Positions 1 to 64,000 of a stretch of DNA of 64,000 bases are shown in pieces. The stretch covers positions 186,001-250,000 of the forward strand of contig NZ_NNRK01000026.1 in assembly GCF_002252475.1 (NCBI RefSeq), read 5' to 3'. The translations under genes were made by a program, and so were the position numbers. The notes below the pieces were generated by a model that had not been told where the DNA came from, made no database searches, and saw only the letters and a list, made by a program, of their open reading frames with translations. Origin of the DNA: Brucella rhizosphaerae. GTDB taxonomy: Bacteria; Pseudomonadota; Alphaproteobacteria; Rhizobiales; Rhizobiaceae. Position 1 is the first letter of the stretch, and each line of letters starts with the position of its first letter.

Positions 1-861
1 GACGAGCAATGAGCCACGTGGCTGGCACATGGCGTCAAACTGTTCTCTTGTGGTTGGTGGCCAGTTGCGCTCGCGCCCCAACTTGCTCATCACATAGGAA
101 TAAGAGCCATAAAACTCATCGCCAGCTTGTTGAGAGTTTTCAGCAATATAGCCGTGCGAGTTGATTCCAACTTTGAGCGTTTCAGGCGCATGACCGGCCT
201 TGATACCAGCCTCGCGATAGAAATCGGTCAGCTGTGAAAAGCGTTCCGGGTATCCGCCAATAATGGCAATAGCCAATGGTAAGCCAAGAAGCGCCGCACG
301 ACCCACAGAGGCAGGCGTACCCCCAACCGCGAGCCATACTGGCAGCGAACCTGGCAAGGCACGCGGATAGACACCGCGTCCATCGATTGCAGCACGTGTG
401 GTCCCAGTCCAGTTAACGCGTTCATTTTCCCGGATAGTGAGAAGAAGATCGAGTTTTTCTGCAAAAAGCGTGTCGTAATCGTCGAGATTATACCCGAATA
501 ACGGGAAGGATTCGATAAACGACCCGCGTCCGGCCATGATTTCAGCCCGACCATTGGAGATGAGATCGAGCGTCGAAAATTGCTGATAAACGCGCACAGG
601 ATCGTCGGACGAAAGCACTGTGACGGCACTGGTCAGCTTGATGTTTTTGGTGCGCGATGCGGCTGCCGCTAACACGATAGGCGGCGCAGAAACGGCATAG
701 TCTGGACGATGATGCTCACCCACGCCAAACACATCGAGCCCGACCTGATCGGCGAGCTCAATTTCTTCAATAAGGTTGTTGAGCCGTTGTTGAGGCAAAA
801 GGGGGCGATTGGTTTCGGGATCGGGCCCGATATCGCCGAATGTATAAATACCGAGTTCCAT
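1..861 (-). CDS. LLM class flavin-dependent oxidoreductase (partial, C-terminus beyond window)
   Basis: Reading from ATG at 861 leftwards, the frame stays open for 287 codons to the window edge. The protein starts [15 protein letters not shown] and contains GVGEHH, an [12 protein letters not shown] stretch and a [11 protein letters not shown] segment, all typical of bacterial luciferase-like F420/FMN monooxygenases of about 340 residues, so roughly 50 residues are missing at the C-terminus. The family oxidises small organics using reduced flavin; the substrate cannot be read from sequence. Its promoter copies that of the oxidoreductase at 1092-1733, which suggests control by the neighbouring HxlR regulator. 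Family call is firm, function open. Confidence 0.85.
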
Positions 862-886
862 GGCGTTCCATCAATCTGTTGGCGGT

Positions 887-931
887 TGCAACCTAGTTAA
901 GATGCTTCATGCTGCTTGTTAAGAACGCACT
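887..931 (-). promoter_or_regulatory. Promoter with HxlR-type box for the LLM oxidoreductase
   Basis: On the minus strand there is TTAACA (917-922), a 17-base spacer, then TAACTA (894-899), about 33 bases before the ATG at 861. Directly upstream of the -35 sits AGTGCGTTC (923-931). The same box, spacing and -35/-10 type recur at 1797-1834. Sequence pattern seen directly; regulation by the HxlR protein is inference. Confidence 0.6.
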
Positions 932-1043
932 CAAAGGTGATTGGGTTACTTCGAGGAAACTGGCGGTTGCCTGCCCGATACTGGAACATGATCGGACAGG
1001 AGTGGAACGATGCTGGATAAAATATAGGTAAAAACAGTTAGAT

Positions 1044-1083
1044 AGAGCGGTTCCAATAATTTAATCTGAACTGGAACCGCTCT
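1044..1083. terminator. Perfect inverted repeat, possible terminator
   Basis: AGAGCGGTTCCA (1044-1055) pairs with TGGAACCGCTCT (1072-1083) over 12 bases with a 16-base loop. It lies just beyond the stop of the oxidoreductase gene at 1092. No clear T-run follows on either strand, so a repeat element is as likely as a terminator. Confidence 0.4.
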
Positions 1084-1091
1084 GAATGAAC

Positions 1092-1733
1092 TTAGTATGC
1101 TGCGGTGAAACGCTTGCGAATATGCCTGGCTTGTTCCGCTTCATCTACGATTGCGACGGCCAGATCTTCGACCGAGATTTTGCTTTCGCCCTTGTCGTCA
1201 AACACAGGCTCGTCGGCACCAAGACGATATTTGCCCGTACGTTCGCCGGGCTGAAGAATGATTGCAGGAGAAACGAAGGTCCAATCCAGATCCTTTTCAT
1301 CGCGCAACTCATTCAATGCCTGGCGTGCGCCAAGCGCGCCTTCTTTCCATTCCGCCGGAAATTCAGGCGAATCCACAAGCTGCTGGCCATTGATCTCAAG
1401 GCTACCTGCGCCGCCAACCGCGATCAGACGCTTAACGCCCGCCTTTTTGGCAGCTTCATTGATGGAACGGCTGCCGTTGATGTGGTTCTCGCGAATATTG
1501 GCGTCTGCCCAGCCGGGATTGAACGCAGAAATGATAATGTCGCTGCCTGCAATCTGCTTTGCGAGCGCATCAGTGTCGAACACATCCGTCTTCACAGCAG
1601 TCACATTATCGAGTTTCGCAACCTTATCCGTATTGCGGACAAGAGCGGTTACGCTATGGCCGCGCGATGCGGCTTCCTTGAGGACGGCAGCGCCAACAAA
1701 CCCAGTAGCGCCGATCAGTGCGATTTTAGCCAT
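1092..1733 (-). CDS. NAD(P)-binding (NmrA/atypical SDR-like) oxidoreductase
   Basis: 213 residues with an N-terminal Rossmann fingerprint GATGFVG at residues 8-14, then LVRNTDK, and an ISAFNPG segment. This matches the NAD(P)H-binding YwnB/NmrA-like group, small enzymes or redox sensors often found beside HxlR regulators. ATG at 1733 is preceded by AAGGA at a good distance. The gene is divergent from the HxlR regulator (start 1927), and its promoter at 1797-1825 carries the same upstream box as that of the LLM oxidoreductase. A role in electrophile or quinone stress is plausible from context but not shown. Confidence 0.85.
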   Translation of the reverse strand: MAKIALIGATGFVGAAVLKEAASRGHSVTALVRNTDKVAKLDNVTAVKTDVFDTDALAKQIAGSDIIISAFNPGWADANIRENHINGSRSINEAAKKAGVKRLIAVGGAGSLEINGQQLVDSPEFPAEWKEGALGARQALNELRDEKDLDWTFVSPAIILQPGERTGKYRLGADEPVFDDKGESKISVEDLAVAIVDEAEQARHIRKRFTAAY

Positions 1734-1789
1734 GATATTTTCCTTTCAGTTCCAACTTCAGAAGTGATATTTAATAATCAGGTTCTTTA

Positions 1790-1834
1790 TGGTAACTAGG
1801 TAGCCGATACGCAAAGCCTTGTGAAGAACGCACT
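1790..1834 (-). promoter_or_regulatory. Promoter with HxlR-type box for the NAD(P)-binding oxidoreductase
   Basis: Minus-strand TTCACA (1820-1825), 17-base spacer, TACCTA (1797-1802), with AGTGCGTTC (1826-1834) abutting the -35. Further upstream a GTTACTTCC-type segment at about 1856-1864 also resembles the region upstream of the first gene. The match to the module at 894-931 includes identical spacing. The region also lies upstream of the divergent hxlR-like gene, so autoregulation is possible. Confidence 0.6.
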
Positions 1835-1926
1835 TTTTCATGATCAGGGTACATGGAAGTAACTGCGTCGACGACAAGTGCGCTCATTTGAGAATGAAAC
1901 TTTGCAAGCTTGCCCAAGGAGACAGC

Positions 1927-2349
1927 ATGACAATCACTACCCGACCCGATGCCAAAACACCATTATTGTCGTCGACGGCTGCTTTCCAGTCTGACCCACA
2001 AGGGGAAGGCTTATGTCCAATCCGCGAAGTGCTCGACCGGGTAGGCGATACGTGGAGCATTCTTGTTGTCTTCAATTTGCAAACCGGTTCGATGCGCTTC
2101 AATGCGTTGCGTCGCGCAATTGAGGGGATTTCTCAGCGGATGCTAACCGTTACCTTGCGTTCGCTTGAGCGCGATGGGCTTGTGGCGCGCCATGTTCGCC
2201 CGACGTCTCCGCCTGAAGTTGAATATTCGTTGACCGAGCTTGGTCATTCGCTGGCGGTGCCGATTGATGTTCTGGGGCAGTGGGCAGTGAAGAATCGTAA
2301 GGAAATGCGCGAAGCACGTTCACGCTTTGATGGCGGTACGGAAGAATAG
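1927..2349 (+). CDS. HxlR family winged-helix transcriptional regulator
   Basis: 140 residues from ATG 1927, which has AAGGAG six bases upstream; a longer frame from 1840 is open but lacks a ribosome site. The protein contains CPIREVLDRVGDTWSILV, the HxlR family signature. Cys30 sits at the conserved N-terminal position used for thiol redox sensing in YodB/HypR-type members. This is followed by the recognition region around GISQRMLTVTLRSLERDGLV and wing LTELGHSL. It is divergent from an NAD(P)-binding oxidoreductase, the usual target arrangement in this family. Likely a dimeric repressor or activator of the two oxidoreductases. Confidence 0.9.
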   Translation: MTITTRPDAKTPLLSSTAAFQSDPQGEGLCPIREVLDRVGDTWSILVVFNLQTGSMRFNALRRAIEGISQRMLTVTLRSLERDGLVARHVRPTSPPEVEYSLTELGHSLAVPIDVLGQWAVKNRKEMREARSRFDGGTEE

Positions 2350-2401
2350 GGAACCTGATCGCGGTGCACTCGTTACTTTCCCAACCAAGGGAGGAAGAAC
2401 A

Positions 2402-2599
2402 ATGCCAGCAAAATCACAGGCTCAGCAAAAGGCTGCAGGCGCCGCTCTTGCCGCCAAGCGTGGCGAGATCAAGAAGAGTGAGCTGATCGGCGCTTCAAAA
2501 GAAATGTATGAATCGATGACCGAGAAGGAACTGGAGGAGTTTGCCGAGACCAAGCATAAAGGTCTTCCGGAACATGTGTCAGACAAGAAGAGCAACTGA
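2402..2599 (+). CDS. DUF3008 family small protein
   Basis: 65 residues beginning MPAKSQAQQKAAGAALAAKRGE and ending KHKGLPEHVSDKKSN, the full pattern of the DUF3008 family of small charged proteins in Proteobacteria. Start chosen at ATG 2402 because GGGAGGAAG precedes it; the frame is open further upstream but that region overlaps hxlR. The central ESMTEKELEEFAETKHKG is the most conserved part. Function is unknown; Ala/Lys/Glu-rich and probably helical. Confidence 0.85.
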   Translation: MPAKSQAQQKAAGAALAAKRGEIKKSELIGASKEMYESMTEKELEEFAETKHKGLPEHVSDKKSN

Positions 2600-2616
2600 T
2601 AGCAATTCAGTTGCTC
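2590..2616 (+). terminator. Hairpin at the end of the DUF3008 gene
   Basis: GAGCAACTGA (2590-2599) and TCAGTTGCTC (2607-2616) form a perfect 10-base stem over the stop codon. Only a weak T-run follows (TTTTT at about 2638), so termination is probable but not certain. Confidence 0.5.
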
Positions 2617-2640
2617 TCACATATTCGGTTGATAACGTTT

Positions 2641-3066
2641 TTACTTCGCGCCTTTTCCAGGGGCCAATTCGATCGCTTTCAGTTTGCCGCCAGTGATGCC
2701 GCAACGCAGGATAACTGTATCCCATTGTGTGCCGCCACTTTTATTGCGGGCCTCTCCGGGTACTGAAATGACGGCAGAAACCTTGCTCGTATCCTTCGCG
2801 CTGAACTTCGATGATTTGTCATTGGTCGTGGCGGCAGCGATGTCATCTTTGGTAAATCCGAGGCGGTCATATTTCTTGCTCTTCTTTACGTAATCATAAG
2901 CGCTCGCGATGCAATCAGCGACTTGTGGCGAAGCTTGCTGGTCTTTCACGAGGGTCTGATAATTCCCGGTGAAATCCTTTGAGCGCTTCGGTACTGCGTC
3001 TGCATGGGCAGTACCCGCGATACCAAGAGTAAAAATTACAGAAAGTATAATTTGGGTCGATTTCAT
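2641..3066 (-). CDS. Hypothetical secreted protein
   Basis: 141 residues from ATG 3066, which is preceded by AAAGGAAG; an extension to 3090 is possible but has no better site. Residues 1-22 form a Sec signal peptide (hydrophobic ILSVIFTLGIAG, then AHA/D cleavage). The mature part is Lys-rich with two cysteines (DCIASAYDYV and ILRCGITGG) that could form one disulfide, suggesting a small periplasmic protein. I do not recognise a named family. The next gene upstream on the same strand also encodes an exported protein. Confidence 0.75.
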   Translation of the reverse strand: MKSTQIILSVIFTLGIAGTAHADAVPKRSKDFTGNYQTLVKDQQASPQVADCIASAYDYVKKSKKYDRLGFTKDDIAAATTNDKSSKFSAKDTSKVSAVISVPGEARNKSGGTQWDTVILRCGITGGKLKAIELAPGKGAK

Positions 3067-3186
3067 GGATCGCTTCCTTTGAAAGGTCACCGCGCCAAAA
3101 AGCGGTGAGCAAAATCGATAATGACGATGCTATTAGAAAGGCAGTTCTGGCTTTTTAATGGTGTTCCCGCCGCGATCCAGAATATC

Positions 3187-4173
3187 TCATTGGCAGATTC
3201 GAGCAAGGCAGGATTTGCCATGGCAACCTTGATCGAGATGCATGTTTGTACGGTGTGCAGCGTCGCCATCGGGACCGATCACGGTCATGAAAAGTTTGCA
3301 GCTTGCGCCGTGTACAGCACGCCAGAAAGCTTTCTCTTTTTCTGATCCATTCCAGCCGCTTTCCAGTTCAGTTCTGGACCCATCCGAGAATTTGAACGAC
3401 ATGATATCGAGTGCGTTTGCAAATGCATGCTCAGAAACACGACCCGTTGATGCGCCATTAACGTTGCGGCATTGATAATCTGAACCAGTGCCAATTTCCG
3501 TGATTTTGATGCCGTCGCCATACACTTTTCTGGCTGCATCTTTGATGTCTGTAGACCATTCAGCGAGAGTGACAGCCATGGCGCAGTTTGTGGTGACTGC
3601 ATTGGCAAACTTCAACGGCTCGGTCTTACCGATGGCAGTCAGTGAAAGCGGTGAACGTGCGCTGCATTGTGAACCATCCTCAATTGGTGGCAGAAGCTTT
3701 CCCTCCACGTCGCCCGCCATCAATGCAGGACACGATACCTGATAGACACGCTCGCTCTTTTTCGGCGCGAGTTGTTCGTCGGCGGGTTTGGTTTGCTCGA
3801 CAGGCGGCTCAGGCTTTTTCTCTGGCAGAGGCGCTGCATCGACTGGCGCGGGAACCGGAGCCGCTGGAGCAGGCTCTTTAGCCTCTTCACGTACTGGTGC
3901 AGGCGCTGGTACCGGAACTATGTTTGAAGGCGGCAAAGCCTTGCCCTGGTTTGAAGAGGGCGCTTTTGATTGCTGACGCCTGGTATTGCGTTTTTTCTTT
4001 GGGCGTTTTTGGGAAGATGGCTGCTTTGCGTTACCACTCAGCACTCTTTCAATAAGGCTTTGTGCATTCGCGGTGGACGGTCCGCTCATATCGACACCGG
4101 GAAGCAACGTAATCGCGAGAGCGATAGAACTGATAATAATGCTCTTATGAAAGAAAGAGAAGGAAACGGCCAT
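3187..4173 (-). CDS. Extensin-like C-terminal domain protein, exported
   Basis: 328 residues from ATG 4173, with AGAGG upstream (GTG at 4179 is an alternative). An N-terminal signal segment ends near ANAQS. Residues about 35-125 are a low-complexity linker rich in Pro, Ala and Lys. The C-terminal part (from VSCPALMAG) is an extensin-like C domain with conserved cysteines, SEHAFANALDI and HRTNMHLD. These His/Asp patterns resemble LAS-type peptidoglycan peptidases, so a cell-wall or envelope role is plausible. The linker length suggests it spans the periplasm. Family call firm, enzymatic activity inferred. Confidence 0.85.
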   Translation of the reverse strand: MAVSFSFFHKSIIISSIALAITLLPGVDMSGPSTANAQSLIERVLSGNAKQPSSQKRPKKKRNTRRQQSKAPSSNQGKALPPSNIVPVPAPAPVREEAKEPAPAAPVPAPVDAAPLPEKKPEPPVEQTKPADEQLAPKKSERVYQVSCPALMAGDVEGKLLPPIEDGSQCSARSPLSLTAIGKTEPLKFANAVTTNCAMAVTLAEWSTDIKDAARKVYGDGIKITEIGTGSDYQCRNVNGASTGRVSEHAFANALDIMSFKFSDGSRTELESGWNGSEKEKAFWRAVHGASCKLFMTVIGPDGDAAHRTNMHLDQGCHGKSCLARICQ

Positions 4174-4179
4174 GTTCAC

Positions 4180-4549
4180 CTCTTTTGATAGCGGGCACTA
4201 TTGTCTAATGTCGAAGCGGTACTTCTCGTTCCTTCACGCTTGATGGCAGTTCGTTGCATTTGTTATTCAGGCTATGCGTCTTATCCGAAAACCGCTCACA
4301 CGTTCCGGTATGCGCTATAAACGGTCGAAATGGCTTAAAATCAGGGCTTCAGCCTTGACAAGATGACACCTGCATGACTAAAAGCCGCCATCGCTGGAGC
4401 AGCATTGCTCCGGCGTTTCATTTGACGTGTCCCGTGGATGAAGATCGCAGCTGCGCGCTTCATTCTGTCAGTCCTTGAAAACCAAGGGCAGAGGAGGGCG
4501 CGTTTCCTATCTGCACCGCAAGGCGCACCAACTTTTTAAAGGAAATGCG
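4180..4549. other. Intergenic region holding the rpsD leader
   Basis: No coding gene seen in this stretch. TTGACA at 4355-4360 with CTAAAA 17 bases later is a possible rpsD promoter, leaving a leader of about 165 bases. The leader includes a short GC-rich hairpin near 4395-4416. S4 autoregulates its own operon in some bacteria, but I see no recognisable S4-binding structure here. Confidence 0.35.
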
Positions 4550-5167
4550 ATGAGCAAGCGCGAATCCGCTAAGTACAAAATTGATCGCCGTCTTGGCGAA
4601 AACATCTGGGGCCGTCCGAAGTCCCCTGTAAACCGTCGTGAATATGGCCCAGGCCAGCACGGTCAGCGCCGTAAGGGCAAGCTGTCCGACTTCGGTGTAC
4701 AGCTCCGCGCAAAGCAGAAGCTCAAGGGCTTCTACGGCGATATATCGGAAAAGCAGTTCCGCAAGACCTATGACGAAGCAGCTCGCCGCAAGGGCGATAC
4801 CGGTGAAAACCTCATCGGCCTGCTCGAATCGCGTCTGGACGCTGTTGTGTATCGCGCAAAGTTCGTTCCAACGATCTTCGCTGCACGCCAGTTTATCAAC
4901 CACGGTCACGTGAACGTAAACGGTCGCCGCGTCAACATTCAGTCGTTCCGCCTCAAGGCTGGTGACGTTGTTGAAGTTCGTGAAAAGTCGAAGCAGCTCG
5001 TTATCGTTCTCGAAGCAGTTTCGCTCGCAGAGCGTGACGTTCCTGACTACGTTGAAGCTGATCACAACAAGATGGTTGCGACCTTCGCACGCGTTCCAGT
5101 TCTGGGCGACGTTCCATACGCTGTTCAGATGGAACCAAACCTCGTCGTCGAATTCTATTCGCGTTAA
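4550..5167 (+). CDS. rpsD: 30S ribosomal protein S4
   Basis: 205 residues from ATG 4550, preceded by AAAGGAAA. The sequence begins [21 protein letters not shown] and has the S4 N-terminal domain followed by the S4 RNA-binding domain ([11 protein letters not shown] ... [11 protein letters not shown] ... VVEVREKSK). S4 binds 16S rRNA early in small-subunit assembly and is part of the mRNA entry site. Like other alphaproteobacterial S4 genes it stands alone rather than in the alpha ribosomal operon. A strong terminator follows at 5203-5235. Confidence 0.98.
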
Positions 5168-5202
5168 TTCTGAGCCTTTAGCTCAGTTTGCAGAAATAAA
5201 TG

Positions 5203-5235
5203 GCCGCCCTTGGTTTCCCCAAGGGCGGCTTTTTT
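5203..5235 (+). terminator. Rho-independent terminator of rpsD
   Basis: GCCGCCCTTGG (5203-5213) pairs with CCAAGGGCGGC (5219-5229) over 11 bases and is followed by six T. Located 36 bases after the rpsD stop. Confidence 0.95.
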
Positions 5236-5274
5236 GTATGTAAGTCTGAATTTCTCTCATTCGTAGGAAGCACC

Positions 5275-6153
5275 ATGAACGCTTTCGATCCAAACATTGC
5301 TGAAGATGCCGGAACTGACGGTTGTCATCCGCTTTTCCGCGATGTGCCGACCTCTGTCGAATTCAACAAGCTGCGTAAGCGCCTCTTGCGGCTGACACGT
5401 CAGGCTATTGATGACTTCGCCATGGCAAAGCCCGGCGAGCGCTGGATGGTGTGCCTTTCAGGCGGCAAGGACTCTTATGGTCTGCTTGCTTTGTTGCTCG
5501 ACCTTAAATGGCGTGGCCTGCTGCCAGTCGAACTGCTGGCAGTCAATCTGGATCAGGGGCAGCCGAATTTTCCGAAGCATATTCTGCCTGAATTCCTGAA
5601 CAATTACGGCATTGAGCACCGCATCGAATATAAGGATACTTATTCGATTGTGACTGAGAAACTGCCTGAAACGAGCACTTATTGCTCGCTTTGTTCGCGC
5701 TTGCGTCGTGGCAACCTATATCGCATCGCGCGCGAAGAGGGATGCTCCGCAATCGTTCTCGGGCATCATCGCGAAGACATTCTCGAAACCTTCTTTATGA
5801 ACCTTTTCCACGGCGGTCGTCTTGCGGCCATGCCGCCGAAGCTTCTCAATGATGAAGGCGATCTGATGGTGTTCCGCCCGCTTGCTTACGCGGCAGAGGA
5901 AGATCTCGAAAAATTTGCAACGGCAATGCAGTTTCCGATCATTCCGTGCGATCTGTGTGGCAGTCAGGAAGGCCTTCAGCGCAATGCAATGAAAGCAATG
6001 CTGACGGATATCGAAAAGCGCATGCCCGGCCGCAAGGATACGATGATCCGCGCTATGACCAATGTGCGACCAAGCCATCTGCTTGATCGTAATTTGTTTG
6101 ATTTCGCTGGCCTGATGGCAAATTCTGACGTGGAGAATGACAGTGCAGTTTGA
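5275..6153 (+). CDS. ttcA: tRNA 2-thiocytidine(32) synthetase TtcA
   Basis: 292 residues from ATG 5275 (TAGGAAG upstream). The PP-loop SGGKDSYGL binds [13 protein letters not shown] and CDLCGSQ supply the cysteines for the Fe-S cluster that TtcA uses. The enzyme adenylates C32 of certain tRNAs and inserts sulfur. Length fits the family. Its 3' end overlaps the next gene by 17 bases, so the pair is probably co-transcribed. Confidence 0.95.
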
Positions 6154-6970
6154 TGAGAAGCAGATTGATTGGCTGGCTGACCTTTTGGCGGAAGCCGCAA
6201 ATCAGGAAATCATGCCGCGCTTTCGGCGATTGGGTCAGGGCGATATTCGCCAGAAAACCTCTCCGGCCGATCTGGTTACTGAAGCAGATGTAAATGCAGA
6301 GCATTATATAACTGCACGTCTCAAAGAGCGCTTTCCCAATGCGCTGATTGTTGGCGAAGAAGCCTGCTCCGAAGATGAAACGCTATTGAACGGTCTTGGC
6401 GATGCAGAGCTTGCATTCACTATTGATCCGGTTGACGGCACTTTTAACTTTGCATCAGGTGTTCCGCTGTTTGGCGTGATGCTTGCAGTAGTAGCGAAGG
6501 GCGAAACGGTTGCCGGTATCATTTATGATCCGGTTGGCAAGGATTGGATATTGGCCGCAAAAGGCGGTGGTAGTCATATCCGCTACGCGAACGGTTCTAA
6601 GAGCCCTGTTAACGTGGCAGCAGCTGCGGATATCTCGCAAATGACAGGATCGGTTTCCTGGCAATACACCGCTGAGCCAGTGCGGTCGCGCCTTGCGCGC
6701 AATCACACGAAATTCCTGTCACAGATTGGTTATCGCTGCGCTGCACATGAATATCGCATTATCGCAACCGGTGGCGCGCATTTCGCGGTCTATAACAAGC
6801 TGATGCCTTGGGACCATTTGCCGGGTGCACTCATTCATCAGGAAGCAGGCGGATATCTCGCACGCTGGGATGAAAGTCCATATCTGCCGTCGCATACAGG
6901 GGGCGGGATATTGGTTGCGCCTGACAAGGAAAGCTGGAAAGCAATTCAGGCAGCCCTTTGGGAAGCATAA
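6137..6970 (+). CDS. Inositol monophosphatase family protein
   Basis: 277 residues. The metal-binding motifs are visible: GEEA, then [12 protein letters not shown], and near the end [15 protein letters not shown]. These define Mg-dependent, Li-sensitive phosphatases of the IMPase/histidinol-phosphatase (HisN-like) group. Which sugar or histidinol phosphate it cleaves cannot be decided here. Its start lies within ttcA, which suggests translational coupling. A terminator follows at once. Confidence 0.9.
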
Positions 6971-6972
6971 AG

Positions 6973-7003
6973 AAAAGCCCGGAAATTGTTTCCGGGCTTT
7001 TTA
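6973..7003. terminator. Bidirectional terminator
   Basis: AAAAGCCCGGAAA pairs with TTTCCGGGCTTTT around a short loop. T-runs exist on both strands, serving the convergent IMPase gene and the Bcr/CflA transporter gene (stop 7020). Confidence 0.9.
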
Positions 7004-7019
7004 TTTGAATGCTCAATGA

Positions 7020-8273
7020 TCAGATCGGTTTGTTGTGCGGCTTGAACATTTTGCCACGCTCGGCAATCAACACGCAGATGAACGCGATGAAGCCCAAGAC
7101 ACAATAGCCAGCAGCAACTGGTGTCGTTGTTCCATCGAAGGACTGCCCAATAACAGCACCAAGTGCTGCACCGATAACTGTCTGTGCGAAGCCCAGAACA
7201 GAAGAGGCGGTGCCAGCAACCTCACCGAGCGGCTCCATAGCAAGCGCATTGAAGTTGGCCGTCACGAGGCTGAACGAGAACATGATGGTCATGTAGATCG
7301 TCATCAGCATCCAGAACGGTACCGGGTGTGTCATCGTCACGGAAAGCACAACCCAAAGCAGGCTAAAGCCGACAAATACCAGCAACATTGTCTGTGAGAT
7401 CCGGCGCATTCCGTAACGCCCGACCAGACGTGAATTAAGGAATGAAGCGAGGGCCAACGTCATTGCCACGGCAGCGAATGCCAGTGGAAACATAGTGCCG
7501 AGTTGATATATGCCGACGAAAATCTGCTGTGCTGAGTTGATGTAGCCAAACAGCGCGCCGAGGATGAAGGATGTGCCGAGCATATAGAAAAGAGCAACGC
7601 GGTTGGAGAGAACGATCCCGAAGCCTCCAATGACGCTCTTGACTGTAAGCGGGCGACGATGTTCGACTGTCAGGGTTTCCGGCAACCGGAGATAGGCCCA
7701 GATTGCGACAATGAAAGCCATTATCGCCATCGAAAGGAAAATCAGGTGCCATTCACCAAACAGCATGATCAGCTGTCCTGTGGCGGGTGCTATGACCGGC
7801 AGGATCATGAACACCATCATGACAAGCGACATGACCTCAGCCATCTGGCGTCCGGCAAAACGATCACGGACAACTGAAACGGCGATAACACGTGTTGCCG
7901 CCGCGCCAAGCCCCTGCAACACGCGTAACACAATGAGCGTCGTAAAATCGGTGGCAACAGCCGCACCCAGAGCTGCGAGAATGTAGATGGCCAGACCACC
8001 GAAAAGCGGCAGTCGCCGACCGAAGCGGTCGCTCAGTGGTCCGTAAAACAACTGTGATACGCCAAAGCCAAGCAGATAGGCTGTGATGACAAACTGGGCG
8101 TGGTTTTCAGATAGAACACCAAGGCTCGCGCCAATCTGTGGCAGGCCAGGCAACATGATATCAACTGCAAGCGCATTGATAGCCATAATTGCGGCGATGA
8201 GAGCGATAAATTCGGTGCGTCCGCGCATGGATGCTTTCTGGTCCGGCGAACCGTTCCTGATGTCTAGCGGCAT
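7020..8273 (-). CDS. Bcr/CflA family multidrug efflux MFS transporter
   Basis: 417 residues with about 12 hydrophobic segments. The first loop has QLFYGPLSDRFGRR, the MFS motif A variant of drug:H+ antiporters of the 12-TMS DHA1 type. LPGLPQIGASLGV after the first helix and the RVLQGLGAAATRVI helix are typical of Bcr/CflA. It likely sits in the inner membrane and exports drugs or other small compounds such as bicyclomycin or sulfonamides, though specificity is not predictable. ATG 8273 is preceded by AAGGA at nine bases. Confidence 0.9.
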   Translation of the reverse strand: MPLDIRNGSPDQKASMRGRTEFIALIAAIMAINALAVDIMLPGLPQIGASLGVLSENHAQFVITAYLLGFGVSQLFYGPLSDRFGRRLPLFGGLAIYILAALGAAVATDFTTLIVLRVLQGLGAAATRVIAVSVVRDRFAGRQMAEVMSLVMMVFMILPVIAPATGQLIMLFGEWHLIFLSMAIMAFIVAIWAYLRLPETLTVEHRRPLTVKSVIGGFGIVLSNRVALFYMLGTSFILGALFGYINSAQQIFVGIYQLGTMFPLAFAAVAMTLALASFLNSRLVGRYGMRRISQTMLLVFVGFSLLWVVLSVTMTHPVPFWMLMTIYMTIMFSFSLVTANFNALAMEPLGEVAGTASSVLGFAQTVIGAALGAVIGQSFDGTTTPVAAGYCVLGFIAFICVLIAERGKMFKPHNKPI

Positions 8274-8402
8274 GACTGGTATTCCTTGGCATATTCAGGT
8301 GCCACGTGCGGTGCAGGCGGCGCGAGATCGGAGATTTCTAAAACAAGTCTGGCGGGTGAGACCGCTTTGCCTGAATGTCAGGCCAATATAAAAGGCGCAA
8401 TC

Positions 8403-8503
8403 AGAGCACATCCCGAAAAGTATAAAACGGTTTCGGACAAAATGCGCATTCGATTAGAATGTTAGAGCGCTGATCTGATCTTATCAGACTTAACGCGCTC
8501 TAA
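8403..8503. repeat. Bru-RS-like intergenic palindromic repeat, copy 1
   Basis: About 101 bp beginning AGAGCACATCCCGAAAAG and ending ACGCGCTCTAA. It shares both ends and internal blocks with 27891-27995 and, more distantly, 15236-15336. Internal short inverted repeats (CTGATctgaTCTTATCAG region) are present. Size and palindromy match the Bru-RS repeats of Brucella, an assignment from memory. Confidence 0.7.
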
Positions 8504-8558
8504 CGGCACCTTTTAGAAAAAAGGAAAGGCTATTGGCGGCATAAAGGGAAATTAATCC

Positions 8559-8891
8559 TCAAGCCGCCTTGGTGGCAATGCCCTTGTCAGCAAAAAGTGT
8601 CTGCAGTTCGTTTGACTGGAACATTTCGCGCACGATATCACAACCGCCAATGAACTCGCCCTTTACATAAAGCTGAGGGACAGTTGGCCAGTTGGAATAG
8701 TCCTTGATGCCCTGACGCATGTCGTCGGAAGCGAGCACGTTAACGCCCTTATAGTCGACACCAAGATAGTCGAGAATCTGCACGACCTGACCGGAAAAAC
8801 CACACTGTGGGAAACCTGGCGTGCCCTTCATGAATAGCACGACGTCGTTGGTCTTCACTTCATTGTCGATAAAATCGTTGATTCCGGTCAT
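8559..8891 (-). CDS. grxD: Monothiol glutaredoxin, Grx4 family
   Basis: 110 residues with the CGFS active site (Cys30), WPTVPQLYVKGEFIGGCDI for glutathione and partner binding, and normal family length. Monothiol glutaredoxins carry [2Fe-2S] clusters bridged by glutathione and deliver them to acceptor proteins. A BolA homologue is the next gene upstream at 9146-9379 on the same strand; Grx4-BolA heterodimers are a known iron/Fe-S pair. ATG 8891 has AAAGGAAT upstream. Confidence 0.96.
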   Translation of the reverse strand: MTGINDFIDNEVKTNDVVLFMKGTPGFPQCGFSGQVVQILDYLGVDYKGVNVLASDDMRQGIKDYSNWPTVPQLYVKGEFIGGCDIVREMFQSNELQTLFADKGIATKAA

Positions 8892-9145
8892 TTTAATTCC
8901 TTTCAGGATGCCGGTTCAAATCCCGGCCCGCGTAGGGAGAGGTTCTGCCTCAATATAGTAAGCTGGGCTTTGGTAATCACCCTCTGGAGGTGAAAGCAAG
9001 TCAAATTAGCGCGAAAACCGGCCGCATTGGGAGCAGCATCTTGCCGCAGGAAGAAAATCACCGCCCAAATTGCTGCTTCTGATGCCCTTGACGCTTATTA
9101 TTGCCGGGCTTTTCCGGAAGGTTAATTCAGGCGGTGATGGTCTGA

Positions 9146-9379
9146 TTATTCCGGTACGCTGGTCTGGAGGGCGAGGGCGTGAAGTACGCCGCCCATGTTG
9201 CCCTTGAGGGCGTCATAAACCATCTGGTGCTGCTGCACGCGTGACTTGCCACGGAAGCTTTCCGCGACCACTTCAGCAGCGTAATGATCTCCATCTCCGG
9301 CAAGGTCGCGGATCGTAACCTTTGCGCCGGGAATCCCTTCGCGTATCAGTTTTTCGATCTCATGAGCGTCCATAGCCAT
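9146..9379 (-). CDS. BolA/IbaG family protein
   Basis: 77 residues, MAMDAHEIEKLIREGIPGAKVTIRDLAGDGDHYAAEVVAE with SRVQQHQMVYDALKGNMGG, the class II KH-like fold of BolA; the conserved His in QQHQMVY and the loop ahead of it are where clusters or partners bind. It lies between purL and grxD, the usual rhizobial order. Start could be Met1 (9379) or Met3 (9373). Likely partner of the CGFS glutaredoxin encoded downstream. Confidence 0.93.
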   Translation of the reverse strand: MAMDAHEIEKLIREGIPGAKVTIRDLAGDGDHYAAEVVAESFRGKSRVQQHQMVYDALKGNMGGVLHALALQTSVPE

Positions 9380-9656
9380 GCAAAAACTCCCGCCATTTTT
9401 GGCTTTTTATAGCATTTCCAGCAAACGTGCATAGCGGTGTTGCGTTGGATAATGCGAAGAACAAATAGATATATCGAATCGTAACGTATCATCGTGATAC
9501 GTCAACGTTGAACTGTCTACAGCATTTCCCGCAAAAGTGCGCAGCGGTATTGCGTTGCATAATGCGAAAAGCAAAGGCTTAAACTGCCGGCAAGCAAACG
9601 CCCGGCAAGGTGTTCCCGGCCGGGCGTTAATTGGTAAAAGTTCTAGCTGATAAGGA
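9380..9656. repeat. Intergenic region with two related repeat copies
   Basis: No gene seen. AGCATTTCCAGCAAACGTGC at 9412 onwards and AGCATTTCCCGCAAAAGTGC at 9530 onwards begin two related copies of about 48 bases, each continuing into a GTTGCGTT block and ending in TAATGCGAA. The same AGCATTTCC start recurs near 14264. GCCGGGCGTT near 9599-9628 with its partner forms a GC-rich hairpin that may end the purL transcript. Confidence 0.55.
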
Positions 9657-11879
9657 TTAGTTGTCGACGGCAGCTTCACCGCTCATGAAGCCCGGGAACC
9701 AGCCTTCAAAAGCCTTATTGAGATCAGCAACAGCAATATCAACGGTTCCAGCGAACTTCAGACGTTCGCCACCAACTGTTCCAAGGACGCGGAATGGAAT
9801 TCCGACGCCTTCAGCATTTAATGCAATGAGCTTTGCCATTTCCGGCGTTGCGGCAACAACATAACGCGCCTGATCTTCACCGAAGAGAGCTGCATGTGGG
9901 AGACCGTCACCTGCATCCAGCACAGCACCCTTGCCGGATTTGATAGCCATTTCCGCAACTGCAACTGCAAGGCCACCATCGGATAGATCGTGACAGGCCG
10001 TAACCTGACCATTGCGAATGGCTGAGCGAACAAACTCACCGTTGCGCTTTTCAAATGCAAGATTAACTGTGGGAGCTGGACCATCAGCGCGGTCAAACAG
10101 ATCGCGCAGATAGACTGACTGACCAAGATGCGAACCGTCTGTGCCGAGAAGGACCAGTGTATCGCCGTCCTGCATACCACCAATCTTGGCCATCTGTGAC
10201 CAATCCGGGATCAGTCCAACACCAGCAATGGTCGGCGTTGGCAGGATCGCCTGACCATTGGTTTCGTTATAGAGCGAGACATTGCCGGAAACGATCGGGA
10301 AGTCGAGAGCACGGCAGGCTTCGCCAATACCTTCGATAGCCTTGACGAGCTGCCCCATGATTTCCGGCTTTTCAGGATTGCCGAAGTTAAGATTGTCGGT
10401 TGCTGCAAGTGGCTCAGCACCGGTTGCCGTGATATTGCGCCAGCATTCGGCCACAGCCTGCTTGCCGCCTTCAAAAGGATCAGCTTCGCAATAGCGCGGG
10501 GTGACGTCAGACGAGAAAGCGAGGGCCTTTGTGTCGTGGCCTTCAACGCGGATTACACCGGCGTCGCCACCGGGGATCTGCAACGAATTGCCCTGGATGA
10601 GCGTGTCATACTGCTCATAAACCCAGCGACGCGATGAGCCATCAGGCGAACCGAGGAGCTTCAACAAGGCTTCTGAATAATCTTCTACCTGTGGCACGTT
10701 GCTGGCCGGCAGCGGAGCGTGCTTGCCTGGCTCCATCCACGGACGATCATATTCAGGAGCCTCGTCACCGAGTTCCTTGATCGGCAAATTGGCGACTTCT
10801 TCGCCCTGATGGATGACACGGAAGCGCAGATCGTCGGTGGTCTTGCCAACGATTGCGAAATCGAGGCCCCATTTGCGGAAGATTGCCTGCGCTTCTTCTT
10901 CCATTTCCGGCTTGAGCACCATGAGCATGCGCTCCTGGCTTTCTGACAGCATCATTTCATACGCCGTCATATTCACTTCGCGTACCGGAACCTGATCGAG
11001 AATGAGTTCAACACCAAGGTCGCCCTTAGCACCCATTTCGACAGCCGAGCAGGTGAGGCCAGCAGCACCCATATCCTGAATAGCGATAACTGCGCCCGAA
11101 GCCATCAGTTCAAGGCAGGCTTCCAGCAGGCACTTTTCAGTAAATGGATCGCCAACCTGAACTGTAGGGCGCTTTTCTTCGATAGATTCGTCGAACTCAG
11201 CCGATGCCATGGTAGCACCACCAACGCCGTCTCGGCCCGTCTTGGCGCCGAGATAGACAACCGGCAGGCCGACGCCCTTGGCTTCTGACAGAAAGATGCC
11301 GTCATGCTTGGCAAGGCCAGCAGCAAATGCATTGACGAGAATATTACCGTTATAGCGCTTGTCGAAGTTCACTTCGCCGCCAACGGTCGGAACACCAAAC
11401 GCATTGCCGTAGCCACCAACACCAGACACAACGCCTGAAACAAGATGGCGGGTCTTCGGGTGATTAGGCTCACCAAAGCGCAGGGCATTCATTGCTGCGA
11501 CCGGGCGGGCGCCCATTGTGAACACGTCACGCAAAATACCGCCGACGCCTGTTGCCGCGCCCTGATAAGGCTCGATGTAAGACGGGTGATTGTGGCTTTC
11601 CATCTTGAAGACGACGCAATCGCCATCGCCGATGTCCACAACGCCAGCATTTTCGCCGGGGCCCTGAATAACGCGTGGGCCGGTGGTGGGGAGTGTACGC
11701 AGCCACTTCTTTGACGACTTGTAGGAACAATGTTCATTCCACATGGCCGAGAAAATGCCGAGTTCTGTGAAGCTCGGTTCGCGTCCGATCAGGTCGAGAA
11801 TGCGCTGATATTCGTCCGGCTTGAGGCCGTGGGCAGAGATAAGTTCCGGCGTGATGTCGCGCTTATTGGAAATAGTCAT
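9657..11879 (-). CDS. purL: Phosphoribosylformylglycinamidine synthase subunit PurL
   Basis: 740 residues, the small PurL form that works with separate PurS and PurQ. It converts FGAR, ATP and glutamine-derived ammonia to FGAM in purine synthesis. Seen are [24 protein letters not shown] at the N-terminus, [20 protein letters not shown], and [15 protein letters not shown], all standard ATP and substrate-binding blocks. purQ and purS lie on the same strand 3.5-4.6 kb upstream, separated by unrelated genes. ATG 11879 has only a weak ribosome site. Confidence 0.97.
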
Positions 11880-12010
11880 TGAGCTGAGGGACCCCGTGGC
11901 AGGCTGCGGTACCCGAAAACTTCTGCCGAAGGGCGGACACCTAAGGTTTCAAGGGGCCTCTTTAACCTAACTCTGCCGGAAGCGCGACAGGAAAATGCCG
12001 ATTTCCCGGC

Positions 12011-13426
12011 TCAAATGCTGCCTTCATAGCCTGCTTGTTCATTTTCCAGCAGTTGTCGCAAAGTTGCAAAGCCATTTTCGACCTGTTTACGGTCGGTCGG
12101 TGAGGAAAAAGCGATGCGAACCCGGTGATAGGTACGATCGATGCGCCCGGCTTTGAACTCATCTTCATCATCTATGAGCAGTCCGTTTTCATATGCGGCT
12201 GCTTTGAATGTGCTTGTAAGCCAGGGTTCCGGCAATTTCAGCCAGAGAATGGGTACATGGGGCGAAGAAACGAAGTCATAGCCGGCAAAGACTTTGCGGG
12301 CCAGTTGTTCACGCCACTCGATTTCAGCCGAGCATTTTTCCAGAAGGGCGTTTGCCTGCCCGGAGAGCACCATTTGAGCGGTCGTTTCAGCAAGCAGAAA
12401 TGAAACACCACCTGTCATCAGCTTGTGTGTGACACGGAGACGCTGCGCGCAATGCGGAGGGCAGGCGACCCAGCCGCAACGCAAGCCAGCAGTCACAGCT
12501 TTTGAAAGACTGCCCAACAGGAATGTGCGTTCTGGTGCGATATCAGCGATTTTCGGAATATTTGACTTCGTCATCACCCCGTAAGTGTCATCTTCAAGAA
12601 GCCAGACATTGTGCCGCGCTGCAATATTGGCAATGGCCACTCTGCGCTCATAGGGCATGGTGCCCAGCGTTGGATTGTGAATACTCGGCATCAGAAATGC
12701 CATTGTCGGGTGCTGTTGATTGCAGACGCGCTCGAATTCTTCCGGGATCATGCCGTGTTCGTCGCTTGCAGCAATTGCGATGCGTCGTCCGGTTATGCGC
12801 ACAGAGCGGCTAACCTGCGTATAGGTAAGGTCTTCAAAGACGATCCGATCACCGGGCGCGGTGAACGCTGTGATTGCAGCAATTGCACCTGCATGGGCAC
12901 CGTTGGTTATTACGATGTTGCTTGCATCTGCGGGCGCGTTTTCCTGATTGAGCCATTGCCGTCCAGCTTCAAGCCAATGCTGCGGGAAATGCCGCGTGTA
13001 ATTGACCACCTCGTGCGGAAAGTTACGGATGACAGAGGCGATAAGCGGCTCCAGCACAGCATTCTGCCCGACATCAGGCGCAGCAGTCGTATCAAAGCGC
13101 CCTTTATCAAGCGGAGCATCTTGAATGCGTGTACCGGCAATGCCATCACTTGAATAGGCTGGGGGTGCATTCTTGCGGTCATGGTTGCCCAGCACATAAG
13201 TGCCGCGACCGACTTCACCAGTCACAAGTCCACGCTCATGCGCGAGAGCATAGGCGCGCCCGATTGTACCGATTGTCACCTTGAGATCGTAAGCGAGATT
13301 CCGTTGCGGCGGTAGCTTCACTCCCGCAGGCAAGGAGTCATCTGCAATCGCTGCCTCAATGGCATCAGCCAGTTGAAGATAGAGCGGGCCGGATTTATCG
13401 GTAAGATCGGGGAGCCAACTTGTCAT
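12011..13426 (-). CDS. MocR-type GntR/aminotransferase transcriptional regulator
   Basis: 471 residues. Residues about 10-75 are a GntR winged helix (LYLQLADAIEAAIADDSLPAGVKLPPQRNLAYDLKVTIGTIGRAY) and the remainder is a fold-type I aminotransferase domain with NPTLGTMP and the PLP lysine in LLGSLSKAVTAGLRCGW. MocR proteins use PLP to sense an amino acid or vitamin and usually act on a divergent gene. Here the divergent gene encodes a DUF1127 protein. ATG 13426 is chosen over GTG 13432. Direct repeats in the divergent region are candidate binding sites. Confidence 0.9.
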   Translation of the reverse strand: MTSWLPDLTDKSGPLYLQLADAIEAAIADDSLPAGVKLPPQRNLAYDLKVTIGTIGRAYALAHERGLVTGEVGRGTYVLGNHDRKNAPPAYSSDGIAGTRIQDAPLDKGRFDTTAAPDVGQNAVLEPLIASVIRNFPHEVVNYTRHFPQHWLEAGRQWLNQENAPADASNIVITNGAHAGAIAAITAFTAPGDRIVFEDLTYTQVSRSVRITGRRIAIAASDEHGMIPEEFERVCNQQHPTMAFLMPSIHNPTLGTMPYERRVAIANIAARHNVWLLEDDTYGVMTKSNIPKIADIAPERTFLLGSLSKAVTAGLRCGWVACPPHCAQRLRVTHKLMTGGVSFLLAETTAQMVLSGQANALLEKCSAEIEWREQLARKVFAGYDFVSSPHVPILWLKLPEPWLTSTFKAAAYENGLLIDDEDEFKAGRIDRTYHRVRIAFSSPTDRKQVENGFATLRQLLENEQAGYEGSI

Positions 13427-13430
13427 GGTC

Positions 13431-13493
13431 ACAATATAAGCATTGTATCGATATTTGAGTCAATTGTATTTAGGTCATTGACACAATATGAGC
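13431..13493. promoter_or_regulatory. Repeat cluster between mocR-like gene and DUF1127 gene
   Basis: ACAATATAAGC (13431-13441) and ACAATATGAGC (13483-13493) are near-identical direct repeats 52 bases apart, with two ATTGTAT copies between them. A third related copy, ACAATTCGAGC, is at 13579-13589 inside the DUF1127 gene. MocR regulators commonly bind direct repeats, so these are candidate operators. Confidence 0.5.
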
Positions 13494-13533
13494 GTTAAAT
13501 GGCGATCAAAGCCGATTATGAAGGCAATTTGCT

Positions 13534-13782
13534 ATGACATTTGTCCCAGTCAAGCATGACGAAATAGATACAATTGGTACAATTCGAGCGAGGGCGCGAG
13601 ATGTTTCATATGCGCCGCGCTCCGGATGGCAAAACTTTGTCGAATGGGTTTCTATGCGTCTCACGCTACGCCGAAGCCGTATCCAGTTGATGGAACTTAC
13701 GGATGAACAGCTCTGCGATATAGGTCTTTCACGCAACGAAGCAGATAAGGAAGCGCGCAAGGTACGCTTCCATATTCGATAG
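13534..13782 (+). CDS. DUF1127 domain protein
   Basis: 82 residues, with the DUF1127 signature at the C-terminal half: RRSRIQLMELTDEQLCDIGLSRNEADKEARK. These short Arg-rich proteins occur in many copies in alphaproteobacteria; related ones bind RNA and affect phosphate, carbon and envelope physiology. The N-terminal 35 residues are variable. It is divergent from the MocR-type regulator and likely under its control. Start ATG 13534 lacks a strong ribosome site. Confidence 0.85.
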   Translation: MTFVPVKHDEIDTIGTIRARARDVSYAPRSGWQNFVEWVSMRLTLRRSRIQLMELTDEQLCDIGLSRNEADKEARKVRFHIR

Positions 13783-13848
13783 CCGATGTCTTCCAAAAGT
13801 TGGAACAGGTTTGGAAGACATGCATATCACGCGCTGGTCTTGAAAAGA

Positions 13849-14259
13849 TCAGCAGTCTTTCTGGCCTGATGCCCAACGGTTGATGTCTTTGGCAATACGA
13901 CTGCCATGTGCCTGCTGCATCATCGGGCCAAAAGCCTCAATACGTGCCGGGTTGCCCTGTGCCTGAACAACGAGCAGCGGACGTCCTGCCAGATTGCGCG
14001 AAGGCACAATCAGAAAGCGTGGGCGTCCCGTAAACGAGTTGAGTTCTGGCGCGAGTGTATAACCGCGGAAGTCCTTATCCCTGGATTTGAACCAGCAACT
14101 GTTAGCCCCGGAAGCAATTCGCTCCATGGTTGGGAGTGCTGCTTTATTGGAATCGATGGAAACAGGGCCGGGTGCAGGCTTTGGGGTACAAGCTGCAAAC
14201 AGTGCAAGCGCCGGAAGAGCTACAAGCGCAATGGTCTTATTCTTCAAGGAAGACTCCAT
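13849..14259 (-). CDS. Hypothetical lipoprotein
   Basis: 136 residues. A signal peptide with a lipobox (LFAAC, Cys24) follows KNKTIALVALPALA, so the protein is likely lipidated and envelope-anchored. The mature domain has TMERIASGANSCWFKSRDKDFRGYTLAPELNSF and ends in Cys, giving a possible disulfide. Proteins of this shape are common in Brucella-group genomes with no assigned role. The DUF1127 gene converges from the left, and a GST gene lies upstream on the same strand. I do not recognise a named family. Confidence 0.75.
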   Translation of the reverse strand: MESSLKNKTIALVALPALALFAACTPKPAPGPVSIDSNKAALPTMERIASGANSCWFKSRDKDFRGYTLAPELNSFTGRPRFLIVPSRNLAGRPLLVVQAQGNPARIEAFGPMMQQAHGSRIAKDINRWASGQKDC

Positions 14260-14263
14260 CAGA

Positions 14264-14372
14264 GCATTTCCGGCAAAAGCTTTATGCAGATGCGCAGGAA
14301 AATGCGTAGAAACAAAGCGTTAGAGCGCATCTCAAAAACAGCCAAGCCATTTTCAGATGAGATACGCTTTAA
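14264..14372. repeat. Bru-RS-like repeat, divergent copy
   Basis: Begins AGAGCATTTCCGGCAAAAGC and ends near ACGCTTTAA, with GAGCGCATCTC / GAGATACGC half-sites inside. Same style as the elements at 8403, 15236, 17511 and 27891 but more diverged. Confidence 0.45.
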
Positions 14373-14388
14373 AGGCGGTTGGGATAAC

Positions 14389-15036
14389 TCAGGCAAGCTG
14401 TGGCATAAAAGCCTTCAACCCGTCATTCATCTCATTCCAGATAAGTTCGAATACCGGGTCTTGCTTTGCTTTCACCGCATATGTGTCGAATTTGGGGTAA
14501 GCTTCCAGCAAATCGGCTTTCCCAGAAAGCTTCTTGAGTGGTTCCATGAGAAAGCGCACAGGCACAAGCCACGCATCTGCAAGTGTCGGCGCATCGCTAA
14601 GTGCAAAAGCCTCATCGGTGAGCCGCGATTCAACCACGCTCAGACCTCTGCGAAGCTTTGTAAAGAGCCGATCTATTGTAGCGTCGTCCTTCTCGGGCTT
14701 GCTGAGGAGAATGAACAGTTTCATCGCTGGTCCAAGCACTTCCAGCTCGGTTACGCGTGCAAGAAGCCGAATGAGCGCGCGCTCTCGCGGACTCCCGGGC
14801 AGAACCGGCATTTCCGGAAAATGGTCCTCCAGATATTCCGCAATCACCGCAGCTTCAAACAGCGTCTCGCCAGACCCGGTTATCAGTACAGGGACGCGCT
14901 TCAGCGGTGTCACCTGGCTAAAGTCTGCCGGAAATGGATATGGGAGATTAATAGCCTTGAACGGTAGTTCCTTGAGGTAAAGAACGCCACGTACAAAAGC
15001 GGAATAGGGGGAGAGAAGACGTGAGTATAATTGCAT
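14389..15036 (-). CDS. Glutathione S-transferase family protein
   Basis: 215 residues from ATG 15036 (a frame to 15084 is open but implausible). N-terminal thioredoxin-like domain: MQLYSRLLSPYSAFVRGVLYLKELPF, with VPVLITGSGETLFEAAVIAEYLEDHFP as the cis-Pro and glutathione gamma-Glu binding block. The C-terminal part is helical. It probably conjugates or reduces an unknown substrate with glutathione. It stands alone between the lipoprotein gene and purQ and has no sign of co-regulation with the pur genes. Confidence 0.87.
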   Translation of the reverse strand: MQLYSRLLSPYSAFVRGVLYLKELPFKAINLPYPFPADFSQVTPLKRVPVLITGSGETLFEAAVIAEYLEDHFPEMPVLPGSPRERALIRLLARVTELEVLGPAMKLFILLSKPEKDDATIDRLFTKLRRGLSVVESRLTDEAFALSDAPTLADAWLVPVRFLMEPLKKLSGKADLLEAYPKFDTYAVKAKQDPVFELIWNEMNDGLKAFMPQLA

Positions 15037-15170
15037 CGATATAGTTCCCCGATTCGGTTGCCGCAGGAAGTATCTGGCTCTCAAGCTGCCATGAATTTGC
15101 GCGTTACGCTAGGCCCTGAGAACAGAGTTCTCTTTGGGTAGCAGATTTGAAGTCGCTCATTTCAGGCAAT

Positions 15171-15206
15171 AAAAAACGGCCTCCGTTTCGCAACAAAGGC
15201 CGTTTG
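15171..15206 (-). terminator. Rho-independent terminator downstream of purQ
   Basis: On the minus strand AAACGGCC and GGCCGTTT pair around a loop of about 19 bases, followed by a T-run. It would end the purC-purS-purQ transcript after the repeat element at 15236-15336. Confidence 0.8.
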
Positions 15207-15235
15207 ATTTGTGTGATTGGCGGTGTATCACTTGG

Positions 15236-15336
15236 AGCTTATCCGGGAAAATGCGAAATTTTCTCCGGAAAAGATATGCGTCAAAACAAGAAGATAGACC
15301 GATAATCTGATTCAATCAGACAAGAACATGCTCTAA
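15236..15336. repeat. Bru-RS-like repeat overlapping the purQ stop
   Basis: About 101 bp beginning GAGCTTATCCGGGAAAATGC and ending ATGCTCTAA; shares the CCGGAAAAGAT, ATCTGAT..AATCAGA and GCTCTAA blocks with the copy at 27891-27995. It supplies the last bases of the purQ stop codon. Confidence 0.6.
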
Positions 15337-16004
15337 GCAGCAATTCCCAACGCGCCTGCGAAGAGGGCACGGCCATCGTCGCCACCGTGGGCACCTTCAA
15401 TCAGGTTTTCAGGATGAGGCATCATACCGAGAACGTTGCCGCGAGCATTGACGATGCCTGCGATATCGTTGATCGAGCCATTTGGGTTGGTGCCGTCTGC
15501 GTAGCGGAATACAACCTGACCTTCACCTTCGATACGCTTGATCGTTTCAGCGTTGGCGAAGTAGTTGCCGTCATGGTGAGCCACAGGGCAACGGATGATC
15601 TGGCCAGGCTGATAGCCACGCGTGAATGCCGTATTGGCGTTGCTGATTTCCAGCTTCACTTCGCGACAGACAAACTTGAGCGAAGTATTACGCATCAAAG
15701 CGCCCGGCAGCATGCCAGCTTCAACGAGAATCTGGAAACCGTTACAAACGCCGATCACCATCACGCCCTTATCGGCTTTCTCACGGATTGCCTGCATGAC
15801 CGGCATGCGTGCTGCAATCGCGCCGCACCGCAGATAATCACCGTAGGAGAAACCACCTGGGATGAGGATCAGATCAACATCGTCAGGAATGCTGGTATCA
15901 GTCTGCCAGACGGTTACAGGCGCCTGACCAGAAATCTTGGTTATGGCCGCAATCATGTCGCGGTCACGGTTAAGGCCGGGAAGAAGAACGACTGCTGCTT
16001 TCAT
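15333..16004 (-). CDS. purQ: Phosphoribosylformylglycinamidine synthase subunit PurQ
   Basis: 223 residues from ATG 16004. It is a class I glutamine amidotransferase: nucleophile Cys87 in [11 protein letters not shown], and the His/Glu pair in [11 protein letters not shown]. PurQ makes ammonia for PurL. Gene order purC-purS-purQ on one strand is the common alphaproteobacterial arrangement. The gap of about 200 bases to purS holds no gene. Confidence 0.97.
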
Positions 16005-16204
16005 GGCGTTTACGTCTCTTTGAATTTGAGTGCCTTTCAAAACCGCTCGTTGGCCGTTCTGAAAGCGCGCAAGAAATAGAAAGGCTTCACAGCATGTCGG
16101 GAAAGAGCGGAAACCGCTCTCGCGGGAAGATCAGACGATGGACTGATTTTAGTCCCGCTCAATCCGTTGGCAACATGCGCAAAACAAACAATTACCGCAG
16201 CGCG

Positions 16205-16447
16205 TCAGCCAATGACGATCGCGTAATCTTCAATAACCGTGTTGGCGAGCAGCTTCTCGCACATGGCTTTGAGATCGGCTTCAGCTTTAGCTTTGTCCGA
16301 GCCTTCGAGTTCGAGATCGAAGACCTTGCCTTGACGTGCGGAGTTAATGCCTTCGAAACCCAGGCTGCCGAGCGCGCCGACAATAGCTTTGCCCTGCGGG
16401 TCGAGAACGCCGTTTTTCAGTGTAACGGTGACGCGTGCCTTGATCAC
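16205..16447 (-). CDS. purS: Phosphoribosylformylglycinamidine synthase subunit PurS
   Basis: 80 residues, MIKARVTVTLKNGVLDPQGKAIVGALGSLGFEGINSARQGKVFDLELE, full-length PurS. It bridges PurQ and PurL so that ammonia can be channelled. It is present, as expected for the small PurL type encoded at 9657-11879. Confidence 0.97.
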   Translation of the reverse strand: MIKARVTVTLKNGVLDPQGKAIVGALGSLGFEGINSARQGKVFDLELEGSDKAKAEADLKAMCEKLLANTVIEDYAIVIG

Positions 16448-16521
16448 TCTGTAGTTCCTGCTGATCTATAGTAACAACAATGAAAACAGCCCGGAACGTG
16501 AGTTGCCGGGCTGTGCGGATT

Positions 16522-17286
16522 TTACTTCACAAGCGTGGGGCCGGAAGGACGGGGCGTTTCGTTCTCGTTCATAATGCCGAGACGGCGCGCCACTTCCTGA
16601 TAGGCCTCAACCAGTCCGCCCATATCGCGGCGGAAGCGGTCCTTGTCGAGCTTGTCATTCGTGTTGACATCCCAAAGGCGCGCTGAGTCCGGAGAGATTT
16701 CGTCAGCAACCACGATACGCATCATGTCGCCTTCAAAAAGACGTCCGCATTCCATCTTGAAGTCGACAAGCTGGATGCCGATACCGAGGAACAGACCGGT
16801 AAGGAAGTCGTTGACACGGATGGCGAGAGCCATGATGTCGTCGATTTCCTGCGGGCTGGCCCAGCCGAAAGCAGTGATGTGTTCTTCGGTGACCATTGGG
16901 TCGTCGAGGGCATCTGCCTTATAATAGAACTCGATGATCGAGCGTGGCAGGACGGTGCCTTCTTCGAGGCCGAGACGCTTGGACATGGAGCCTGCGGCAA
17001 CGTTGCGAACAACGACCTCAAGCGGAATGATTTCAACTTCCTTGATCAGCTGCTCACGCATGTTGAGACGGCGGATAAAGTGGGTCGGAATTCCAATGCG
17101 GTTAAGCTGGGTGAAAATGTGTTCGGAGATGCGGTTATTCAACACACCTTTTCCGTCAACAATCTCATGCTTCTTCGCGTTAAACGCGGTTGCGTCATCC
17201 TTGAAGAATTGGACAAGCGTACCGGGCTCAGGGCCTTCATAAAGAATCTTGGCCTTGCCCTCGTAAATACGGCGGCGACGGTTCAT
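16522..17286 (-). CDS. purC: SAICAR synthetase PurC
   Basis: 254 residues beginning [36 protein letters not shown], with [19 protein letters not shown] and VDFKMECGR, the ATP and CAIR binding blocks. It joins aspartate to CAIR in purine synthesis. First gene of the purC-purS-purQ run; the start codon at 17286 follows a region without an obvious strong promoter. The C-terminal 15 residues are variable. Confidence 0.97.
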
Positions 17287-17633
17287 GGCTTTTCTCGGAT
17301 TTCCAAAAATGTGATGATCGGCTTTTGCCGCTATTCTCGCGGGCTACGTATAGCAATTGTGGGCTTTTAACAATCCTGCTTTGTACCCGTTCCCCCGTTT
17401 TAAGCGTTTAAGAGCCATATAAATCAAGAAAGTGCTGTTTGGCTCTTGTATAATCTTGCGCCCCTTGCCAGCTTTAGGCAAGAGAACGGATGACGATCTC
17501 GTATAACTTAGAGCGTGTTCAGTTTTGTGATCAATCTGAGGACATGTTCTAAGCAATTGTCTTGTCGCATTGTCCTGCGCAAATGCTGAAAAGCATTTGC
17601 TGGAAATGCTTTAAAGTCTTGGGAGCTGTATGA
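17287..17633. other. Divergent purC / ATPase zeta intergenic region with repeat
   Basis: No coding gene seen. AT-rich at 17400-17460 with TATAAT at 17450-17455. A repeat-like block at 17511-17625 begins AGAGCGTGTTCAG and ends GGAAATGCTTTAA, with AGCATTTgctgAAAAGCATTTGCT-type internal symmetry; it belongs loosely with the Bru-RS-like elements. Confidence 0.5.
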
Positions 17634-17957
17634 ATGACCACTGGCATGGATGACCGCCGCAACGCCTTCGAAAGCAAATTCGCACTTGATGCTGAATTAC
17701 GTTTCAAAGCAGAGGCTCGCCGCAACAAGATTCTCGGTCTCTGGGCTGCAGAATTGCTTGGCAAGCACGATGCAGACGCTGATGCCTATGCTCGTGAAGT
17801 TGTCGCTGCAGATTTTGAAGAAGCAGGCGATGAAGACGTCTTCCGCAAAATTCGCGCCGATTTTGATGCAGCTGGCGTTAAGGTTGCAGATGAAACCATT
17901 CGTGAAAAAATGTTTGTTTTCCTTGAGGAAGCAGTCCAGCAAGTACAGCAGGGCTAA
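17634..17957 (+). CDS. F1-ATPase inhibitor zeta subunit (DUF1476)
   Basis: 107 residues, MTTGMDDRRNAFESKFALDAELRFKAEARRNKILGLWAAELLGKHDADADAYAREVV. This is the DUF1476 family, the alphaproteobacterial zeta subunit that blocks ATP hydrolysis by F1 through its N-terminal helix. The conserved four-helix layout and length (about 105) fit. Start could be Met1 or Met5. A strong terminator follows at 17970-18000. Confidence 0.93.
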   Translation: MTTGMDDRRNAFESKFALDAELRFKAEARRNKILGLWAAELLGKHDADADAYAREVVAADFEEAGDEDVFRKIRADFDAAGVKVADETIREKMFVFLEEAVQQVQQG

Positions 17958-17969
17958 CTAATATCTGAG

Positions 17970-18000
17970 GGGCGGAAATGCAAAACGCATTTCCGCCCTT
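17970..18000 (+). terminator. Terminator of the ATPase zeta gene
   Basis: GGGCGGAAATGC (17970-17981), loop AAAAC, GCATTTCCGCCC (17987-17998), then TTAT. A perfect 12-base stem. Confidence 0.85.
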
Positions 18001-18025
18001 ATCATTTGAAGTAGGGGAAATAAGC

Positions 18026-18787
18026 ATGTCTTTGTCTTCGCGTCTTCGTGCCGGAGAAACAGTTCTTTCTGCATGGTCGTCTCTGCCGGAAGTGCTGACT
18101 GTTGAAATTTTGGCTCATAGTGCTCTGGACGCCGTAACGCTCGATATGCAGCATGGTGGCCATGATGAGCAAAGTGTGTTGCGCAGCCTCGGGTTAATCC
18201 TGAACGCAGGAAAGCCACCCATCGTCCGCATTCCCGTCGGACGCTTTGATATGGCAAGTCGTGCGCTCGACTTTGGCGCGCAGGCTGTTATTGCGCCGAT
18301 GATCAACTCTGTCGAAGATGCGCGCAGATTTGCGGCCGCGATGAAATATCCGCCGGTTGGCGAGCGTTCCTGGGGCGTTTTCCGTGCTAACGCGGATTAC
18401 GGCACGCCGGGCTCGAATGATTATCTCGTTACAGCCAATCAGGACACGTTGGCTTTTGCGATGATCGAAACGCGCGACGCTTATGATGCGCTTGATGCGA
18501 TTCTCGATGTGCGCGGCATTGATGGTGTGTTCGTTGGTCCTGCCGACTTCTCGATTGCCTGGAGCAATGGTCGCGAAGCCAATCCGGATTCCGAAGCAAT
18601 CATCGAGCCGATTAGCATCATTGCACGTAAGGCTGCGGCTGCAGGAAAATTTGCGGGCATTTATTCGCCTTCGGCCGAATTTGCACGTCGCTATATTCCG
18701 CTTGGTTTCCAGTTCCTGACGTTGGGAAATGATGGCGGCTATATCCGGCTCGGCGCAAAAACGCTTGTTGATGCCGTCCGCGCATAA
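18026..18787 (+). CDS. HpcH/HpaI aldolase/citrate lyase family protein
   Basis: 253 residues from ATG 18026 (AGGGGAAA upstream). The class II pyruvate aldolase fold is shown by DAVTLDMQHGGHD, PIVRIPVG, FGAQAVIAPMINSVEDA, FAMIETRDAYDALDAI and GVFVGPADFSIAWS; E and D of these blocks bind the divalent metal. Members cleave 2-keto-3-deoxy sugars or 4-hydroxy-2-oxo acids to pyruvate plus an aldehyde. Exact substrate is unknown. It stands as a single gene. Confidence 0.9.
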   Translation: MSLSSRLRAGETVLSAWSSLPEVLTVEILAHSALDAVTLDMQHGGHDEQSVLRSLGLILNAGKPPIVRIPVGRFDMASRALDFGAQAVIAPMINSVEDARRFAAAMKYPPVGERSWGVFRANADYGTPGSNDYLVTANQDTLAFAMIETRDAYDALDAILDVRGIDGVFVGPADFSIAWSNGREANPDSEAIIEPISIIARKAAAAGKFAGIYSPSAEFARRYIPLGFQFLTLGNDGGYIRLGAKTLVDAVRA

Positions 18788-18821
18788 GAAAAAAGCGGCA
18801 GATGTCTTTTTCATCTGCCGC
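18788..18821. terminator. Terminator between convergent genes
   Basis: GCGGCAGATG (18795-18804) pairs with CATCTGCCGC (18812-18821) around seven bases. The A-run at 18788-18793 becomes a T-run on the minus strand, so it best serves the hydrolase gene at 18874-19440. Confidence 0.85.
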
Positions 18822-18873
18822 ATTCAGTTATGCTCTGAATCTATATGATCAGAAAGCAATATAAGACTTTGAT

Positions 18874-19440
18874 TTAATGCTGTTTTATGGGTTGAAGCCG
18901 GGTCATGAACTCAGTGAAAACCATTGTGCCTTCCGGCCATGGGCCGTGGCCAGATTCTGAATTGATGTGGCCGGATTCACCCGCATCGATCAACATCGCC
19001 CCCCAATCCTTCACGACTTCTTCCGCGGCTTCAAAGCTCGAAAAAGGATCATTGCGGCTAACAACGGTAATCGTTGGGAACGGAAGCGGTTCACGCGGAT
19101 AAGGACCAAAAGTCAAAAGATGCTTGGGGCGGATTTTTTCATTTGAAACATCCGGCGGTGCTACGAAAAACGCGCCAGCGACCTTATGCTGAATGTGGGG
19201 CATGGCATGAAGCGCGGTGGCGACACCAAGCGAATGCGCGACAAGCACAATGGGCTTTGTGGCCTCGTTGGCGGCTTTCACAAGCTGCGCGACCCAATCG
19301 TCCTTTACAGGCTTCGACCATTCGGCCTGCTCGACACGCCGTGCCGTCGAGAGCTTGTTCTCCCAACGGGTCTGCCAGTGGTCGGGGCCGGAATTGGTGT
19401 AACCGGGTATAATGAGGATATCTGTGTCTTTGACTTTCAT
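18874..19440 (-). CDS. RBBP9/YdeN family serine hydrolase
   Basis: 188 residues with an alpha/beta-hydrolase core: ILIIPGYTNSGPDHWQTRWE at the N-terminus, nucleophile elbow AHSLG (GxSxG variant with Ala), ending with GHINSESGHGPWPEG, where the catalytic His lies. This is the RBBP9/YdeN group (formerly DUF1234-like). Likely a cytoplasmic esterase or serine hydrolase of unknown substrate. It has its own terminator on the minus strand. Confidence 0.88.
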   Translation of the reverse strand: MKVKDTDILIIPGYTNSGPDHWQTRWENKLSTARRVEQAEWSKPVKDDWVAQLVKAANEATKPIVLVAHSLGVATALHAMPHIQHKVAGAFFVAPPDVSNEKIRPKHLLTFGPYPREPLPFPTITVVSRNDPFSSFEAAEEVVKDWGAMLIDAGESGHINSESGHGPWPEGTMVFTEFMTRLQPIKQH

Positions 19441-19645
19441 GTCCCCTATTTAGAGGCGATTTTGCCCGTCTTCAAGCTCGGTCGTTGTGTACACCAAAAA
19501 CTATTAAGCGGTTTGGGATAAGACGGTCCCGCGAAGATGATTGACGCAAATGATGAACAGCTTGTTCGCTGATCGCCATCTTGTGAATCGCTCTCGAAGT
19601 TGTGATCTTTAGCGGGAAGATAACTATGGAGAGGATTTAACGGCT

Positions 19646-20620
19646 ATGACTATCAGCAGAAGAACTATGCTCGGTTCTGCGGGCGCTGCAGTCATGAGCA
19701 ATATTCTTTCCGCGCGCGCAGAAGTGCTGCCGAAGGAGAATGATATGACACAGACACTGAAGATGGCGGCTAAAGAACGGGTTGCCTCAACAGGCAATAC
19801 TGCCAAAAGCGCACCTTTGCCTTTCGCCATGACCACGCCGGTGCGTGTGGCACGTGTTGGCCTGAAGGCCCGCGATGCTGAAGGTCTTGCGGAATATTAT
19901 CGCAATGTCGTGGGTTTGCGTGAAATGACACGCCGTGGCGCTTCCATTGTATTGGGCGCCGGTGATCGCGAATTGATGGAAATCGAACAGTTTTCTGCAG
20001 CAAAGCCCGACGATCCGCGCAGCGCGGGTCTCTATCATACCGCATTTCTGCTGCCAACACGTGGTGATCTTGCACGCTGGTCGCGCCGCGCCATCGACAA
20101 GCAACTGCCCGTTGCTGGTGCGTCCGATCACAATGTCAGTGAAGCTATCTATTTGACAGACCCGGAAGGCAACGGCATCGAAATCTATTCCGATCGTCCG
20201 CACACGACCTGGCAGTGGCAGGGTGATCGCGTGAAGATGGGTACCGAAGCGCTCGATGTGAAAAATCTTCTCGGTGTTATTGATCGTGAAGGTGGTGAGT
20301 GGAATGACGCGCCGCAGAATACTGTGATTGGTCACGTTCACATGCGCGTTGGCAATGCGAAGGACGCTGAAGCTTTCTGGCATCAGCAACTGGGCTTCGA
20401 TACCGTCCAAACTTATGGCGACAAGGCGGTGTTCCTGTCTACCGGCGGCTATCATCACCATATTGGTGCCAACGCATGGCAGAGCTCAGGTGCTGGTAAA
20501 CGGGATCAGGACCGTACGGGTCTTGGATGGGTTGAAATGGAAGATACTCGTGGCGGCAATAACCACGTCTTTGAAGATCCATGGGGCAATGTGATCAACA
20601 CGATCAGAACCAGCATTTAA
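19646..20620 (+). CDS. VOC family (glyoxalase/bleomycin resistance/extradiol dioxygenase-like) protein with Tat-like N-terminus
   Basis: 324 residues. Two VOC domains: residues about 65-180 (VARVGLKARDAEGLAEYYRNVVGL ... GNGIEIYSDRP) and about 225-320 (IGHVHMRVGNAKDAEAFWHQQLGF ... GGYHHHIGANAW). This layout matches CatE-type catechol-2,3-dioxygenases, with His and Glu metal ligands visible. The first 27 residues include SRRTMLGSAGAA and ARA, a Tat-type signal. A second start at ATG 19745 has a perfect AAGGAG six bases upstream and would give a cytoplasmic form of 291 residues. Which start is used, or both, is open. Confidence 0.85.
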   Translation: MTISRRTMLGSAGAAVMSNILSARAEVLPKENDMTQTLKMAAKERVASTGNTAKSAPLPFAMTTPVRVARVGLKARDAEGLAEYYRNVVGLREMTRRGASIVLGAGDRELMEIEQFSAAKPDDPRSAGLYHTAFLLPTRGDLARWSRRAIDKQLPVAGASDHNVSEAIYLTDPEGNGIEIYSDRPHTTWQWQGDRVKMGTEALDVKNLLGVIDREGGEWNDAPQNTVIGHVHMRVGNAKDAEAFWHQQLGFDTVQTYGDKAVFLSTGGYHHHIGANAWQSSGAGKRDQDRTGLGWVEMEDTRGGNNHVFEDPWGNVINTIRTSI

Positions 20621-20630
20621 TTCACAATAA

Positions 20631-20666
20631 AAAATCCCCATGTTTTCAGAAACATGGGGATTTTTT
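20631..20666. terminator. Bidirectional terminator
   Basis: AAAATCCCCATGTTT / AAACATGGGGATTTTTT around TCAG, between the convergent VOC gene and purB. T-runs on both strands. Confidence 0.95.
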
Positions 20667-20686
20667 CGGATTCTTTTTATGAAGCC

Positions 20687-21994
20687 TTATGCTTCACCAA
20701 ACACACGCTTGAAAATCGTATCCACATGCTTGGTATGATAGCCAAGGTCGAATTTTTCGCGGATTTGCTCTTCAGAGAGAGCTGCACGAACTTCCTGATC
20801 AGCCAGAAGTTCTTCCAAAAAGTCTGCACCCTGTTCCCAGACCCGCATGGCGTTACGCTGCACGAGGCGATAGGAATCTTCACGGGATACGCCAGCCTGC
20901 GTAAGAGCGAGCAGAACGCGCTGCGAATGCACCAGACCACGGAACTTGTTCATGTTCTTGAGCATGTTGTCGGGATAGATCACGAGCTTTTCGATAACGC
21001 CAGCCAGACGGTTCAGCGCGAAATCAAGCGTGATGGTGGTGTCGGGACCAATCGCACGCTCAACACTCGAATGCGAAATATCGCGTTCGTGCCAGAGTGC
21101 AACGTTTTCCATAGCAGGCACGACCGACATGCGAACCAGACGAGCAAGGCCCGTCAGGTTTTCGGTCAGAACCGGGTTGCGCTTATGCGGCATTGCCGAA
21201 GAACCCTTCTGGCCGGGTGAGAAGAACTCTTCCGCTTCCAGAACTTCAGTGCGCTGCATGTGACGGATTTCGATAGCCACATTCTCGATTGACGATGCAA
21301 TGACGCCAAGCGTTGCAAAGAACATAGCATGACGGTCACGCGGGATAACCTGCGTCGAAACCGGTTCTGCTTCCAGGCCGAGCTTCTCGCAGACATATTC
21401 TTCAACGCGTGGATCAATATTGGCGAATGTGCCAACAGCGCCTGATACGGCACCTGTCGCGATTTCTGCACGTGCTGCAACGAGACGCGAACGGTTGCGG
21501 ACCATTTCGGCGTAGAAACGCGCGAAGGTCAGGCCCATTGTTGTCGGCTCGGCATGGATGCCGTGGCTGCGGCCGATGCGGACGGTATCCTTATGCTCAA
21601 AGGCGCGCTTCTTGAGCGCTGCAAGAACGCGGTCCATATCTGCGAGAAGCAGATCGGCTGCGCGAACGAGCTGTACGTTCAGTGTCGTGTCCAGCACGTC
21701 TGAAGAGGTCATGCCCTGATGAACGAAACGGCTGTCTGGGCCGATGAATTCGGCAAGATGCGTCAGGAATGCGATGACGTCATGCTTTGTGACGGCTTCG
21801 ATTTCATCGATACGTGCGACATCGAATTTCGCAACGTTACCCTTTTCCCAGATGGTCTTGGCAGCTTCCTTGGGGATCACGCCGAGTTCGGCGAGCGCTT
21901 CACAGGCATAGGCCTCAATTTCAAACCAGATGCGGAACTTGGTTTCGGGAGACCAGATGGCGACCATTTCTGGCCGGGAATAGCGCGGGATCAT
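20687..21994 (-). CDS. purB: Adenylosuccinate lyase
   Basis: 435 residues from ATG 21994 (AGGA seven bases upstream; an extension to 22087 is open). MIPRYSRPEMVAIWSPETKFRIWFEIE is the usual rhizobial start. Seen are RSHGIHAEPTTMG, TSSDVLDTTLN and the fumarase-superfamily signature GSSAMPHKRNP. It removes fumarate from SAICAR and adenylosuccinate, so it acts twice in purine synthesis. purL, Q, S and C are also in this window but on separate transcripts. Confidence 0.97.
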   Translation of the reverse strand: MIPRYSRPEMVAIWSPETKFRIWFEIEAYACEALAELGVIPKEAAKTIWEKGNVAKFDVARIDEIEAVTKHDVIAFLTHLAEFIGPDSRFVHQGMTSSDVLDTTLNVQLVRAADLLLADMDRVLAALKKRAFEHKDTVRIGRSHGIHAEPTTMGLTFARFYAEMVRNRSRLVAARAEIATGAVSGAVGTFANIDPRVEEYVCEKLGLEAEPVSTQVIPRDRHAMFFATLGVIASSIENVAIEIRHMQRTEVLEAEEFFSPGQKGSSAMPHKRNPVLTENLTGLARLVRMSVVPAMENVALWHERDISHSSVERAIGPDTTITLDFALNRLAGVIEKLVIYPDNMLKNMNKFRGLVHSQRVLLALTQAGVSREDSYRLVQRNAMRVWEQGADFLEELLADQEVRAALSEEQIREKFDLGYHTKHVDTIFKRVFGEA

Positions 21995-22111
21995 GGGCAT
22001 ATCCTGTTTTGGCGGCCCGTCTGCCGGGCTGCAGGTCCTGGGTAAAGGGAATGCGCGGTGTTTAGCAGAGCCTAAGCCTCTGCTCAACGCACAAAAGCCG
22101 AGATTTTCGGC

Positions 22112-22783
22112 TTATCTTGCTGCTTCTGCGGCTTCGCGAATGGCGGTGATGTTGGCGCGATAGGTTTCGACCGAGTTACCCTTGTAGACGGCGGAACCTG
22201 CCACAAGAATATTTGCACCTGCAGCCACAACCAATCCAGCTGTTTCAGGCGTAATGCCACCATCCACTTCGATGTCGATTGGACGGTCGCCAACCATCTC
22301 GCGCACACGCTTGATCTTGTCGAGCATCGGCGCAATGAATTTCTGGCCACCAAAGCCTGGATTGACTGTCATGACGAGAACGAGATCAACATCGTCGATT
22401 ACGTTTGTCAGAGCTTCAACTGGGGTTGCAGGGTTAAGCGCCAGACCGGCCTTTTTGCCCATTGCACGAATATTCTGAAGCGAGCGGTGCGTATGTGCTC
22501 CAGCTTCGGCATGGATCGTGATCAGATCGCAACCTGCATTGGCAAAGGGTTCAAGATAAGCATCGCAAGGCGCAATCATCAGATGCGTATCGAAGAATGC
22601 CTTGGTGCGCGGACGAATTGCTTTTACGACCTGTGGGCCAAACGTGATGTTTGGCACGAAATGGCCGTCCATGACGTCGATGTGGATCCAGTCGGCACCG
22701 GCTTCAAGCACGGCATCGACTTCTTCTCCCAGACGCGAAAAGTCAGCCGAAAGGATGGATGGTGCGATAGCGATAGGACGCAT
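22112..22783 (-). CDS. rpe: Ribulose-phosphate 3-epimerase
   Basis: 223 residues from ATG 22783. [52 protein letters not shown] and [11 protein letters not shown] are the active-site blocks, with His and Asp metal ligands. It interconverts ribulose-5-P and xylulose-5-P in the pentose phosphate and Calvin routes. An upstream in-frame extension to 22897 overlaps the lpxXL gene and lacks support. Located between purB and the lipid A cluster. Confidence 0.97.
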
Positions 22784-22866
22784 GGTGGTCTCCCTTGCAG
22801 GATGTTTTGACATCATAAAATAAAAATGCGCCCGACCAGTGTTGGCCGGACGCAGATATTGAGCTT

Positions 22867-23793
22867 TTAGCCCCAACGCTTGTGGAACCACATCCACTGG
22901 CCGGGATATTCCCGCACCCAGCCTTCAACGGTGTCATTGAGAAGCTGTGCAGTCGCGGCGATATCGATTTCGCCTTTTTCGTCGCGTGGCAACTCCATCC
23001 GCTCTTTGAGTTCAAGCCGATAGCGACCACCGGGAAGGCGAATGCAGCGTGCCGGATAGACGTCGCAATCATATTGACGCGCGAGCTTTGCCAAAAGCGG
23101 ATTGGTCTTCACGGGGCGGTCAAAGAAGGTCGATGGAACGCCGCGCTGGAACTTCTGGTCCACCAGCATGCCGACATTGCCGCCACTATCCAGAATACGC
23201 GCCAATGACCATGCTGCACCGGCCTTGGATGGCACCAGATGCCCCATATTGGTGTGGCGCGCCTTGAGAACTGTCTTGGCAATATAGGGATTGTTCGGTG
23301 GCCGGAAGAGGGCAGTTACGTCGAGGCCGAATGTACCGGCGCAGATCGGGAGAAGCTCAAAATTGCCCGTATGCGCGGTGAAGAAAATATGCGGCTTCTT
23401 CTCATCACGCAGGCGTTCAAAAATTGGGATGCCTTCAACCTCAATGAGGCCCGGTTTAGCTGCCGTTGGGTCGAAATCGAAGATTGCGTCGAGAAAGATA
23501 TATTCCGCGAAAAGGCGGGCCATCGAATCCCACATTTCGATGGCGATCTTTTCGACTTCAGCATCACTCTTTTCTGGATAGGCAAGACGCAGATTGTTTG
23601 TCGCGACCTTATGCCGGGGCGTAAGTGGTCCGACCCGACGTGCAAACCATGCCGAAAAGCGAATGGCGCTTTTTGCAGGCAACAGACGCAGCAGAGCCAG
23701 AGCGAGAAATACGGCCTGCGCCCAAAGCCAGTAGTTGAACTGCTTGAGCTTGCGTGACCATTTGAAGAGAAGAAGCTTGAACTTGAACATCAA
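22867..23793 (-). CDS. lpxXL: Lipid A VLCFA acyltransferase (LpxXL-like, HtrB family)
   Basis: 308 residues. It has an N-terminal membrane segment ([19 protein letters not shown]) and the LPLAT motif HTGNFELLP with the later [11 protein letters not shown] block. It is the last gene of a run acpXL-fabF2XL-fabF1XL-adh2XL-lpxXL, which in rhizobia makes and transfers 27-hydroxyoctacosanoate to the lipid A 2' position. The gene order supports that role over a plain lauroyl transferase. The start overlaps nothing; the adh gene ends five bases upstream. Confidence 0.88.
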
Positions 23794-23797
23794 ATGC

Positions 23798-24826
23798 TTA
23801 GTCGATCTGCAACACGATTTTGCCGAAGACGTCGCGGCCTTCCATACGCTTCAAAGCGGTATCGATGTCGTCAAAGCCAACGATCGTGTCGATGACCGGA
23901 TGAACAACACCCTGCGCCATTTTCTGCATCGCATCAGCCATGTTTTCCATGCGGCAGCCGAAGGAGCCGAGGATTTTGAGCTGCTGCTGGAAAAGCTGCA
24001 TCAGGTTCATGTTGGTTGAAACGCCGGAGGTCGAACCGCAGGTAACGAGACGTGCTCCGCGCTTCATGCAAAGCATCGAACCTGCCCATGTGTCTGCGCC
24101 GACATGCTCGAACACAACATCGACGCCCTTCTTTTTGGTGAGCTTGCGCACAACACCTTCAAAGCGGTCAACACGGTAATTGATGACGTGATCGGCACCC
24201 AGTGCCTTGGCCTTTTCAATCTTATCATCAGAGCCAACGGTGGTGATGACAGTGCAGCCCATTTTCTTGGCAAGCTGAATTGCAGCCGAACCAATGCCGG
24301 AACCGCCAGCCTGAACCAGAACAGTTTCACCCGGCTGAAGTTTCGCATTATCAAACAGCATGTGCTCGACTGTACCGAAAGTCACAGGAGCGACAGCTGC
24401 GGCGATAGCATCAACGCCGGGAGGTGCAGGCACCAGAAGACGCGCTGGCAGGTTAACGGCTTCGCAGGCAAAACCATCGAGATGGAAGCCATGAACGCCG
24501 CCGACATGTTCGCAAAGATTATCGCGGCCTTCCCGGCAAGCCTTGCAGAGACCGCAAGTGCGTGCACCGTAGATCGAAACGAGCTGTCCCGGCAGGACGT
24601 TGGAAACGCCTGGGCCGATTGCATCTACAACGCCGGAAGCTTCTGCACCGATGACCAGCGGCATCTTGCGCTTGGCGAATGCCATGCCGCGCCAGCCCCA
24701 TACGTCGATATGGTTGAGTGCGACGGCCTTGATACGGACCGTAACTTCGCCATTACCGGGTGCGGCAGGCGCAGCGATATCGGTCATTTCAAGGCGGCGA
24801 TCGTCGAGAAGCTGTAGGGCGCGCAT
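23798..24826 (-). CDS. adh2XL: Zinc-type alcohol dehydrogenase of the VLCFA cluster
   Basis: 342 residues of the medium-chain dehydrogenase family. Structural zinc cysteines are in RTCGLCKACREGRDNLCEHVGG, and the Rossmann motif is GGSGIGSAAIQLAKKMG. Position between fabF1XL and lpxXL matches adh2XL of rhizobial acpXL clusters, where it is thought to help make the very-long-chain hydroxy acid. The stop lies four bases before lpxXL, so the genes are coupled. A stem-loop separates it from fabF1XL. Confidence 0.88.
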   Translation of the reverse strand: MRALQLLDDRRLEMTDIAAPAAPGNGEVTVRIKAVALNHIDVWGWRGMAFAKRKMPLVIGAEASGVVDAIGPGVSNVLPGQLVSIYGARTCGLCKACREGRDNLCEHVGGVHGFHLDGFACEAVNLPARLLVPAPPGVDAIAAAVAPVTFGTVEHMLFDNAKLQPGETVLVQAGGSGIGSAAIQLAKKMGCTVITTVGSDDKIEKAKALGADHVINYRVDRFEGVVRKLTKKKGVDVVFEHVGADTWAGSMLCMKRGARLVTCGSTSGVSTNMNLMQLFQQQLKILGSFGCRMENMADAMQKMAQGVVHPVIDTIVGFDDIDTALKRMEGRDVFGKIVLQID

Positions 24827-24847
24827 GAACTTATCCTTTTCAAGACA

Positions 24848-24880
24848 TAATCCCGGAAAGCATTCGGCCTTCCGGGATTA
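24848..24880 (-). terminator. Stem-loop between fabF1XL and adh2XL
   Basis: TAATCCCGGAA (24848-24858) and TTCCGGGATTA (24870-24880) form a perfect 11-base stem without a T-run. It lies inside the presumed operon, so it may be a processing or attenuation hairpin rather than a full terminator. Confidence 0.5.
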
Positions 24881-24906
24881 CCGAGAATATATAACTTTTA
24901 GTCCGA

Positions 24907-26184
24907 TTAATTCGGATTTGCCGTCAAAACAAGGCTGGCATTTTGTCCACCAAAGCCAAATGAGTTTGAAAGCACCGCGGAAACCTGTCCGTCGCGCTTC
25001 ACATTCGGTACAACATCAAGCGGAATAGCCGGGTCTGGATTATCGTAATTGATGGTTGGCGGCAATGTACCGGTCTGAATCGTCAGCAGTGAAAACACAG
25101 CTTCGATAGCACCAGCAGCAGTCAGGGTATGGCCAATCATCGACTTGTTCGATGACACCGGGATCGACGCAATCTGTTCACCAAAGACGCTCGACAAGGC
25201 GAGATATTCCATTTTGTCATTCTCCGGCGTCGAAGTGCCATGAGCGTTGACGTAAGAAATCTGGTCTTCAGTCAAACCGGCATCAGCTAGTGCCGCACGT
25301 ACTGTGCCGATAGCAGGTGAGGCATCCGGCTTGGAACGCGTGCGGTGGAAATCATCGGCCTTTTCGCCACAGCCAGCCAGAATGCCCAGAACCTTTGCGC
25401 CACGCGCAACAGCACTTTCAAGCGATTCCATGACGAGCGCGCCAGAACCTTCGGCCATTGCAAAACCGTCACGATCTTTGGAGAAGGGCTTTGAGGCCTT
25501 TTCTGGCTTGTCATTCTGGGTCGAAAGCGCTGACAGTAGTGAGAAGCGGATCAGCGATTCAGCTGATACCGAACCGTCTGTGCCGATCGAAAGAACACGG
25601 TCGCTTTCGCCGCGACGAATGGCTTCGACACCGAGCTGGATAGCCGTAGCACCCGAAGCGCATGCAGTCGAAAGCGTAACCGGCAGGCCGCGTGTGCCAA
25701 AAATTTCTGAAAGGCGCTCGGCGATATAGCCGAACTGGGTCGTATTGAAGAGCTCGTCCTGACGCGCACGACGACAGGCTTCGAGCAGAAGCTGATAGCT
25801 GGCCGGGCCTGCGTCCTTGATGCTTGCATCGAGTGCAAAGCGGCTTTTCCAGTCGAGCTCAACGGGAGGTGCTGCAAGGAAAAGCGGGCCACCGAAATTG
25901 GTGACAGAAAGACCGGACTGTGCAAGCGCTTCTTCACCGGCAAGACGTGCGAGCGCCTCGGAGAGGGCGGAGGAGCCGACATTGCTTTCAGGCAGAAAGT
26001 CGACAGTGCCGGAGAAGCGTGTCTTCAGGCTTTCCGTCGGAAAGCGGGTGATGTCATGAATGCCGGAGCGTCCGCCGGTCAGAGCAGCCCAATTGTCTTC
26101 CTTGCCCTGTCCAAGGGAGGAAACAACGCCAGCACCTGTAATTGCAACGATGGGACGGCCGAGATGGTCTGTATATTTGGTCAT
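24907..26184 (-). CDS. fabF1XL: Beta-ketoacyl-ACP synthase, catalytic (FabF1XL)
   Basis: 425 residues with an intact catalytic triad: Cys175 in STACASG, His315 in NAHGTST and His352 in MIGHTLTAAGAIE. It probably catalyses elongation of the AcpXL-bound chain. The next gene upstream (26186-27367) encodes a KS-like partner lacking these residues, and they are adjacent with only one base between stop and start. Together they look like a KS/chain-length-factor pair. Confidence 0.92.
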   Translation of the reverse strand: MTKYTDHLGRPIVAITGAGVVSSLGQGKEDNWAALTGGRSGIHDITRFPTESLKTRFSGTVDFLPESNVGSSALSEALARLAGEEALAQSGLSVTNFGGPLFLAAPPVELDWKSRFALDASIKDAGPASYQLLLEACRRARQDELFNTTQFGYIAERLSEIFGTRGLPVTLSTACASGATAIQLGVEAIRRGESDRVLSIGTDGSVSAESLIRFSLLSALSTQNDKPEKASKPFSKDRDGFAMAEGSGALVMESLESAVARGAKVLGILAGCGEKADDFHRTRSKPDASPAIGTVRAALADAGLTEDQISYVNAHGTSTPENDKMEYLALSSVFGEQIASIPVSSNKSMIGHTLTAAGAIEAVFSLLTIQTGTLPPTINYDNPDPAIPLDVVPNVKRDGQVSAVLSNSFGFGGQNASLVLTANPN

Positions 26185-26185
26185 C

Positions 26186-27367
26186 TTATGCTCTCACCAG
26201 CTTTGCGGCACCCTCAGCGCGAGTTGCACCGATGGTGGTGACTATGGCTTCGCTGATCGGTCCATCAATCGCCTTTTCAGACGGGCTTGTTGGTGCGAAA
26301 GCCTCGCCTTTCCAAACAGAAATAGCTGCCAGCGCCAGCGCCAGCGGGAACTGAGCTTCGCGCAAATGTCCGGTTAGCCCGGTAACGCCGCGATAAGCGG
26401 CAGAAGCCGCATCAAGTGCAGCTTTTTCGGCGGCGGTTGCGGCATGTGCGCCGGACGAGCCGGAAATGACATATTGAGGTTCTTTGCCGCCATTGGCAGC
26501 AAGCACCAGTTCACGCACGGTTTTTTCGAGATCATCTGCATCGCGGCGGATTTGGGCGCTTTCGATGCTCGTAATTTCTGCATAGGCGCGCGCGCCACGC
26601 TTTTCAGCATGTTCTGCGCTTTCAAGCACGAGGAACACGCCGCCAGAACCAGAAATCATGCCGCCACCGGCAGTGCCCTCACGTTCCCACAGTGAAGCCC
26701 AGCCGTCGTGCTTGAGCAATCCGCCAAGCTCGTGACCGAGAATCATGTCGAAATGCTCGGAATTGTAAGACCCGCCGACCAGCGCATGTGTGCTCTGGCC
26801 CGACCGAATACGGGCTGCAGCCGTTTCAATTGCGGCAATGCCGGAGCCTTCTTCGCCCATGAATGTGCGGGAAGAGCCGGTCACTTTATGAACAATGGAG
26901 ATATTGCCCGCCAGCAGGTTGGAAAGCTGAGCTAGAAACAGGGTGGGGCGAAGTTCCGTCGAGAGCTTCTCGTTGAGCATCACACCGCGATTGTTGCTGT
27001 TGCGACCTTCTTCGAGAATCTGCATATCGACAGTGATATCGCGTTCGCCGCCACCGGCACCCACAATCATGTCCATGCTTGCGCACAGTGCTTCGTCATC
27101 CTTGATGCCCGCATCGTCAAGCGCGAGGCCTGCCGCATAGGTACCAAGCCGCTGCCATGTTTCCATCTGGCGCTGGTCGCCGCGCTTGGGGATTTGCAAA
27201 CCCCAGTCGACTTCGCCCAGCGGATGAACTGTGTAGGGCGCAAAGGCTTCCTTTTCGAGGCGCGGCTGACCGTCTGCCGTTGAAAAAGCATTCCAATGCG
27301 CATCCAGTCCTTCGCCTAGCGAAGAGATGATGCCAATTCCTGTGATGACGACTTTATTGCTCTGCAT
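26186..27367 (-). CDS. fabF2XL: Ketosynthase-like protein lacking the catalytic triad (FabF2XL)
   Basis: 393 residues with the thiolase fold start MQSNKVVITGIGIISSLGEG. Where active ketosynthases have a Cys (TACxSG), this protein has SSRTFMG at residues 165-171; NAHGTST is replaced by ISGSSGAH, and the second His block is not recognisable. It is therefore probably non-catalytic and could form a heterodimer with FabF1XL, setting chain length as CLF proteins do. Placement after acpXL and before fabF1XL fits fabF2XL. Confidence 0.85.
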   Translation of the reverse strand: MQSNKVVITGIGIISSLGEGLDAHWNAFSTADGQPRLEKEAFAPYTVHPLGEVDWGLQIPKRGDQRQMETWQRLGTYAAGLALDDAGIKDDEALCASMDMIVGAGGGERDITVDMQILEEGRNSNNRGVMLNEKLSTELRPTLFLAQLSNLLAGNISIVHKVTGSSRTFMGEEGSGIAAIETAAARIRSGQSTHALVGGSYNSEHFDMILGHELGGLLKHDGWASLWEREGTAGGGMISGSGGVFLVLESAEHAEKRGARAYAEITSIESAQIRRDADDLEKTVRELVLAANGGKEPQYVISGSSGAHAATAAEKAALDAASAAYRGVTGLTGHLREAQFPLALALAAISVWKGEAFAPTSPSEKAIDGPISEAIVTTIGATRAEGAAKLVRA

Positions 27368-27479
27368 AGTTCGGTTCTGCCCGTAAATGCTGTGCTTGTG
27401 GATGCTGTGCGTGATCCAGAAACGGAATCAGGGCGAACACGGATGTTCACCCTTTAATACCGTCAGCTTTCGTGGCTGG

Positions 27480-27761
27480 TCAGCCCTTTTTGGCTGCTAC
27501 CAGCTCGTCGATCTTGGCGCAGAGATTCTTCAGAACGAAATACTCTTCGGTCGGCGCCTTGCCTTCGTTCACTTCCTGCGTCCACTGTTCAAGCGGAATC
27601 TTGATGCCGAATTCTTTGTCGATCGCAAAGACGATGTCGAGGAAATCGAGGCTGTCGATGCCCAGATCATCAATGGTGTGGCTTTCGGGCGTGATGGTGT
27701 CACGATCGATTTCACTTGTTTCGGCAATGATGTCGGCGACTTTGTCAAAAGTAGAGGACAA
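27480..27761 (-). CDS. acpXL: Acyl carrier protein AcpXL
   Basis: 93 residues with the phosphopantetheine site Ser37 in [11 protein letters not shown]. Longer than housekeeping AcpP (about 78) and with the [16 protein letters not shown] tail typical of AcpXL, the dedicated carrier for very-long-chain hydroxy fatty acids of lipid A. First gene of the lipid A cluster. No fabZXL homologue lies in the 112 bases before fabF2XL. Confidence 0.94.
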
Positions 27762-28077
27762 GTTTCGATTCCTTTATTCTTGGCGATGCCACAACAGGCA
27801 TGCGTCTGAGTATCTGCGCGTATCTAGCGTTTTTCCGGTGACAGGGAAAGTCATAATAGCTTCACGATCACCGAGACTTCGCCGGACTTTAGAGCGCATC
27901 CCGAAAAGTGTGAAACGGTTTTCGGAAAAGATGCGCGTGAAAACAAATAATTGAGACGTGTCGATCTGATGAAGTCAGATCGAAACGCGCTCTAATTGCG
28001 CATATAAGGTGCACAGCACGCGAAGCGCAACATAGAGCGAATTACAATTTTTTGAAATGTTCTCAAGAAAGAATTGT
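27762..28077. other. Region upstream of acpXL
   Basis: No gene. Most of it is the repeat at 27891-27995. The promoter of the acpXL cluster must lie between that repeat and 27761 or within the repeat; I see no clear -35/-10 pair. Confidence 0.4.
27891..27995. repeat. Bru-RS-like intergenic palindromic repeat, copy 2
   Basis: 105 bp from AGAGCGCATC to ACGCGCTCTAA. The two ends are inverted (AGAGCG / CGCTCT) and an internal stem GATCTGAT..GTCAGATC is present. Length and palindromy agree with Bru-RS repeats of Brucella (103-105 bp), which act as IS711 targets there. Confidence 0.7.
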
Positions 28078-28836
28078 TCAGGGCTCACTTCTAACCCGCC
28101 TTATGAAGTACCAGAGGCCAACAGCGGTACATGCGAGCATGACGATTGCAAGCGCATATTGTACAGGCCCGTTGCCGGAAGCGATCGCTACTATGCCTGA
28201 TGCGGCACTGCCCAAAGTGCCAAGCGCTTCGGGGTGTTTTAGCACAGTACTAACGGCCGTATCGCTTTGGCGGGCTTTCGGCAGCGGGTCTGCGCTGGGT
28301 TCCGCAGGTTGAGTGACGGATGGTTTTGCCGCAAGCGCAAGTGCACGAGATCGGACACGCTCAACCCGTGCAAGCCAGCCACTGCCGAAGGTTGAAGCTG
28401 TGGACAATCCTCTCAGCCATGCGGCGCGCGCGTCGCATAGTGCATTGATGATCACGTCTGGTGAGTGATTGGAAAGCGCTACAATGGTTTGGTCGCCTAT
28501 GACACCATCTTCAGGTAAATTGACGATGCCCTGCAGTGCTTTTGCCGCCCTGCCTGGTCCCGAATTCACTGCGAAGTCGAAAACGGCATAGTCGATACCC
28601 GACGGAAGTTCGTCACCATCGATCTTGTCCCAGAACTGCTCTTGATAGATTTTCGTAGCTTCTGCCTGGCTTAGGTCCATTACATCTGACGTTGATATGG
28701 CATGTTTTCGCCATGCAGAGAGCGTCGCCATGGTAATTCCCATATTAGTGGCGCCGCCGGGGTCGCGTGGATCGTCAACATATCCGCCTTCTTCACTGAA
28801 AATATAAGGTATAACTTTACTGAAATTGATTTCCAT
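28078..28836 (-). CDS. GH108 family N-acetylmuramidase with C-terminal membrane segment
   Basis: 252 residues. N-terminal GH108 catalytic domain with SEEGGYVDDPRDPGGATNMGIT (catalytic Glu at residue 15 or 16), QFWDKIDGDELPSGIDYAVFDFAVNSG and a predicted peptidoglycan-binding part (EDGVIGDQTIVALS). A linker rich in Ala/Pro leads to a hydrophobic stretch near residues 220-245 ending in RRVRSEP. The domain is that of TtsA- and phage-type endolysins. It lies 6 kb outside the prophage, flanked by an AT-rich region, so it may be a domesticated lysin. No holin gene seen beside it. Confidence 0.85.
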   Translation of the reverse strand: MEINFSKVIPYIFSEEGGYVDDPRDPGGATNMGITMATLSAWRKHAISTSDVMDLSQAEATKIYQEQFWDKIDGDELPSGIDYAVFDFAVNSGPGRAAKALQGIVNLPEDGVIGDQTIVALSNHSPDVIINALCDARAAWLRGLSTASTFGSGWLARVERVRSRALALAAKPSVTQPAEPSADPLPKARQSDTAVSTVLKHPEALGTLGSAASGIVAIASGNGPVQYALAIVMLACTAVGLWYFIRRVRSEP

Positions 28837-29052
28837 TAATGAAACCCCTAATTTATATAATGAAAATATAAATAATACTCATTTTTCCTGATATTATACC
28901 GTACAGTAAGTAAATAATATTAATTTGTTTTGCGTTCGACGCAAGGAACGTTGCGTGAAGATACTTTCAACTGGAGCGTATTGGCTCTTGCGCAGCGCGC
29001 GCTGATGCGGCTTGATGCGGTTCTATAAAATACATTGGAATAGGCGCACAAA
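28837..29052. other. AT-rich region upstream of the muramidase gene
   Basis: 28850-28930 is strongly AT-rich, unlike the rest of the host section. No gene seen. It may contain the muramidase promoter and suggests that gene was acquired by transfer. Confidence 0.45.
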
Positions 29053-30069
29053 GTGACATCGGAAATATTTGGATATGCACCGGACGGGCAGGCGGTTCAT
29101 CGGCTCACAATCGCCAATGGTTCGCTTGAAGCAAAGATCATTACATGGGGCGCGGCCGTTCAGGATCTGCGCATGGAAGGGCATGATGCGCCATTGGTCA
29201 TCGGCTATCGCGATTTTGCCGATTACCCAGCGCATTCGCCTCATTTAGGTGCAATTGCGGGTCGCTTTTCCAACCGTATTCGCAATGCCCGCTTTGAGCT
29301 TGATGGAAAGACATACGACGTCGAGGCGAATTTTCAGGGAATTCATAATCTGCATGGTGGCAGCAAAGGTCTTGGAAATCGCGTCTGGAAAGTGACTGGT
29401 TCGGGATCCGATTTTGTAACACTCGCGACACTTGCAGCTGATGGCGAAATGGGTTTTCCCGGCAATCTCAATGTAAGCTGTACCTACATGCTGAATGCAA
29501 AGGGTACGTTGATTGTGCGTCTTGAAGCCGTGACAGACAAACCAACGGTCTGCAATCTTCTCCATCACAGCTATTTCAATCTGGATGATGGCGGCGAGAG
29601 CGATATTCTGGATCACCAGTTAAAGATCGAAGCCTATGCCTATATGCCTGTTGATGAGGCGCTGATTCCAGACGGGCGCATTCTGCCGGTCAAGGACACG
29701 CCTTATGATTTCCGCGATTTCCGCCCGATCCGTTTCGAGGAAGACGGCAAGCAGGTCGAATATGACAGCAATTTCTGTATGACGGCAGCACGTGGCCCTT
29801 TACGCCCCTGTGCGTCAGTTAAAGGTGCGCAAACTGGCATTCGACTTGATGTCGAGACGACAGAGCCGGGGCTGCAGTTTTATGCTGGAAACACAATGGC
29901 CAATGATTGCATTGGTTTGATGGGCAAGCCTTACGGCAAACATGCAGGTTTCTGTCTGGAGCCGCAGGTCTGGCCGGGATCGCTGGAATATTCTTATGTG
30001 CCGCAGGCAATCCTGCGTCCGGGCGAAGTTTACGCCCAGACGAGCCATTTCACCTTTAGGCGAGACTAG
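29053..30069 (+). CDS. galM: Aldose 1-epimerase
   Basis: 338 residues from GTG 29053. The active-site His lies in CNLLHHSYFNLDDGG and the Glu in FCLEPQVWPGSL. GAIAGRFSNRIRNARFELDG is the conserved N-terminal block. It interconverts alpha and beta anomers of sugars such as galactose or glucose. The next gene is a PfkB kinase on the opposite strand; two palindromic elements fill the gap. Confidence 0.93.
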   Translation: MTSEIFGYAPDGQAVHRLTIANGSLEAKIITWGAAVQDLRMEGHDAPLVIGYRDFADYPAHSPHLGAIAGRFSNRIRNARFELDGKTYDVEANFQGIHNLHGGSKGLGNRVWKVTGSGSDFVTLATLAADGEMGFPGNLNVSCTYMLNAKGTLIVRLEAVTDKPTVCNLLHHSYFNLDDGGESDILDHQLKIEAYAYMPVDEALIPDGRILPVKDTPYDFRDFRPIRFEEDGKQVEYDSNFCMTAARGPLRPCASVKGAQTGIRLDVETTEPGLQFYAGNTMANDCIGLMGKPYGKHAGFCLEPQVWPGSLEYSYVPQAILRPGEVYAQTSHFTFRRD

Positions 30070-30141
30070 TGGATTGAATTTGACGTTTGAATCCCGACTG
30101 ACACAAATGCAGTTTCGAACGTCAAATTTGAAAAATCCACT
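30065..30141. repeat. Palindromic intergenic element A
   Basis: Begins ACTAGTGGATTGAATTTGACG and its partner TTCGAACGTCAAATTTGAA ... ATCCACT ends at 30141, giving long imperfect inverted arms around a loop of about 20 bases. It overlaps the galM stop. Confidence 0.7.
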
Positions 30142-30155
30142 CGATTCATAAGCTT

Positions 30156-30233
30156 ACTAGTGGTCCTTTTGATTCCGACATTTGTCCAACGCCTGTAACC
30201 GAGGGATGCAAATGTCGGAATCAGACCACTAGT
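30156..30233. repeat. Palindromic intergenic element B
   Basis: ACTAGTGGTC ... GATTCCGACATTTG pairs with CAAATGTCGGAATC ... GACCACTAGT at the other end. Nearly perfect arms of about 28 bases, starting with the same ACTAGTGG as element A and ending one base before the kinase stop. Confidence 0.75.
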
Positions 30234-31151
30234 CTATTTCAGGTACGCGGCGCGCGCAGTTTCCATTGGAGCAAGCGCGCCGCGAATTTCCACCACGCGA
30301 GCGGCAACTGCGTGTGCTTTACGTGCAGCCTCAATGGGCGACAGGCCTTCAATGCGCGCAGCAAGATAACCGCCGTTAAAGCTGTCACCGGCACCAGTCG
30401 TATCAATTGCATTGGCTTTTACCGATGGAACGAGGGTCTGCTCTCCGTCTGCAATAATGAGCACAGGCTCGGTGCCGTCCTTGACGACGATTTCCTTTAC
30501 GCCCAGACCGGCAAGTCTTTCTGCACAGGCTTGTGCGGTCTCATCACCAAACAGAGCTTGTTCATCGGGGAAGGTCGGCAGCGCGATATCGGCGACCTGC
30601 ATGGCTTCAGTGATGATCTTCTTCGCCACTTCACGATCAGGCCAGAGTTGATGCCGGAAATTTGGATCAAATGCGATTCGTGCGCCGTCCGCGCGGCATT
30701 CGCGCAGGATTTCAAACAGAGTTTCGCGATGTTCCGGGAAGACGATGGCGATGGAAATACCCGAAAAATAGATCATGTCGCGGCCAGTCAGGCTGGCTTT
30801 CAAGGCATTTCGGTCGCTTGCAAGGCGTCTTGCCGCCGCATCGCTACGCCAATAGGTGAAGGAACGTTCCGCGCCGTTAAGTGTGATTGCATAAAGCCCC
30901 GGATGGACGCCCTTGATAATGGGGCTGTGGGCAATGCCAATACCATTCGATGTAAGGAAGGTGCGCTGCTTTTGCGAGAAATCGTCTTCGCCGAATGCGC
31001 TGACATATTCAACAGGATAGGATTGATCTGTCAGGGCGCGCATGTACCAGGCGGTATTGAGTGTGTCGCCGGCATATCCCATGCGCCATTGATCGTCGCC
31101 ATTGCCTGAAAGCTCGATCATGCACTCACCGATCGACGCAAAACCACCCAT
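30234..31151 (-). CDS. kdgK: PfkB family sugar kinase, 2-dehydro-3-deoxygluconokinase-like
   Basis: 305 residues from ATG 31151, preceded by GAGGAG at seven bases; the longer frame to 31223 is rejected. PfkB features: GYAGDTLNTAWYMRAL for sugar binding, ISGISIAI-like core, and the ATP/catalytic block DTTGAGDSFNGGYLAARIEG, where the Asp is the base. SFTYWRSDAAARRLASD is typical of KDG kinases. It would phosphorylate 2-keto-3-deoxygluconate. Substrate is by similarity only. Confidence 0.8.
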   Translation of the reverse strand: MGGFASIGECMIELSGNGDDQWRMGYAGDTLNTAWYMRALTDQSYPVEYVSAFGEDDFSQKQRTFLTSNGIGIAHSPIIKGVHPGLYAITLNGAERSFTYWRSDAAARRLASDRNALKASLTGRDMIYFSGISIAIVFPEHRETLFEILRECRADGARIAFDPNFRHQLWPDREVAKKIITEAMQVADIALPTFPDEQALFGDETAQACAERLAGLGVKEIVVKDGTEPVLIIADGEQTLVPSVKANAIDTTGAGDSFNGGYLAARIEGLSPIEAARKAHAVAARVVEIRGALAPMETARAAYLK

Positions 31152-31187
31152 AGTCATCTCCTCAGTTTTATCCGGAAGTACGCCTAC

Positions 31188-31256
31188 AGCATCGGCCCAA
31201 AAATCGGTATCGATTTTTGGCAAACACGATGCGTAGATTAAATGGTTCAGAGCGTG
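31188..31256. repeat. Short palindromic repeat near the kinase promoter
   Basis: CCAAAAATCG (31198-31207) and CGATTTTTGG (31212-31221) flank GTAT; a Bru-RS-like GAGCG tail follows at 31250. It sits between the kinase and the DUF1045 gene. Confidence 0.5.
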
Positions 31257-31386
31257 CTTGTGTAGCGCCCAACATGGAGCCCGGCGCTCTATACGAATTT
31301 GCCGTGATGTAAAATCCTGTTGTCATCTACCTTTTATCGACTTGCCACATTCCCCGTGTAACGATCCCGCCAAGAGAGGAATCACT

Positions 31387-32118
31387 ATGCGTTACGCGAT
31401 TTATTTCACGCCGCCTTCAGGCGATGCGCTTTTGAAAGTTGCCGCCAACTGGCTTGGGCGATGTGCGTTTAGCGGCGAACCGGTCAAAGTGCCTGCGATT
31501 CGCACGCTTGCAGCCGAAGATATCGTCGCACTGACCGAGGAGCCGCGTCGCTATGGTTTTCATGGGACGCTGAAAGCACCTTTTCGACTGGACGAGACCT
31601 ATCAGGAAAGCGATCTGCTTTCCGCTCTGATGTATTTTGCTTCATCAAGTGCACCATTCGTCATTCCACGTCTGAAATTGCAGGGCATAGGCCCGTTCTT
31701 TGCACTCGTACCGGAAGAGCCGGTGGCTGAGCTCAATCAGCTCGCCAATGACGTGGTCGTTTCGTTCGACAGATTCCGTGCGCCCTTGCGAGACGCAGAA
31801 ATTGCCAAGCGTCGTCCGGACCGGCTCAGCGAAGCTCAGCGTCAGAACCTTGATCGCTGGGGCTACCCCTATGTTTTCGATGAGTTTCGTTTTCATATGA
31901 CGCTGACCGGACCCGTCGATGAAAAGCAGCGCCCGCATGTTGAACGTGTGCTTGATGACTTTTTTGCGCCTGTTCTGGATGACCCGGTCGAGGTCGCTAA
32001 TCTGGCGCTCTTTGTAGAGCCTGAAAAAGGTGCACCATTCGAGATTCATTCGCTGCATCCGATGACTGGTGGTACTAAGGTGTCAAAACGGTCCTCACGG
32101 GCTGTGGGAAGGCCTTGA
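31387..32118 (+). CDS. DUF1045 phosphonate-metabolism-linked 2H-phosphoesterase-like protein
   Basis: 243 residues from ATG 31387 (GAGAGGAA upstream). Two HxTx motifs, YGFHGTLKAPF and RFHMTLTGP, mark the 2H phosphoesterase fold. The DUF1045 family is found with C-P lyase genes. Here it is directly upstream of phnM with a three-base gap. It may process a phosphoribosyl intermediate of phosphonate breakdown; the reaction is not established from sequence. Confidence 0.87.
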   Translation: MRYAIYFTPPSGDALLKVAANWLGRCAFSGEPVKVPAIRTLAAEDIVALTEEPRRYGFHGTLKAPFRLDETYQESDLLSALMYFASSSAPFVIPRLKLQGIGPFFALVPEEPVAELNQLANDVVVSFDRFRAPLRDAEIAKRRPDRLSEAQRQNLDRWGYPYVFDEFRFHMTLTGPVDEKQRPHVERVLDDFFAPVLDDPVEVANLALFVEPEKGAPFEIHSLHPMTGGTKVSKRSSRAVGRP

Positions 32119-32121
32119 GGG

Positions 32122-33261
32122 ATGACCACGGAAACAGTTCTTAAAAATGCAAATATTGTTCTGCCTGACGAAGTAATCAGCGGAACGGTTAAAATCATTG
32201 ATGGTATTATCGTCGATATTTCTTCTACCTCGTCCGTGTCCGGTGAGGATATGGAAGGAGACTATCTGACACCGGGGCTGGTCGAATTACATACTGACCA
32301 TCTCGAAGGTCATTATGCTCCACGCCCGAAAGTACGCTGGAACCCGATTGCTGCTGTTCAGGCACATGATGCTCAGATTGCAGCTTCTGGTATCACGACG
32401 GTTTTTGATGCCTTGCGGATTGGCTTCGATGATGAAGCACAGACGGGTATTGATGATATGCGCAAGCTCTCATCCGCAATTGCTGAAGGGCGCGAGGCCG
32501 GACGGCTGCGCGCTGACCATTTTCTGCATTTGCGTTGCGAAGTTTCAGCACCTGATTGCCTGAGCGCTTTCGAGCGTTTTGGTGTGCATCCGCTGGTCAA
32601 ACTGGTTTCATTGATGGATCACGCACCCGGACAGCGTCAGTTCACGGATATTGAGACCTATAAGTCCTACTACATGAGCAAGCTCAGAGTGACGGAAGAG
32701 GAATTCATACGCTATTGCGAAAAGCGTATGGGTCAATCTCAGCAATATTCAGCTCCGACCCGCACGGCTATTGCCCATGCCTGCATTGAACGCGGGATTG
32801 TATTGGCGAGCCATGATGATGCCACAGCGGGTCACGTCGCAGAAGCAAGTGTACAGGGAATCCGTGTCGCTGAGTTTCCGACGACGCATCTGGCTGCCAA
32901 GGCATCTAAGGAAGCGGGTATGTCAGTCCTGATGGGCGCACCCAATGTAGTGCGTGGCGGATCGCATTCCGGGAATGTTTCGGCGCGCGAATTGGCCGAA
33001 GCCGGTCATCTCGACATTATCTCGTCTGATTATATCCCGGCAAGCATGATGCAATCGGCATTCTTCATGGCTGATGTGATGGAGCAAATTACGCTGCCGC
33101 AGGCGATCAAGCTGGTTTCCAGCAATCCGGCAAAAGCTGTTGGCCTTTCGGATCGCGGAGAAATTGCGATTGGAAAACGTGGTGATCTTGTGCGTGTGCA
33201 GATCGCCGAGCACGTTCCGATCATCCGCACAGTCTGGCGCGAAGGACGACGCGTGATTTAA
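32122..33261 (+). CDS. phnM: Alpha-D-ribose 1-methylphosphonate 5-triphosphate diphosphatase PhnM
   Basis: 379 residues, amidohydrolase fold. Metal ligands in PGLVELHTDHLEGHYAPRPKVRW, then HLRCEVSAPDC, ASHDDATAGHV and the late IISSDYIPASMM block. It removes diphosphate from the methylphosphonate nucleotide in the C-P lyase route. The core C-P lyase genes phnG-L are not in this window, so the pair with DUF1045 appears split from them. A hairpin follows. Confidence 0.93.
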   Translation: MTTETVLKNANIVLPDEVISGTVKIIDGIIVDISSTSSVSGEDMEGDYLTPGLVELHTDHLEGHYAPRPKVRWNPIAAVQAHDAQIAASGITTVFDALRIGFDDEAQTGIDDMRKLSSAIAEGREAGRLRADHFLHLRCEVSAPDCLSAFERFGVHPLVKLVSLMDHAPGQRQFTDIETYKSYYMSKLRVTEEEFIRYCEKRMGQSQQYSAPTRTAIAHACIERGIVLASHDDATAGHVAEASVQGIRVAEFPTTHLAAKASKEAGMSVLMGAPNVVRGGSHSGNVSARELAEAGHLDIISSDYIPASMMQSAFFMADVMEQITLPQAIKLVSSNPAKAVGLSDRGEIAIGKRGDLVRVQIAEHVPIIRTVWREGRRVI

Positions 33262-33275
33262 CTTATGTAATGCCT

Positions 33276-33302
33276 TGTCAGAGCGCTACAGGCGCTCTGA
33301 CA
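33276..33302 (+). terminator. Terminator downstream of phnM
   Basis: TCAGAGCGC and GCGCTCTGA flank TACAG, followed by CATCAGTTTTCTT. On the other strand it also precedes the end of the HAD gene. Confidence 0.75.
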
Positions 33303-33320
33303 TCAGTTTTCTTAATTGTA

Positions 33321-33995
33321 TCAGGCAGAAGCATCTGCCAGCGACAGAACGCCGGTTTCACCATCTACGGACAGTTTAAACTCGCGATAGCTGTTGATGC
33401 TTCTATGCGATGTTTCGGGCGAATGGGGATGCGTTGCCGTTACCACAACGACGCTTGCTCCCGCTGTTTCACCGGCAACAATACCAGCGGGTGCATCTTC
33501 AAAAACGAGACAGTTGTGCGGGTCAAAACCCAGCCTCTTTGCACCAAGCTGAAAGCATTCAGGGCTTGGTTTGCCGCGTTCCACATCCTCAGCGGAAACA
33601 ATTGTCTTCGGCATTGGCAACCCAGCGGCCTGCAAACGCCGGCGCGCCAGTTCGATGGGTGCCGAGGTAACGATTGCCCAACGGTCTTCCGGCAGTGCAT
33701 TGAGGAAATCCAGCACGCCTTCGATTGGTACAATGCCATCCAGATCAGCCATTTCCGCATCAAGCAGGATCTTGGCCTCGGTGTCTGGATCAAGATGCGG
33801 TAGGCCCAGTCTGCGCACGGTATCGACGGCACGCACGCCGTGAATGGTCGGAACGAATGTGACCGGATCAATGCCATGACGGATCGCCCATTCGCCCCAT
33901 ACCCGCTCAGTTGCAGCGATAGAACTTAGCACTGTGCCGTCCATATCGAACAGAAAAGCGTCGAATGTTTTGTTGAAGGGAGATAGGTCGGTCAA
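33321..33995 (-). CDS. HAD-IA family phosphatase
   Basis: 224 residues. Nucleophile Asp17 and Asp19 in FLFDMDGTVL; WAIVTSAPIELARRRL is motif II, and GKPSPECFQLGAKRLG ... CLVFEDAPAG holds motifs III and IV. Sequence is of the beta-phosphoglucomutase / glycerol- or sugar-phosphatase type. Substrate cannot be assigned. Last host gene before the prophage. Confidence 0.9.
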   Translation of the reverse strand: MTDLSPFNKTFDAFLFDMDGTVLSSIAATERVWGEWAIRHGIDPVTFVPTIHGVRAVDTVRRLGLPHLDPDTEAKILLDAEMADLDGIVPIEGVLDFLNALPEDRWAIVTSAPIELARRRLQAAGLPMPKTIVSAEDVERGKPSPECFQLGAKRLGFDPHNCLVFEDAPAGIVAGETAGASVVVVTATHPHSPETSHRSINSYREFKLSVDGETGVLSLADASA

Positions 33996-34320
33996 AATGA
34001 AGATCCTCGAATTTTAAGGCCAGAAACGGAAGCCAGAATCAGGTGGGCGTGTTCGGTTTTGATCTTAATGCGGAAAATTGGCTAAAGTCACAGTATTCAA
34101 CACAATGATTGTCGTTGACTGCCTTTGCGTCTGCCACACCGTGAAAAATCAAATATGCTTCTTATATTGAAAAGCTTGGCCCACTCGACAAAACTTGATC
34201 ATTTGCTTCGTTTATGGCTTTTTGCGCCACTTGATGCAGCGCGTTTTACCTCGAGCCATACAGGTCGCCAGACATTGGTCGAAAACTTGGATGAATCGCA
34301 TTCTCAGGATTGTTGTGTAA
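33996..34320. other. Region between the HAD gene and dusA
   Basis: About 325 bases without a gene; a short open frame at 34125-34328 overlaps the dusA start and has no homology that I recognise. Should contain the dusA promoter; AGGA at about 34306 precedes dusA. Confidence 0.5.
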
Positions 34321-34407
34321 ATGACTGAAATAAAAAATAAAAACCGCAACTATCCGGATCATCGGTTCTCGGTCGCACCTATGCTCGATGGGGTATTGTT
34401 TTTTTAA
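34321..34407 (+). pseudogene. dusA: dusA 5' fragment split by prophage insertion
   Basis: From ATG 34321 the frame reads MTEIKNKNRNYPDHRFSVAP, then MLDGVLFF and a stop at 34405-34407. HRFSVAPMxD is the N-terminal motif of tRNA-dihydrouridine synthase A, where a functional gene continues with the FMN-binding TDRHCR block. Here the homology stops after Asp23 (codon 34387-34389) and phage sequence follows. dusA is a known integration target of prophages. The rest of the gene, possibly with a phage-supplied 5' end, should lie at the right junction outside this window. Confidence 0.85.
34355..34392. other. Predicted attL core in dusA
   Basis: The conserved dusA codons for HRFSVAPM and following Asp cover 34360-34389, then dusA identity is lost. 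The crossover must lie in or just before this stretch. Exact core length needs the right end of the prophage for comparison. Confidence 0.6.
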
Positions 34408-34447
34408 AAGTGATTGTTATTCAAATCGTTATACGAACGGTATATGC

Positions 34448-34475
34448 GATGTTGTACCGATAACGGTACAACATC
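34448..34475. terminator. Strong hairpin at the prophage left end
   Basis: GATGTTGTACCG (34448-34459) and CGGTACAACATC (34464-34475) flank ATAA: a perfect 12-base stem covering the stop codon of the PrtN-like gene. There is no T-run in the leftward direction. A second small palindrome ATACgaacGGTAT lies at about 34430-34442. It could end the leftward early transcript and stop dusA transcription, or be part of the attachment region. Confidence 0.55.
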
Positions 34476-34734
34476 AGCCGTGAAATTGTTTGTATTCGCG
34501 CATTGCAGCGGTTCGACGGTCATCCAAATAGGACGCTAGATCGTTGATGTGGACGCCTTTTGCGGCCTTCTGGCTTTCTTCAATCCGTACAAGTGGGATT
34601 TTAATATCGCCGCAAGTTACCTTGCGGACGAATTTTTCGGGCGTTAGGTGAGGGAAGTAATCACGGCAAAGATCATCGACGGGAATGATTGCTTTGCCGC
34701 TGTATTGAGCCATTAGAAGGAAAGCGGTGTTCAT
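34474..34734 (-). CDS. PrtN-like (pyocin activator family) protein, possible excisionase
   Basis: 86 residues, MNTAFLLMAQYSGKAIIPVDDLCRDYFPHLTPEKFVRKVTCGDI, full match in pattern to the PrtN family (PF11112). PrtN activates pyocin genes in Pseudomonas, but in prophages of alphaproteobacteria the family often sits beside the integrase, as Xis-like DNA-binding proteins do. Here it is the terminal gene next to attL. It overlaps the methyltransferase start by four bases. DNA-binding role likely, excisionase role inferred. Confidence 0.8.
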   Translation of the reverse strand: MNTAFLLMAQYSGKAIIPVDDLCRDYFPHLTPEKFVRKVTCGDIKIPLVRIEESQKAAKGVHINDLASYLDDRRTAAMREYKQFHG

Positions 34735-35213
34735 TTCAGCACCTCGGAAGGCTTAAGAAAACAGATCCAATGAGTGTTGGCCTGCTTGCCGGAAACGTGA
34801 CCGACAACTGGCGGCACATCCGTGAGGGCGAGGATTTCCCGCACCTTGATCTGCGTTTCGTTCCATTTGAAAATCAGTGTGCCGTGTGGTTTCAGGACGC
34901 GGAAAGCCTCGGCAAATCCCTCACGCAGATCATCGCGCCATGTCTCGCGGTTCAATGCACCATATTTTGCGCGCAACCAGCTTCTCTCACCGGCATTGAC
35001 CAGATGCGGCGGATCAAAGACGGCAAGGCTGAATGTCTCGTCGTCAAACGGCAGGTTGCGGAAGTCGATAATGCGGTCTGGTGAAATGATCAGCTCGCGG
35101 CCGTCGCAAAGGACGTGACTTTCTTCACGAATATCGCCGAAGACAGCCCGGTTATCCTTCTTGTCGAACCAGAACATGCGAGATCCGCAGCACATGTCGA
35201 GAATAGGCTTCAT
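34731..35213 (-). CDS. Phage class I SAM-dependent methyltransferase
   Basis: 160 residues with LDMCCGSRMFWFD (a motif I variant), the acidic motif FGDIRE and a DPPHL catalytic-type motif as in N6-adenine/N4-cytosine methylases. It is short and lacks a target-recognition domain. DPPH suggests amino-group methylation, perhaps of DNA to evade restriction or of RNA. Overlaps both neighbours by four bases, so it is part of the leftward early operon. Confidence 0.75.
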   Translation of the reverse strand: MKPILDMCCGSRMFWFDKKDNRAVFGDIREESHVLCDGRELIISPDRIIDFRNLPFDDETFSLAVFDPPHLVNAGERSWLRAKYGALNRETWRDDLREGFAEAFRVLKPHGTLIFKWNETQIKVREILALTDVPPVVGHVSGKQANTHWICFLKPSEVLK

Positions 35214-35635
35214 GTGTATGCCCTCACGCTGGATATTTTCAAAAACTCACGGAACGGAATGTCGCCCGCGTCCGAAACCTCTAGAAAGACATTGTACCGG
35301 GCAGCGGCGCGCGACTTGGCTACTACAATCTTCGACCATTCCCAGTACGACACGACGAAAACCTTATTGTCTGGCAACCGTTTCAGATGATCGGCGAGAG
35401 CATGACGGCCAAGGTCTGTGACGGCGAAGAACGCCATGTCGCCGTTCTGTCCGCTTTTCCGCCAGTTCGGGGATCTGGAAAACTTATTCGCTAAGTCGGT
35501 GTCCACGTCCGTTGCGAAGTGGTTCCGGGACGTTTCCTTGAGCGGGAATGTCGGACGGCCCAAGGCATGGTCTATATGGTCGATCGCTTTGTCTTTGAGG
35601 TATCGATTGACGGTAGGATTATCAATGATGATCAT
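35210..35635 (-). CDS. Unknown phage early protein
   Basis: 141 residues: MIIIDNPTVNRYLKDKAIDHIDHALGRP, then VTDLGRHALADHLKRLPDNKVFVVSYWEWSKIVVAKSRAAARYNVFLEVSDAGDIPFREFLKISSVR. Basic and mixed alpha/beta, no membrane segment. I do not recognise it. It overlaps the 23-codon gene upstream (ATGA) and the methyltransferase downstream, so translation is coupled. Confidence 0.7.
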   Translation of the reverse strand: MIIIDNPTVNRYLKDKAIDHIDHALGRPTFPLKETSRNHFATDVDTDLANKFSRSPNWRKSGQNGDMAFFAVTDLGRHALADHLKRLPDNKVFVVSYWEWSKIVVAKSRAAARYNVFLEVSDAGDIPFREFLKISSVRAYT

Positions 35636-35703
35636 GCCGCGACCTCAAGCTTGCCGTAGATCGTATGGGGCCCGGCGTTGTGCCATTCGACCGTCACTTT
35701 CAT
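35632..35703 (-). CDS. Small phage protein (23 residues)
   Basis: From ATG 35703 the frame gives MKVTVEWHNAGPHTIYGKLE and three more residues. GAGGTGA lies seven bases upstream and the stop overlaps the next start as ATGA, so it fits the tight packing of this operon. Too short to classify; real translation is likely but unproven. Confidence 0.5.
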   Translation of the reverse strand: MKVTVEWHNAGPHTIYGKLEVAA

Positions 35704-35713
35704 GGCCGTCACC

Positions 35714-35902
35714 TCAGGTCACTTGAAGTTCTTGCAGCATGCGCATCACGAACGGTTCGAGATCGGAGGCGGACATATAAACGACCTCGCGCGTCGATCC
35801 TCCACAGCCATCAGACACTTCAGCTGTGACGGTCTCGCTGCGTAACGCGTATTCGATTGCATAACGGATTTCGGTTTCGGTAGGCTTTGCTTTGGTCGTC
35901 AT
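35714..35902 (-). CDS. Unknown small phage protein
   Basis: 62 residues, MTTKAKPTETEIRYAIEYALRSETVTAEVSDGCGGSTREVVYMSASDLEPFVMRMLQELQVT. Acidic, helical at both ends, no known family. Lies between the sliding clamp gene and the 23-residue gene with short gaps, in the leftward early operon. Confidence 0.6.
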   Translation of the reverse strand: MTTKAKPTETEIRYAIEYALRSETVTAEVSDGCGGSTREVVYMSASDLEPFVMRMLQELQVT

Positions 35903-35918
35903 GGTTTCCGCGCTCCTA

Positions 35919-37046
35919 TCAACGCATTGGCATGATGATGAACAGGGGAGGGTCGCCCGCTTCGGGATATTGAACGGGTGAAATCAGACATGGGCTGTTC
36001 GACGCTTCGAGCGCGAACCGTACTTCCTCAGAACCAATCGCACTGAGGACGTTGGTGCAGTATTTGTAGCTAAGGCCGATACTGATCTCTTCCGGATGGC
36101 TTTCGGAGAGCGAAACTGCATCCTCCATATTTCCAGCTAATGGATTTTCAATTTCCAGCCGCACATCATCCGCGCCGAATGCGAATTTGATCGCGTCGGA
36201 TTTCTCACCAACGACCAGACTGACGCGGCCCACGGCTTCAAGCAGCGCTTCACGGTCTACGTGATAGTGCCTGTCGTTGCGGGTTGGGATGATGCGTTGG
36301 TAATCTGGATAAGTGCCGTCGACGAGTTTTGAAGTGACAGTCACGCCGTCCTGAAACGCGAAGCGTATCTTTCGATCCGATAGGCTGATGACAGTATCGC
36401 CACCCGCTTTCGTGCAGTGTGAAAGAAGATTGAGAATGCCACGTGGAATAATAACTCCCGGCATGCCGTCGCAGCCATCGGGAGCCTGGATTTTCAAATA
36501 GGCGAACTGATGTCCATCCGTCGCGACAAAGTTCAGCTTACCTTCATTCCCGTGCATAAATATGCCGTTGAGATAGTATCGCGACTCTTCGGTTGAAACC
36601 GCGAACCCAACATTTGAAAGTGCTCGCGATAAGTCATTTGCGGGCAAGTTAAACGAGTGCGGAAAGTTGTTGCCCGGTATCTCCGGGAAATCAGAAGCTG
36701 GTAGAACCGGAACTTGAAGCTTCGAGCGACCGGCTCTGATGTTAATAACAGCGTCATCGCCTTCAAACTCAATCTCGCAGCCGTCCGGTAGTTTGCTGAC
36801 TGCGCTGTGCAGCAGGCCGGAAGAAACCGTAAATGCCGGAAAGTCCGAAATGCCACCCTGCACGGCACGCGCCTTAACTTCCACGTCAAGGTTTGTGCCT
36901 GACACTGTCAGATGGCCGTTTTCGCACTGAATCAGTACATTGCCCAGAATTGGGACTGTTGGCTTCTTTTCCACGGCGCGGTTAGCCACAGCAAGAGCCG
37001 GAAGGAGGGCGCGTCGCTCTATCGCGAAGTGTATGATTGCTGGCAT
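35919..37046 (-). CDS. Phage DNA polymerase III beta-like sliding clamp
   Basis: 375 residues with the three-domain DnaN pattern: MPAIIHFAIERRALLPALAVANRAVEKKPTVPILGNVLIQ, then LPASDFPEIP, FVATDGHQFAYLKI, LVDGTYPDYQRIIPTRND, and the C-terminal ISPVQYPEAGDPPLFIIMPMR. Normal clamp length. A phage-encoded clamp could recruit host polymerase to phage DNA or replace the host ring. ATG 37046 follows GGGAG. It overlaps the 112-residue gene upstream by 65 bases. Not the host dnaN, which is normally beside dnaA. Confidence 0.9.
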   Translation of the reverse strand: MPAIIHFAIERRALLPALAVANRAVEKKPTVPILGNVLIQCENGHLTVSGTNLDVEVKARAVQGGISDFPAFTVSSGLLHSAVSKLPDGCEIEFEGDDAVINIRAGRSKLQVPVLPASDFPEIPGNNFPHSFNLPANDLSRALSNVGFAVSTEESRYYLNGIFMHGNEGKLNFVATDGHQFAYLKIQAPDGCDGMPGVIIPRGILNLLSHCTKAGGDTVISLSDRKIRFAFQDGVTVTSKLVDGTYPDYQRIIPTRNDRHYHVDREALLEAVGRVSLVVGEKSDAIKFAFGADDVRLEIENPLAGNMEDAVSLSESHPEEISIGLSYKYCTNVLSAIGSEEVRFALEASNSPCLISPVQYPEAGDPPLFIIMPMR

Positions 37047-37320
37047 GAGACTCCCTCTCGCGGGCTAGTTGAAATGCTTGGATTAATCGCTCTGCCGCTA
37101 TGCGCGGGATCGCCTCGCGCCTTTCCGGCGCGGCAGTATGTGTAATCAGGTCTGCTGTCGCCCGTAGAAGCCCATCAATGAGTGCGTCTAAGGTTTCGTT
37201 TGGGGGAAATCCGATTGTCCGTACTTCTCGCCATTGCTCTTGAAATGTGTCGAGCACTGCTTGTCGGGTGTCATCCGCAATCAATTGCAGGGTTGCTGGA
37301 TTTGGCCCGCCTGCGGACAA
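36982..37320 (-). CDS. Unknown phage early protein
   Basis: 112 residues from TTG 37320: SAGGPNPATLQLIADDTRQAVLDTFQEQWREVRTIGFPPNETLDALIDGLLRATADLI, largely helical, with a basic C-terminus. No recognised family. No clear ribosome site, and the 3' end overlaps the clamp gene by 65 bases. The codon pattern and position in the operon support it being real, with moderate certainty. Confidence 0.55.
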   Translation of the reverse strand: MSAGGPNPATLQLIADDTRQAVLDTFQEQWREVRTIGFPPNETLDALIDGLLRATADLITHTAAPERREAIPRIAAERLIQAFQLARERESHASNHTLRDRATRPPSGSCCG

Positions 37321-37329
37321 TTGGTGCGA

Positions 37330-37491
37330 TCAGCCGAAAATGCTTACGGCCAAGATCGCCGCACATACGCTGCCTGCAATCAGCGTGGCAATCGCGACCA
37401 TATGATCGAGCTGGCGTGCGTGCGATTTGTAAGCGGTAGGAAGATGAAATCCGCCATCAACCTCAGTTTGGAAACGGATTTCGTTATACAT
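37330..37491 (-). CDS. Small phage membrane protein
   Basis: 53 residues from ATG 37491: MYNEIRFQTEVDGGFHLPTAYKSHARQLDHMVAIATLIAGSVCAAILAVSIFG. The last 24 residues are one membrane segment. Start overlaps the stop of the previous gene as ATGTATAA. Function unknown; superinfection exclusion or membrane-acting roles are common for such genes but this is speculation. Confidence 0.6.
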   Translation of the reverse strand: MYNEIRFQTEVDGGFHLPTAYKSHARQLDHMVAIATLIAGSVCAAILAVSIFG

Positions 37492-37714
37492 GGCTGGCAA
37501 CCTGACGAACCGATAGGCGGCGTGCAAGCGCAGCTGCGCGAGCACCGAAACGGTCAACCACATCAACGGAAAAGCCGTGATGTCCAAGTGTTTCAGGGGA
37601 AACGTTGTCGCCAGAAAATGCCAGCACGCGCATTGCGTCGGCCATTTTGACAATGACATTGTCGCGGCAAGTTGGGGCAGGCTTTGAAATTGCTTTTGGC
37701 TGAACTTTAATCAT
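37484..37714 (-). CDS. Unknown small phage protein, first gene of leftward operon
   Basis: 76 residues from ATG 37714, which has GGAG at eight bases upstream; longer in-frame starts to 37741 are less well supported. MIKVQPKAISKPAPTCRDNVIVKMADAMRVLAFSGDNVSPETLGHHGF, then a basic helix. About 94 bases downstream of the PL-type promoter. No recognised family. Confidence 0.6.
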   Translation of the reverse strand: MIKVQPKAISKPAPTCRDNVIVKMADAMRVLAFSGDNVSPETLGHHGFSVDVVDRFGARAAALARRLSVRQVASHV

Positions 37715-37807
37715 GGCGATCTCCATTGCTGTTAAGCCCAAGGAGGAGAGATCGCGCCGTTACTCACTACTCAACCGGCACGATCTGCTCCGTGGGGGCG
37801 AGTAATG

Positions 37808-37836
37808 GTATAATGGGGACAAATGTCCCCTGTCAA
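37808..37836 (-). promoter_or_regulatory. Leftward early promoter (PL-like) with operator in the spacer
   Basis: Minus-strand TTGACA (37831-37836), 17 bases, TTATAC (37808-37813). The spacer is GGGGACAAATGTCCCC (37815-37830): 7-base inverted arms around AA. A second, weaker site of the same pattern is at 37844-37859 over the repressor stop. The repressor would block the leftward operon directly. Confidence 0.8.
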
Positions 37837-37857
37837 CATGAAAAAGGAAATTTGTCC

Positions 37858-38553
37858 CTAAACGCCGAACAGTTCATTCATGTCCAGCACTTTGTGAACA
37901 CTTACAATGTCATCTAGCGAGTAGGTGAGGGACATCTCAGGGTTAAGCTTCCCTATGACTAACTGCGTAGCGGTGCGCTTTACGAGGTGCCCAATCATGG
38001 CATCGTAAGTAAGGCGTCCATTGTTCTTAATCTGGATAACAATGCTATCGCCAACGCGGGCAGGTTTATGCGGATTAATGAACCGAAGATCGCCATGTTT
38101 GTGTTCTGGGTACATCGAAGACCCTTCCACAAAAATTGAATAAATGTCGCGCGAGTTCATAAGAGCCGGGGGTCGTCTAACATAGTCAATAACACCGTCA
38201 ACCAATTGAAAGGCTCCTTCCATGGACCCCGCAGCGGTTCCAAGTACGGGAACATCATTTGGCATTACTTGCCTTGACGGTGGGTTAACGTTTGCGGTTT
38301 TCACGTCATTGTTAGTGAGGTCGCTACTAACCCTTTCCACTGCCGAATCGCCCGTGGATATGAGTTGCGCAATATCAACTTCCAGCGCCTTTGCGAGCGC
38401 TTCGAGCGTATTGCCGCGTGGTGATGCGGATGGGCGCTCAAACAATTTGCGCAAATAAGTCTTATCCAATCCAGCTTTTCGACTGGCTTGTTCTGGTGTC
38501 AGATCAAGAGCTTCAAGGCGCTCTCGAATGCGCTGTTGAATAGTGTTTTCCAT
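37858..38553 (-). CDS. CI-type repressor with S24/LexA-like autopeptidase domain
   Basis: 231 residues from ATG 38553. N-terminal HTH (DLTPEQASRKAGLDKTYLRKLFE) followed by a linker and an S24 domain: predicted cleavage site Ala108-Gly109 in GTAAGS, catalytic Ser146 in VEGSSMYPEHKHGD, and a Lys near residue 192. RecA-stimulated self-cleavage would induce the prophage on DNA damage. It lies between two promoters that each contain a matching operator. Extensions to 38703 overlap the promoter region and are rejected. Confidence 0.92.
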   Translation of the reverse strand: MENTIQQRIRERLEALDLTPEQASRKAGLDKTYLRKLFERPSASPRGNTLEALAKALEVDIAQLISTGDSAVERVSSDLTNNDVKTANVNPPSRQVMPNDVPVLGTAAGSMEGAFQLVDGVIDYVRRPPALMNSRDIYSIFVEGSSMYPEHKHGDLRFINPHKPARVGDSIVIQIKNNGRLTYDAMIGHLVKRTATQLVIGKLNPEMSLTYSLDDIVSVHKVLDMNELFGV

Positions 38554-38577
38554 ACGGGGATTATCGTCCTCAACGAT

Positions 38578-38633
38578 TTGTCCGTAAGGGGGACAATTAT
38601 CCGTTGACAATGGGGAAATATGTCCCCTATGTT
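38578..38633 (+). promoter_or_regulatory. Rightward early promoter (PR-like) and operators
   Basis: TTGACA (38604-38609), 18 bases, TATGTT (38628-38633). The spacer holds GGGGAAATATGTCCCC (38612-38627), the same 16-base pattern as the PL site. A second partial site GGGGACAATTATCCGT is at 38588-38603, and TTGTCC..GGACAA flanks it at 38578-38596. Likely also regulates the leftward repressor promoter. Confidence 0.8.
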
Positions 38634-38656
38634 CCGCATTGTTAGCGGAATGAGGA

Positions 38657-38992
38657 ATGTTGGCGGTGTCATCAGTGAAAAGCAGGCTCATCGAAGATCT
38701 CATCTCAGAAGCTGATCGCTATTGCGAATTGGCGGGGGTGTCACGTTCGTCTGTTTCTAAGACACTGTTTGGTCGCGGCGGACATATCGACGATTTGATC
38801 GCCGGTAAGCGCGATCTATCAACAGGCATCTTCGAGCGTGCGATGGGGTGGCTGAAAGAACGGTCTGTCGCTGCTCCTGCTAATGACTGCGTTTCGCCTG
38901 CTGACCTCCCCAGTGGCGAAGCTGGGGCGCGCTGTAATAATGCTGGGCAGCGCGCCCCGACCGCAAATTCCGATTTGGTGGCAGCGCCATGA
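38657..38992 (+). CDS. Cro-like regulator
   Basis: 111 residues by ATG 38657; GTG 38666 is an alternative with better spacing from GAGGA (38652-38656). KSRLIEDLISEADRYCELAGVSRSSVSKTLFGRGGHIDDLIAGKRDLSTGIFERAMGWL resembles a helix-turn-helix (LAGVSRSSVSKTLF). The tail is Ala/Pro rich. First gene of the rightward transcript, 24 bases past the -10, the position of cro. Function by position and pattern only. Confidence 0.65.
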   Translation: MLAVSSVKSRLIEDLISEADRYCELAGVSRSSVSKTLFGRGGHIDDLIAGKRDLSTGIFERAMGWLKERSVAAPANDCVSPADLPSGEAGARCNNAGQRAPTANSDLVAAP

Positions 38993-39137
38993 AATCATCA
39001 TTCGTGTCCTTTCATAAGCGTTGGACCTGTGGTCCGCCTCGTTTCGAGTAGATGGTCAAGCTTTAACGGCGCGGCCTGAGAGTTTCACCGAATCCTTTGA
39101 CGACTTTTTTTCCTTGAAATTTTCAGGGGGGTGTTTC

Positions 39138-39602
39138 GTGCGCACTATTTCCGAGCAAGAACAGCGTTCGCTTAAGTCTGCAACCGATGGCGCTTATGCG
39201 TTGGCGGGTGGCATTAGCTGCATTCTGCCATTTACCCGCGTCGGTACTTCGACGCTTTCCAAGTATGCATCATTCAATGATGAGCATCACGACAGTTTCA
39301 TGCCGATTGATGTTGCTATCGAGGTTGATCGCAAAGCGAAATCACCGACGATCATTAAGCAAGCTGCGGAACTGCTTGGTTATGAACTGGTTGCTGCCAA
39401 TGCTGTGATTGACGGTGATCACGCGCCGCTGACGGCAATGGATGCGCACCGCGTTATGTCTGAAACGATGGACGTTTCGCAGGCTGTTCTTGCAGCTCTG
39501 GCAGATGGTCGCATCGATGCTGGTGAACGCAAGATCATCGCCAAGGAAGCGCGCGAGGCAATGCGGGCGCTTCAAGACCTGCTGCGCAAGGTAGGGGCAT
39601 AG
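39138..39602 (+). CDS. Phage CII/CP76-type regulatory protein
   Basis: 154 residues from GTG 39138 (AGGGGGG upstream); the frame is open to 39021 but that section reads like leader. LAGGISCILPFTRVGTSTLSKYASFNDEHHDSFMPIDVAIEVDRKAKSPTIIKQAAELLGYELV has the layout of the Phage_CP76 family (PF06892), phage regulators placed after cro. C-terminal helices likely dimerise. Probably sets the lysogeny decision or activates early genes. Confidence 0.75.
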   Translation: MRTISEQEQRSLKSATDGAYALAGGISCILPFTRVGTSTLSKYASFNDEHHDSFMPIDVAIEVDRKAKSPTIIKQAAELLGYELVAANAVIDGDHAPLTAMDAHRVMSETMDVSQAVLAALADGRIDAGERKIIAKEAREAMRALQDLLRKVGA

Positions 39603-39604
39603 CG

Positions 39605-39871
39605 ATGGCTTCCGTCTCAAGCCTTGTTGATCAATGGATCGCTGACAACGGCGCTCCCCGGCGGTTCGAACCGGAAGTAAGCGGGAGCTTTGAATACTTC
39701 AACTGCTATCTGCATCGCTTTGGTATCCGCCTGCGCATGCAGGGCTGGCGCTGTCAATACTCGCAAAACGGTGGTCAATGGCGTCCCATTCCTCGCCGCC
39801 GGGTGCGGAAACTGGTTGACGAGTTGCGCAAGCTTGAAGGATTGGAACCCCTCCGGGCGGTGCGGCAATGA
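39605..39871 (+). CDS. Unknown small phage protein
   Basis: 88 residues: MASVSSLVDQWIADNGAPRRFEPEVSGSFEYFNCYLHRFGIRLRMQGWRCQYS and a basic WRPIPRRRVRKLVDELRKLEGLEPLR tail. Strongly basic C-terminus suggests nucleic-acid contact. No family recognised. Begins two bases after the CII-like gene and overlaps the next ORF at ATGA. Confidence 0.65.
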   Translation: MASVSSLVDQWIADNGAPRRFEPEVSGSFEYFNCYLHRFGIRLRMQGWRCQYSQNGGQWRPIPRRRVRKLVDELRKLEGLEPLRAVRQ

Positions 39872-39984
39872 TCAAGCGCCTGCTTAAGCACGATTTTCTT
39901 ATCCCCGTCATCGTCGCTGTCCTAATCAATCTGATAGCGGCTTCTCCTTTTTTTATAGCCATTTATTTGGCGGAAGGGCGCTGA
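39868..39984 (+). CDS. Small phage membrane protein (38 residues)
   Basis: ATG 39868 overlaps the upstream TGA. MIKRLLKHDFLIPVIVAVLI then NLIAASPFFIAIYLAEGR: one hydrophobic helix after a basic start, inside-positive. Fits between neighbouring genes with no gap. Role unknown. Confidence 0.55.
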   Translation: MIKRLLKHDFLIPVIVAVLINLIAASPFFIAIYLAEGR

Positions 39985-39985
39985 C

Positions 39986-41278
39986 ATGGATGCACCTGTC
40001 CATATCAAGATTGCCGATATCGATGTTCGCGACCGCTTGCGCGAGGTCGATGCATCCAAGGTTGAAGCACTCAAGCAATCCTTTGCCGAACTGGGTATGC
40101 GCACGCCGATCACGGTTCGGGTCGGTGAGGACGGTTTACCGTTTGTACTATCAGCGGGTGCCCACCGTCTGGAAGCTGCCCGGCAGATGGGCTGGCTGGA
40201 AGTTCCCGGCTTCATTCGTGATGAAAGCAAGCTTGATTCCGAGTTGTGGGAAATCGATGAAAATCTAGCACGTTCGGAATTGACGGCTGCTGATCGTGCC
40301 GTCTTCACCTTTCGGCGCAAAGAACTTTACCTGCTCAAATATCCGGAAACACAACATGGCGGCGACCGGAAATCAAGCCGCCAACTTGGCGACTTGATCG
40401 AACGACAAGAGCGCCGCAGTTTTGTCGCTGCGACGGCGGAACTGACGGGCAAAACCGAGCGGTCTATCCAGCGCGACGCCGAACGCGGTGAGAAGATTTG
40501 CGAAGCGGCACTGCGCCTGCTGCGGGGAACGCGTCTCGACAATGGCGTGACACTGGATCGGCTCAAAAAGCTTCCGAACGATTTGGCACAGATCGCCTAC
40601 ATCGAGGGCGCGCTTGCGGATGAAAAGCGTATTCGGGGCGAAAGCAAGGAAATCCGCACGCACCAACAAAAGGTCAAGCATGCTGTTCGCCTGACAAATA
40701 TGGCGATGATCGCCGATTTGGGAAAAGCAACTGCGCCTGCGAAGTTGGATCGTATCTATTCGGTTTATTATGCAGATCCAGCATGGAAATTCCGGGTTCA
40801 CTCGGAGGTGACGGGCGGCGAGAAGAGCGCCGATAATCATTATCCGACCATGACTACGGACGACATCGTGACGGAAATGGTCGAGCTGATAGGCGGCAAA
40901 AATCCTGCTGTATTGTTTCTATGGGCTACTAATCCGATGCTTCCTGATGCCCTGCACGTGATGGAAGCATGCGGCTTCAAATACGTTCATCACTGGATTT
41001 GGGACAAAGTTGACATTGGCAATGGTTACTGGGGGCGCGATCAGCACGAATTGTTGTTGATTGGTCGCCGGGGCGATATTGCGTGCCCGTTGCCGGAAAT
41101 GTTGCCCCCGACCGTTCATCGCGAGAAAAAGGGCAAGCACTCTGCAAAGCCTGCTTATTTCGCGGAACAGATCGAGAAATTTTATCCCGAAGTTGCGAAA
41201 CTCGAGCTTAACGCTCGCGGCCCGCGAAAGGGCTGGGATGTATGGGGGCATGAGGCGAATGGGCGGGTTGTGCCATGA
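39986..41278 (+). CDS. ParB/Srx domain fused to MT-A70-type adenine methyltransferase
   Basis: 430 residues. Residues 5-100 form a ParB/Spo0J-like N domain (SAGAHRLEAARQMGW, box II) with helices after it; residues about 255-425 form an MT-A70 domain with the DPAW motif (264-267) of N6-adenine methylation, FLWATNPMLPDALHVMEACGF, and GRRGDIACPLPEMLPPTV. It would methylate adenine in DNA (or RNA), with the ParB part for DNA binding. The combination occurs in phages of Proteobacteria. It starts two bases after the preceding stop. Confidence 0.88.
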   Translation: MDAPVHIKIADIDVRDRLREVDASKVEALKQSFAELGMRTPITVRVGEDGLPFVLSAGAHRLEAARQMGWLEVPGFIRDESKLDSELWEIDENLARSELTAADRAVFTFRRKELYLLKYPETQHGGDRKSSRQLGDLIERQERRSFVAATAELTGKTERSIQRDAERGEKICEAALRLLRGTRLDNGVTLDRLKKLPNDLAQIAYIEGALADEKRIRGESKEIRTHQQKVKHAVRLTNMAMIADLGKATAPAKLDRIYSVYYADPAWKFRVHSEVTGGEKSADNHYPTMTTDDIVTEMVELIGGKNPAVLFLWATNPMLPDALHVMEACGFKYVHHWIWDKVDIGNGYWGRDQHELLLIGRRGDIACPLPEMLPPTVHREKKGKHSAKPAYFAEQIEKFYPEVAKLELNARGPRKGWDVWGHEANGRVVP

Positions 41279-41556
41279 CCGACACGATGCTCCCCATTCT
41301 TCGCGCAATGAACGATGCCGGGACCGACGCAGAGCGCGCCGTTGTGCTGCTGACGTGTCCGATTTCAATCATGTTGAAGTATCGGCAGGTGCTGGAAAGC
41401 GCCTGCGCTCGACACAAGTTCGATGCTGGTAGCGAGTATCTCGTTTGCTTTTATGCTGCCATGCATCAGACGCGTTTTCGTGGAAACGTTCGCGGTGCTG
41501 CATTGAAGCATGCCGAAGGACGACTGCTGCTATTATCCGAGCAGGTGCCGTCATGA
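41275..41556 (+). CDS. Unknown phage protein
   Basis: 93 residues from ATG 41275, overlapping the previous stop (ATGA). MTDTMLPILRAMNDAGTDAERAVVLLTCPISIMLKYRQVLESACARHKFDAGSEYLVCFYAAMHQTRF. Helical, three cysteines, no family recognised. Confidence 0.65.
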   Translation: MTDTMLPILRAMNDAGTDAERAVVLLTCPISIMLKYRQVLESACARHKFDAGSEYLVCFYAAMHQTRFRGNVRGAALKHAEGRLLLLSEQVPS

Positions 41557-42068
41557 GTGCTGACGCTTCTGATCTGCGCCGCATACGCGCGAAACTGGCG
41601 GCGCTGGAAGGCGCTGACTGGCAGCTGTGCTGCGAGGGTGATGTTTCGTTCGTTGAGGCGAAGACGCGACATGGCGAGCTTAATAAGGTCGCCACGTTCC
41701 ATCCCGGCGCGACATTTGACGAGATTGATTTCATCGTAAGTGCGCCGCGCATGGTGACAACTATGCTCGAATTGGTTGATCGGGCAATTGTTGCGATGCG
41801 ACAGCGTGGGCCAAAGCAAGGCGGACAGCGCCAGTTGCAGAACTATGCAGCTGAGGCTGCAATGAAGTGCGACGACGACGCGTTCAAGGCTTTTCTTGAG
41901 CAACGGCACGGCCTTGAGTGGCCTTTAACAAAGGAACGGGCAGCGGAAAAGCTGCGCACGATCCTGAAAATACAATCCAGAAAAGAACTGAACGAAAACA
42001 GCGCTGCGGCTGATCGCTGGCGGGATCTGCGCGCTGCTTTCGAAGCATGGCTAAGGGTGGGACAATGA
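41553..42068 (+). CDS. Unknown phage protein
   Basis: 171 residues from ATG 41553 (ATGA overlap). N-terminal ADASDLRRIRAKLAALEGADWQLCCEGDVSFVEAKTRHGELNKVATFHPGATFDEIDFIVSAPRMVTTMLELVDRAI is a pattern common in small phage proteins of rhizobial prophages; the C-terminal half (QNYAAEAAMKCDDDAFKAFLEQRHGLEWPLTKERAAEKLRTILKIQSRKELNEN) reads like a partner or loader of replication. No assigned function. Confidence 0.65.
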   Translation: MSADASDLRRIRAKLAALEGADWQLCCEGDVSFVEAKTRHGELNKVATFHPGATFDEIDFIVSAPRMVTTMLELVDRAIVAMRQRGPKQGGQRQLQNYAAEAAMKCDDDAFKAFLEQRHGLEWPLTKERAAEKLRTILKIQSRKELNENSAAADRWRDLRAAFEAWLRVGQ

Positions 42069-43237
42069 GTATTGCCGTCATGTCACGGATATTCAAAAAA
42101 CAGTTAGGCTCATCAAGCCGGAAGATGCTTGCGGTTCGTCTGGCTGACTTTGCGGACGACAACGGGCGCGGCATTTGGCCGTCTGTAGGCAAATTGGCGC
42201 GTGAAACCGACATGTCGGAACGCACAGTGCAGCGTTTGTTGCGCGATTTTGTGGATGAAAATCTGCTTATTGTTGTCTCTACAGCAAGCGGGCGTCCGGG
42301 TGAAACGACCCGATACAACTTCAACATGAAGGTGCTTTACGGTCTGCCGGACACTGATATTGCTGTCGACGGGTGTCATGGTGTCACCGGTGACACGGTG
42401 TCACCCGTGACAACGGCGGCTGAGACGGGTGACATTGACGACGCCGACGGGTGTCATGGTGTCACCCGAACCGTCATAGAACCATCAGATAAACCATCAT
42501 CTGAGAGAGAGCGCGAGAGCGATCAGGAAAGCAGGGAAAACCGGAAGGCCATCGAGCGTGCATTCAAAAAGGCTTTCCACGTTTGGCCGACTGCGGTCAC
42601 GGACAGCGAGCCTGACGCGTTACGGGTCTGGAATACGCTCTCGCCGGAAGATCGCTTGGCGGCTTCGGATGGTGCGGCTCGTTACGTCGAGGCCGCAAAG
42701 GCCATTGGCCGCAAGGTTGTATGCTCCTATGCGGTCTATCTTCGAGAAAAGCGTTGGGAAAAGCTGCCAGCGAAAGCGCCGGTCGAACAATCGGGTTCGG
42801 TGCCAGCGCCGCAACTTGGCAAGATTTGGGGCGCACGCGTCTATGAGCTTTTGCTGAATGGTCCAACGCAGGCTGTCTCACTGAATGCATTCGAGCGGGA
42901 CCTCGCAGATAGCGGACGCTTTACGGCTGAGGCCCTTCTTCGCGAAAAGCAGGCACGGCAAGGTTTCCCGGCTGTGAATGAATTGTTCGAACGAGCTGCA
43001 AACCGTCGCGGTGCGCTTGTTCCTGCACGATTGCAGGCAATCAAGGACTTGCTTGTTCAGGTTCGTATTGGTGGTGACGAATGGACCTCTTGGGAAGCTT
43101 TTCACCTTGAGCGCGGTTGGCCTTGGTTGCCTGATACGGGCAATGCCGAATGGGCTTATTTCCCGGCAGGTGGGCCGGAAGGTTTGAACGGGTTCGAGAT
43201 TGCTTTGAGGGGATTGGGTGAAAATGATGGCAATTGA
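42065..43237 (+). CDS. O-like replication initiation protein with helix-turn-helix
   Basis: 390 residues from ATG 42065. N-terminal winged helix: SRKMLAVRLADFADDNGRGIWPSVGKLARETDMSERTVQRLLRDFVDENLLIVVS, the pattern of phage replication proteins. A low-complexity linker (residues about 95-160) contains two DGCHGVT blocks, encoded by the DNA repeat cluster at 42368-42467. The C-terminal domain follows. Lambda O likewise holds its origin inside the gene, so the linker may be the origin. Overlaps the preceding gene at ATGA and the NusG-like gene by 20 bases. Confidence 0.8.
   Translation: MSIAVMSRIFKKQLGSSSRKMLAVRLADFADDNGRGIWPSVGKLARETDMSERTVQRLLRDFVDENLLIVVSTASGRPGETTRYNFNMKVLYGLPDTDIAVDGCHGVTGDTVSPVTTAAETGDIDDADGCHGVTRTVIEPSDKPSSERERESDQESRENRKAIERAFKKAFHVWPTAVTDSEPDALRVWNTLSPEDRLAASDGAARYVEAAKAIGRKVVCSYAVYLREKRWEKLPAKAPVEQSGSVPAPQLGKIWGARVYELLLNGPTQAVSLNAFERDLADSGRFTAEALLREKQARQGFPAVNELFERAANRRGALVPARLQAIKDLLVQVRIGGDEWTSWEAFHLERGWPWLPDTGNAEWAYFPAGGPEGLNGFEIALRGLGENDGN
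42368..42467. repeat. Repeat cluster, candidate phage replication origin
   Basis: A 22-base block starting CGACGGGTGTCATGG occurs at 42368-42389 and 42446-42467. Between them are a perfect 16-base palindrome GTGTCACCGGTGACAC (42381-42396) and a second inverted repeat TGTCAC-CC-GTGACA (42399-42412). GGTGTCA or its complement occurs at least seven times in the stretch. It lies in the linker of the O-like gene, where lambdoid phages hold iterons. Confidence 0.6.
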
Positions 43238-43880
43238 TCAACGTCATATTGATATCGCATTAGCATCTGCTCTCAGTGAGGCACATTGCCGGGCGATTGA
43301 TAAGGTGATCACAGAGCGTCGTCGTATCGCTCGTTTGAGGCTGCATGCAGCGAATCGCATGAGTGATGATTCTCCTTGGATGGTGTTGCAGGTGGTATCG
43401 AGCAGAGAATTAGCCGTGCGTGATGCTCTTCTTAGTGAGAATATTGAGGTGCTTGTCCCCATGAAAATGGGGCCGAAAATTCGCAGGCAGCACCGTGAAC
43501 TGCCTCCGAGAATGCAGCCTGTAATGAACGGGTATGTACTGGTTCGCTGTGCAGTTACCAATGAATGCATTGCCGGCTTGTTGAGTTTTGATGGGGTGGT
43601 TTCGGTTCTCGGTGGCTATGAAACTCCGTTTCTGGTGAGCGCGGAAAAGGTTATTCTTTTCAAGGTGAAAGCCGAAGGCGGTGAGTATGATTATGAACAT
43701 TTTCACCGCAAATTCATTGGCGTTAAATGGGCGCGTGTGTCCGATGGTCCGTTCGCTGGATGCCGTGCTGAATTGGTTTCAGGCGGCTCTAAGGGCAATG
43801 GTCTGGTCGTGGTAGAGGTGTCCATCATGGGCAGGTCAGTTGCTATGACAGTACCTATTGCAATTCTCGAACCGTTGTGA
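43218..43880 (+). CDS. NusG/RfaH-like transcription factor of the phage
   Basis: 220 residues from GTG 43218 (or ATG 43224/43227). NGN-type domain: SPWMVLQVVSSRELAVRDALLSENIEVLVPMKMGPKIRR, with MNGYVLVRCAVTNECIAGLLSFDGVVSVLG, then a KOW-type end: KWARVSDGPFAGCRAELVSGGSKGNGLVVVEVSIMGRSVAMTVPIAILEPL. NusG paralogues bind RNA polymerase and suppress pausing or termination. Last gene of the early operon, immediately upstream of a hairpin-rich gap and the late genes, the position of antiterminator Q in lambda. Confidence 0.85.
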   Translation: MKMMAIDQRHIDIALASALSEAHCRAIDKVITERRRIARLRLHAANRMSDDSPWMVLQVVSSRELAVRDALLSENIEVLVPMKMGPKIRRQHRELPPRMQPVMNGYVLVRCAVTNECIAGLLSFDGVVSVLGGYETPFLVSAEKVILFKVKAEGGEYDYEHFHRKFIGVKWARVSDGPFAGCRAELVSGGSKGNGLVVVEVSIMGRSVAMTVPIAILEPL

Positions 43881-44091
43881 GCTTAATCCGCTCACGGGAT
43901 GATCCGGTATGAATAGTGAGCCTCGATACACGGTAAAACGTGGGGACTAGTTCCTGAGGTGGTCGCGCTCGGACCCCGCCTTGACCGTCTCAAACAAGAG
44001 ACACCGATTCAGGGCCAGTGCGTAAGCTATGTCTGAAATTCACCAATCACTTTGAGCGCCCTTCGAGGCGCTCTTTCTATGTGAGGTTAGT
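43881..44091 (+). other. Early/late junction leader with hairpins and relic reading frame
   Basis: No intact gene. GTGAGC-ttaatcc-GCTCAC (43877-43895) spans the stop of the NusG-like gene; GAGCGCC (44054-44060) pairs with GGCGCTC (44067-44073), followed by TTTC. A short frame MNSEPRYTVKRGD from ATG 43910 stops at an amber codon, and the -1 frame then continues LVPEVVALGPRLDRLKQETP to 44034. The region could be an antiterminator target, a decayed gene, or both. Confidence 0.45.
44054..44078 (+). terminator. Hairpin before the late genes
   Basis: GAGCGCC-cttcga-GGCGCTC followed by TTTCT, 18 bases before the HNH gene. A weak intrinsic terminator that an antiterminator could override. Confidence 0.5.
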
Positions 44092-44493
44092 TTGGCTTCA
44101 AAGCCCAGAACCTTCAGGCCTGCTCACCTCGGCACAGTCAAGCAAGAGCGAGCAGCTTATGAGGTTAGACGCGGCAGCGCTCGTGATCGTGGCTATACGT
44201 CCCGATGGGACAAGGCGGCGGTCACATATAAGCGCGACAATCCGCTCTGCATTGGATGCGAGGCTGTTGATCGCGTCGAGGTTGCCAAGGTCGTTGATCA
44301 CATCATCCCACATAAGGGCGACCAGTCGCTGTTCTGGGATAAGGCCAATTGGCAGGCATGCTGCGCCATGCACCACGATATCGTCAAACAGTACCTTGAA
44401 CGTCAGTTCGAACAAGGCCTCTTGAGTGCAGGCGACCTCAGGTTGACCAGCTCCATCGCGAAGGCTGCGACCCTGAGGTTGATGCCAAGGTAG
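44092..44493 (+). CDS. HNH endonuclease
   Basis: 133 residues from TTG 44092, with GAGG nearby. KRDNPLCIGC and VDHIIPHKGD ... WQACCAMHHDIV give the zinc cysteines and the HNH catalytic His. In HK97-like cos phages, HNH proteins encoded next to the terminase are needed for DNA cutting and packaging. Its place directly upstream of the P27-type small terminase fits that role. Confidence 0.88.
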   Translation: MASKPRTFRPAHLGTVKQERAAYEVRRGSARDRGYTSRWDKAAVTYKRDNPLCIGCEAVDRVEVAKVVDHIIPHKGDQSLFWDKANWQACCAMHHDIVKQYLERQFEQGLLSAGDLRLTSSIAKAATLRLMPR

Positions 44494-44621
44494 GGGGGCG
44501 GTCGAAAGTTCGGGGGCCGGAGGGCCGGGACCGGTGGGTGATAGCTAAAAACCCGGCGCGATATTTTCGGCGATAACTTTTTTTTCTGCACCTTCGGGGT
44601 GCCAAACAGGCGGTTCGAAGT
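44494..44621 (+). other. Candidate cos region between HNH and small terminase
   Basis: 128 bases with a G-rich stretch 44494-44540 (GGGGGCCGG, GGGCCGGGACCGG) and a small hairpin GCACC-ttcgg-GGTGC at 44587-44601. The cleavage site cannot be located from this sequence alone. Confidence 0.35.
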
Positions 44622-45260
44622 ATGGGACGGCGTAAAGACGATCCACAATTGCAACAGGCCAAGGGTTTTCCCGGTCGGCGCAAGCGTAAAGTAGAGCAGG
44701 AGCTGGAAGCCATCGCGGTTGCAGCGGAGAAATCCGGCACCGATGTTGATCCGTTTCCGGTTCCTGCTGAGTTCGCCAAAGCGCCTGCATACTGGTCTTA
44801 TGCAATACGGCTCTGGAAAGAGCTTTCCGACATCATGTTCAAACAAGGGCGCAGGCGTCCAGCTTATCGTGGTGCGCTCGCTCGTTACTGCTGGTGGATG
44901 CAGCAATTCTTTAGCTGCGCAGAGCAGCTGCGCAAGGATCTGCCGAAGGGCGGCGTAACCATCATGGTTAAAAAGGGTGACGGGGAATACGTACCTCGCA
45001 CCCATCCCAATATCGATTTTATAGCCAAGGCGGAAACAGCACTTCGCCTTTTAGATGCCGAGTTCGGTTTCACGCCAATGCGCGATCAGGATCTTATCCG
45101 GACCGAGTCCTTCAATGCTGGTCAGGGTCGATTGCCGCTTGGCGGCACGCATCCGCAATCGGGCGTGCAGCGTCCGGCATCTGATGACGATTCTGACGCC
45201 GATCCGATGGGGTTGATGAATGGGGCAGACAGCCCACCACCGGGAGCGAGACCAAACTGA
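44622..45260 (+). CDS. Phage terminase small subunit, P27 family
   Basis: 212 residues. MGRRKDDPQLQQAKGFPGRRKRKVEQELEAIAV and VPAEFAKAPAYWSYAIRLWKELS are P27-family blocks. It recognises the packaging site and recruits the large subunit. C-terminal 40 residues are acidic and disordered. Its end overlaps the large subunit by 41 bases. Confidence 0.9.
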   Translation: MGRRKDDPQLQQAKGFPGRRKRKVEQELEAIAVAAEKSGTDVDPFPVPAEFAKAPAYWSYAIRLWKELSDIMFKQGRRRPAYRGALARYCWWMQQFFSCAEQLRKDLPKGGVTIMVKKGDGEYVPRTHPNIDFIAKAETALRLLDAEFGFTPMRDQDLIRTESFNAGQGRLPLGGTHPQSGVQRPASDDDSDADPMGLMNGADSPPPGARPN

Positions 45261-47001
45261 CGGCTGGGCCGCTTACAATCTGCCATCGTGGTTGGCAGAT
45301 GTTGCGACAGATCCAGCTTATGAATGGGCGCTTTCAGGTTGGAAACGGGCTGCCAGCGTTCCGGGTGCTTGGTTCGATCACGGCAAAGCCGACAAAGTTG
45401 TCGCTGCATGGCCGAAGATCTTCCGCCTCACCAATGACCGTTTCAAAGGCGTATCGTTTCGTCTGGTCAAGTGGCAGGAAATTACGGTTCGCTTGCTGGT
45501 CGGCTGGAAAAAGCCGATTGAAGTCATCGACCCGGCAACGCACAAACCCTGCATTGAGCATATCCGGATCCTCAAGCGGCTGGATCTCTGGATTCCGCGT
45601 AAGAACGGTAAATCGGAATTTCTGGCAGCGCTCGGCGTCCTTTTCTTCGTATTGGAGAAGGTCAACGGTGCCGAGGCCTATGTTTTCGGGCGCAATGAAG
45701 ATCAGGGCCGCGTACCGTTCGGCAAGATGCAGGATATTATCCGGGAGGCCAACGGCCTTCTGGAAGATGCGCAGGGCAATGAGCGCATTTCGCTGCATGA
45801 TAAATCGTTCTTCCTGCGCGAGACATCATCGCTCTGTCAGCTGCTCACTGGTTCGCCGGACGGTAAACACGGACGTTCTCCAACCGTCATCGTTGGCGAC
45901 GAGATCCACGAATGGAAAACCCGCGAACTTGCCGACACGCTCCGACAGGGAACGGGTGCTAGACTTCAGCCTATCGAGCTTTATGCGTCTACGGCTGGCC
46001 GGAAGCAAAACCGCACCGGCTTTGAGTGGTTCGAAGAGTCTCTCGCCATCATGCGCGGCGAGATGGACGATCAAACGACACTCGTTGTCTATTTCGGCAT
46101 AGGCGAAGATGACGATTGGACAGACGAGGAAGTCTGGCGCAAGGCTAATCCCAGCCTTGGTTTGACACCAACGCTTGATTATCTGCGGACTGAGTTCAAG
46201 AAAGCGAAGGGCAGACCGGCTCTCGAAGCTGTATTCCAGTGTTACCACCTTAATCGCTGGGTTGATCAGCTTTCCGGCTGGATCCCTCGAGCGAAGTGGA
46301 ATGCCTGCACGGTTGATGCCAAATCTTGGTCGCAGCTTTGGGAGCGGAATAAGGGCCGCAAGGCCTATTTGGCCTGCGACGTATCATCGACCCGCGATAT
46401 CACGGCACTTGTCGTGGTTTTCCCACCTGACGATGACAATGACAAGTGGGTGATAATCCCGCTCTTCTGGGTGCCGGAAGCCACGCTCGACGAACGTGCA
46501 GAGCAGGATCGGCGTGTTGATTGGCAGAAGTGGGTGCGGGATGGCGCATTGCTGACAACACCGGGCGATTTTGTTGATCAGTCCTTTGTCCAGCAAGCCA
46601 TTCTCGATGCATTTGCCCAGTTCGATATTCTGGCCTTTGGCTACGATCCTTGGAATGCCAGCAAGCTTGCGGGTGATTTGCAGCATGAAGGGATGGACCC
46701 TGAGTTGCAGATCCAAATGCGGCAAGGTCATCAGACACTGTCTGAGCCAACCAAGGAAATCGAACGGCTCATCTTTGCGCGAAAGATCGAACATGGTGGC
46801 CATCCGGTCCTTGCGTGGATGTTCGGACACTCAACTGTGCGGTTTGACGCAAACCTTAATTACGTGCCGGACAAGAAAAACTCGCTCGATAAGATTGATG
46901 GCGTCGTCGCTACCGTCATGGCCGTTGGATTAGCCGCTGGCGAAGTTGATGACGGAACGTCTGTCTATGAAGAGCGCGGCATCGTGGAGATTGAAATCTG
47001 A
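45220..47001 (+). CDS. Phage terminase large subunit
   Basis: 593 residues of the Terminase_1 / HK97 type. Walker A is IPRKNGKS (126-132) and Walker B is VIVGDE (223-228). The C-terminal nuclease region has ACDVSSTRDITALVVV and YDPWNASKLA. It pumps DNA into the procapsid and cuts it. The pore of the portal is encoded next, with a one-base overlap. Confidence 0.95.
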   Translation: MGQTAHHRERDQTDGWAAYNLPSWLADVATDPAYEWALSGWKRAASVPGAWFDHGKADKVVAAWPKIFRLTNDRFKGVSFRLVKWQEITVRLLVGWKKPIEVIDPATHKPCIEHIRILKRLDLWIPRKNGKSEFLAALGVLFFVLEKVNGAEAYVFGRNEDQGRVPFGKMQDIIREANGLLEDAQGNERISLHDKSFFLRETSSLCQLLTGSPDGKHGRSPTVIVGDEIHEWKTRELADTLRQGTGARLQPIELYASTAGRKQNRTGFEWFEESLAIMRGEMDDQTTLVVYFGIGEDDDWTDEEVWRKANPSLGLTPTLDYLRTEFKKAKGRPALEAVFQCYHLNRWVDQLSGWIPRAKWNACTVDAKSWSQLWERNKGRKAYLACDVSSTRDITALVVVFPPDDDNDKWVIIPLFWVPEATLDERAEQDRRVDWQKWVRDGALLTTPGDFVDQSFVQQAILDAFAQFDILAFGYDPWNASKLAGDLQHEGMDPELQIQMRQGHQTLSEPTKEIERLIFARKIEHGGHPVLAWMFGHSTVRFDANLNYVPDKKNSLDKIDGVVATVMAVGLAAGEVDDGTSVYEERGIVEIEI

Positions 47002-48317
47002 TGACATTGTTAGGTCGTTTCAGAGCTGCGGCTGCCGCCTTTGGTGCAACGCAAAGTGTCAGCGATTCAGGCGGATGGCTTGTCCGGCATATGCAAGGAA
47101 AAACTAAGGCAGGCGTGGCAGTGAATGAACACGGCGCGATGTATCTGCCAGTTGTTTATGCTTGCGTGAACCGCATCTGCAATCCTATGGCGATGTTTCC
47201 GCTTCGTATGTATCGACCCGGCAAGGGCGGTAACAATGAATTGGTGCCAGCGGATGCGCACCCGCTGGCTGGCCTGATCAATGTACGGCCTAATCCGGGC
47301 ATGTCGTCGCGCACTTTGCGCAAAACAGTCCAGGCGCATGCGCTGCTGTGGGGCAACGGGTACTTGGAGATTGAGCGCAACCGGCGCGGTCAATCAACCG
47401 GGCTTTATCCGCTGTTGCCGTATCGCACCCAGCCTGTACGTCAGGACGGTCGGCATTTCTTTCGCACTACGATTGACGGCAGGCAGTTTGAGATCGAGCA
47501 AGACGATGTGATCCACATCATGGATCAATCGCATGACGGATATGTCGGTCTTTCTCAGGTCGCGCATGCCCGGCAGACCCTTGGTTGGGGTCTCGCAATG
47601 GAAGAGTTCGGCTCCAAATTCTTTGCCAATGATGCGAAGTCGGGTGGCTTCCTGATGCATCCCGGCAAACTATCATCTGGCGCGAAAGACAATCTTCGTG
47701 GTGGAAAGAAGCCGGGTGAAGCATCGCCAGCAAATCCGGCTGCTGATCTTGAGAAGCAAGGCGGCTTAGATAATGCCCACCGGGTAAAGGTTCTCGAAGA
47801 GGGAATGAAGTGGATCACAACCACGATCCCTCCGGAAGATGCGCAGTTCCTCGGCAGTCGAGAATTTCAGATAGCTGATATTTGCCGGATCTACGATGTG
47901 CCGCTGATTTTGGTGCAGAGCCACGAAAAGAGCACGGCATGGGGAACCGGCATCGAACAGCTGATGATCGGATTTGTTCGCCAGACGATCGCGCCATGGT
48001 GTGGCGGATGGGAACAGGAATTGAACTGGAAGCTCTTCACCCCGCAGGAACGTGAGCAGGGCTATTACGTCAAATTCAACATGAATGCTTTCCTTCGCGG
48101 CGATTCCGCAGCCCGTGCTGCATTCTACAAGAACATGTTTGAAGTGGGCGCATTCTCGCCAAACATGATCCTTGAGCTGGAAGAGGAAGACAGCATCGGG
48201 ACGGTTGGCGATCATCACTTTGTCCCGGCCAATTTCACGACATTGCAGAACGCAGTTAGCGCGCCTCCGAAAGAGAGCGGCGTGGTTGTCGATCAGACAG
48301 GCGGAGAAGACGAATGA
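47001..48317 (+). CDS. Phage portal protein, HK97 family
   Basis: 438 residues. MYLPVVYACVNRICNPMAMFPLRMYRP and HIMDQSHDGYVGLSQVAHARQTLGWGLAMEEFGSKFFANDAKSGGFLMHPGKL are the portal core, with QIADICRIYDVPLILV late. Forms the dodecameric channel at the capsid vertex. The C-terminal tail (residues about 415-438) is acidic. Overlaps the protease gene by four bases. Confidence 0.95.
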   Translation: MTLLGRFRAAAAAFGATQSVSDSGGWLVRHMQGKTKAGVAVNEHGAMYLPVVYACVNRICNPMAMFPLRMYRPGKGGNNELVPADAHPLAGLINVRPNPGMSSRTLRKTVQAHALLWGNGYLEIERNRRGQSTGLYPLLPYRTQPVRQDGRHFFRTTIDGRQFEIEQDDVIHIMDQSHDGYVGLSQVAHARQTLGWGLAMEEFGSKFFANDAKSGGFLMHPGKLSSGAKDNLRGGKKPGEASPANPAADLEKQGGLDNAHRVKVLEEGMKWITTTIPPEDAQFLGSREFQIADICRIYDVPLILVQSHEKSTAWGTGIEQLMIGFVRQTIAPWCGGWEQELNWKLFTPQEREQGYYVKFNMNAFLRGDSAARAAFYKNMFEVGAFSPNMILELEEEDSIGTVGDHHFVPANFTTLQNAVSAPPKESGVVVDQTGGEDE

Positions 48318-49216
48318 AATATGCAATGATCATGCAGGCCCTTATGGAAGAGCGCTGGGCCATGGCCGAAGGCAAGCTGCAAGCGATCCTAGATCTAATG
48401 GCCGATCAGTCTTCTGGTATCAAATATTCTGCTGATGAGATTGAGGCTCGTATTGGTAGACAGACTGAACAGGATGTCGCCCGGCAAGATGGTGACGTAC
48501 AGATCCTGCCGTTGCGCGGGGTTATCGCCAATCGTATGAACATGATGTCGAGCATTTCGGGCGGTACCAGCAATGAAGGTTTCGCGCAGCTCTTTCAGCG
48601 TGCGGTGCGGAACGATGCGACCAAGGCCATTATCATTGATACAGATTCGCCGGGTGGCGCAGTCAGTGGCACCCCGGAACTGTCGTCTATGATCTTCAAT
48701 GCTCGCGGCATCAAGCCGATCATTGCTCACGTCAACTCTACCGCTGCCAGTGCTGCTTATTGGATTGCGACTGCAGCCGATGAAATCGTCGTTACACCTT
48801 CGGGATCTGTCGGTTCTATCGGAGTATTCGGTATTCACGATGATCTGAGTGGGGCGCTCGAAAAGGCTGGCGTCAAGAAAACGATCATTAAGGCTGGGCG
48901 CTACAAGGCTTCTGGCCATCCCTTCGGCCCGCTTGATGACGAAACAATGGCACGTAAGCAAAAGCAGATTGATGCTGCCTACGATATGTTTGTCACCGAC
49001 ATCGCCCGCAATCGTGGCGTTGATGTCGATAAGGTGCGCGGCAGCTTTGGCGAAGGTGACATGGTTGACGCGTCCGAAGCGGTTTCGCTCGGTATGGCCG
49101 ATAAGGTCGCAACGCTTGAAGATACTTTGAAGCGCTTCGGTGTTTCTCAATATGGCGGCGTACAGCGCCGTAAGTCTTTCGCACCTGCACGTGAGCGGCG
49201 CGCTCTCGAAATCTAA
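48314..49216 (+). CDS. S49-type prohead protease
   Basis: 300 residues, SppA/ClpP-like. IDTDSPGGAVSG near residue 110, Ser146 in NSTAASAAYW as nucleophile and Lys198 in AGRYKASG as base. This fold is used to mature HK97-like capsids by removing the delta domain. Basic tail RRKSFAPARERRALEI. The capsid gene follows. Confidence 0.9.
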   Translation: MKYAMIMQALMEERWAMAEGKLQAILDLMADQSSGIKYSADEIEARIGRQTEQDVARQDGDVQILPLRGVIANRMNMMSSISGGTSNEGFAQLFQRAVRNDATKAIIIDTDSPGGAVSGTPELSSMIFNARGIKPIIAHVNSTAASAAYWIATAADEIVVTPSGSVGSIGVFGIHDDLSGALEKAGVKKTIIKAGRYKASGHPFGPLDDETMARKQKQIDAAYDMFVTDIARNRGVDVDKVRGSFGEGDMVDASEAVSLGMADKVATLEDTLKRFGVSQYGGVQRRKSFAPARERRALEI

Positions 49217-49306
49217 TCATCCAGCCCAGCGCGGTTGAGTGTGACGTTCGCGAACCGGCGCGAGCGGACGAATAGCTATTGTCCGGTATCTCCATGGAGA
49301 ATGAAA

Positions 49307-50734
49307 ATGAAGCGTTTTACGCCAACTGCGCTGTTCTGCGGCGCATTACTTGTTGCCGCCATTGCGACGGTTGCGTTCTTTGGCATTTATTCGCCTGCCG
49401 ACACAGTTGCGGCGCTGCATATTCCGCACGGTGACCATGGCGTCATGGTTGCACAGGGGCTGGTCGCCTTACGTGCCTCGCGTGTGGATCTGATCGGCAA
49501 GATGCAGGCCCTCATCAATGCGGCTGAAACTGAGGATCGGGATCTATCAGCTGAAGAGCAGACTGAGTTTGATGGCCTAAAGTCACAGAAAACGTCACTT
49601 GATACCCGCATTGCACGGCTGGAAGATATGGAAGCCAGCACAGCAGCACTCAACACTGTTGTTCCCGCCCGTTCTAGCACGGCGAGCATCCAGCGTCCGG
49701 GAGGCCCTGAAGCCCGCAAAGAATTCGACAATATGGGCGAGTTCATGCATGCAGTCCGGTTCAACCCGAACGATCAGCGCCTCAACTATGTCGAAAACGC
49801 CGCTGCAAGTGGCGATCTCAACGCTGAGCAACGCATGGATGACGGTGCTTCGGGTGGCTTCATGGTGCCAACTCAGCTGCGTCAAACGCTGCTCACGGTG
49901 CCTGTGCAGGGTGCAATTATCCGCCCGCGCGCAACCGTCATTGAGGCCGGTTCACCTCCTGATGCTGCCGTGACCATGCCTGCGCTCGATCAGACAGGTG
50001 AAGCCCCTGCAAACATGTTTGGCGGTGTGCAAGTCGAATGGATCGGTGAGGGAGCTGAGAAGCCGGAAACGGAACTCAAGCTGCGTGAAATCACTCTGAC
50101 GCCACATGAAGTTGCAGGCGTTCTCACAGTCACTGACAAGTTGCTTCGCAACTGGCAGGCTGCGGGTTCACTGCTTGAAACGCAGCTTCGTGGCGCTGTC
50201 TGGCAGGCGGAAGATTATAAGTTCCTGCACGGCAATGGCATTAAATCGCCGCTTGGTATTCTGAAGGCTGGCGCCACATACCGCGTTAAGCGCGCAACCG
50301 CCAATCGCATCACCTATGACGATATCGCTGAAATGGTCGGTCGCGGTTACGGCAACGGTGTCTTTGTTTATTCCCGATCTGCGATGGTTGATCTTATCAA
50401 ACTCAAGGATCTGGAAGGGCGTCCGATCTGGATTCCGTCGCTCCGTGAAGGTGAGCCGGGTATTCTTCTGGGTCGCCCGGCGATCCTCAACGATCGCAAT
50501 CCCGGTCTCGGACGCCTTGGCGATATCTGGTACGGCGATCTTAGCCAGTATCTCATCAAGGATGGCTCCGGTCCGTTTGTGGCGACTTCTGAGCATGTCC
50601 ACTTCACCAAGAACAAGACAGTCATCAAGATCTTCTGGAACGTTGATGGCTCGCCTTGGTGGACCGCTCCAATGAAGATTGAAGATGGCTACGAAGTGTC
50701 TCCGTTCGTCGCACTCGATGTGCCTGGCGTCTGA
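49307..50734 (+). CDS. Major capsid protein, HK97 fold, with hydrophobic N-terminus
   Basis: 475 residues from ATG 49307 (GGAG upstream); frame is open from 49235. Residues about 55-110 form the delta/scaffold coiled coil (RASRVDLIGKMQALINAAETEDRDLSAEEQTEFDGL), and from about 150 the HK97 shell domain runs to the end. Unusual is residues 1-50, MKRFTPTALFCGALLVAAIATVAFFGIYSP, which reads like a signal or membrane anchor ahead of the scaffold. An internal ATG at 49445 (MVAQGLVALRASR) would remove it. Either the hydrophobic part is in the delta segment that is cut off, or the start is internal. Confidence 0.9.
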   Translation: MKRFTPTALFCGALLVAAIATVAFFGIYSPADTVAALHIPHGDHGVMVAQGLVALRASRVDLIGKMQALINAAETEDRDLSAEEQTEFDGLKSQKTSLDTRIARLEDMEASTAALNTVVPARSSTASIQRPGGPEARKEFDNMGEFMHAVRFNPNDQRLNYVENAAASGDLNAEQRMDDGASGGFMVPTQLRQTLLTVPVQGAIIRPRATVIEAGSPPDAAVTMPALDQTGEAPANMFGGVQVEWIGEGAEKPETELKLREITLTPHEVAGVLTVTDKLLRNWQAAGSLLETQLRGAVWQAEDYKFLHGNGIKSPLGILKAGATYRVKRATANRITYDDIAEMVGRGYGNGVFVYSRSAMVDLIKLKDLEGRPIWIPSLREGEPGILLGRPAILNDRNPGLGRLGDIWYGDLSQYLIKDGSGPFVATSEHVHFTKNKTVIKIFWNVDGSPWWTAPMKIEDGYEVSPFVALDVPGV

Positions 50735-50813
50735 TCTCCCTCGCAACTGAAACAATGATGGGCCGCAGTTGCGGCTCACTTTGATCTGTCGAAAACCAGA
50801 AAGGTACACACAA

Positions 50814-51206
50814 ATGGTATCGACCCTTTTGCAGCGAAACCGCGTTAAGCCGGGTGTCGCTCCGCAGGATATCGCAGCTGGTGTTACCGGCCCTTATGTC
50901 AACGTTGCTGGCTCTGGCCGTGTTCTTGCCGCTGTTTCAACGGCAAACCTCGCAGCGGGCAAGAAAGTAACCGTCCAGTTCAAACAGGCCACGAGTGCAG
51001 CCGGTGCCGGTTCAAAGAATCTTGGCGTACCTGTCGAGGCTGTTGCTCCAGCGGGCGGTGCTCCATTGGCGTTCGGCGCGGAATTGGCCGTGGAAACAAT
51101 CGATGACAACTTTGAGTTCGTCGCGATCACGCTCACGACTGATGCAGGTGCCGCACTCGTTGCCTCCGCCACGCTGTTGCTGAGCGACAATCGTTTCAAC
51201 CCTTAA
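50814..51206 (+). CDS. Probable head decoration or structural protein
   Basis: 130 residues from ATG 50814. MVSTLLQRNRVKPGVAPQDIAAGVTGPYVNVAGSGRVLAAVS and an Ala/Gly/Thr-rich beta-type remainder. It follows the capsid gene, the usual place of decoration proteins (gpD-like). No family match recalled; assigned by position and composition. Confidence 0.6.
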   Translation: MVSTLLQRNRVKPGVAPQDIAAGVTGPYVNVAGSGRVLAAVSTANLAAGKKVTVQFKQATSAAGAGSKNLGVPVEAVAPAGGAPLAFGAELAVETIDDNFEFVAITLTTDAGAALVASATLLLSDNRFNP

Positions 51207-51255
51207 CCAGTGTCGGCCTGCCTGAGTGCAGGCCGCTTCCTCAAGGAAAAATTCA

Positions 51256-51795
51256 ATGAGCAAGAAAGTCATTGAGCGTGTGGCGCTGGCATCGTTCACG
51301 CTGGCTGATACGCCGGTAGTGCAGGGGCAGGTTGTCCAGCTGGATGATAACCAGTTTGGCCGCGCTGTTGCTGCGGGTTGTGTCTACAAGGATGAAACTG
51401 CTGATCAGGCGGCACGCAATTCATTCGCGACCGGCGTAAGTGCTGTGGCCGTCACTGCTGCTATCAGTGAAACACCGCAGGCTGTCCGGATCTCGGAAGC
51501 TCAAGCTTCTGCTGATGCACAGATCAGCCGCTTTGATCAACTGGTCGCAGAAAAGCGAGATGAGGCGAGCGCTGCAATTGCTGAAATCGATAAGCAGCTC
51601 GCAGACAAGCGCCAACAGGCTGATCTGGATCTGGAAGCAATTGCCAAGGAAGTTCAGACGGCTCGCACTGATGCTGATTCTGAGCGCACGGTGATTGCAA
51701 AAGAGATCTCCGATGCACGCGAACTGGCCAATGAGGCTCTGGAAGCGATTGCGGATGAGGTCGAAAAGGCCAAGAAATCCGGCAAGGACAAGTAA
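51256..51795 (+). CDS. Coiled-coil phage protein
   Basis: 179 residues from ATG 51256. N-terminal part (VIERVALASFTLADTPVVQGQVVQLDDNQFGRAVAAG) is like small phage capsid-associated proteins; residues 85-175 are a long charged coiled coil with repeating heptads (EKRDEASAAIAEIDKQLADKRQQADLDLEAIAKEV). No function known; may be a structural linker or fibre-like accessory. Confidence 0.65.
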   Translation: MSKKVIERVALASFTLADTPVVQGQVVQLDDNQFGRAVAAGCVYKDETADQAARNSFATGVSAVAVTAAISETPQAVRISEAQASADAQISRFDQLVAEKRDEASAAIAEIDKQLADKRQQADLDLEAIAKEVQTARTDADSERTVIAKEISDARELANEALEAIADEVEKAKKSGKDK

Positions 51796-51797
51796 TC

Positions 51798-52418
51798 ATG
51801 GCGACCGTCGTTATCGAGCGGCCACAGGCTATTGTCACACCGGCTGATGTGGCAGGCGATCATCTATCTGATGATGCATCCGTTGCGGCAGTGATTGAGG
51901 CTGTGACCGAAGAAATCGACGGTCCCTCCGGTTGGTTGGGCCGTTGCCTCGGCCCGCAGGTTCTTGAACAGCAACAGTGTGATTTTCGCGATCTGCGCCT
52001 TCGCTATGTGCCGGTTGTAGAGGTTGTCTCGGTTGAGTTCACCGATCGGAAGGGTGTGGTCTGGTTTATTCCGCCTGAAAACTATCGTGTCATTCGAACC
52101 GATATGTTTGCTGAGTTGCGCGGGGTGAGAGATTTCAACTGGCCGACTGATCTAGCGCCAGAACCTGACGCTGTCCGCATTCAGTACAAGGCTGGTTATG
52201 ACGGCAGTGATCGCATTGGGCCAGTTCCTCAGCGTGCTCGACAAGCAATCATACTTGCGGCGCAACAGATGCTCGCCGTTTCCGGCCCAGCTGGACACGT
52301 GCGATCAGAAGATGTCGAGGGTGTTGGATCCACACAGTATCTTGACGGCGACAAAGTCTCGGAAATCGTCAGGTCAGCAACCGACCGGCTGCTTTCAACG
52401 CTGAGGATCTATGCATGA
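51798..52418 (+). CDS. Head-tail connector protein (gp6-like)
   Basis: 206 residues. VAAVIEAVTEEIDGPSGWLGRCLGPQVLEQ, RYVPVVEVVSVEFTDRKGVVW and RARQAIILAAQQMLAVSG follow the phage gp6/phiE125 gp8 connector pattern. Connects the portal to the tail. Overlaps the next gene by four bases. Confidence 0.8.
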   Translation: MATVVIERPQAIVTPADVAGDHLSDDASVAAVIEAVTEEIDGPSGWLGRCLGPQVLEQQQCDFRDLRLRYVPVVEVVSVEFTDRKGVVWFIPPENYRVIRTDMFAELRGVRDFNWPTDLAPEPDAVRIQYKAGYDGSDRIGPVPQRARQAIILAAQQMLAVSGPAGHVRSEDVEGVGSTQYLDGDKVSEIVRSATDRLLSTLRIYA

Positions 52419-52741
52419 CACCTGAGCACGCCATTGCGAAACTGCAACGTCAGCTCGCCCGCCACGGTCAGAACGTGGATTTGCGCAAGATCGTCAATGG
52501 TCAGATTCAATCTGAAGCATTGGCGCAGCGGGCTTTCGTTCGTGGCTATAAGCCTGACGAGCTGGTCGGGCCGATCCAGCAAGGCGACCGCATTGTTGTC
52601 TTACTGCCTGACGCGCTCGCTATCAGCTTCAAAAAGGGTGATGCGGTCGTTATCGCGGGTGCCAAGACGAACGTGGAGGCGGCTGAAATCGTACGCATGG
52701 ACGATGTGCCTGTGCGGGTAAACGTGAGGGTTCGAGGATAA
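52415..52741 (+). CDS. Head-tail adaptor-like protein
   Basis: 108 residues. MTPEHAIAKLQRQLARHGQNVDLRKIVNG then a beta-rich part with GDRIVVLLPDALAISFKKGDAVVIAGAKTNVEAAEIVRMD. By size and position it corresponds to the SPP1 gp16-type stopper. Assigned by context. Confidence 0.6.
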   Translation: MTPEHAIAKLQRQLARHGQNVDLRKIVNGQIQSEALAQRAFVRGYKPDELVGPIQQGDRIVVLLPDALAISFKKGDAVVIAGAKTNVEAAEIVRMDDVPVRVNVRVRG

Positions 52742-53454
52742 TGGCAACTGCTACCAAGTTCGAATTCTTTGACCGGGCGATTGCGGTTGCGACAGAAGGC
52801 TTGTCGCAGGAATCCATATCGGCGGCACTTGCCAAGTTTGCCAAGGAAGAGCTGGCAAAGGCTATTCAGTCGGGTGAGGGCAGTCGCTTTTATGAGCGCT
52901 ACGTCAACCGGGTGAAAGATGCGCCTGAAGAAAGCGTATCGGCTCCCGGTCCGATTGTCTATGAGTTCGTCTGGTGGCAGGCCGTTATCAATGAAGCTTT
53001 ATCGGGGTTGCGGGAATATAGCCCGCGCAAGTCTGGCCTCTATCAAGATTCCTTCATTGTGTTGGCCGATCAGCGTCCGGTGATGAACTTTGATGAGATC
53101 TCGGCTGACGCTGAGATTATCATCACCAACGTGCAGCCCTATACGCGCAAGATCCAAGTGGGTGCCATGAAAATGTCAGTCCCGCCACGCCTGTTCGAAC
53201 GTGCGCGACAGCGCATGTTCCGCCGTTTCGGTCAATCCTTCATCAGCGTGCAGGTCAAGTTCCTCAATCTGCCGTCAGGTTTGCATCGCTTGGTTCCGTA
53301 TGTCCTGACCGGACATCAGCGATCGATTGCTACAAAGGCCGTTGCCAGATCAAGCGCGCATCGGGCCGGACGCACCACGCTTGCGCGCCGTAAGGACACT
53401 GAGGCTGGAAAGCCTCTCACCTATCCATCACTGGTTATCAATCTGGTCCGCTGA
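52741..53454 (+). CDS. Tail completion / HK97 gp10-like protein
   Basis: 237 residues, longer than the usual gp10 (about 150). Central segment SGLREYSPRKSGLYQDSFIVLADQRPV and YTRKIQVGAMKMSVPPRLFERARQRMFRRFGQSF fit the gp10-like tail completion fold. The C-terminal 70 residues are basic and loosely conserved. Shares a stop/start base with the previous gene. Role by position: joining of tail to head. Confidence 0.7.
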   Translation: MATATKFEFFDRAIAVATEGLSQESISAALAKFAKEELAKAIQSGEGSRFYERYVNRVKDAPEESVSAPGPIVYEFVWWQAVINEALSGLREYSPRKSGLYQDSFIVLADQRPVMNFDEISADAEIIITNVQPYTRKIQVGAMKMSVPPRLFERARQRMFRRFGQSFISVQVKFLNLPSGLHRLVPYVLTGHQRSIATKAVARSSAHRAGRTTLARRKDTEAGKPLTYPSLVINLVR

Positions 53455-53456
53455 TC

Positions 53457-53870
53457 ATGGCAACACCACAAACATTTGAGCCGATTGAGGATTTCCTCAA
53501 ATCGCAATGGACCGACACGCCTCTGGTTTTCGAGAATGAAGACTGGCCGACGCCCGACGAGCCTGAACCGTTCGTCTTTGTCGAGATCTTCGGTGATCTT
53601 ATGGACCAAGCCTCAATCGGTGCCGAAACACAGGCGGCAAACCGCTGGCGTGAAAATGGTCAGCTGAGTCTGCACGTGCTGGTTCCGCGAGGTGGCGGAA
53701 CGCGCAAAGCACGCCAATTATCCCGCCAGCTGTATGATCTGTTTCGCGGGCAGGAAATCGGAGCAATCCGGTTCGGAATGGCTTCTATCGGGGCAGGTGA
53801 ACCCGGTGAAATGGACGGCAATTACTACCGCATGACCGTGACCATCGATGTGGAACGGGATGAAGGCTAA
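53457..53870 (+). CDS. Tail terminator-like protein (DUF4128-type)
   Basis: 137 residues. FVEIFGDLMDQASIGAETQAANRWRENGQLSLHVLVPRGGGTRKARQLSRQLYDLFRGQEIGAIRF matches the DUF4128 / tail terminator layout that caps the tail tube. Immediately before the tail tube gene. Confidence 0.7.
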   Translation: MATPQTFEPIEDFLKSQWTDTPLVFENEDWPTPDEPEPFVFVEIFGDLMDQASIGAETQAANRWRENGQLSLHVLVPRGGGTRKARQLSRQLYDLFRGQEIGAIRFGMASIGAGEPGEMDGNYYRMTVTIDVERDEG

Positions 53871-53942
53871 GGCCTCATAGCATCGCCAGCGCCGTTCGGC
53901 GTTGGGCATTTCTCAACAATCAAACATTATGGAGATGAGGCC

Positions 53943-55409
53943 ATGGACAGCAATCGGCTGCGCATGACTTGGACTGACGAACTCACGCCCGGTGTAGTTC
54001 CGGCAAACCCGCGCATGCGTGTTGTTCGTCTGACTGGTGAATCTTTGCAATATAAGCCGGTCTTCATCAACTCGGAAGAAATCCGCTCCGATCGCATGAA
54101 CTCTGATCCGATCATGGTCAATGTGCAGTCGCAGGGGGCGGTCAATGGCGAGTTGTCCTATCCGCCTGAAGGCAGCCCGTTCTCCAGCTGGCTTCGTTCG
54201 CTCATGTCTGCGCCGTGGTCGCTTCGACCTTTCCGCGACAATGATGGTGCTGCCGCAAGCGTCATAACCGGCGTAGCAGCTGCGACCGGCGTTGTAACAG
54301 TGACTGCAGGTGCAGTCTTTGGCGTCGGCCACCTTGTTCGCCTGACTGGCTTTGGCGAAGCCGATAACAACGGCTTGTTTCGCGTCACCACTGGATCCGG
54401 CACGGTTCCTGCGGTTGGGGCTGACAAGCTGGAAGATGAGGCGGCACCACCTGCGACCGCTCGCATTGCTGTAGTCGGCTTTGAAGGTGCGGCGGCGGAT
54501 CTGAAAACGGTTGCAGATGGCCTGACCTCGGCAGCGCTCAATTTCACATCACTCGGCTTGAAGGTCGGGCAGTGGATCAAGATTGGTGGCACGGGTGCTG
54601 CTTATCGGTTCGACGCTGAAGCCCTCAACACCTTTGTTCGCGTTACGGCTATTGCTGCCAATAAGCTCACGCTTGATAATCTGCCGGTTGCATGGGTTGT
54701 CAACGCTGGCGCAGGCAAGACAGTCCGCGTGTTCTTTGGCGATACAATCCGCAACGGGGTGGATCTCTTCACCGGTACGCTCGAACGTGGCTTCATGAGC
54801 CAATCCCAGCCAACCTACATCGCGCAAAACTCCATGGCGGTAGCACAAGGTGAGTTCACCTTTGAGGCTGAACAGATCGCCAAGTGGGTGATGACATTTA
54901 ACGGAACGACTGGTTCTGAATCCATCGTGTCGCTCGATGACACGCCGGATCCCGAAACCAGTAATCCTGTCATGGCGGCGGCGGTCAATGTTGGTCGCAT
55001 TGCCGAAAATGGCGTGGCGGTAGGTGGTCCGAACTTCGTCCGCAGCTTCAAAGTGTCAGTGAACAACAATCTGCGCATGATCAATGCGATCCGCAGCGAT
55101 GACAAGGTCGGGCCAGTCGCCATCGGGCAGGGCAGCTTTGACGTGCAGGTTGAGGTGGAAACCTATTTCGGCTCCGATGCGCTGTTGTCGAAGCTCTTTG
55201 CAGGAGCACCTACGAACATCAGTACCCGCATTGAGAAAAACCAGCAGGCGCTGATTTTTGCGGTGCCTCGCTACGTTTACACCGATGGCGCGGTGTCAGC
55301 GGGTGGTAAAAATCAGGATCTGATGCTGCCGCTCACCGGGCAGGCCAGCAAGGATACGCTGACTTCGGCGCATCTGATCATTGATCGTCTCGAATATTAC
55401 GAAAAGTAA
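53943..55409 (+). CDS. Tail tube (major tail) protein
   Basis: 488 residues. MDSNRLRMTWTDELTPGVVPANPRMRVVRLTGESLQYKPVFINSEEIRSDRM is the phage tail tube family start (PF18906 type), and the C-terminal FDVQVEVETYFGSDALLSKLF... repeats the tube fold. It is large, with an inserted domain around residues 90-260 rich in Gly/Ala and beta structure. Forms the stacked rings of the tail. Confidence 0.85.
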   Translation: MDSNRLRMTWTDELTPGVVPANPRMRVVRLTGESLQYKPVFINSEEIRSDRMNSDPIMVNVQSQGAVNGELSYPPEGSPFSSWLRSLMSAPWSLRPFRDNDGAAASVITGVAAATGVVTVTAGAVFGVGHLVRLTGFGEADNNGLFRVTTGSGTVPAVGADKLEDEAAPPATARIAVVGFEGAAADLKTVADGLTSAALNFTSLGLKVGQWIKIGGTGAAYRFDAEALNTFVRVTAIAANKLTLDNLPVAWVVNAGAGKTVRVFFGDTIRNGVDLFTGTLERGFMSQSQPTYIAQNSMAVAQGEFTFEAEQIAKWVMTFNGTTGSESIVSLDDTPDPETSNPVMAAAVNVGRIAENGVAVGGPNFVRSFKVSVNNNLRMINAIRSDDKVGPVAIGQGSFDVQVEVETYFGSDALLSKLFAGAPTNISTRIEKNQQALIFAVPRYVYTDGAVSAGGKNQDLMLPLTGQASKDTLTSAHLIIDRLEYYEK

Positions 55410-55501
55410 TCAAAGTTCCCGCCGATACGGGTTTCGCGCGAAAACAGCGCGGGTTGCGGTGTCGGACGCTTCCCGCGCTACCTTCCGACAAAGGTCATTA
55501 A

Positions 55502-55921
55502 ATGAAAAAAGTTATCAAACTTGCCAGCCTGAAGGCTGACGTAACTCTCGAAGCGGATGGCGAATGGATCCCAGTCAAAAACTGGCCAGGCATTGGCGAT
55601 CTTCCGGGGTTGGGCTTTAAGGTGCGCTCGACCAATTATCCAGAATATCTGACGGCGAAGAATAACCTTCAGATACAGATTGCCCAGAAGCACGGCAATG
55701 ATCATGCTCCCCATGATGAGCTGAACGCCGCAGATGGTGAACTCGCCACGGATCACCTGCTTTTGGATTGGCGCGGACTCGATGAGAAATACTCTCGCGA
55801 AACTGCACTCGCTTTACTGACCTCGCCTGAAGGCCGCATATTCCGCAATATGGTCTATTGGTGTGCGGGGCAAGTAGGCAAGCGACAGGTCGAGTTTCTG
55901 GAAACCGCAGAAAAAAACTAA
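55502..55921 (+). CDS. Tail assembly chaperone G
   Basis: 139 residues in frame 0, ending at TAA 55919-55921. MKKVIKLASLKADVTLEADGEWIPVKNWPGIGDLPGLGFKVRSTNYPEYLTAKNNLQIQI is tail-chaperone-like. The slippery heptamer A AAA AAC (55912-55918) sits right at the stop, with a stem-loop 9 bases downstream. A fraction of ribosomes should shift to -1 and make the longer G-T protein. Positioned directly before the tape measure, as in lambda gpG/gpGT. Confidence 0.85.
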   Translation: MKKVIKLASLKADVTLEADGEWIPVKNWPGIGDLPGLGFKVRSTNYPEYLTAKNNLQIQIAQKHGNDHAPHDELNAADGELATDHLLLDWRGLDEKYSRETALALLTSPEGRIFRNMVYWCAGQVGKRQVEFLETAEKN

Positions 55922-56271
55922 GAAGCGCCTTCCGCTATCAGCTCACGCGGAAGGGGCACGACGACTGGTTGACCAAACTGCGCGCAGTTGAGCCGGAAGC
56001 TTTTGCGGCTGTTCCGGCTCCTGCGCCGCCATCTGAAGCTGATGGGCCGGAATGGTATGCCTATTATATTCGGGCGTGGCAGTTCCTGCGGTATGATCGG
56101 CAGTATGGAGCGTTCGGTGGCGAAAGCCCGATCAGTTTTCAGGCAATCGACATATATGCACGGCGTTATTCAATTGAAGGCATCGCGTTTGATGTTTTCA
56201 GAGCGCTCGTATCAGCGGTCGATGCGGAATGGCTCAATCATGTAGCTGAAATTCAGAACTCGAAATCCTGA
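55502..56271 (+). CDS. Tail assembly chaperone G-T fusion (programmed -1 frameshift)
   Basis: The -1 frame from 55918 continues LRSAFRYQLTRKGHDDWLTKLRAVEPEAF to a stop at 56269-56271, giving a 256-residue fusion of G with the T domain (117 residues). The T part alone could in principle start at 55858, but it lacks a ribosome site. In siphoviruses the G-T fusion carries tape measure-binding and tube-recruiting functions. Joined coordinates are 55502-55918 and 55918-56271. Confidence 0.75.
55912..55954 (+). promoter_or_regulatory. -1 frameshift signal: slippery heptamer and stem-loop
   Basis: A AAA AAC at 55912-55918, then nine bases, then CCTTCCGC (55928-55935) pairing with GCGGAAGG (55947-55954). 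This is the classical arrangement for efficient -1 shift. Confidence 0.85.
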
Positions 56272-56274
56272 TCA

Positions 56275-56604
56275 TCACGGGAAATCCGGCCAGTACTGTG
56301 GGTTGTAAGGCTTGCGTATAGGGGAGTCTGGCGACCTCTCGTCGTACAAATCTTTGAATGCGCGAAATTCTGGAAGTTTTTCTGCGCATTCAAGTCCTGT
56401 CTTGACGCTTTTGTTGGTGAGTACGAGAGAGCTGCCTCGCACATTTTTCATTACTTGCGAGCAGATCGCGAACTCTATCTCGCGATTGGCTTTGGCCCTC
56501 GATGCTTCTCTCTCCATTTTTTCAACATAGAGAAAACTGCCTAATCCTAACGCAACCATGCCTATCAGGCAAAAGGCGACCGTTACCCTTTGAGTGTCAT
56601 CCAT
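56275..56604 (-). CDS. Minus-strand membrane protein inserted in the late operon (moron candidate)
   Basis: 109 residues from ATG 56604, with GGGGGA at seven bases upstream. MDDTQRVTVAFCLIGMVALGLGSFLYVEKME: one membrane helix at residues 8-27, then a soluble, charged part with two cysteines (AICSQVMKNV, ECAEKLPEF) and a Pro-rich end. It is the only gene facing the other way among about 20 late genes, between the chaperone and tape measure genes. Probably a lysogenically expressed accessory gene; function unknown. Confidence 0.7.
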   Translation of the reverse strand: MDDTQRVTVAFCLIGMVALGLGSFLYVEKMEREASRAKANREIEFAICSQVMKNVRGSSLVLTNKSVKTGLECAEKLPEFRAFKDLYDERSPDSPIRKPYNPQYWPDFP

Positions 56605-56684
56605 CGAAATTCCCCCGCTGACTTAGCGCTTCTAAAGCCGATCGGCAGAAGCTTAGGCGATTCTCAAATCGAGGGCTAAATCTC

Positions 56685-59600
56685 ATGACAATTCAATTGA
56701 GTTCGCTTCGTGTTGCGGCTGACTTTGATCCTACCAGCTATACGCGTGGTATGGATCAGAAGATCGCGGCAGATAAGGCTGGTGCGGAATCCAGTAAGTC
56801 CGTTGGTGCTGCTCTGGCGCAAGCAGATGCCGCGATGGAAAAGACTTCGAATGGGTCTGTAAGACTGAGCCGTGCTCTGGTCGATGGTTATGCAAATGCA
56901 GCCAAATTCGAAAGCACGATGCGTTCCCTTGGTCGTAGCGTTGATCGTGGGATGGGGCTAGATCGGGCGAGTATTCTGCTTGATGCCGCTTACAAGAAAT
57001 ATGGGCTAGTAGCCGATTCAATGAGCCTTGTTAAACAAGGTCATGTGCAGTTGGTGCCATTGGTTTCATCGCTCAATCAGCGTTTGGAAATTCAGGCGGC
57101 TGTAGCGCAACGTGCAAGTGAAGCTGCAAAAAAGTTAGCTTCTGCTCAGGCATCCCAGCTATCCATAAATAGCCGACTTGGTGTTGTTGATATTGGAGCA
57201 TCAAGCGGACGTGGTGACGACGTTGCCGCATATGGTCGCGAACTGGACGGCTTGCGAGCAAAGTTCAACCCGCTGTTCGCAGCAAGTCAACAGTATAATC
57301 AGGTCGTTGAAGAGATACAGCGAGCCCATGCTGTCGGTGCGATATCTGCGGATGAAATGGCTGCGGCCCTTCAGCGGGAAACATTGGCAGCCCAGAACAG
57401 TGTAACTGCAATTCGCCAGCGTAATGCATCTATGGCTCAGGCATCCCAGATGGCTTTTAACAAGCAGCTTGGGGTCATGGATCGGGGTGATAATGGCGCC
57501 CGTGAAAGCGATATTGTAGCTTATGGCCGTCAACTCGACGACTTGAGAGCAAAATATAATCCGCTCTATGCTGCCATCCAGCAGTATAAGATCGCGCAAG
57601 CTGACATCCGCGAAGCTCATGCAGTTGGTGCGATATCCGTTGATGAGATGACGTCTGCGCTTAACCGGGAACGCAAGGCGGCTTTGGAAAGTGTCGCGGC
57701 GCTCAAGCAGCGCGGAAATGCTTCATCTGGCGGACCGCGAAGCTATCAGACATCGAACATTGCTGCTCAGTTTCAGGATATTGCCGTCACATCGGCGATG
57801 GGAATGTCGCCTATCCAGATTGCATTGCAGCAAGGAACGCAGCTCTCAGCAGTATTTAATGAAATGGGACGTGGCAGAGATGTAATTACCGGCATTGGTC
57901 AGGCGTTTTTGTCGATCATTAGTCCTGTATCATTGGTGACCATTGGAACGATCGCTGCCGGTGCTGCACTGCTGCAATATGTATCTTCATCGATCCAAGT
58001 GAAGTCCGTTGACGAAATATTGGAGAAGCACGAACAGAATATCAAACGACTTGGTCCGGCATATGAAGAGGCCCTTGAAAAGCAGAAGAAATACACTGTT
58101 GAAAGCCCGCTTGTTGTAAATATCGACCTGAAGGAAGATCAGCGGCAGGCCATCGAGCGGCGAGCTAAAGAGGCTCGTGTTGCCATGGACAGAATCATCG
58201 CTGGAACATGGCAGGATGTGGGTGGCGACCAGAATGTTCTTTCCAGAGCATTCCAGCCTGCGGAACAGGCAATAAATGAATTCATTCGTAGCGTTCGAGC
58301 TGGCGAGCCACAAGTTGCCCGCTTCCGGGAAGAAATAGGTCGGCTTGCTCAAAGCAGTCAGCTTACAAGCTCGGGTGCTAAATCTCTGATTGAGTACTCC
58401 CAGAGTGCTTATGAGGCGGAAAGCAAGCTTGCGGACGTAGCGGGTACGGTTGATAAATATGCAGCATCTATTCAGAATGTGGAAACTGCACTCCATCGAC
58501 TGCAACCTAATCGCGCAAATGGCGAAATTCAGGCTTTGTGGGAGAAGTTTAAAGGCGGTGAGATCAGCGCGAAAGCACTTTTCACTGCAATCAATAATCT
58601 ATCCTTTGCCAGCCCAGATTTACGCGTAGCACGCGGAGAAATCCTCTCGCTTGTCGAGGCAATGCAGCTTGCCAAGGAAACGGCAACCGGCTTTGCAAAC
58701 AGCACACCAAAAAGCGATCTTGGTTACGATCCTTCTGGATCTGAACGCCCTCTGTCATCAGGGGCATTTAACCGTCGCTTCGGTGCGGAAAACGATGCTC
58801 TTAGCAAGCTCCAAAGCCAAAAGAGGGAATTGGAAAAACAGCCTAAGAAATCCGCTTCCGAACGTCAGACCGAACGTGATGCCAATGCTTATCGAGATTT
58901 GGTGAAATCCGCACAGGATCGCATTGATCAGATGGGTCTGGAAGAACAGCTCGTTGGCAAGACCGGCGTGGCTGCTGATGCGTATCGTATGAAACTTGAG
59001 CTGATCCAGAAAGCAACTGACAAAGGCAGGACGCTATCGGAGGATCATCGCATAGAGCTGGAAAACCTTGCATCCTCGTATGGGAAGGTTGCCGAACGTG
59101 TTGCGGCGCTATCTCTCGCGGAAGAACTTCGGTTCGAACGCGAGCAGCTTTTCCGCAGTCCCACTGAACAGCGGGTGTCTTCAACGCTTCGCAGCTCTGG
59201 CATAGATCCGCTTTCCAGTCAGGGGCAATTGCTCGCTGGACAGATCCGATTGAACGAGCAGCTCGCAGAAAACAGGGATATGGCGCTGAGCTTCGGCCAA
59301 TCTCTGGTTAGTGCGTTCGATGATGGCAAGATCACTCTGGAAGAACTTGGAAAAGCCGGTTTAGGCGTTCTCGACCGCCTGATTGATAAGATGCTGAATG
59401 ACTTAATCAACGCCATTATGCAGGTCGGACAAGCTGGAGCGGGTCTCGGCGGTGGCGGTGGTGGCATTCTTGGCGGCTTGCTGGGTGGCCTGTTCGGTGG
59501 TGGCGGCAGCGGTTCCGGACTTGGATATTTCCCGCCTGCACCATCGATGGGCGTCGGCCTTTATGCCAAGGGCGGTGTTTTTCCGGGTGGTTTGAAGTCA

Positions 59601-59930
59601 TTCAGCGGCAATTTCACCAATCAGGTTGTTTCCAAGCCTACCACTTTTGCGTTTGCGAAAGGGGTTGGCCTGATGGGTGAGGCTGGCGCTGAAGCAATTA
59701 TGCCATTGACCCGTGGCAGCGATGGCAGCCTTGGGGTTCGAAACTTTGGCAGATCCTCCGGATCTGGAACGTCAGGCGAGGCTGGTGAAAGCCGAACCGT
59801 CATTTTGGTGGAAATGGCCCCGGATCTGGTCGCCAGCATCCTTGAAAAGAGTGGCAAGCAGACCGTGACCATCATGCAGTCAAACGAAGATGCTCGGCAG
59901 AACCGGCAACAAAACGGTGATTCATGGTAG
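56685..59930 (+). CDS. Tail tape measure protein
   Basis: 1081 residues, so a tail of roughly 160 nm if the usual 1.5 Angstrom per residue holds. N-terminal part is coiled and helical. Residues about 152-247 and 249-344 are a tandem duplication with a 97-residue period (RAKFNPL and RAKYNPL, AHAVGAIS twice). Hydrophobic helices lie around 400-440 (LSIISPVSLVTIGTIAAGAALL), needed for DNA ejection. C-terminal GGGGG/GLGG stretch and YAKGGVFPGG ... GEAGAEAIMPLTRGSDGSLGV are the family-typical tail end. Confidence 0.93.
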   Translation: MTIQLSSLRVAADFDPTSYTRGMDQKIAADKAGAESSKSVGAALAQADAAMEKTSNGSVRLSRALVDGYANAAKFESTMRSLGRSVDRGMGLDRASILLDAAYKKYGLVADSMSLVKQGHVQLVPLVSSLNQRLEIQAAVAQRASEAAKKLASAQASQLSINSRLGVVDIGASSGRGDDVAAYGRELDGLRAKFNPLFAASQQYNQVVEEIQRAHAVGAISADEMAAALQRETLAAQNSVTAIRQRNASMAQASQMAFNKQLGVMDRGDNGARESDIVAYGRQLDDLRAKYNPLYAAIQQYKIAQADIREAHAVGAISVDEMTSALNRERKAALESVAALKQRGNASSGGPRSYQTSNIAAQFQDIAVTSAMGMSPIQIALQQGTQLSAVFNEMGRGRDVITGIGQAFLSIISPVSLVTIGTIAAGAALLQYVSSSIQVKSVDEILEKHEQNIKRLGPAYEEALEKQKKYTVESPLVVNIDLKEDQRQAIERRAKEARVAMDRIIAGTWQDVGGDQNVLSRAFQPAEQAINEFIRSVRAGEPQVARFREEIGRLAQSSQLTSSGAKSLIEYSQSAYEAESKLADVAGTVDKYAASIQNVETALHRLQPNRANGEIQALWEKFKGGEISAKALFTAINNLSFASPDLRVARGEILSLVEAMQLAKETATGFANSTPKSDLGYDPSGSERPLSSGAFNRRFGAENDALSKLQSQKRELEKQPKKSASERQTERDANAYRDLVKSAQDRIDQMGLEEQLVGKTGVAADAYRMKLELIQKATDKGRTLSEDHRIELENLASSYGKVAERVAALSLAEELRFEREQLFRSPTEQRVSSTLRSSGIDPLSSQGQLLAGQIRLNEQLAENRDMALSFGQSLVSAFDDGKITLEELGKAGLGVLDRLIDKMLNDLINAIMQVGQAGAGLGGGGGGILGGLLGGLFGGGGSGSGLGYFPPAPSMGVGLYAKGGVFPGGLKSFSGNFTNQVVSKPTTFAFAKGVGLMGEAGAEAIMPLTRGSDGSLGVRNFGRSSGSGTSGEAGESRTVILVEMAPDLVASILEKSGKQTVTIMQSNEDARQNRQQNGDSW

Positions 59931-60556
59931 ATGTTGTCAATCTTCCGTTGGTGCCTTTTGCGCAGTGCGAATTTGATCCAATCCGTCCTTCCAATACTGA
60001 GCGTATGGAGGGGCGGCGGGTCGAAAGCCAGTCAACAGGAACGCCATACTGGACTGCGAAATACCGGACTGGCTTTCTCACACGAGAGCAGTCTGGGCTT
60101 ATGTCGGCGTTTCGGACGCTCTGTGCAGACAATGGCGGGGTATTCCTCGCTTATGACATTGATCGACAGAAGCCGCTGAGGTATCTCGGAGGCTTTCCAG
60201 CCGGGTTTAACGGGCAGGGCAATGTCCGATCCTTCATAAACTCGCGTTCTGTTGATGTTGACGGCCTGCCTGCTAACTTTGAGTTGGTTCCGGGCGATTA
60301 TCTTGAGATCTGGCGCACATTGCTTGTGCGTTCTCTCCATCTGGTGACGCAACCTGTTATCGCCAGTGCAGCCGGACGGGCCACGGTGAACTTCAACTAT
60401 CCGATTGATTTGCAGCACTTCAAGGTGCCGTGTTCGGTTCATTTCGAGCGGGCGTCTTGCCTGATGCAGATTGATCCCGGCAGCTGGTCTGCATCGAAAT
60501 CTATGCAGGATCGGCCTGTCAGCTTCTCTGCAACGGAGATGTTCTTCTATGAGTAA
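59924..60556 (+). CDS. Distal tail protein-like
   Basis: 210 residues. MVDVVNLPLVPFAQCEFDPIRPSNTERMEGRRVESQSTGTPYWTAKYRTGFL then GYLEIWRTL-type region. Placed after the tape measure, where lambda gpM or SPP1 Dit lies. The family name is not recalled; position and overlap with the tape measure (7 bases) support a tail-tip role. Confidence 0.7.
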   Translation: MVDVVNLPLVPFAQCEFDPIRPSNTERMEGRRVESQSTGTPYWTAKYRTGFLTREQSGLMSAFRTLCADNGGVFLAYDIDRQKPLRYLGGFPAGFNGQGNVRSFINSRSVDVDGLPANFELVPGDYLEIWRTLLVRSLHLVTQPVIASAAGRATVNFNYPIDLQHFKVPCSVHFERASCLMQIDPGSWSASKSMQDRPVSFSATEMFFYE

Positions 60557-61139
60557 CAGTGTCGATCCGCAGGTGAAGACGCTAGTCGACAGGGGTGACT
60601 TGGTCCGTTTGGATCTGATCCGCTTCGATTTACCGGGACGTTCGGTCGGATATCACCGGGGCGGGCGTCCTTACACCTATAATGGTCTCAAGTACTTGCC
60701 GAACCGCTTTCTGGAATCGGGAGGTGCCACAAGTGCGGTAGGCGTAGGCGTCACCACGCGTACGATTAAGTTCTCTAATATCCCCACGCAGGATCCTGAC
60801 GATCTGATCGCAAAGATTGAGCAATTTGATTACCTCAATGCGCCTGTCATCATCAGTCATGTTGCGGGGATCCGTGGAACGGATGAGGTCGTCGGAATTC
60901 TGATCTCCAACATCTATGAAATCGACAAGGTCACTTATCCGAAGGGTGCGCAGCAAAGTGACGGCACGCGCAGCCTCACCATCAAGATTGACTTGCAGCC
61001 TCCGGGGCGCTCTGCGCGCGGGGCAACTCTTGCCAAGCGCTCTCAGGCCGAACAGCAGTTCGATAATGATGCGAACGATACTTGCCTTGAATATGCATCG
61101 GTCACCGCGACTGATGTGGAAGAGTGGGGGCAGCGATGA
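60549..61139 (+). CDS. Phage minor tail protein L-like (BR0599 family type)
   Basis: 196 residues from ATG 60549. MSNSVDPQVKTLVDRGDLVRLDLIRFDLPGRSVGYHRGGRPYTYNGLKYLPN followed by SGGATSAVGVGVTTRTIKFSN and VVGILISNIYEIDKV. Order M-like, L-like, K-like, J-like is that of siphovirus tips. The gene overlaps its neighbours at both ends. Confidence 0.7.
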   Translation: MSNSVDPQVKTLVDRGDLVRLDLIRFDLPGRSVGYHRGGRPYTYNGLKYLPNRFLESGGATSAVGVGVTTRTIKFSNIPTQDPDDLIAKIEQFDYLNAPVIISHVAGIRGTDEVVGILISNIYEIDKVTYPKGAQQSDGTRSLTIKIDLQPPGRSARGATLAKRSQAEQQFDNDANDTCLEYASVTATDVEEWGQR

Positions 61140-61537
61140 GCCGCTTTGAAACCATGATGCCGGTTTTGCAGGCTGAACTCGAAAAGCCGTATGTGTTCGG
61201 TGAATCGGATTGTTTCTTTTTGGGTTGCCAGATGGCTGATGCCTTCGAGCCGTCACGCGAGATGACATTCTCTTATTGGCAATCATACAAGACGCTGCCT
61301 GGTGCGCAGCGCGCTTTGCGCAAGCGGGGCCACAAAAGCCTCACATCTTTCTTTGAGCAGCATCTGGAGCGCGTTTCACCTGCTCAAGCGCAAGTTGGCG
61401 ATATCGTCGTCATTCTTATTGAGAATGGCGAGCATGTTGGCATTTGTCTTGGCGCATCAGGCCGCTTCGTTACCAAGACTGCTGACGGCCCCAGCTATCA
61501 CCGCATGGCGGATTGCATCGCAGCCTTTCGGACCTGA
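61136..61537 (+). CDS. Tail tip NlpC/P60-like protein (DUF6950 type)
   Basis: 133 residues from ATG 61136. The Cys in YVFGESDCFFLGC and the His in ENGEHVGICLG fit a NlpC/P60 Cys/His pair, as in lambda gpK, which cuts peptidoglycan for DNA entry. DUF6950-like. Overlaps the previous stop by ATGA and lies immediately before the tip protein gene. Confidence 0.75.
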   Translation: MSRFETMMPVLQAELEKPYVFGESDCFFLGCQMADAFEPSREMTFSYWQSYKTLPGAQRALRKRGHKSLTSFFEQHLERVSPAQAQVGDIVVILIENGEHVGICLGASGRFVTKTADGPSYHRMADCIAAFRT

Positions 61538-61560
61538 TCTGAACAACAGGTAAAATCCTA

Positions 61561-64000
61561 TGATTTTCACGGCTATAGGCACGCTTGTCGCGGGCGCGCT
61601 TTTTGGCGGCTCGCTTCTGGCTGCATCTTTGATTGCTGGCGGTTTGGCGATGGCTGCCAAGCTCGGCATCAACGCGTACATGAACCGTCGTAAGTCGCGG
61701 AAATATTCAGCGGTCCAAGGCGAGATCCAGTATGGCGGTGATGTTCCGGTTCAAACGCTGTTTGGCATCGGCAAGACACGTGGTCACCGGGTTTTCTACG
61801 GCAAGTGGGGATCTGGCAATAAGGTCAACGGTGACGTGTTTCTGCTTGCGAACGGCTGGTGCGACGGCTTGGAGCCGTATGTCTATTTTTACGGCAGCAA
61901 ACAGACACTCGTCGAGCGTCCAAAGATCGGCAACGAAATCGCGCATTATGGCGTGGCGGGTTACGACGATCTGATTTCCATCCGCTTTTATGACGGTAGA
62001 CCGGGGCAGGGCATTGATCAGAAGTTGGTCAACGATACGCGCGGTCTGGGTCGCAGGTGGAAAGAGAGTAGCGTTGGTGCTGGTTACACATATGTCGTCT
62101 TCGAACGTGAATTTAATGTCGACAAGTTCGACAAGGGCCGTCTCGAAGTTGAATGGGTGTTGCGTGGCCTGCGCTGCTATGATGTGCGCAAGGACAGTTC
62201 GGTTGCTGGCGGATCCGGTCCGCACCGGCTCGGCAATGCTGCGACGTATGAATTCAGCAAAAACCCGGCTATCCAGCGTTTCAATTATCAGATCGGCTTG
62301 CGCGGCCTGATCTCTGACCGCTCGCTGATTGGCGAGGGCAAATCAATCGGGCAGCTCGATCTCTCAACCTATGTCGCATCGATGAACGTTTGCGACGAGC
62401 TGCGGGCCGGAAAGCCCAGATACACCTGCAATTTATGGGTGACTGGCGACGACGATCATACGGAAGTCCTGAGAGAGTTCGAAGACGCCATGGCTGGCTT
62501 TGCGCTTAACAGGCGCGGACTGTCAGGCGTGCTTGCGGGCGCGCCGCAGGTTCCTGTGATGAACATCGGCCCGGACGATATTCCAGCTGGCCGCGAAGGT
62601 GAAATCTCTCGGCGCAAATCTGCCTTTGATCTCTTCAATATGATGTCGGGGCAGTTTACATCGCCCGATAGCAACTGGGGTGCGGAAAGCCTCAAGCCAA
62701 TTGTCGTGAATGCGGATGTTTCCGCTGACGGCAGGCGGCGACAAACTTCTTACGACTTCCTACAAGTCACCGATGCCGACACGGCGCAATATCTGCTCAA
62801 CATCCGCTATCGTCAGCAGCGCAAAGGCGGCAAAGCAAAGATCCCTGTCAGTTGGCGTGTCGGTACATTTGTCCAGGAGGGTGACTGGATCACATATGAC
62901 GGCCTCACATGGTCAGTCGATGAATGGCAAGTGAGCGAAGATTTCCGCTTTTCTCTTGTTTTGACCGAAACCGGCGCTGATATTTATTCGGAAGCCGGGA
63001 TTGAGCCGGGACCGATTGTTATCCCGCCAACCGATCCGTTCAATCCGTCGCTTCTTGCGACCGTGCAAAACTTCAACATTGAAGTTGGCATGATCAAGGG
63101 GGCCGAAGGGTTTGAGCAGCCGGTTGTGCGTTTCAGCTGGGATCCTCCTGACGATCCGACAATCAAGGAAGTTCGGTTTCAGTATCGCATTGCAGATGAG
63201 TTCGAAATCTTCGAGGATCTGTGCACCGAACCTGAAGCTGGTGAATACGTTACCGGAAAGAACGTGCTTTCAGGCCGCTTCTATCAAGGGCGGGCGACGA
63301 TCACAACTGTTCCGGATCGCTTCAAGTCTTGGACGCCTTGGAAAACCACTGTTGCTCCAACTGGCATGCAGAGTGTCATCGTGCAGCTGGAACAGATGAA
63401 GGGCGCTGTCAAAGACGTGCTCAAAAACCTGACCAGCACTTATGATCGAATGGATGACTTGGTTGAACAGCTCGCCGCTGCGACTGCAGTCGGTACCGGG
63501 CAGAATATTCTGACCAGTGCTGCTGTTGTAAAAACCACAAATGCTTTGGCAGCTTCGTTTCTTGAGCAATCAGCCAAGATCGAGGAAGTCGAGGGGCAGA
63601 TCGTGGCAACGGCTGGACTTCTGGCTGGTGTGCAGGCGCAGGTTGATGATGTGTCCGCGAGTGGGCTTCTGTCTATGACCGGCATCACGAACCCTGCCAA
63701 CGGTGTTTTCTCCGAAGTCAGTATTTCAGCAAAAGCGTCAAAGGGCGGGCAAACGGCAAGAGCCGCGCAGGTTTATCGCGTTATTCAACAAGGCGGGCAG
63801 CTTGTGGCTGAAAACTACCTGTTTGCCAACCGCACATACTTCGTCAGTGAAACAGGGGATGTGGTCGAGATCCCGCTCGCAATCGTCAATGGCGAAGTGC
63901 TGTTGAAGGTTGGACGTATCGCAACCGCCTATTTCGACCAGCTCATGTCCACCAACGGCAAATGGGTGCAACGCGGCTACGGCAACTTTGCAGATTTGAG
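61561..64000 (+). CDS. Tail tip host-specificity (gpJ-like) protein, C-terminus beyond window
   Basis: From ATG 61561 the frame is open to the window end (813 residues seen). N-terminal hydrophobic helix MIFTAIGTLVAGALFGGSLLAASLI is shared with gpI-like segments of tip proteins; QYGGDVPVQTLFGIGKTRGHRVFYGKW starts the J-type core. Fibronectin-like part (VRFSWDPPDDPTIKEVRFQYRIADEFEIF) and a coiled coil at residues about 605-700 follow. The receptor-binding end is beyond the window. Confidence 0.88.

What the first reader, a model, noticed from the sequence alone, without database searches (positions are those of the whole stretch)
34321..34407. Prophage integrated in dusA
The host reading frame MTEIKNKNRNYPDHRFSVAP followed by Met and Asp is the start of DusA but stops making sense after 34389, where phage DNA starts. 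dusA is a known integration site for a specific family of tyrosine integrases. No integrase is present at this left end, although the PrtN-like gene is next to the junction, so the integrase should lie at the unseen right end. The site tells which dusA form is produced in the lysogen and where attB is.
Basis: partly seen in the sequence, partly recalled or inferred. Interest (0 to 1): 0.7.

Follow-up and report, generated by a model that had tools for sequence, protein, structure and literature searches.

The report
Prophage that replaces dusA's start
A 43-kb virus sits inside the host's tRNA-modifying gene dusA, cutting off the gene's own beginning and supplying a substitute one; this is a known kind of insertion, shown here with both ends, and in two related genomes the borrowed beginning seems to have stayed after the virus was lost.

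Summary
The finding is correct, and its missing half was found. The window is G000:C18:186001-250000; the right end lies about 13 kb beyond it. There are the rest of dusA, an adjacent divergent tyrosine integrase and a direct repeat: 11 bp exact (CCTATGCTCGA, window 34378-34388), 17 of 21 bp over the wider att site. The element is 42,930 bp. In 24 of 30 same-genus loci examined, dusA is uninterrupted and follows this left flank. The only other sizeable Dus match in the genome is distant (31% identity), so neither refuting result occurred. dusA is not destroyed: the prophage supplies a start codon and 22 residues, giving an open 340-aa DusA. The PrtN-like gene at the left end belongs to the family of RdfN, the proven excision factor of a Vibrio dusA element. 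All this matches published dusA-specific elements: a new member of a known kind. Two modest additions: paired candidate integrase arm-type sites (TGTTGTACY) at both ends, with matching words at both ends of several other elements; and two relatives in which the element is gone except about 0.2 kb carrying the phage-type dusA start. Excision, transcription and DusA activity were not tested.

The parts
34321..34388 (+). displaced host 5' end of dusA (start codon and 22 codons up to and into the core), left flank of attL
   Evidence: translation; continuous with dusA in 24 of 30 same-genus loci examined
34378..34388 (+). attL core CCTATGCTCGA; its partner in attR is C18:263308-263318 (L004:14308-14318), outside the window
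34450..34473 (.). inverted pair of TGTTGTACC, candidate left integrase arm sites (partners at L004:14147-14155, 14165-14173, 14178-14186, outside the window)
   Evidence: same words at both ends in B. thiophenivorans and B. tritici; binding inferred
34474..34734 (-). PrtN/RdfN-like excision-factor gene, 86 aa
   Evidence: PF11112 1.4e-29; phrog_1300 'excisionase' 5.2e-32
34731..35213 (-). phage DNA methyltransferase gene, overlaps the excision-factor gene by 4 bp
   Evidence: phrog_954 2.2e-79; coordinates
37858..38703 (-). CI/LexA-type repressor gene (HTH_3 and Peptidase_S24) upstream of the leftward gene row that ends in the excision factor
34389..64000 (.). part of the prophage inside the window (terminase 45220-47001, portal 47001-48317, protease 48314-49216, major head protein 49235-50734, tape measure 56685-59930, tail fibre 61560-); it continues to C18:263308

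Best explanation
A temperate, siphovirus-like prophage (42,930 bp) is integrated by a dusA-specific tyrosine integrase into the 5' end of dusA of a Brucella sensu lato (Ochrobactrum-type) host. Recombination at the CCTATGCTCGA core separates the host promoter and first codons from the gene and joins the remainder to a phage-encoded start codon and 22 codons that encode an equivalent strand (KFAVAP for RFSVAP). The lysogen would therefore make a full-length chimaeric DusA from phage-supplied signals. The integrase gene diverges from the new dusA start with 96 bp between the two start codons; the integrase probably binds TGTTGTACY arm sites on both sides of the core, and the PrtN/RdfN-like protein at the other end probably drives excision, which would restore the native gene. 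Shown: both ends, the empty site in relatives, gene content, the open reading frame. Inferred: strand exchange at this core, arm binding, excision, promoter activity, DusA activity.
For: Both ends on one contig with an 11-bp exact, 17-of-21 wider repeat. Empty sites in 24 of 30 same-genus loci examined. Integrase: PF00589 8.5e-20; R218, H302, R305, H328, Y337 invariant in 10 aligned integrases. In 70 of 80 integrase relatives dusA is upstream and divergent; in 71 of 71 such loci, own included, the frame is open to an in-frame start codon. PrtN-like gene beside a dusA-start remnant in 14 of 27 loci, own included. The phage-encoded stretch aligns to solved DusA chains from query residue 16 on (3b0v, 3.3e-79). 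Published analogues: excision, RdfN and restored dusA expression in a Vibrio element (PMC8409611, passages); same class described in PMC4482086.
Against: No excision, transcription or protein data exist for this element. The consensus promoter scan found nothing in the forward direction at the new dusA start, so the replacement promoter is unproven here. Eight integrase relatives have no dusA within the 3 kb fetched upstream. Thirteen of 27 PrtN loci showed no dusA remnant by the strict pattern used and were not inspected.
Confidence: 0.93

Rival explanations
1. The arrangement is an assembly error: the dusA start and the dusA remainder were separated by misjoined contigs.
For: Draft genome of 36 contigs.
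Against: Both ends lie on one 663-kb contig, with repeat, integrase and excision-factor gene in the expected places; the same arrangement recurs in B. thiophenivorans (G002) and B. tritici (G017).
Confidence: 0.01
2. The TGTTGTACY repeats are not integrase arm sites but operators for the PrtN-like protein or another phage regulator.
For: They flank the integrase start and the 3' end of the PrtN-like gene; two of the left copies form a palindrome, as operators often do; nothing here shows what binds them.
Against: They occur at both ends around the att core, and in other elements the word changes but tends to match between the two ends; in B. tritici the left pair stays near the core although about 600 bp separate it from the PrtN-like gene. 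None of this excludes binding by RdfN, which also acts at the att sites.
Confidence: 0.3
3. The integration inactivates dusA and the new 5' end is an accident without use.
For: No promoter-like site above chance upstream of the new start.
Against: Open frame with a start in 71 of 71 loci; phage-side Ala in 71 of 71 with all four codons, and V/I, S/A, F/L in 68, 69 and 68 of 71; the phage-type start is kept where the element is gone; a Vibrio element was shown to keep dusA expressed (PMC8409611).
Confidence: 0.05

Closest known systems
dusA-specific islands and prophages with DAI integrases (Farrugia et al. 2015, PMC4482086)
   [quoted passage not shown] Bradyrhizobium sp. BTAi1, named there, is among my integrase relatives (L074, 58% identity).
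   Different: New host record as far as the passages that I read go: 'Ochrobactrum' does not occur in that paper. Arm-type sites are not named there ('arm-type' 0 times).
IMEVchUSA3 and other Vibrio dusA elements with RdfN (PMC8409611)
   Same: PrtN-domain RDF at the end opposite to the integrase; [quoted passage not shown]
   Different: That is a mobilizable island controlled by a conjugative plasmid's activator; this is a phage with a CI/LexA-type repressor.
ICE SXT in prfC (named in PMC8409611, passage)
   Same: Element replaces promoter and N-terminus of the gene it enters.
   Different: Other gene and integrase.

Membership tests
[quoted passage not shown]
dusA-specific element (DAI family) | Tyrosine recombinase of the DAI family next to dusA | tested here: met
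   PF00589; conserved R, H, R, H, Y columns in 10 sequences (which columns are catalytic is recalled); all six phages that PMC4482086 lists as DAI bearers have namesakes among the hits: AH2 54.4%, H66 51.5%, BcepIL02 47.4%, DC1 47.3%, BcepMigl 46.6%, mEp460 (record mEp460_4F5) 34.4%. No tree with the Rci outgroup was built.
dusA-specific element (DAI family) | About 21-bp semiconserved direct repeats in attL and attR | tested here: met
   17 of 21 identical; the published logo itself was not seen
dusA-specific element (DAI family) | Element supplies a new dusA 5' end in frame | tested here: met
   340-aa open frame
dusA-specific element (DAI family) | Excision as a circle | not testable with these tools
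   no reads or cultures available
RdfN (PrtN-domain recombination directionality factor) | PF11112 domain, small protein, at the element end opposite to the integrase | tested here: met
   PF11112 1.4e-29, 86 aa; position
RdfN (PrtN-domain recombination directionality factor) | Needed for excision | not testable with these tools
   Shown only for IMEVchUSA3 (PMC8409611)
Temperate tailed phage | Terminase, portal, protease, major head protein, tape measure, repressor, integrase | tested here: met
   particle production not tested

The most novel reading that the evidence does not exclude
dusA-specific integrases use lineage-specific arm-type sites that match at both ends of each element (TGTTGTAC, TGTTGTAA, TGTTGCAC, TGTAGCA types), some of them in the strip that also carries the phage-supplied dusA start, so the integrase could control dusA; and hosts can become permanently dependent on this phage strip, keeping it as a domesticated dusA promoter and start after the phage is lost.
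Probability: 0.45. Interest if true: 0.5.

Novelty: new member of a known kind. Interest (0 to 1): 0.3.

Why it matters
It completes a clean case of a prophage that swaps the start of a housekeeping gene. The comparison adds testable predictions: where the integrase binds, how phage and dusA transcription may be linked, and that the substitution can outlive the phage.

Tried and rejected
Second intact dusA elsewhere: looked for and not found; the other sizeable Dus hit is a distant paralogue (31%), and the third Pfam hit (27.1 bits, over the cut-off, profile 74-134) is a short match in a 451-aa frame that I did not examine further.

A terminator at the left palindrome: none found there; the one terminator-like site is at 34610-34627, inside the PrtN-like gene, 1 found against 1.0 expected. 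A promoter at the new dusA start: the only hit is on the minus strand and inside dusA, 1 found against 0.5 expected. A promoter for the leftward gene row: none on the minus strand in 37650-38800. These scans cover sigma-70-type consensus only.

A tRNA as the att site: no tRNA in the window; L004 was not scanned.

A near relative of the phage: no megablast match of 12 kb of it (window 34400-46399) among phage records.

Wider search for decayed copies in another bacterial family (centre G069): 139 of 149 genomes matched; I read the 30 loci returned; 8 have the MADK-type phage start and all 8 also have an integrase match, cut short in one (L163). Two others (L167, L169) have starts somewhat like a phage type and no integrase; I could not tell whether they are native. 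So loss of the element with retention of the start is not shown to be general.

Arm-site test, results against: only 8 of 14 elements exceed all 200 shuffles of their left end; L066, L045, L072 and L074 do not, L089 and L099 tie. For five of the 14 pairs (L053, L054, L066, L045, L100) the two ends lie on contigs of different length, so that they are ends of one element is assumed. The 14 are those of 27 PrtN loci in which the pattern found a dusA remnant; 13 were dropped. The shuffles keep base composition only, not dinucleotides.

Notebook error: entry 3 says 16 of 27; the output shows 14 of 27, used here.

Full report
What is there. The window is G000:C18:186001-250000 of a 4.9-Mb, 36-contig genome. 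Window 34321-34407 reads MTEIKNKNRNYPDHRFSVAPMLDGVLFF*. A Pfam Dus search of the whole genome found dusA at C18:263302-264201 on the same strand, 43 kb to the right, a distant Dus at C18:556476-557303, and one short match (27.1 bits) on C27. I fetched C18:249001-268000 (L004). It holds dusA as a 340-aa ORF at L004:14242-15264 (+) and a tyrosine integrase on the minus strand ending at 13045. The integrase relatives align from MGTII, so I take the integrase as L004:13045-14145; 96 bp then lie between the two divergent start codons.

The junction. The shared core CCTATGCTCGA lies at window 34378-34388 and L004:14308-14318, once in each sequence; over the best 21 bp, 17 are identical; the distance between the cores is 42,930 bp. 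The core begins at codon 23 of the chimaeric gene, so 22 residues are encoded by phage DNA alone. Both sides encode nearly the same strand: RFSVAP in the host remnant and KFAVAP in the phage part; the phage part aligns to the start of solved DusA chains.

Empty sites. One search covered 60 genomes, 35 of them of this genus, own included. I examined the 30 same-genus loci that were fetched; five same-genus genomes (G001, G006, G013, G014, G027) came without a locus. Twenty-four have an uninterrupted dusA with the window's left flank in front, five (own included) have a phage-type start, and one (L024) had no flank match. The host genus is Brucella in the broad sense: G002 and G017 share contig lengths with B. 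thiophenivorans DSM 7216 and B. tritici LMG 18957, and the NCBI lineage of B. intermedia shows Brucella within a Brucella/Ochrobactrum group. The species was not determined.

The integrase and its neighbours elsewhere. A scan of genome contigs kept 80 of 85 relatives; two of them are the B. thiophenivorans and B. tritici loci also seen. In 70 of 80, dusA is upstream and divergent; with own included, 68 of 71 have 165-255 bp between the integrase's first conserved Met and the dusA Arg that follows the att region. In the other three (L108, L109, L114) the distance is larger, in two because the integrase match begins inside the protein. Of the ten without dusA, two (L044, L112) lie at contig edges; eight were not followed up. 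In 71 of 71 the frame is open upstream of the core to an in-frame ATG, GTG or TTG at least 20 codons before that Arg. At the codon two before the core Met, Ala is present in 71 of 71 with GCG 35, GCA 17, GCC 13, GCT 6; going outward, V or I is in 68, S or A in 69, F or L in 68. Conserved residues with varied codons suggest selection for protein, although constraint on the att site at the first two codon bases cannot be separated.

The excision factor. The gene next to attL (34474-34734, minus) matches PF11112 at 1.4e-29 and phrog_1300, 'excisionase', at 5.2e-32. PMC8409611 (abstract and passages seen) shows that the PrtN-domain protein RdfN is required for excision of a Vibrio dusA element. 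I searched PF11112 in the genomes of 30 of the 80 relatives: 22 have it. Of 27 PrtN loci (24 there plus own, G002 and G017), 14 have a truncated dusA start beside the gene by a strict pattern. In the window the gene overlaps the methyltransferase gene by 4 bp and closes a leftward gene row behind a CI/LexA-like repressor; control through that repressor is plausible but inferred. PMC8409611 asks which signals drive rdfN in prophage-like dusA elements (passage).

Candidate arm sites. TGTTGTACY occurs three times in the window (0.23 expected; two at 34450 and 34465, one at 25007 outside the prophage) and four times in L004 (0.10 expected; 14147, 14165, 14178, and 12432 inside the prophage away from the end). 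The left pair starts 62 and 77 bp after the core; the right three end 122-153 bp before it. B. thiophenivorans (three right, two left copies of GTTGTAC) and B. tritici (two right, two left) carry the same words at both ends. In 14 elements with both ends read, right and left ends share more 7-mers within an element (mean score 16.6) than between elements (6.2; 182 comparisons) and than with shuffled left ends (means 1.7 to 2.7), but only 8 of 14 beat all 200 of their shuffles. Typical words are TGTTGTAC, TGTTGTAA, TGTTGCAC and TGTAGCA. 'Arm-type' occurs 0 times in either dusA paper; in a listing that puts papers with more of the terms first, the first rows held only two of arm-type, dusA and integrase (10 of 109 rows seen).

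Lost elements with a kept start. In G031 and G012 the only close dusA has the phage-type start, and the own right end matches over 256 bp (86%) and 220 bp (81%), which take in integrase residues 2-26 or 1-13, the intergenic strip and the phage dusA codons. No PrtN-like gene was found in either, and elsewhere only integrases of 25-28% identity. dusA is full length in both, 352 and 340 aa. In G031 other genes stand upstream, read by eye as ordinary host genes; one has a DUF982 domain. In G012 a transposase-like gene lies about 0.6 kb upstream. G012 is 72% complete and its contig is 6.7 kb, so it is the weaker case. The simplest reading is that the phage strip remained as the dusA start when the rest was lost. 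Searches for prior reports combined dusA with Ochrobactrum (10 of 23 rows seen) and dusA with scar, prophage, remnant and domesticated (10 of 913 rows seen); I read only those listings, so I claim no more than that I met no such report.

Mosaicism. The own terminase has a 94% identical second copy at C14:209184-210953, whereas G002 (B. thiophenivorans), whose integrase is 87% and PrtN-like protein 99% identical, has only a 22% terminase match. The integration module and the phage body thus seem to have been exchanged.

Known or new. Farrugia et al. 2015 (PMC4482086; abstract, section 10 part 1 of 3, section 15 and passages seen) describe the class: a dusA-specific integrase family, 21-bp repeats, island-supplied dusA 5' end, prtN in 60 of 94 islands. 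The features that I could test are met. The finding is a new member of a known kind. The arm sites and the kept strips are modest additions.

Noticed in passing
window 35919-37046 (-) and L004:6787-8115 (-): The prophage encodes a DnaN-like sliding clamp (all three DNA_pol3_beta domains) and a Y-family polymerase (IMS domain), an unusual pair for a phage.
   Followed up: partly
window 43218-43880 (+): Phage NusG-type protein (PF02357; phrog_6386 transcription antiterminator) ahead of the late genes.
   Followed up: no
window 39986-41278 (+): Fusion of a ParB_N-like part (just under the Pfam cut-off) and an MT-A70 methyltransferase domain in one protein.
   Followed up: no
G000:C14:209184-210953: A second copy of the terminase (94% identical) elsewhere in the genome, so probably a second related prophage with another integration site.
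   Followed up: no
L080, L088, L104, L106, L107, L110, L111, L113: Eight integrase relatives have no dusA in the 3 kb upstream: possibly other target genes.
   Followed up: no
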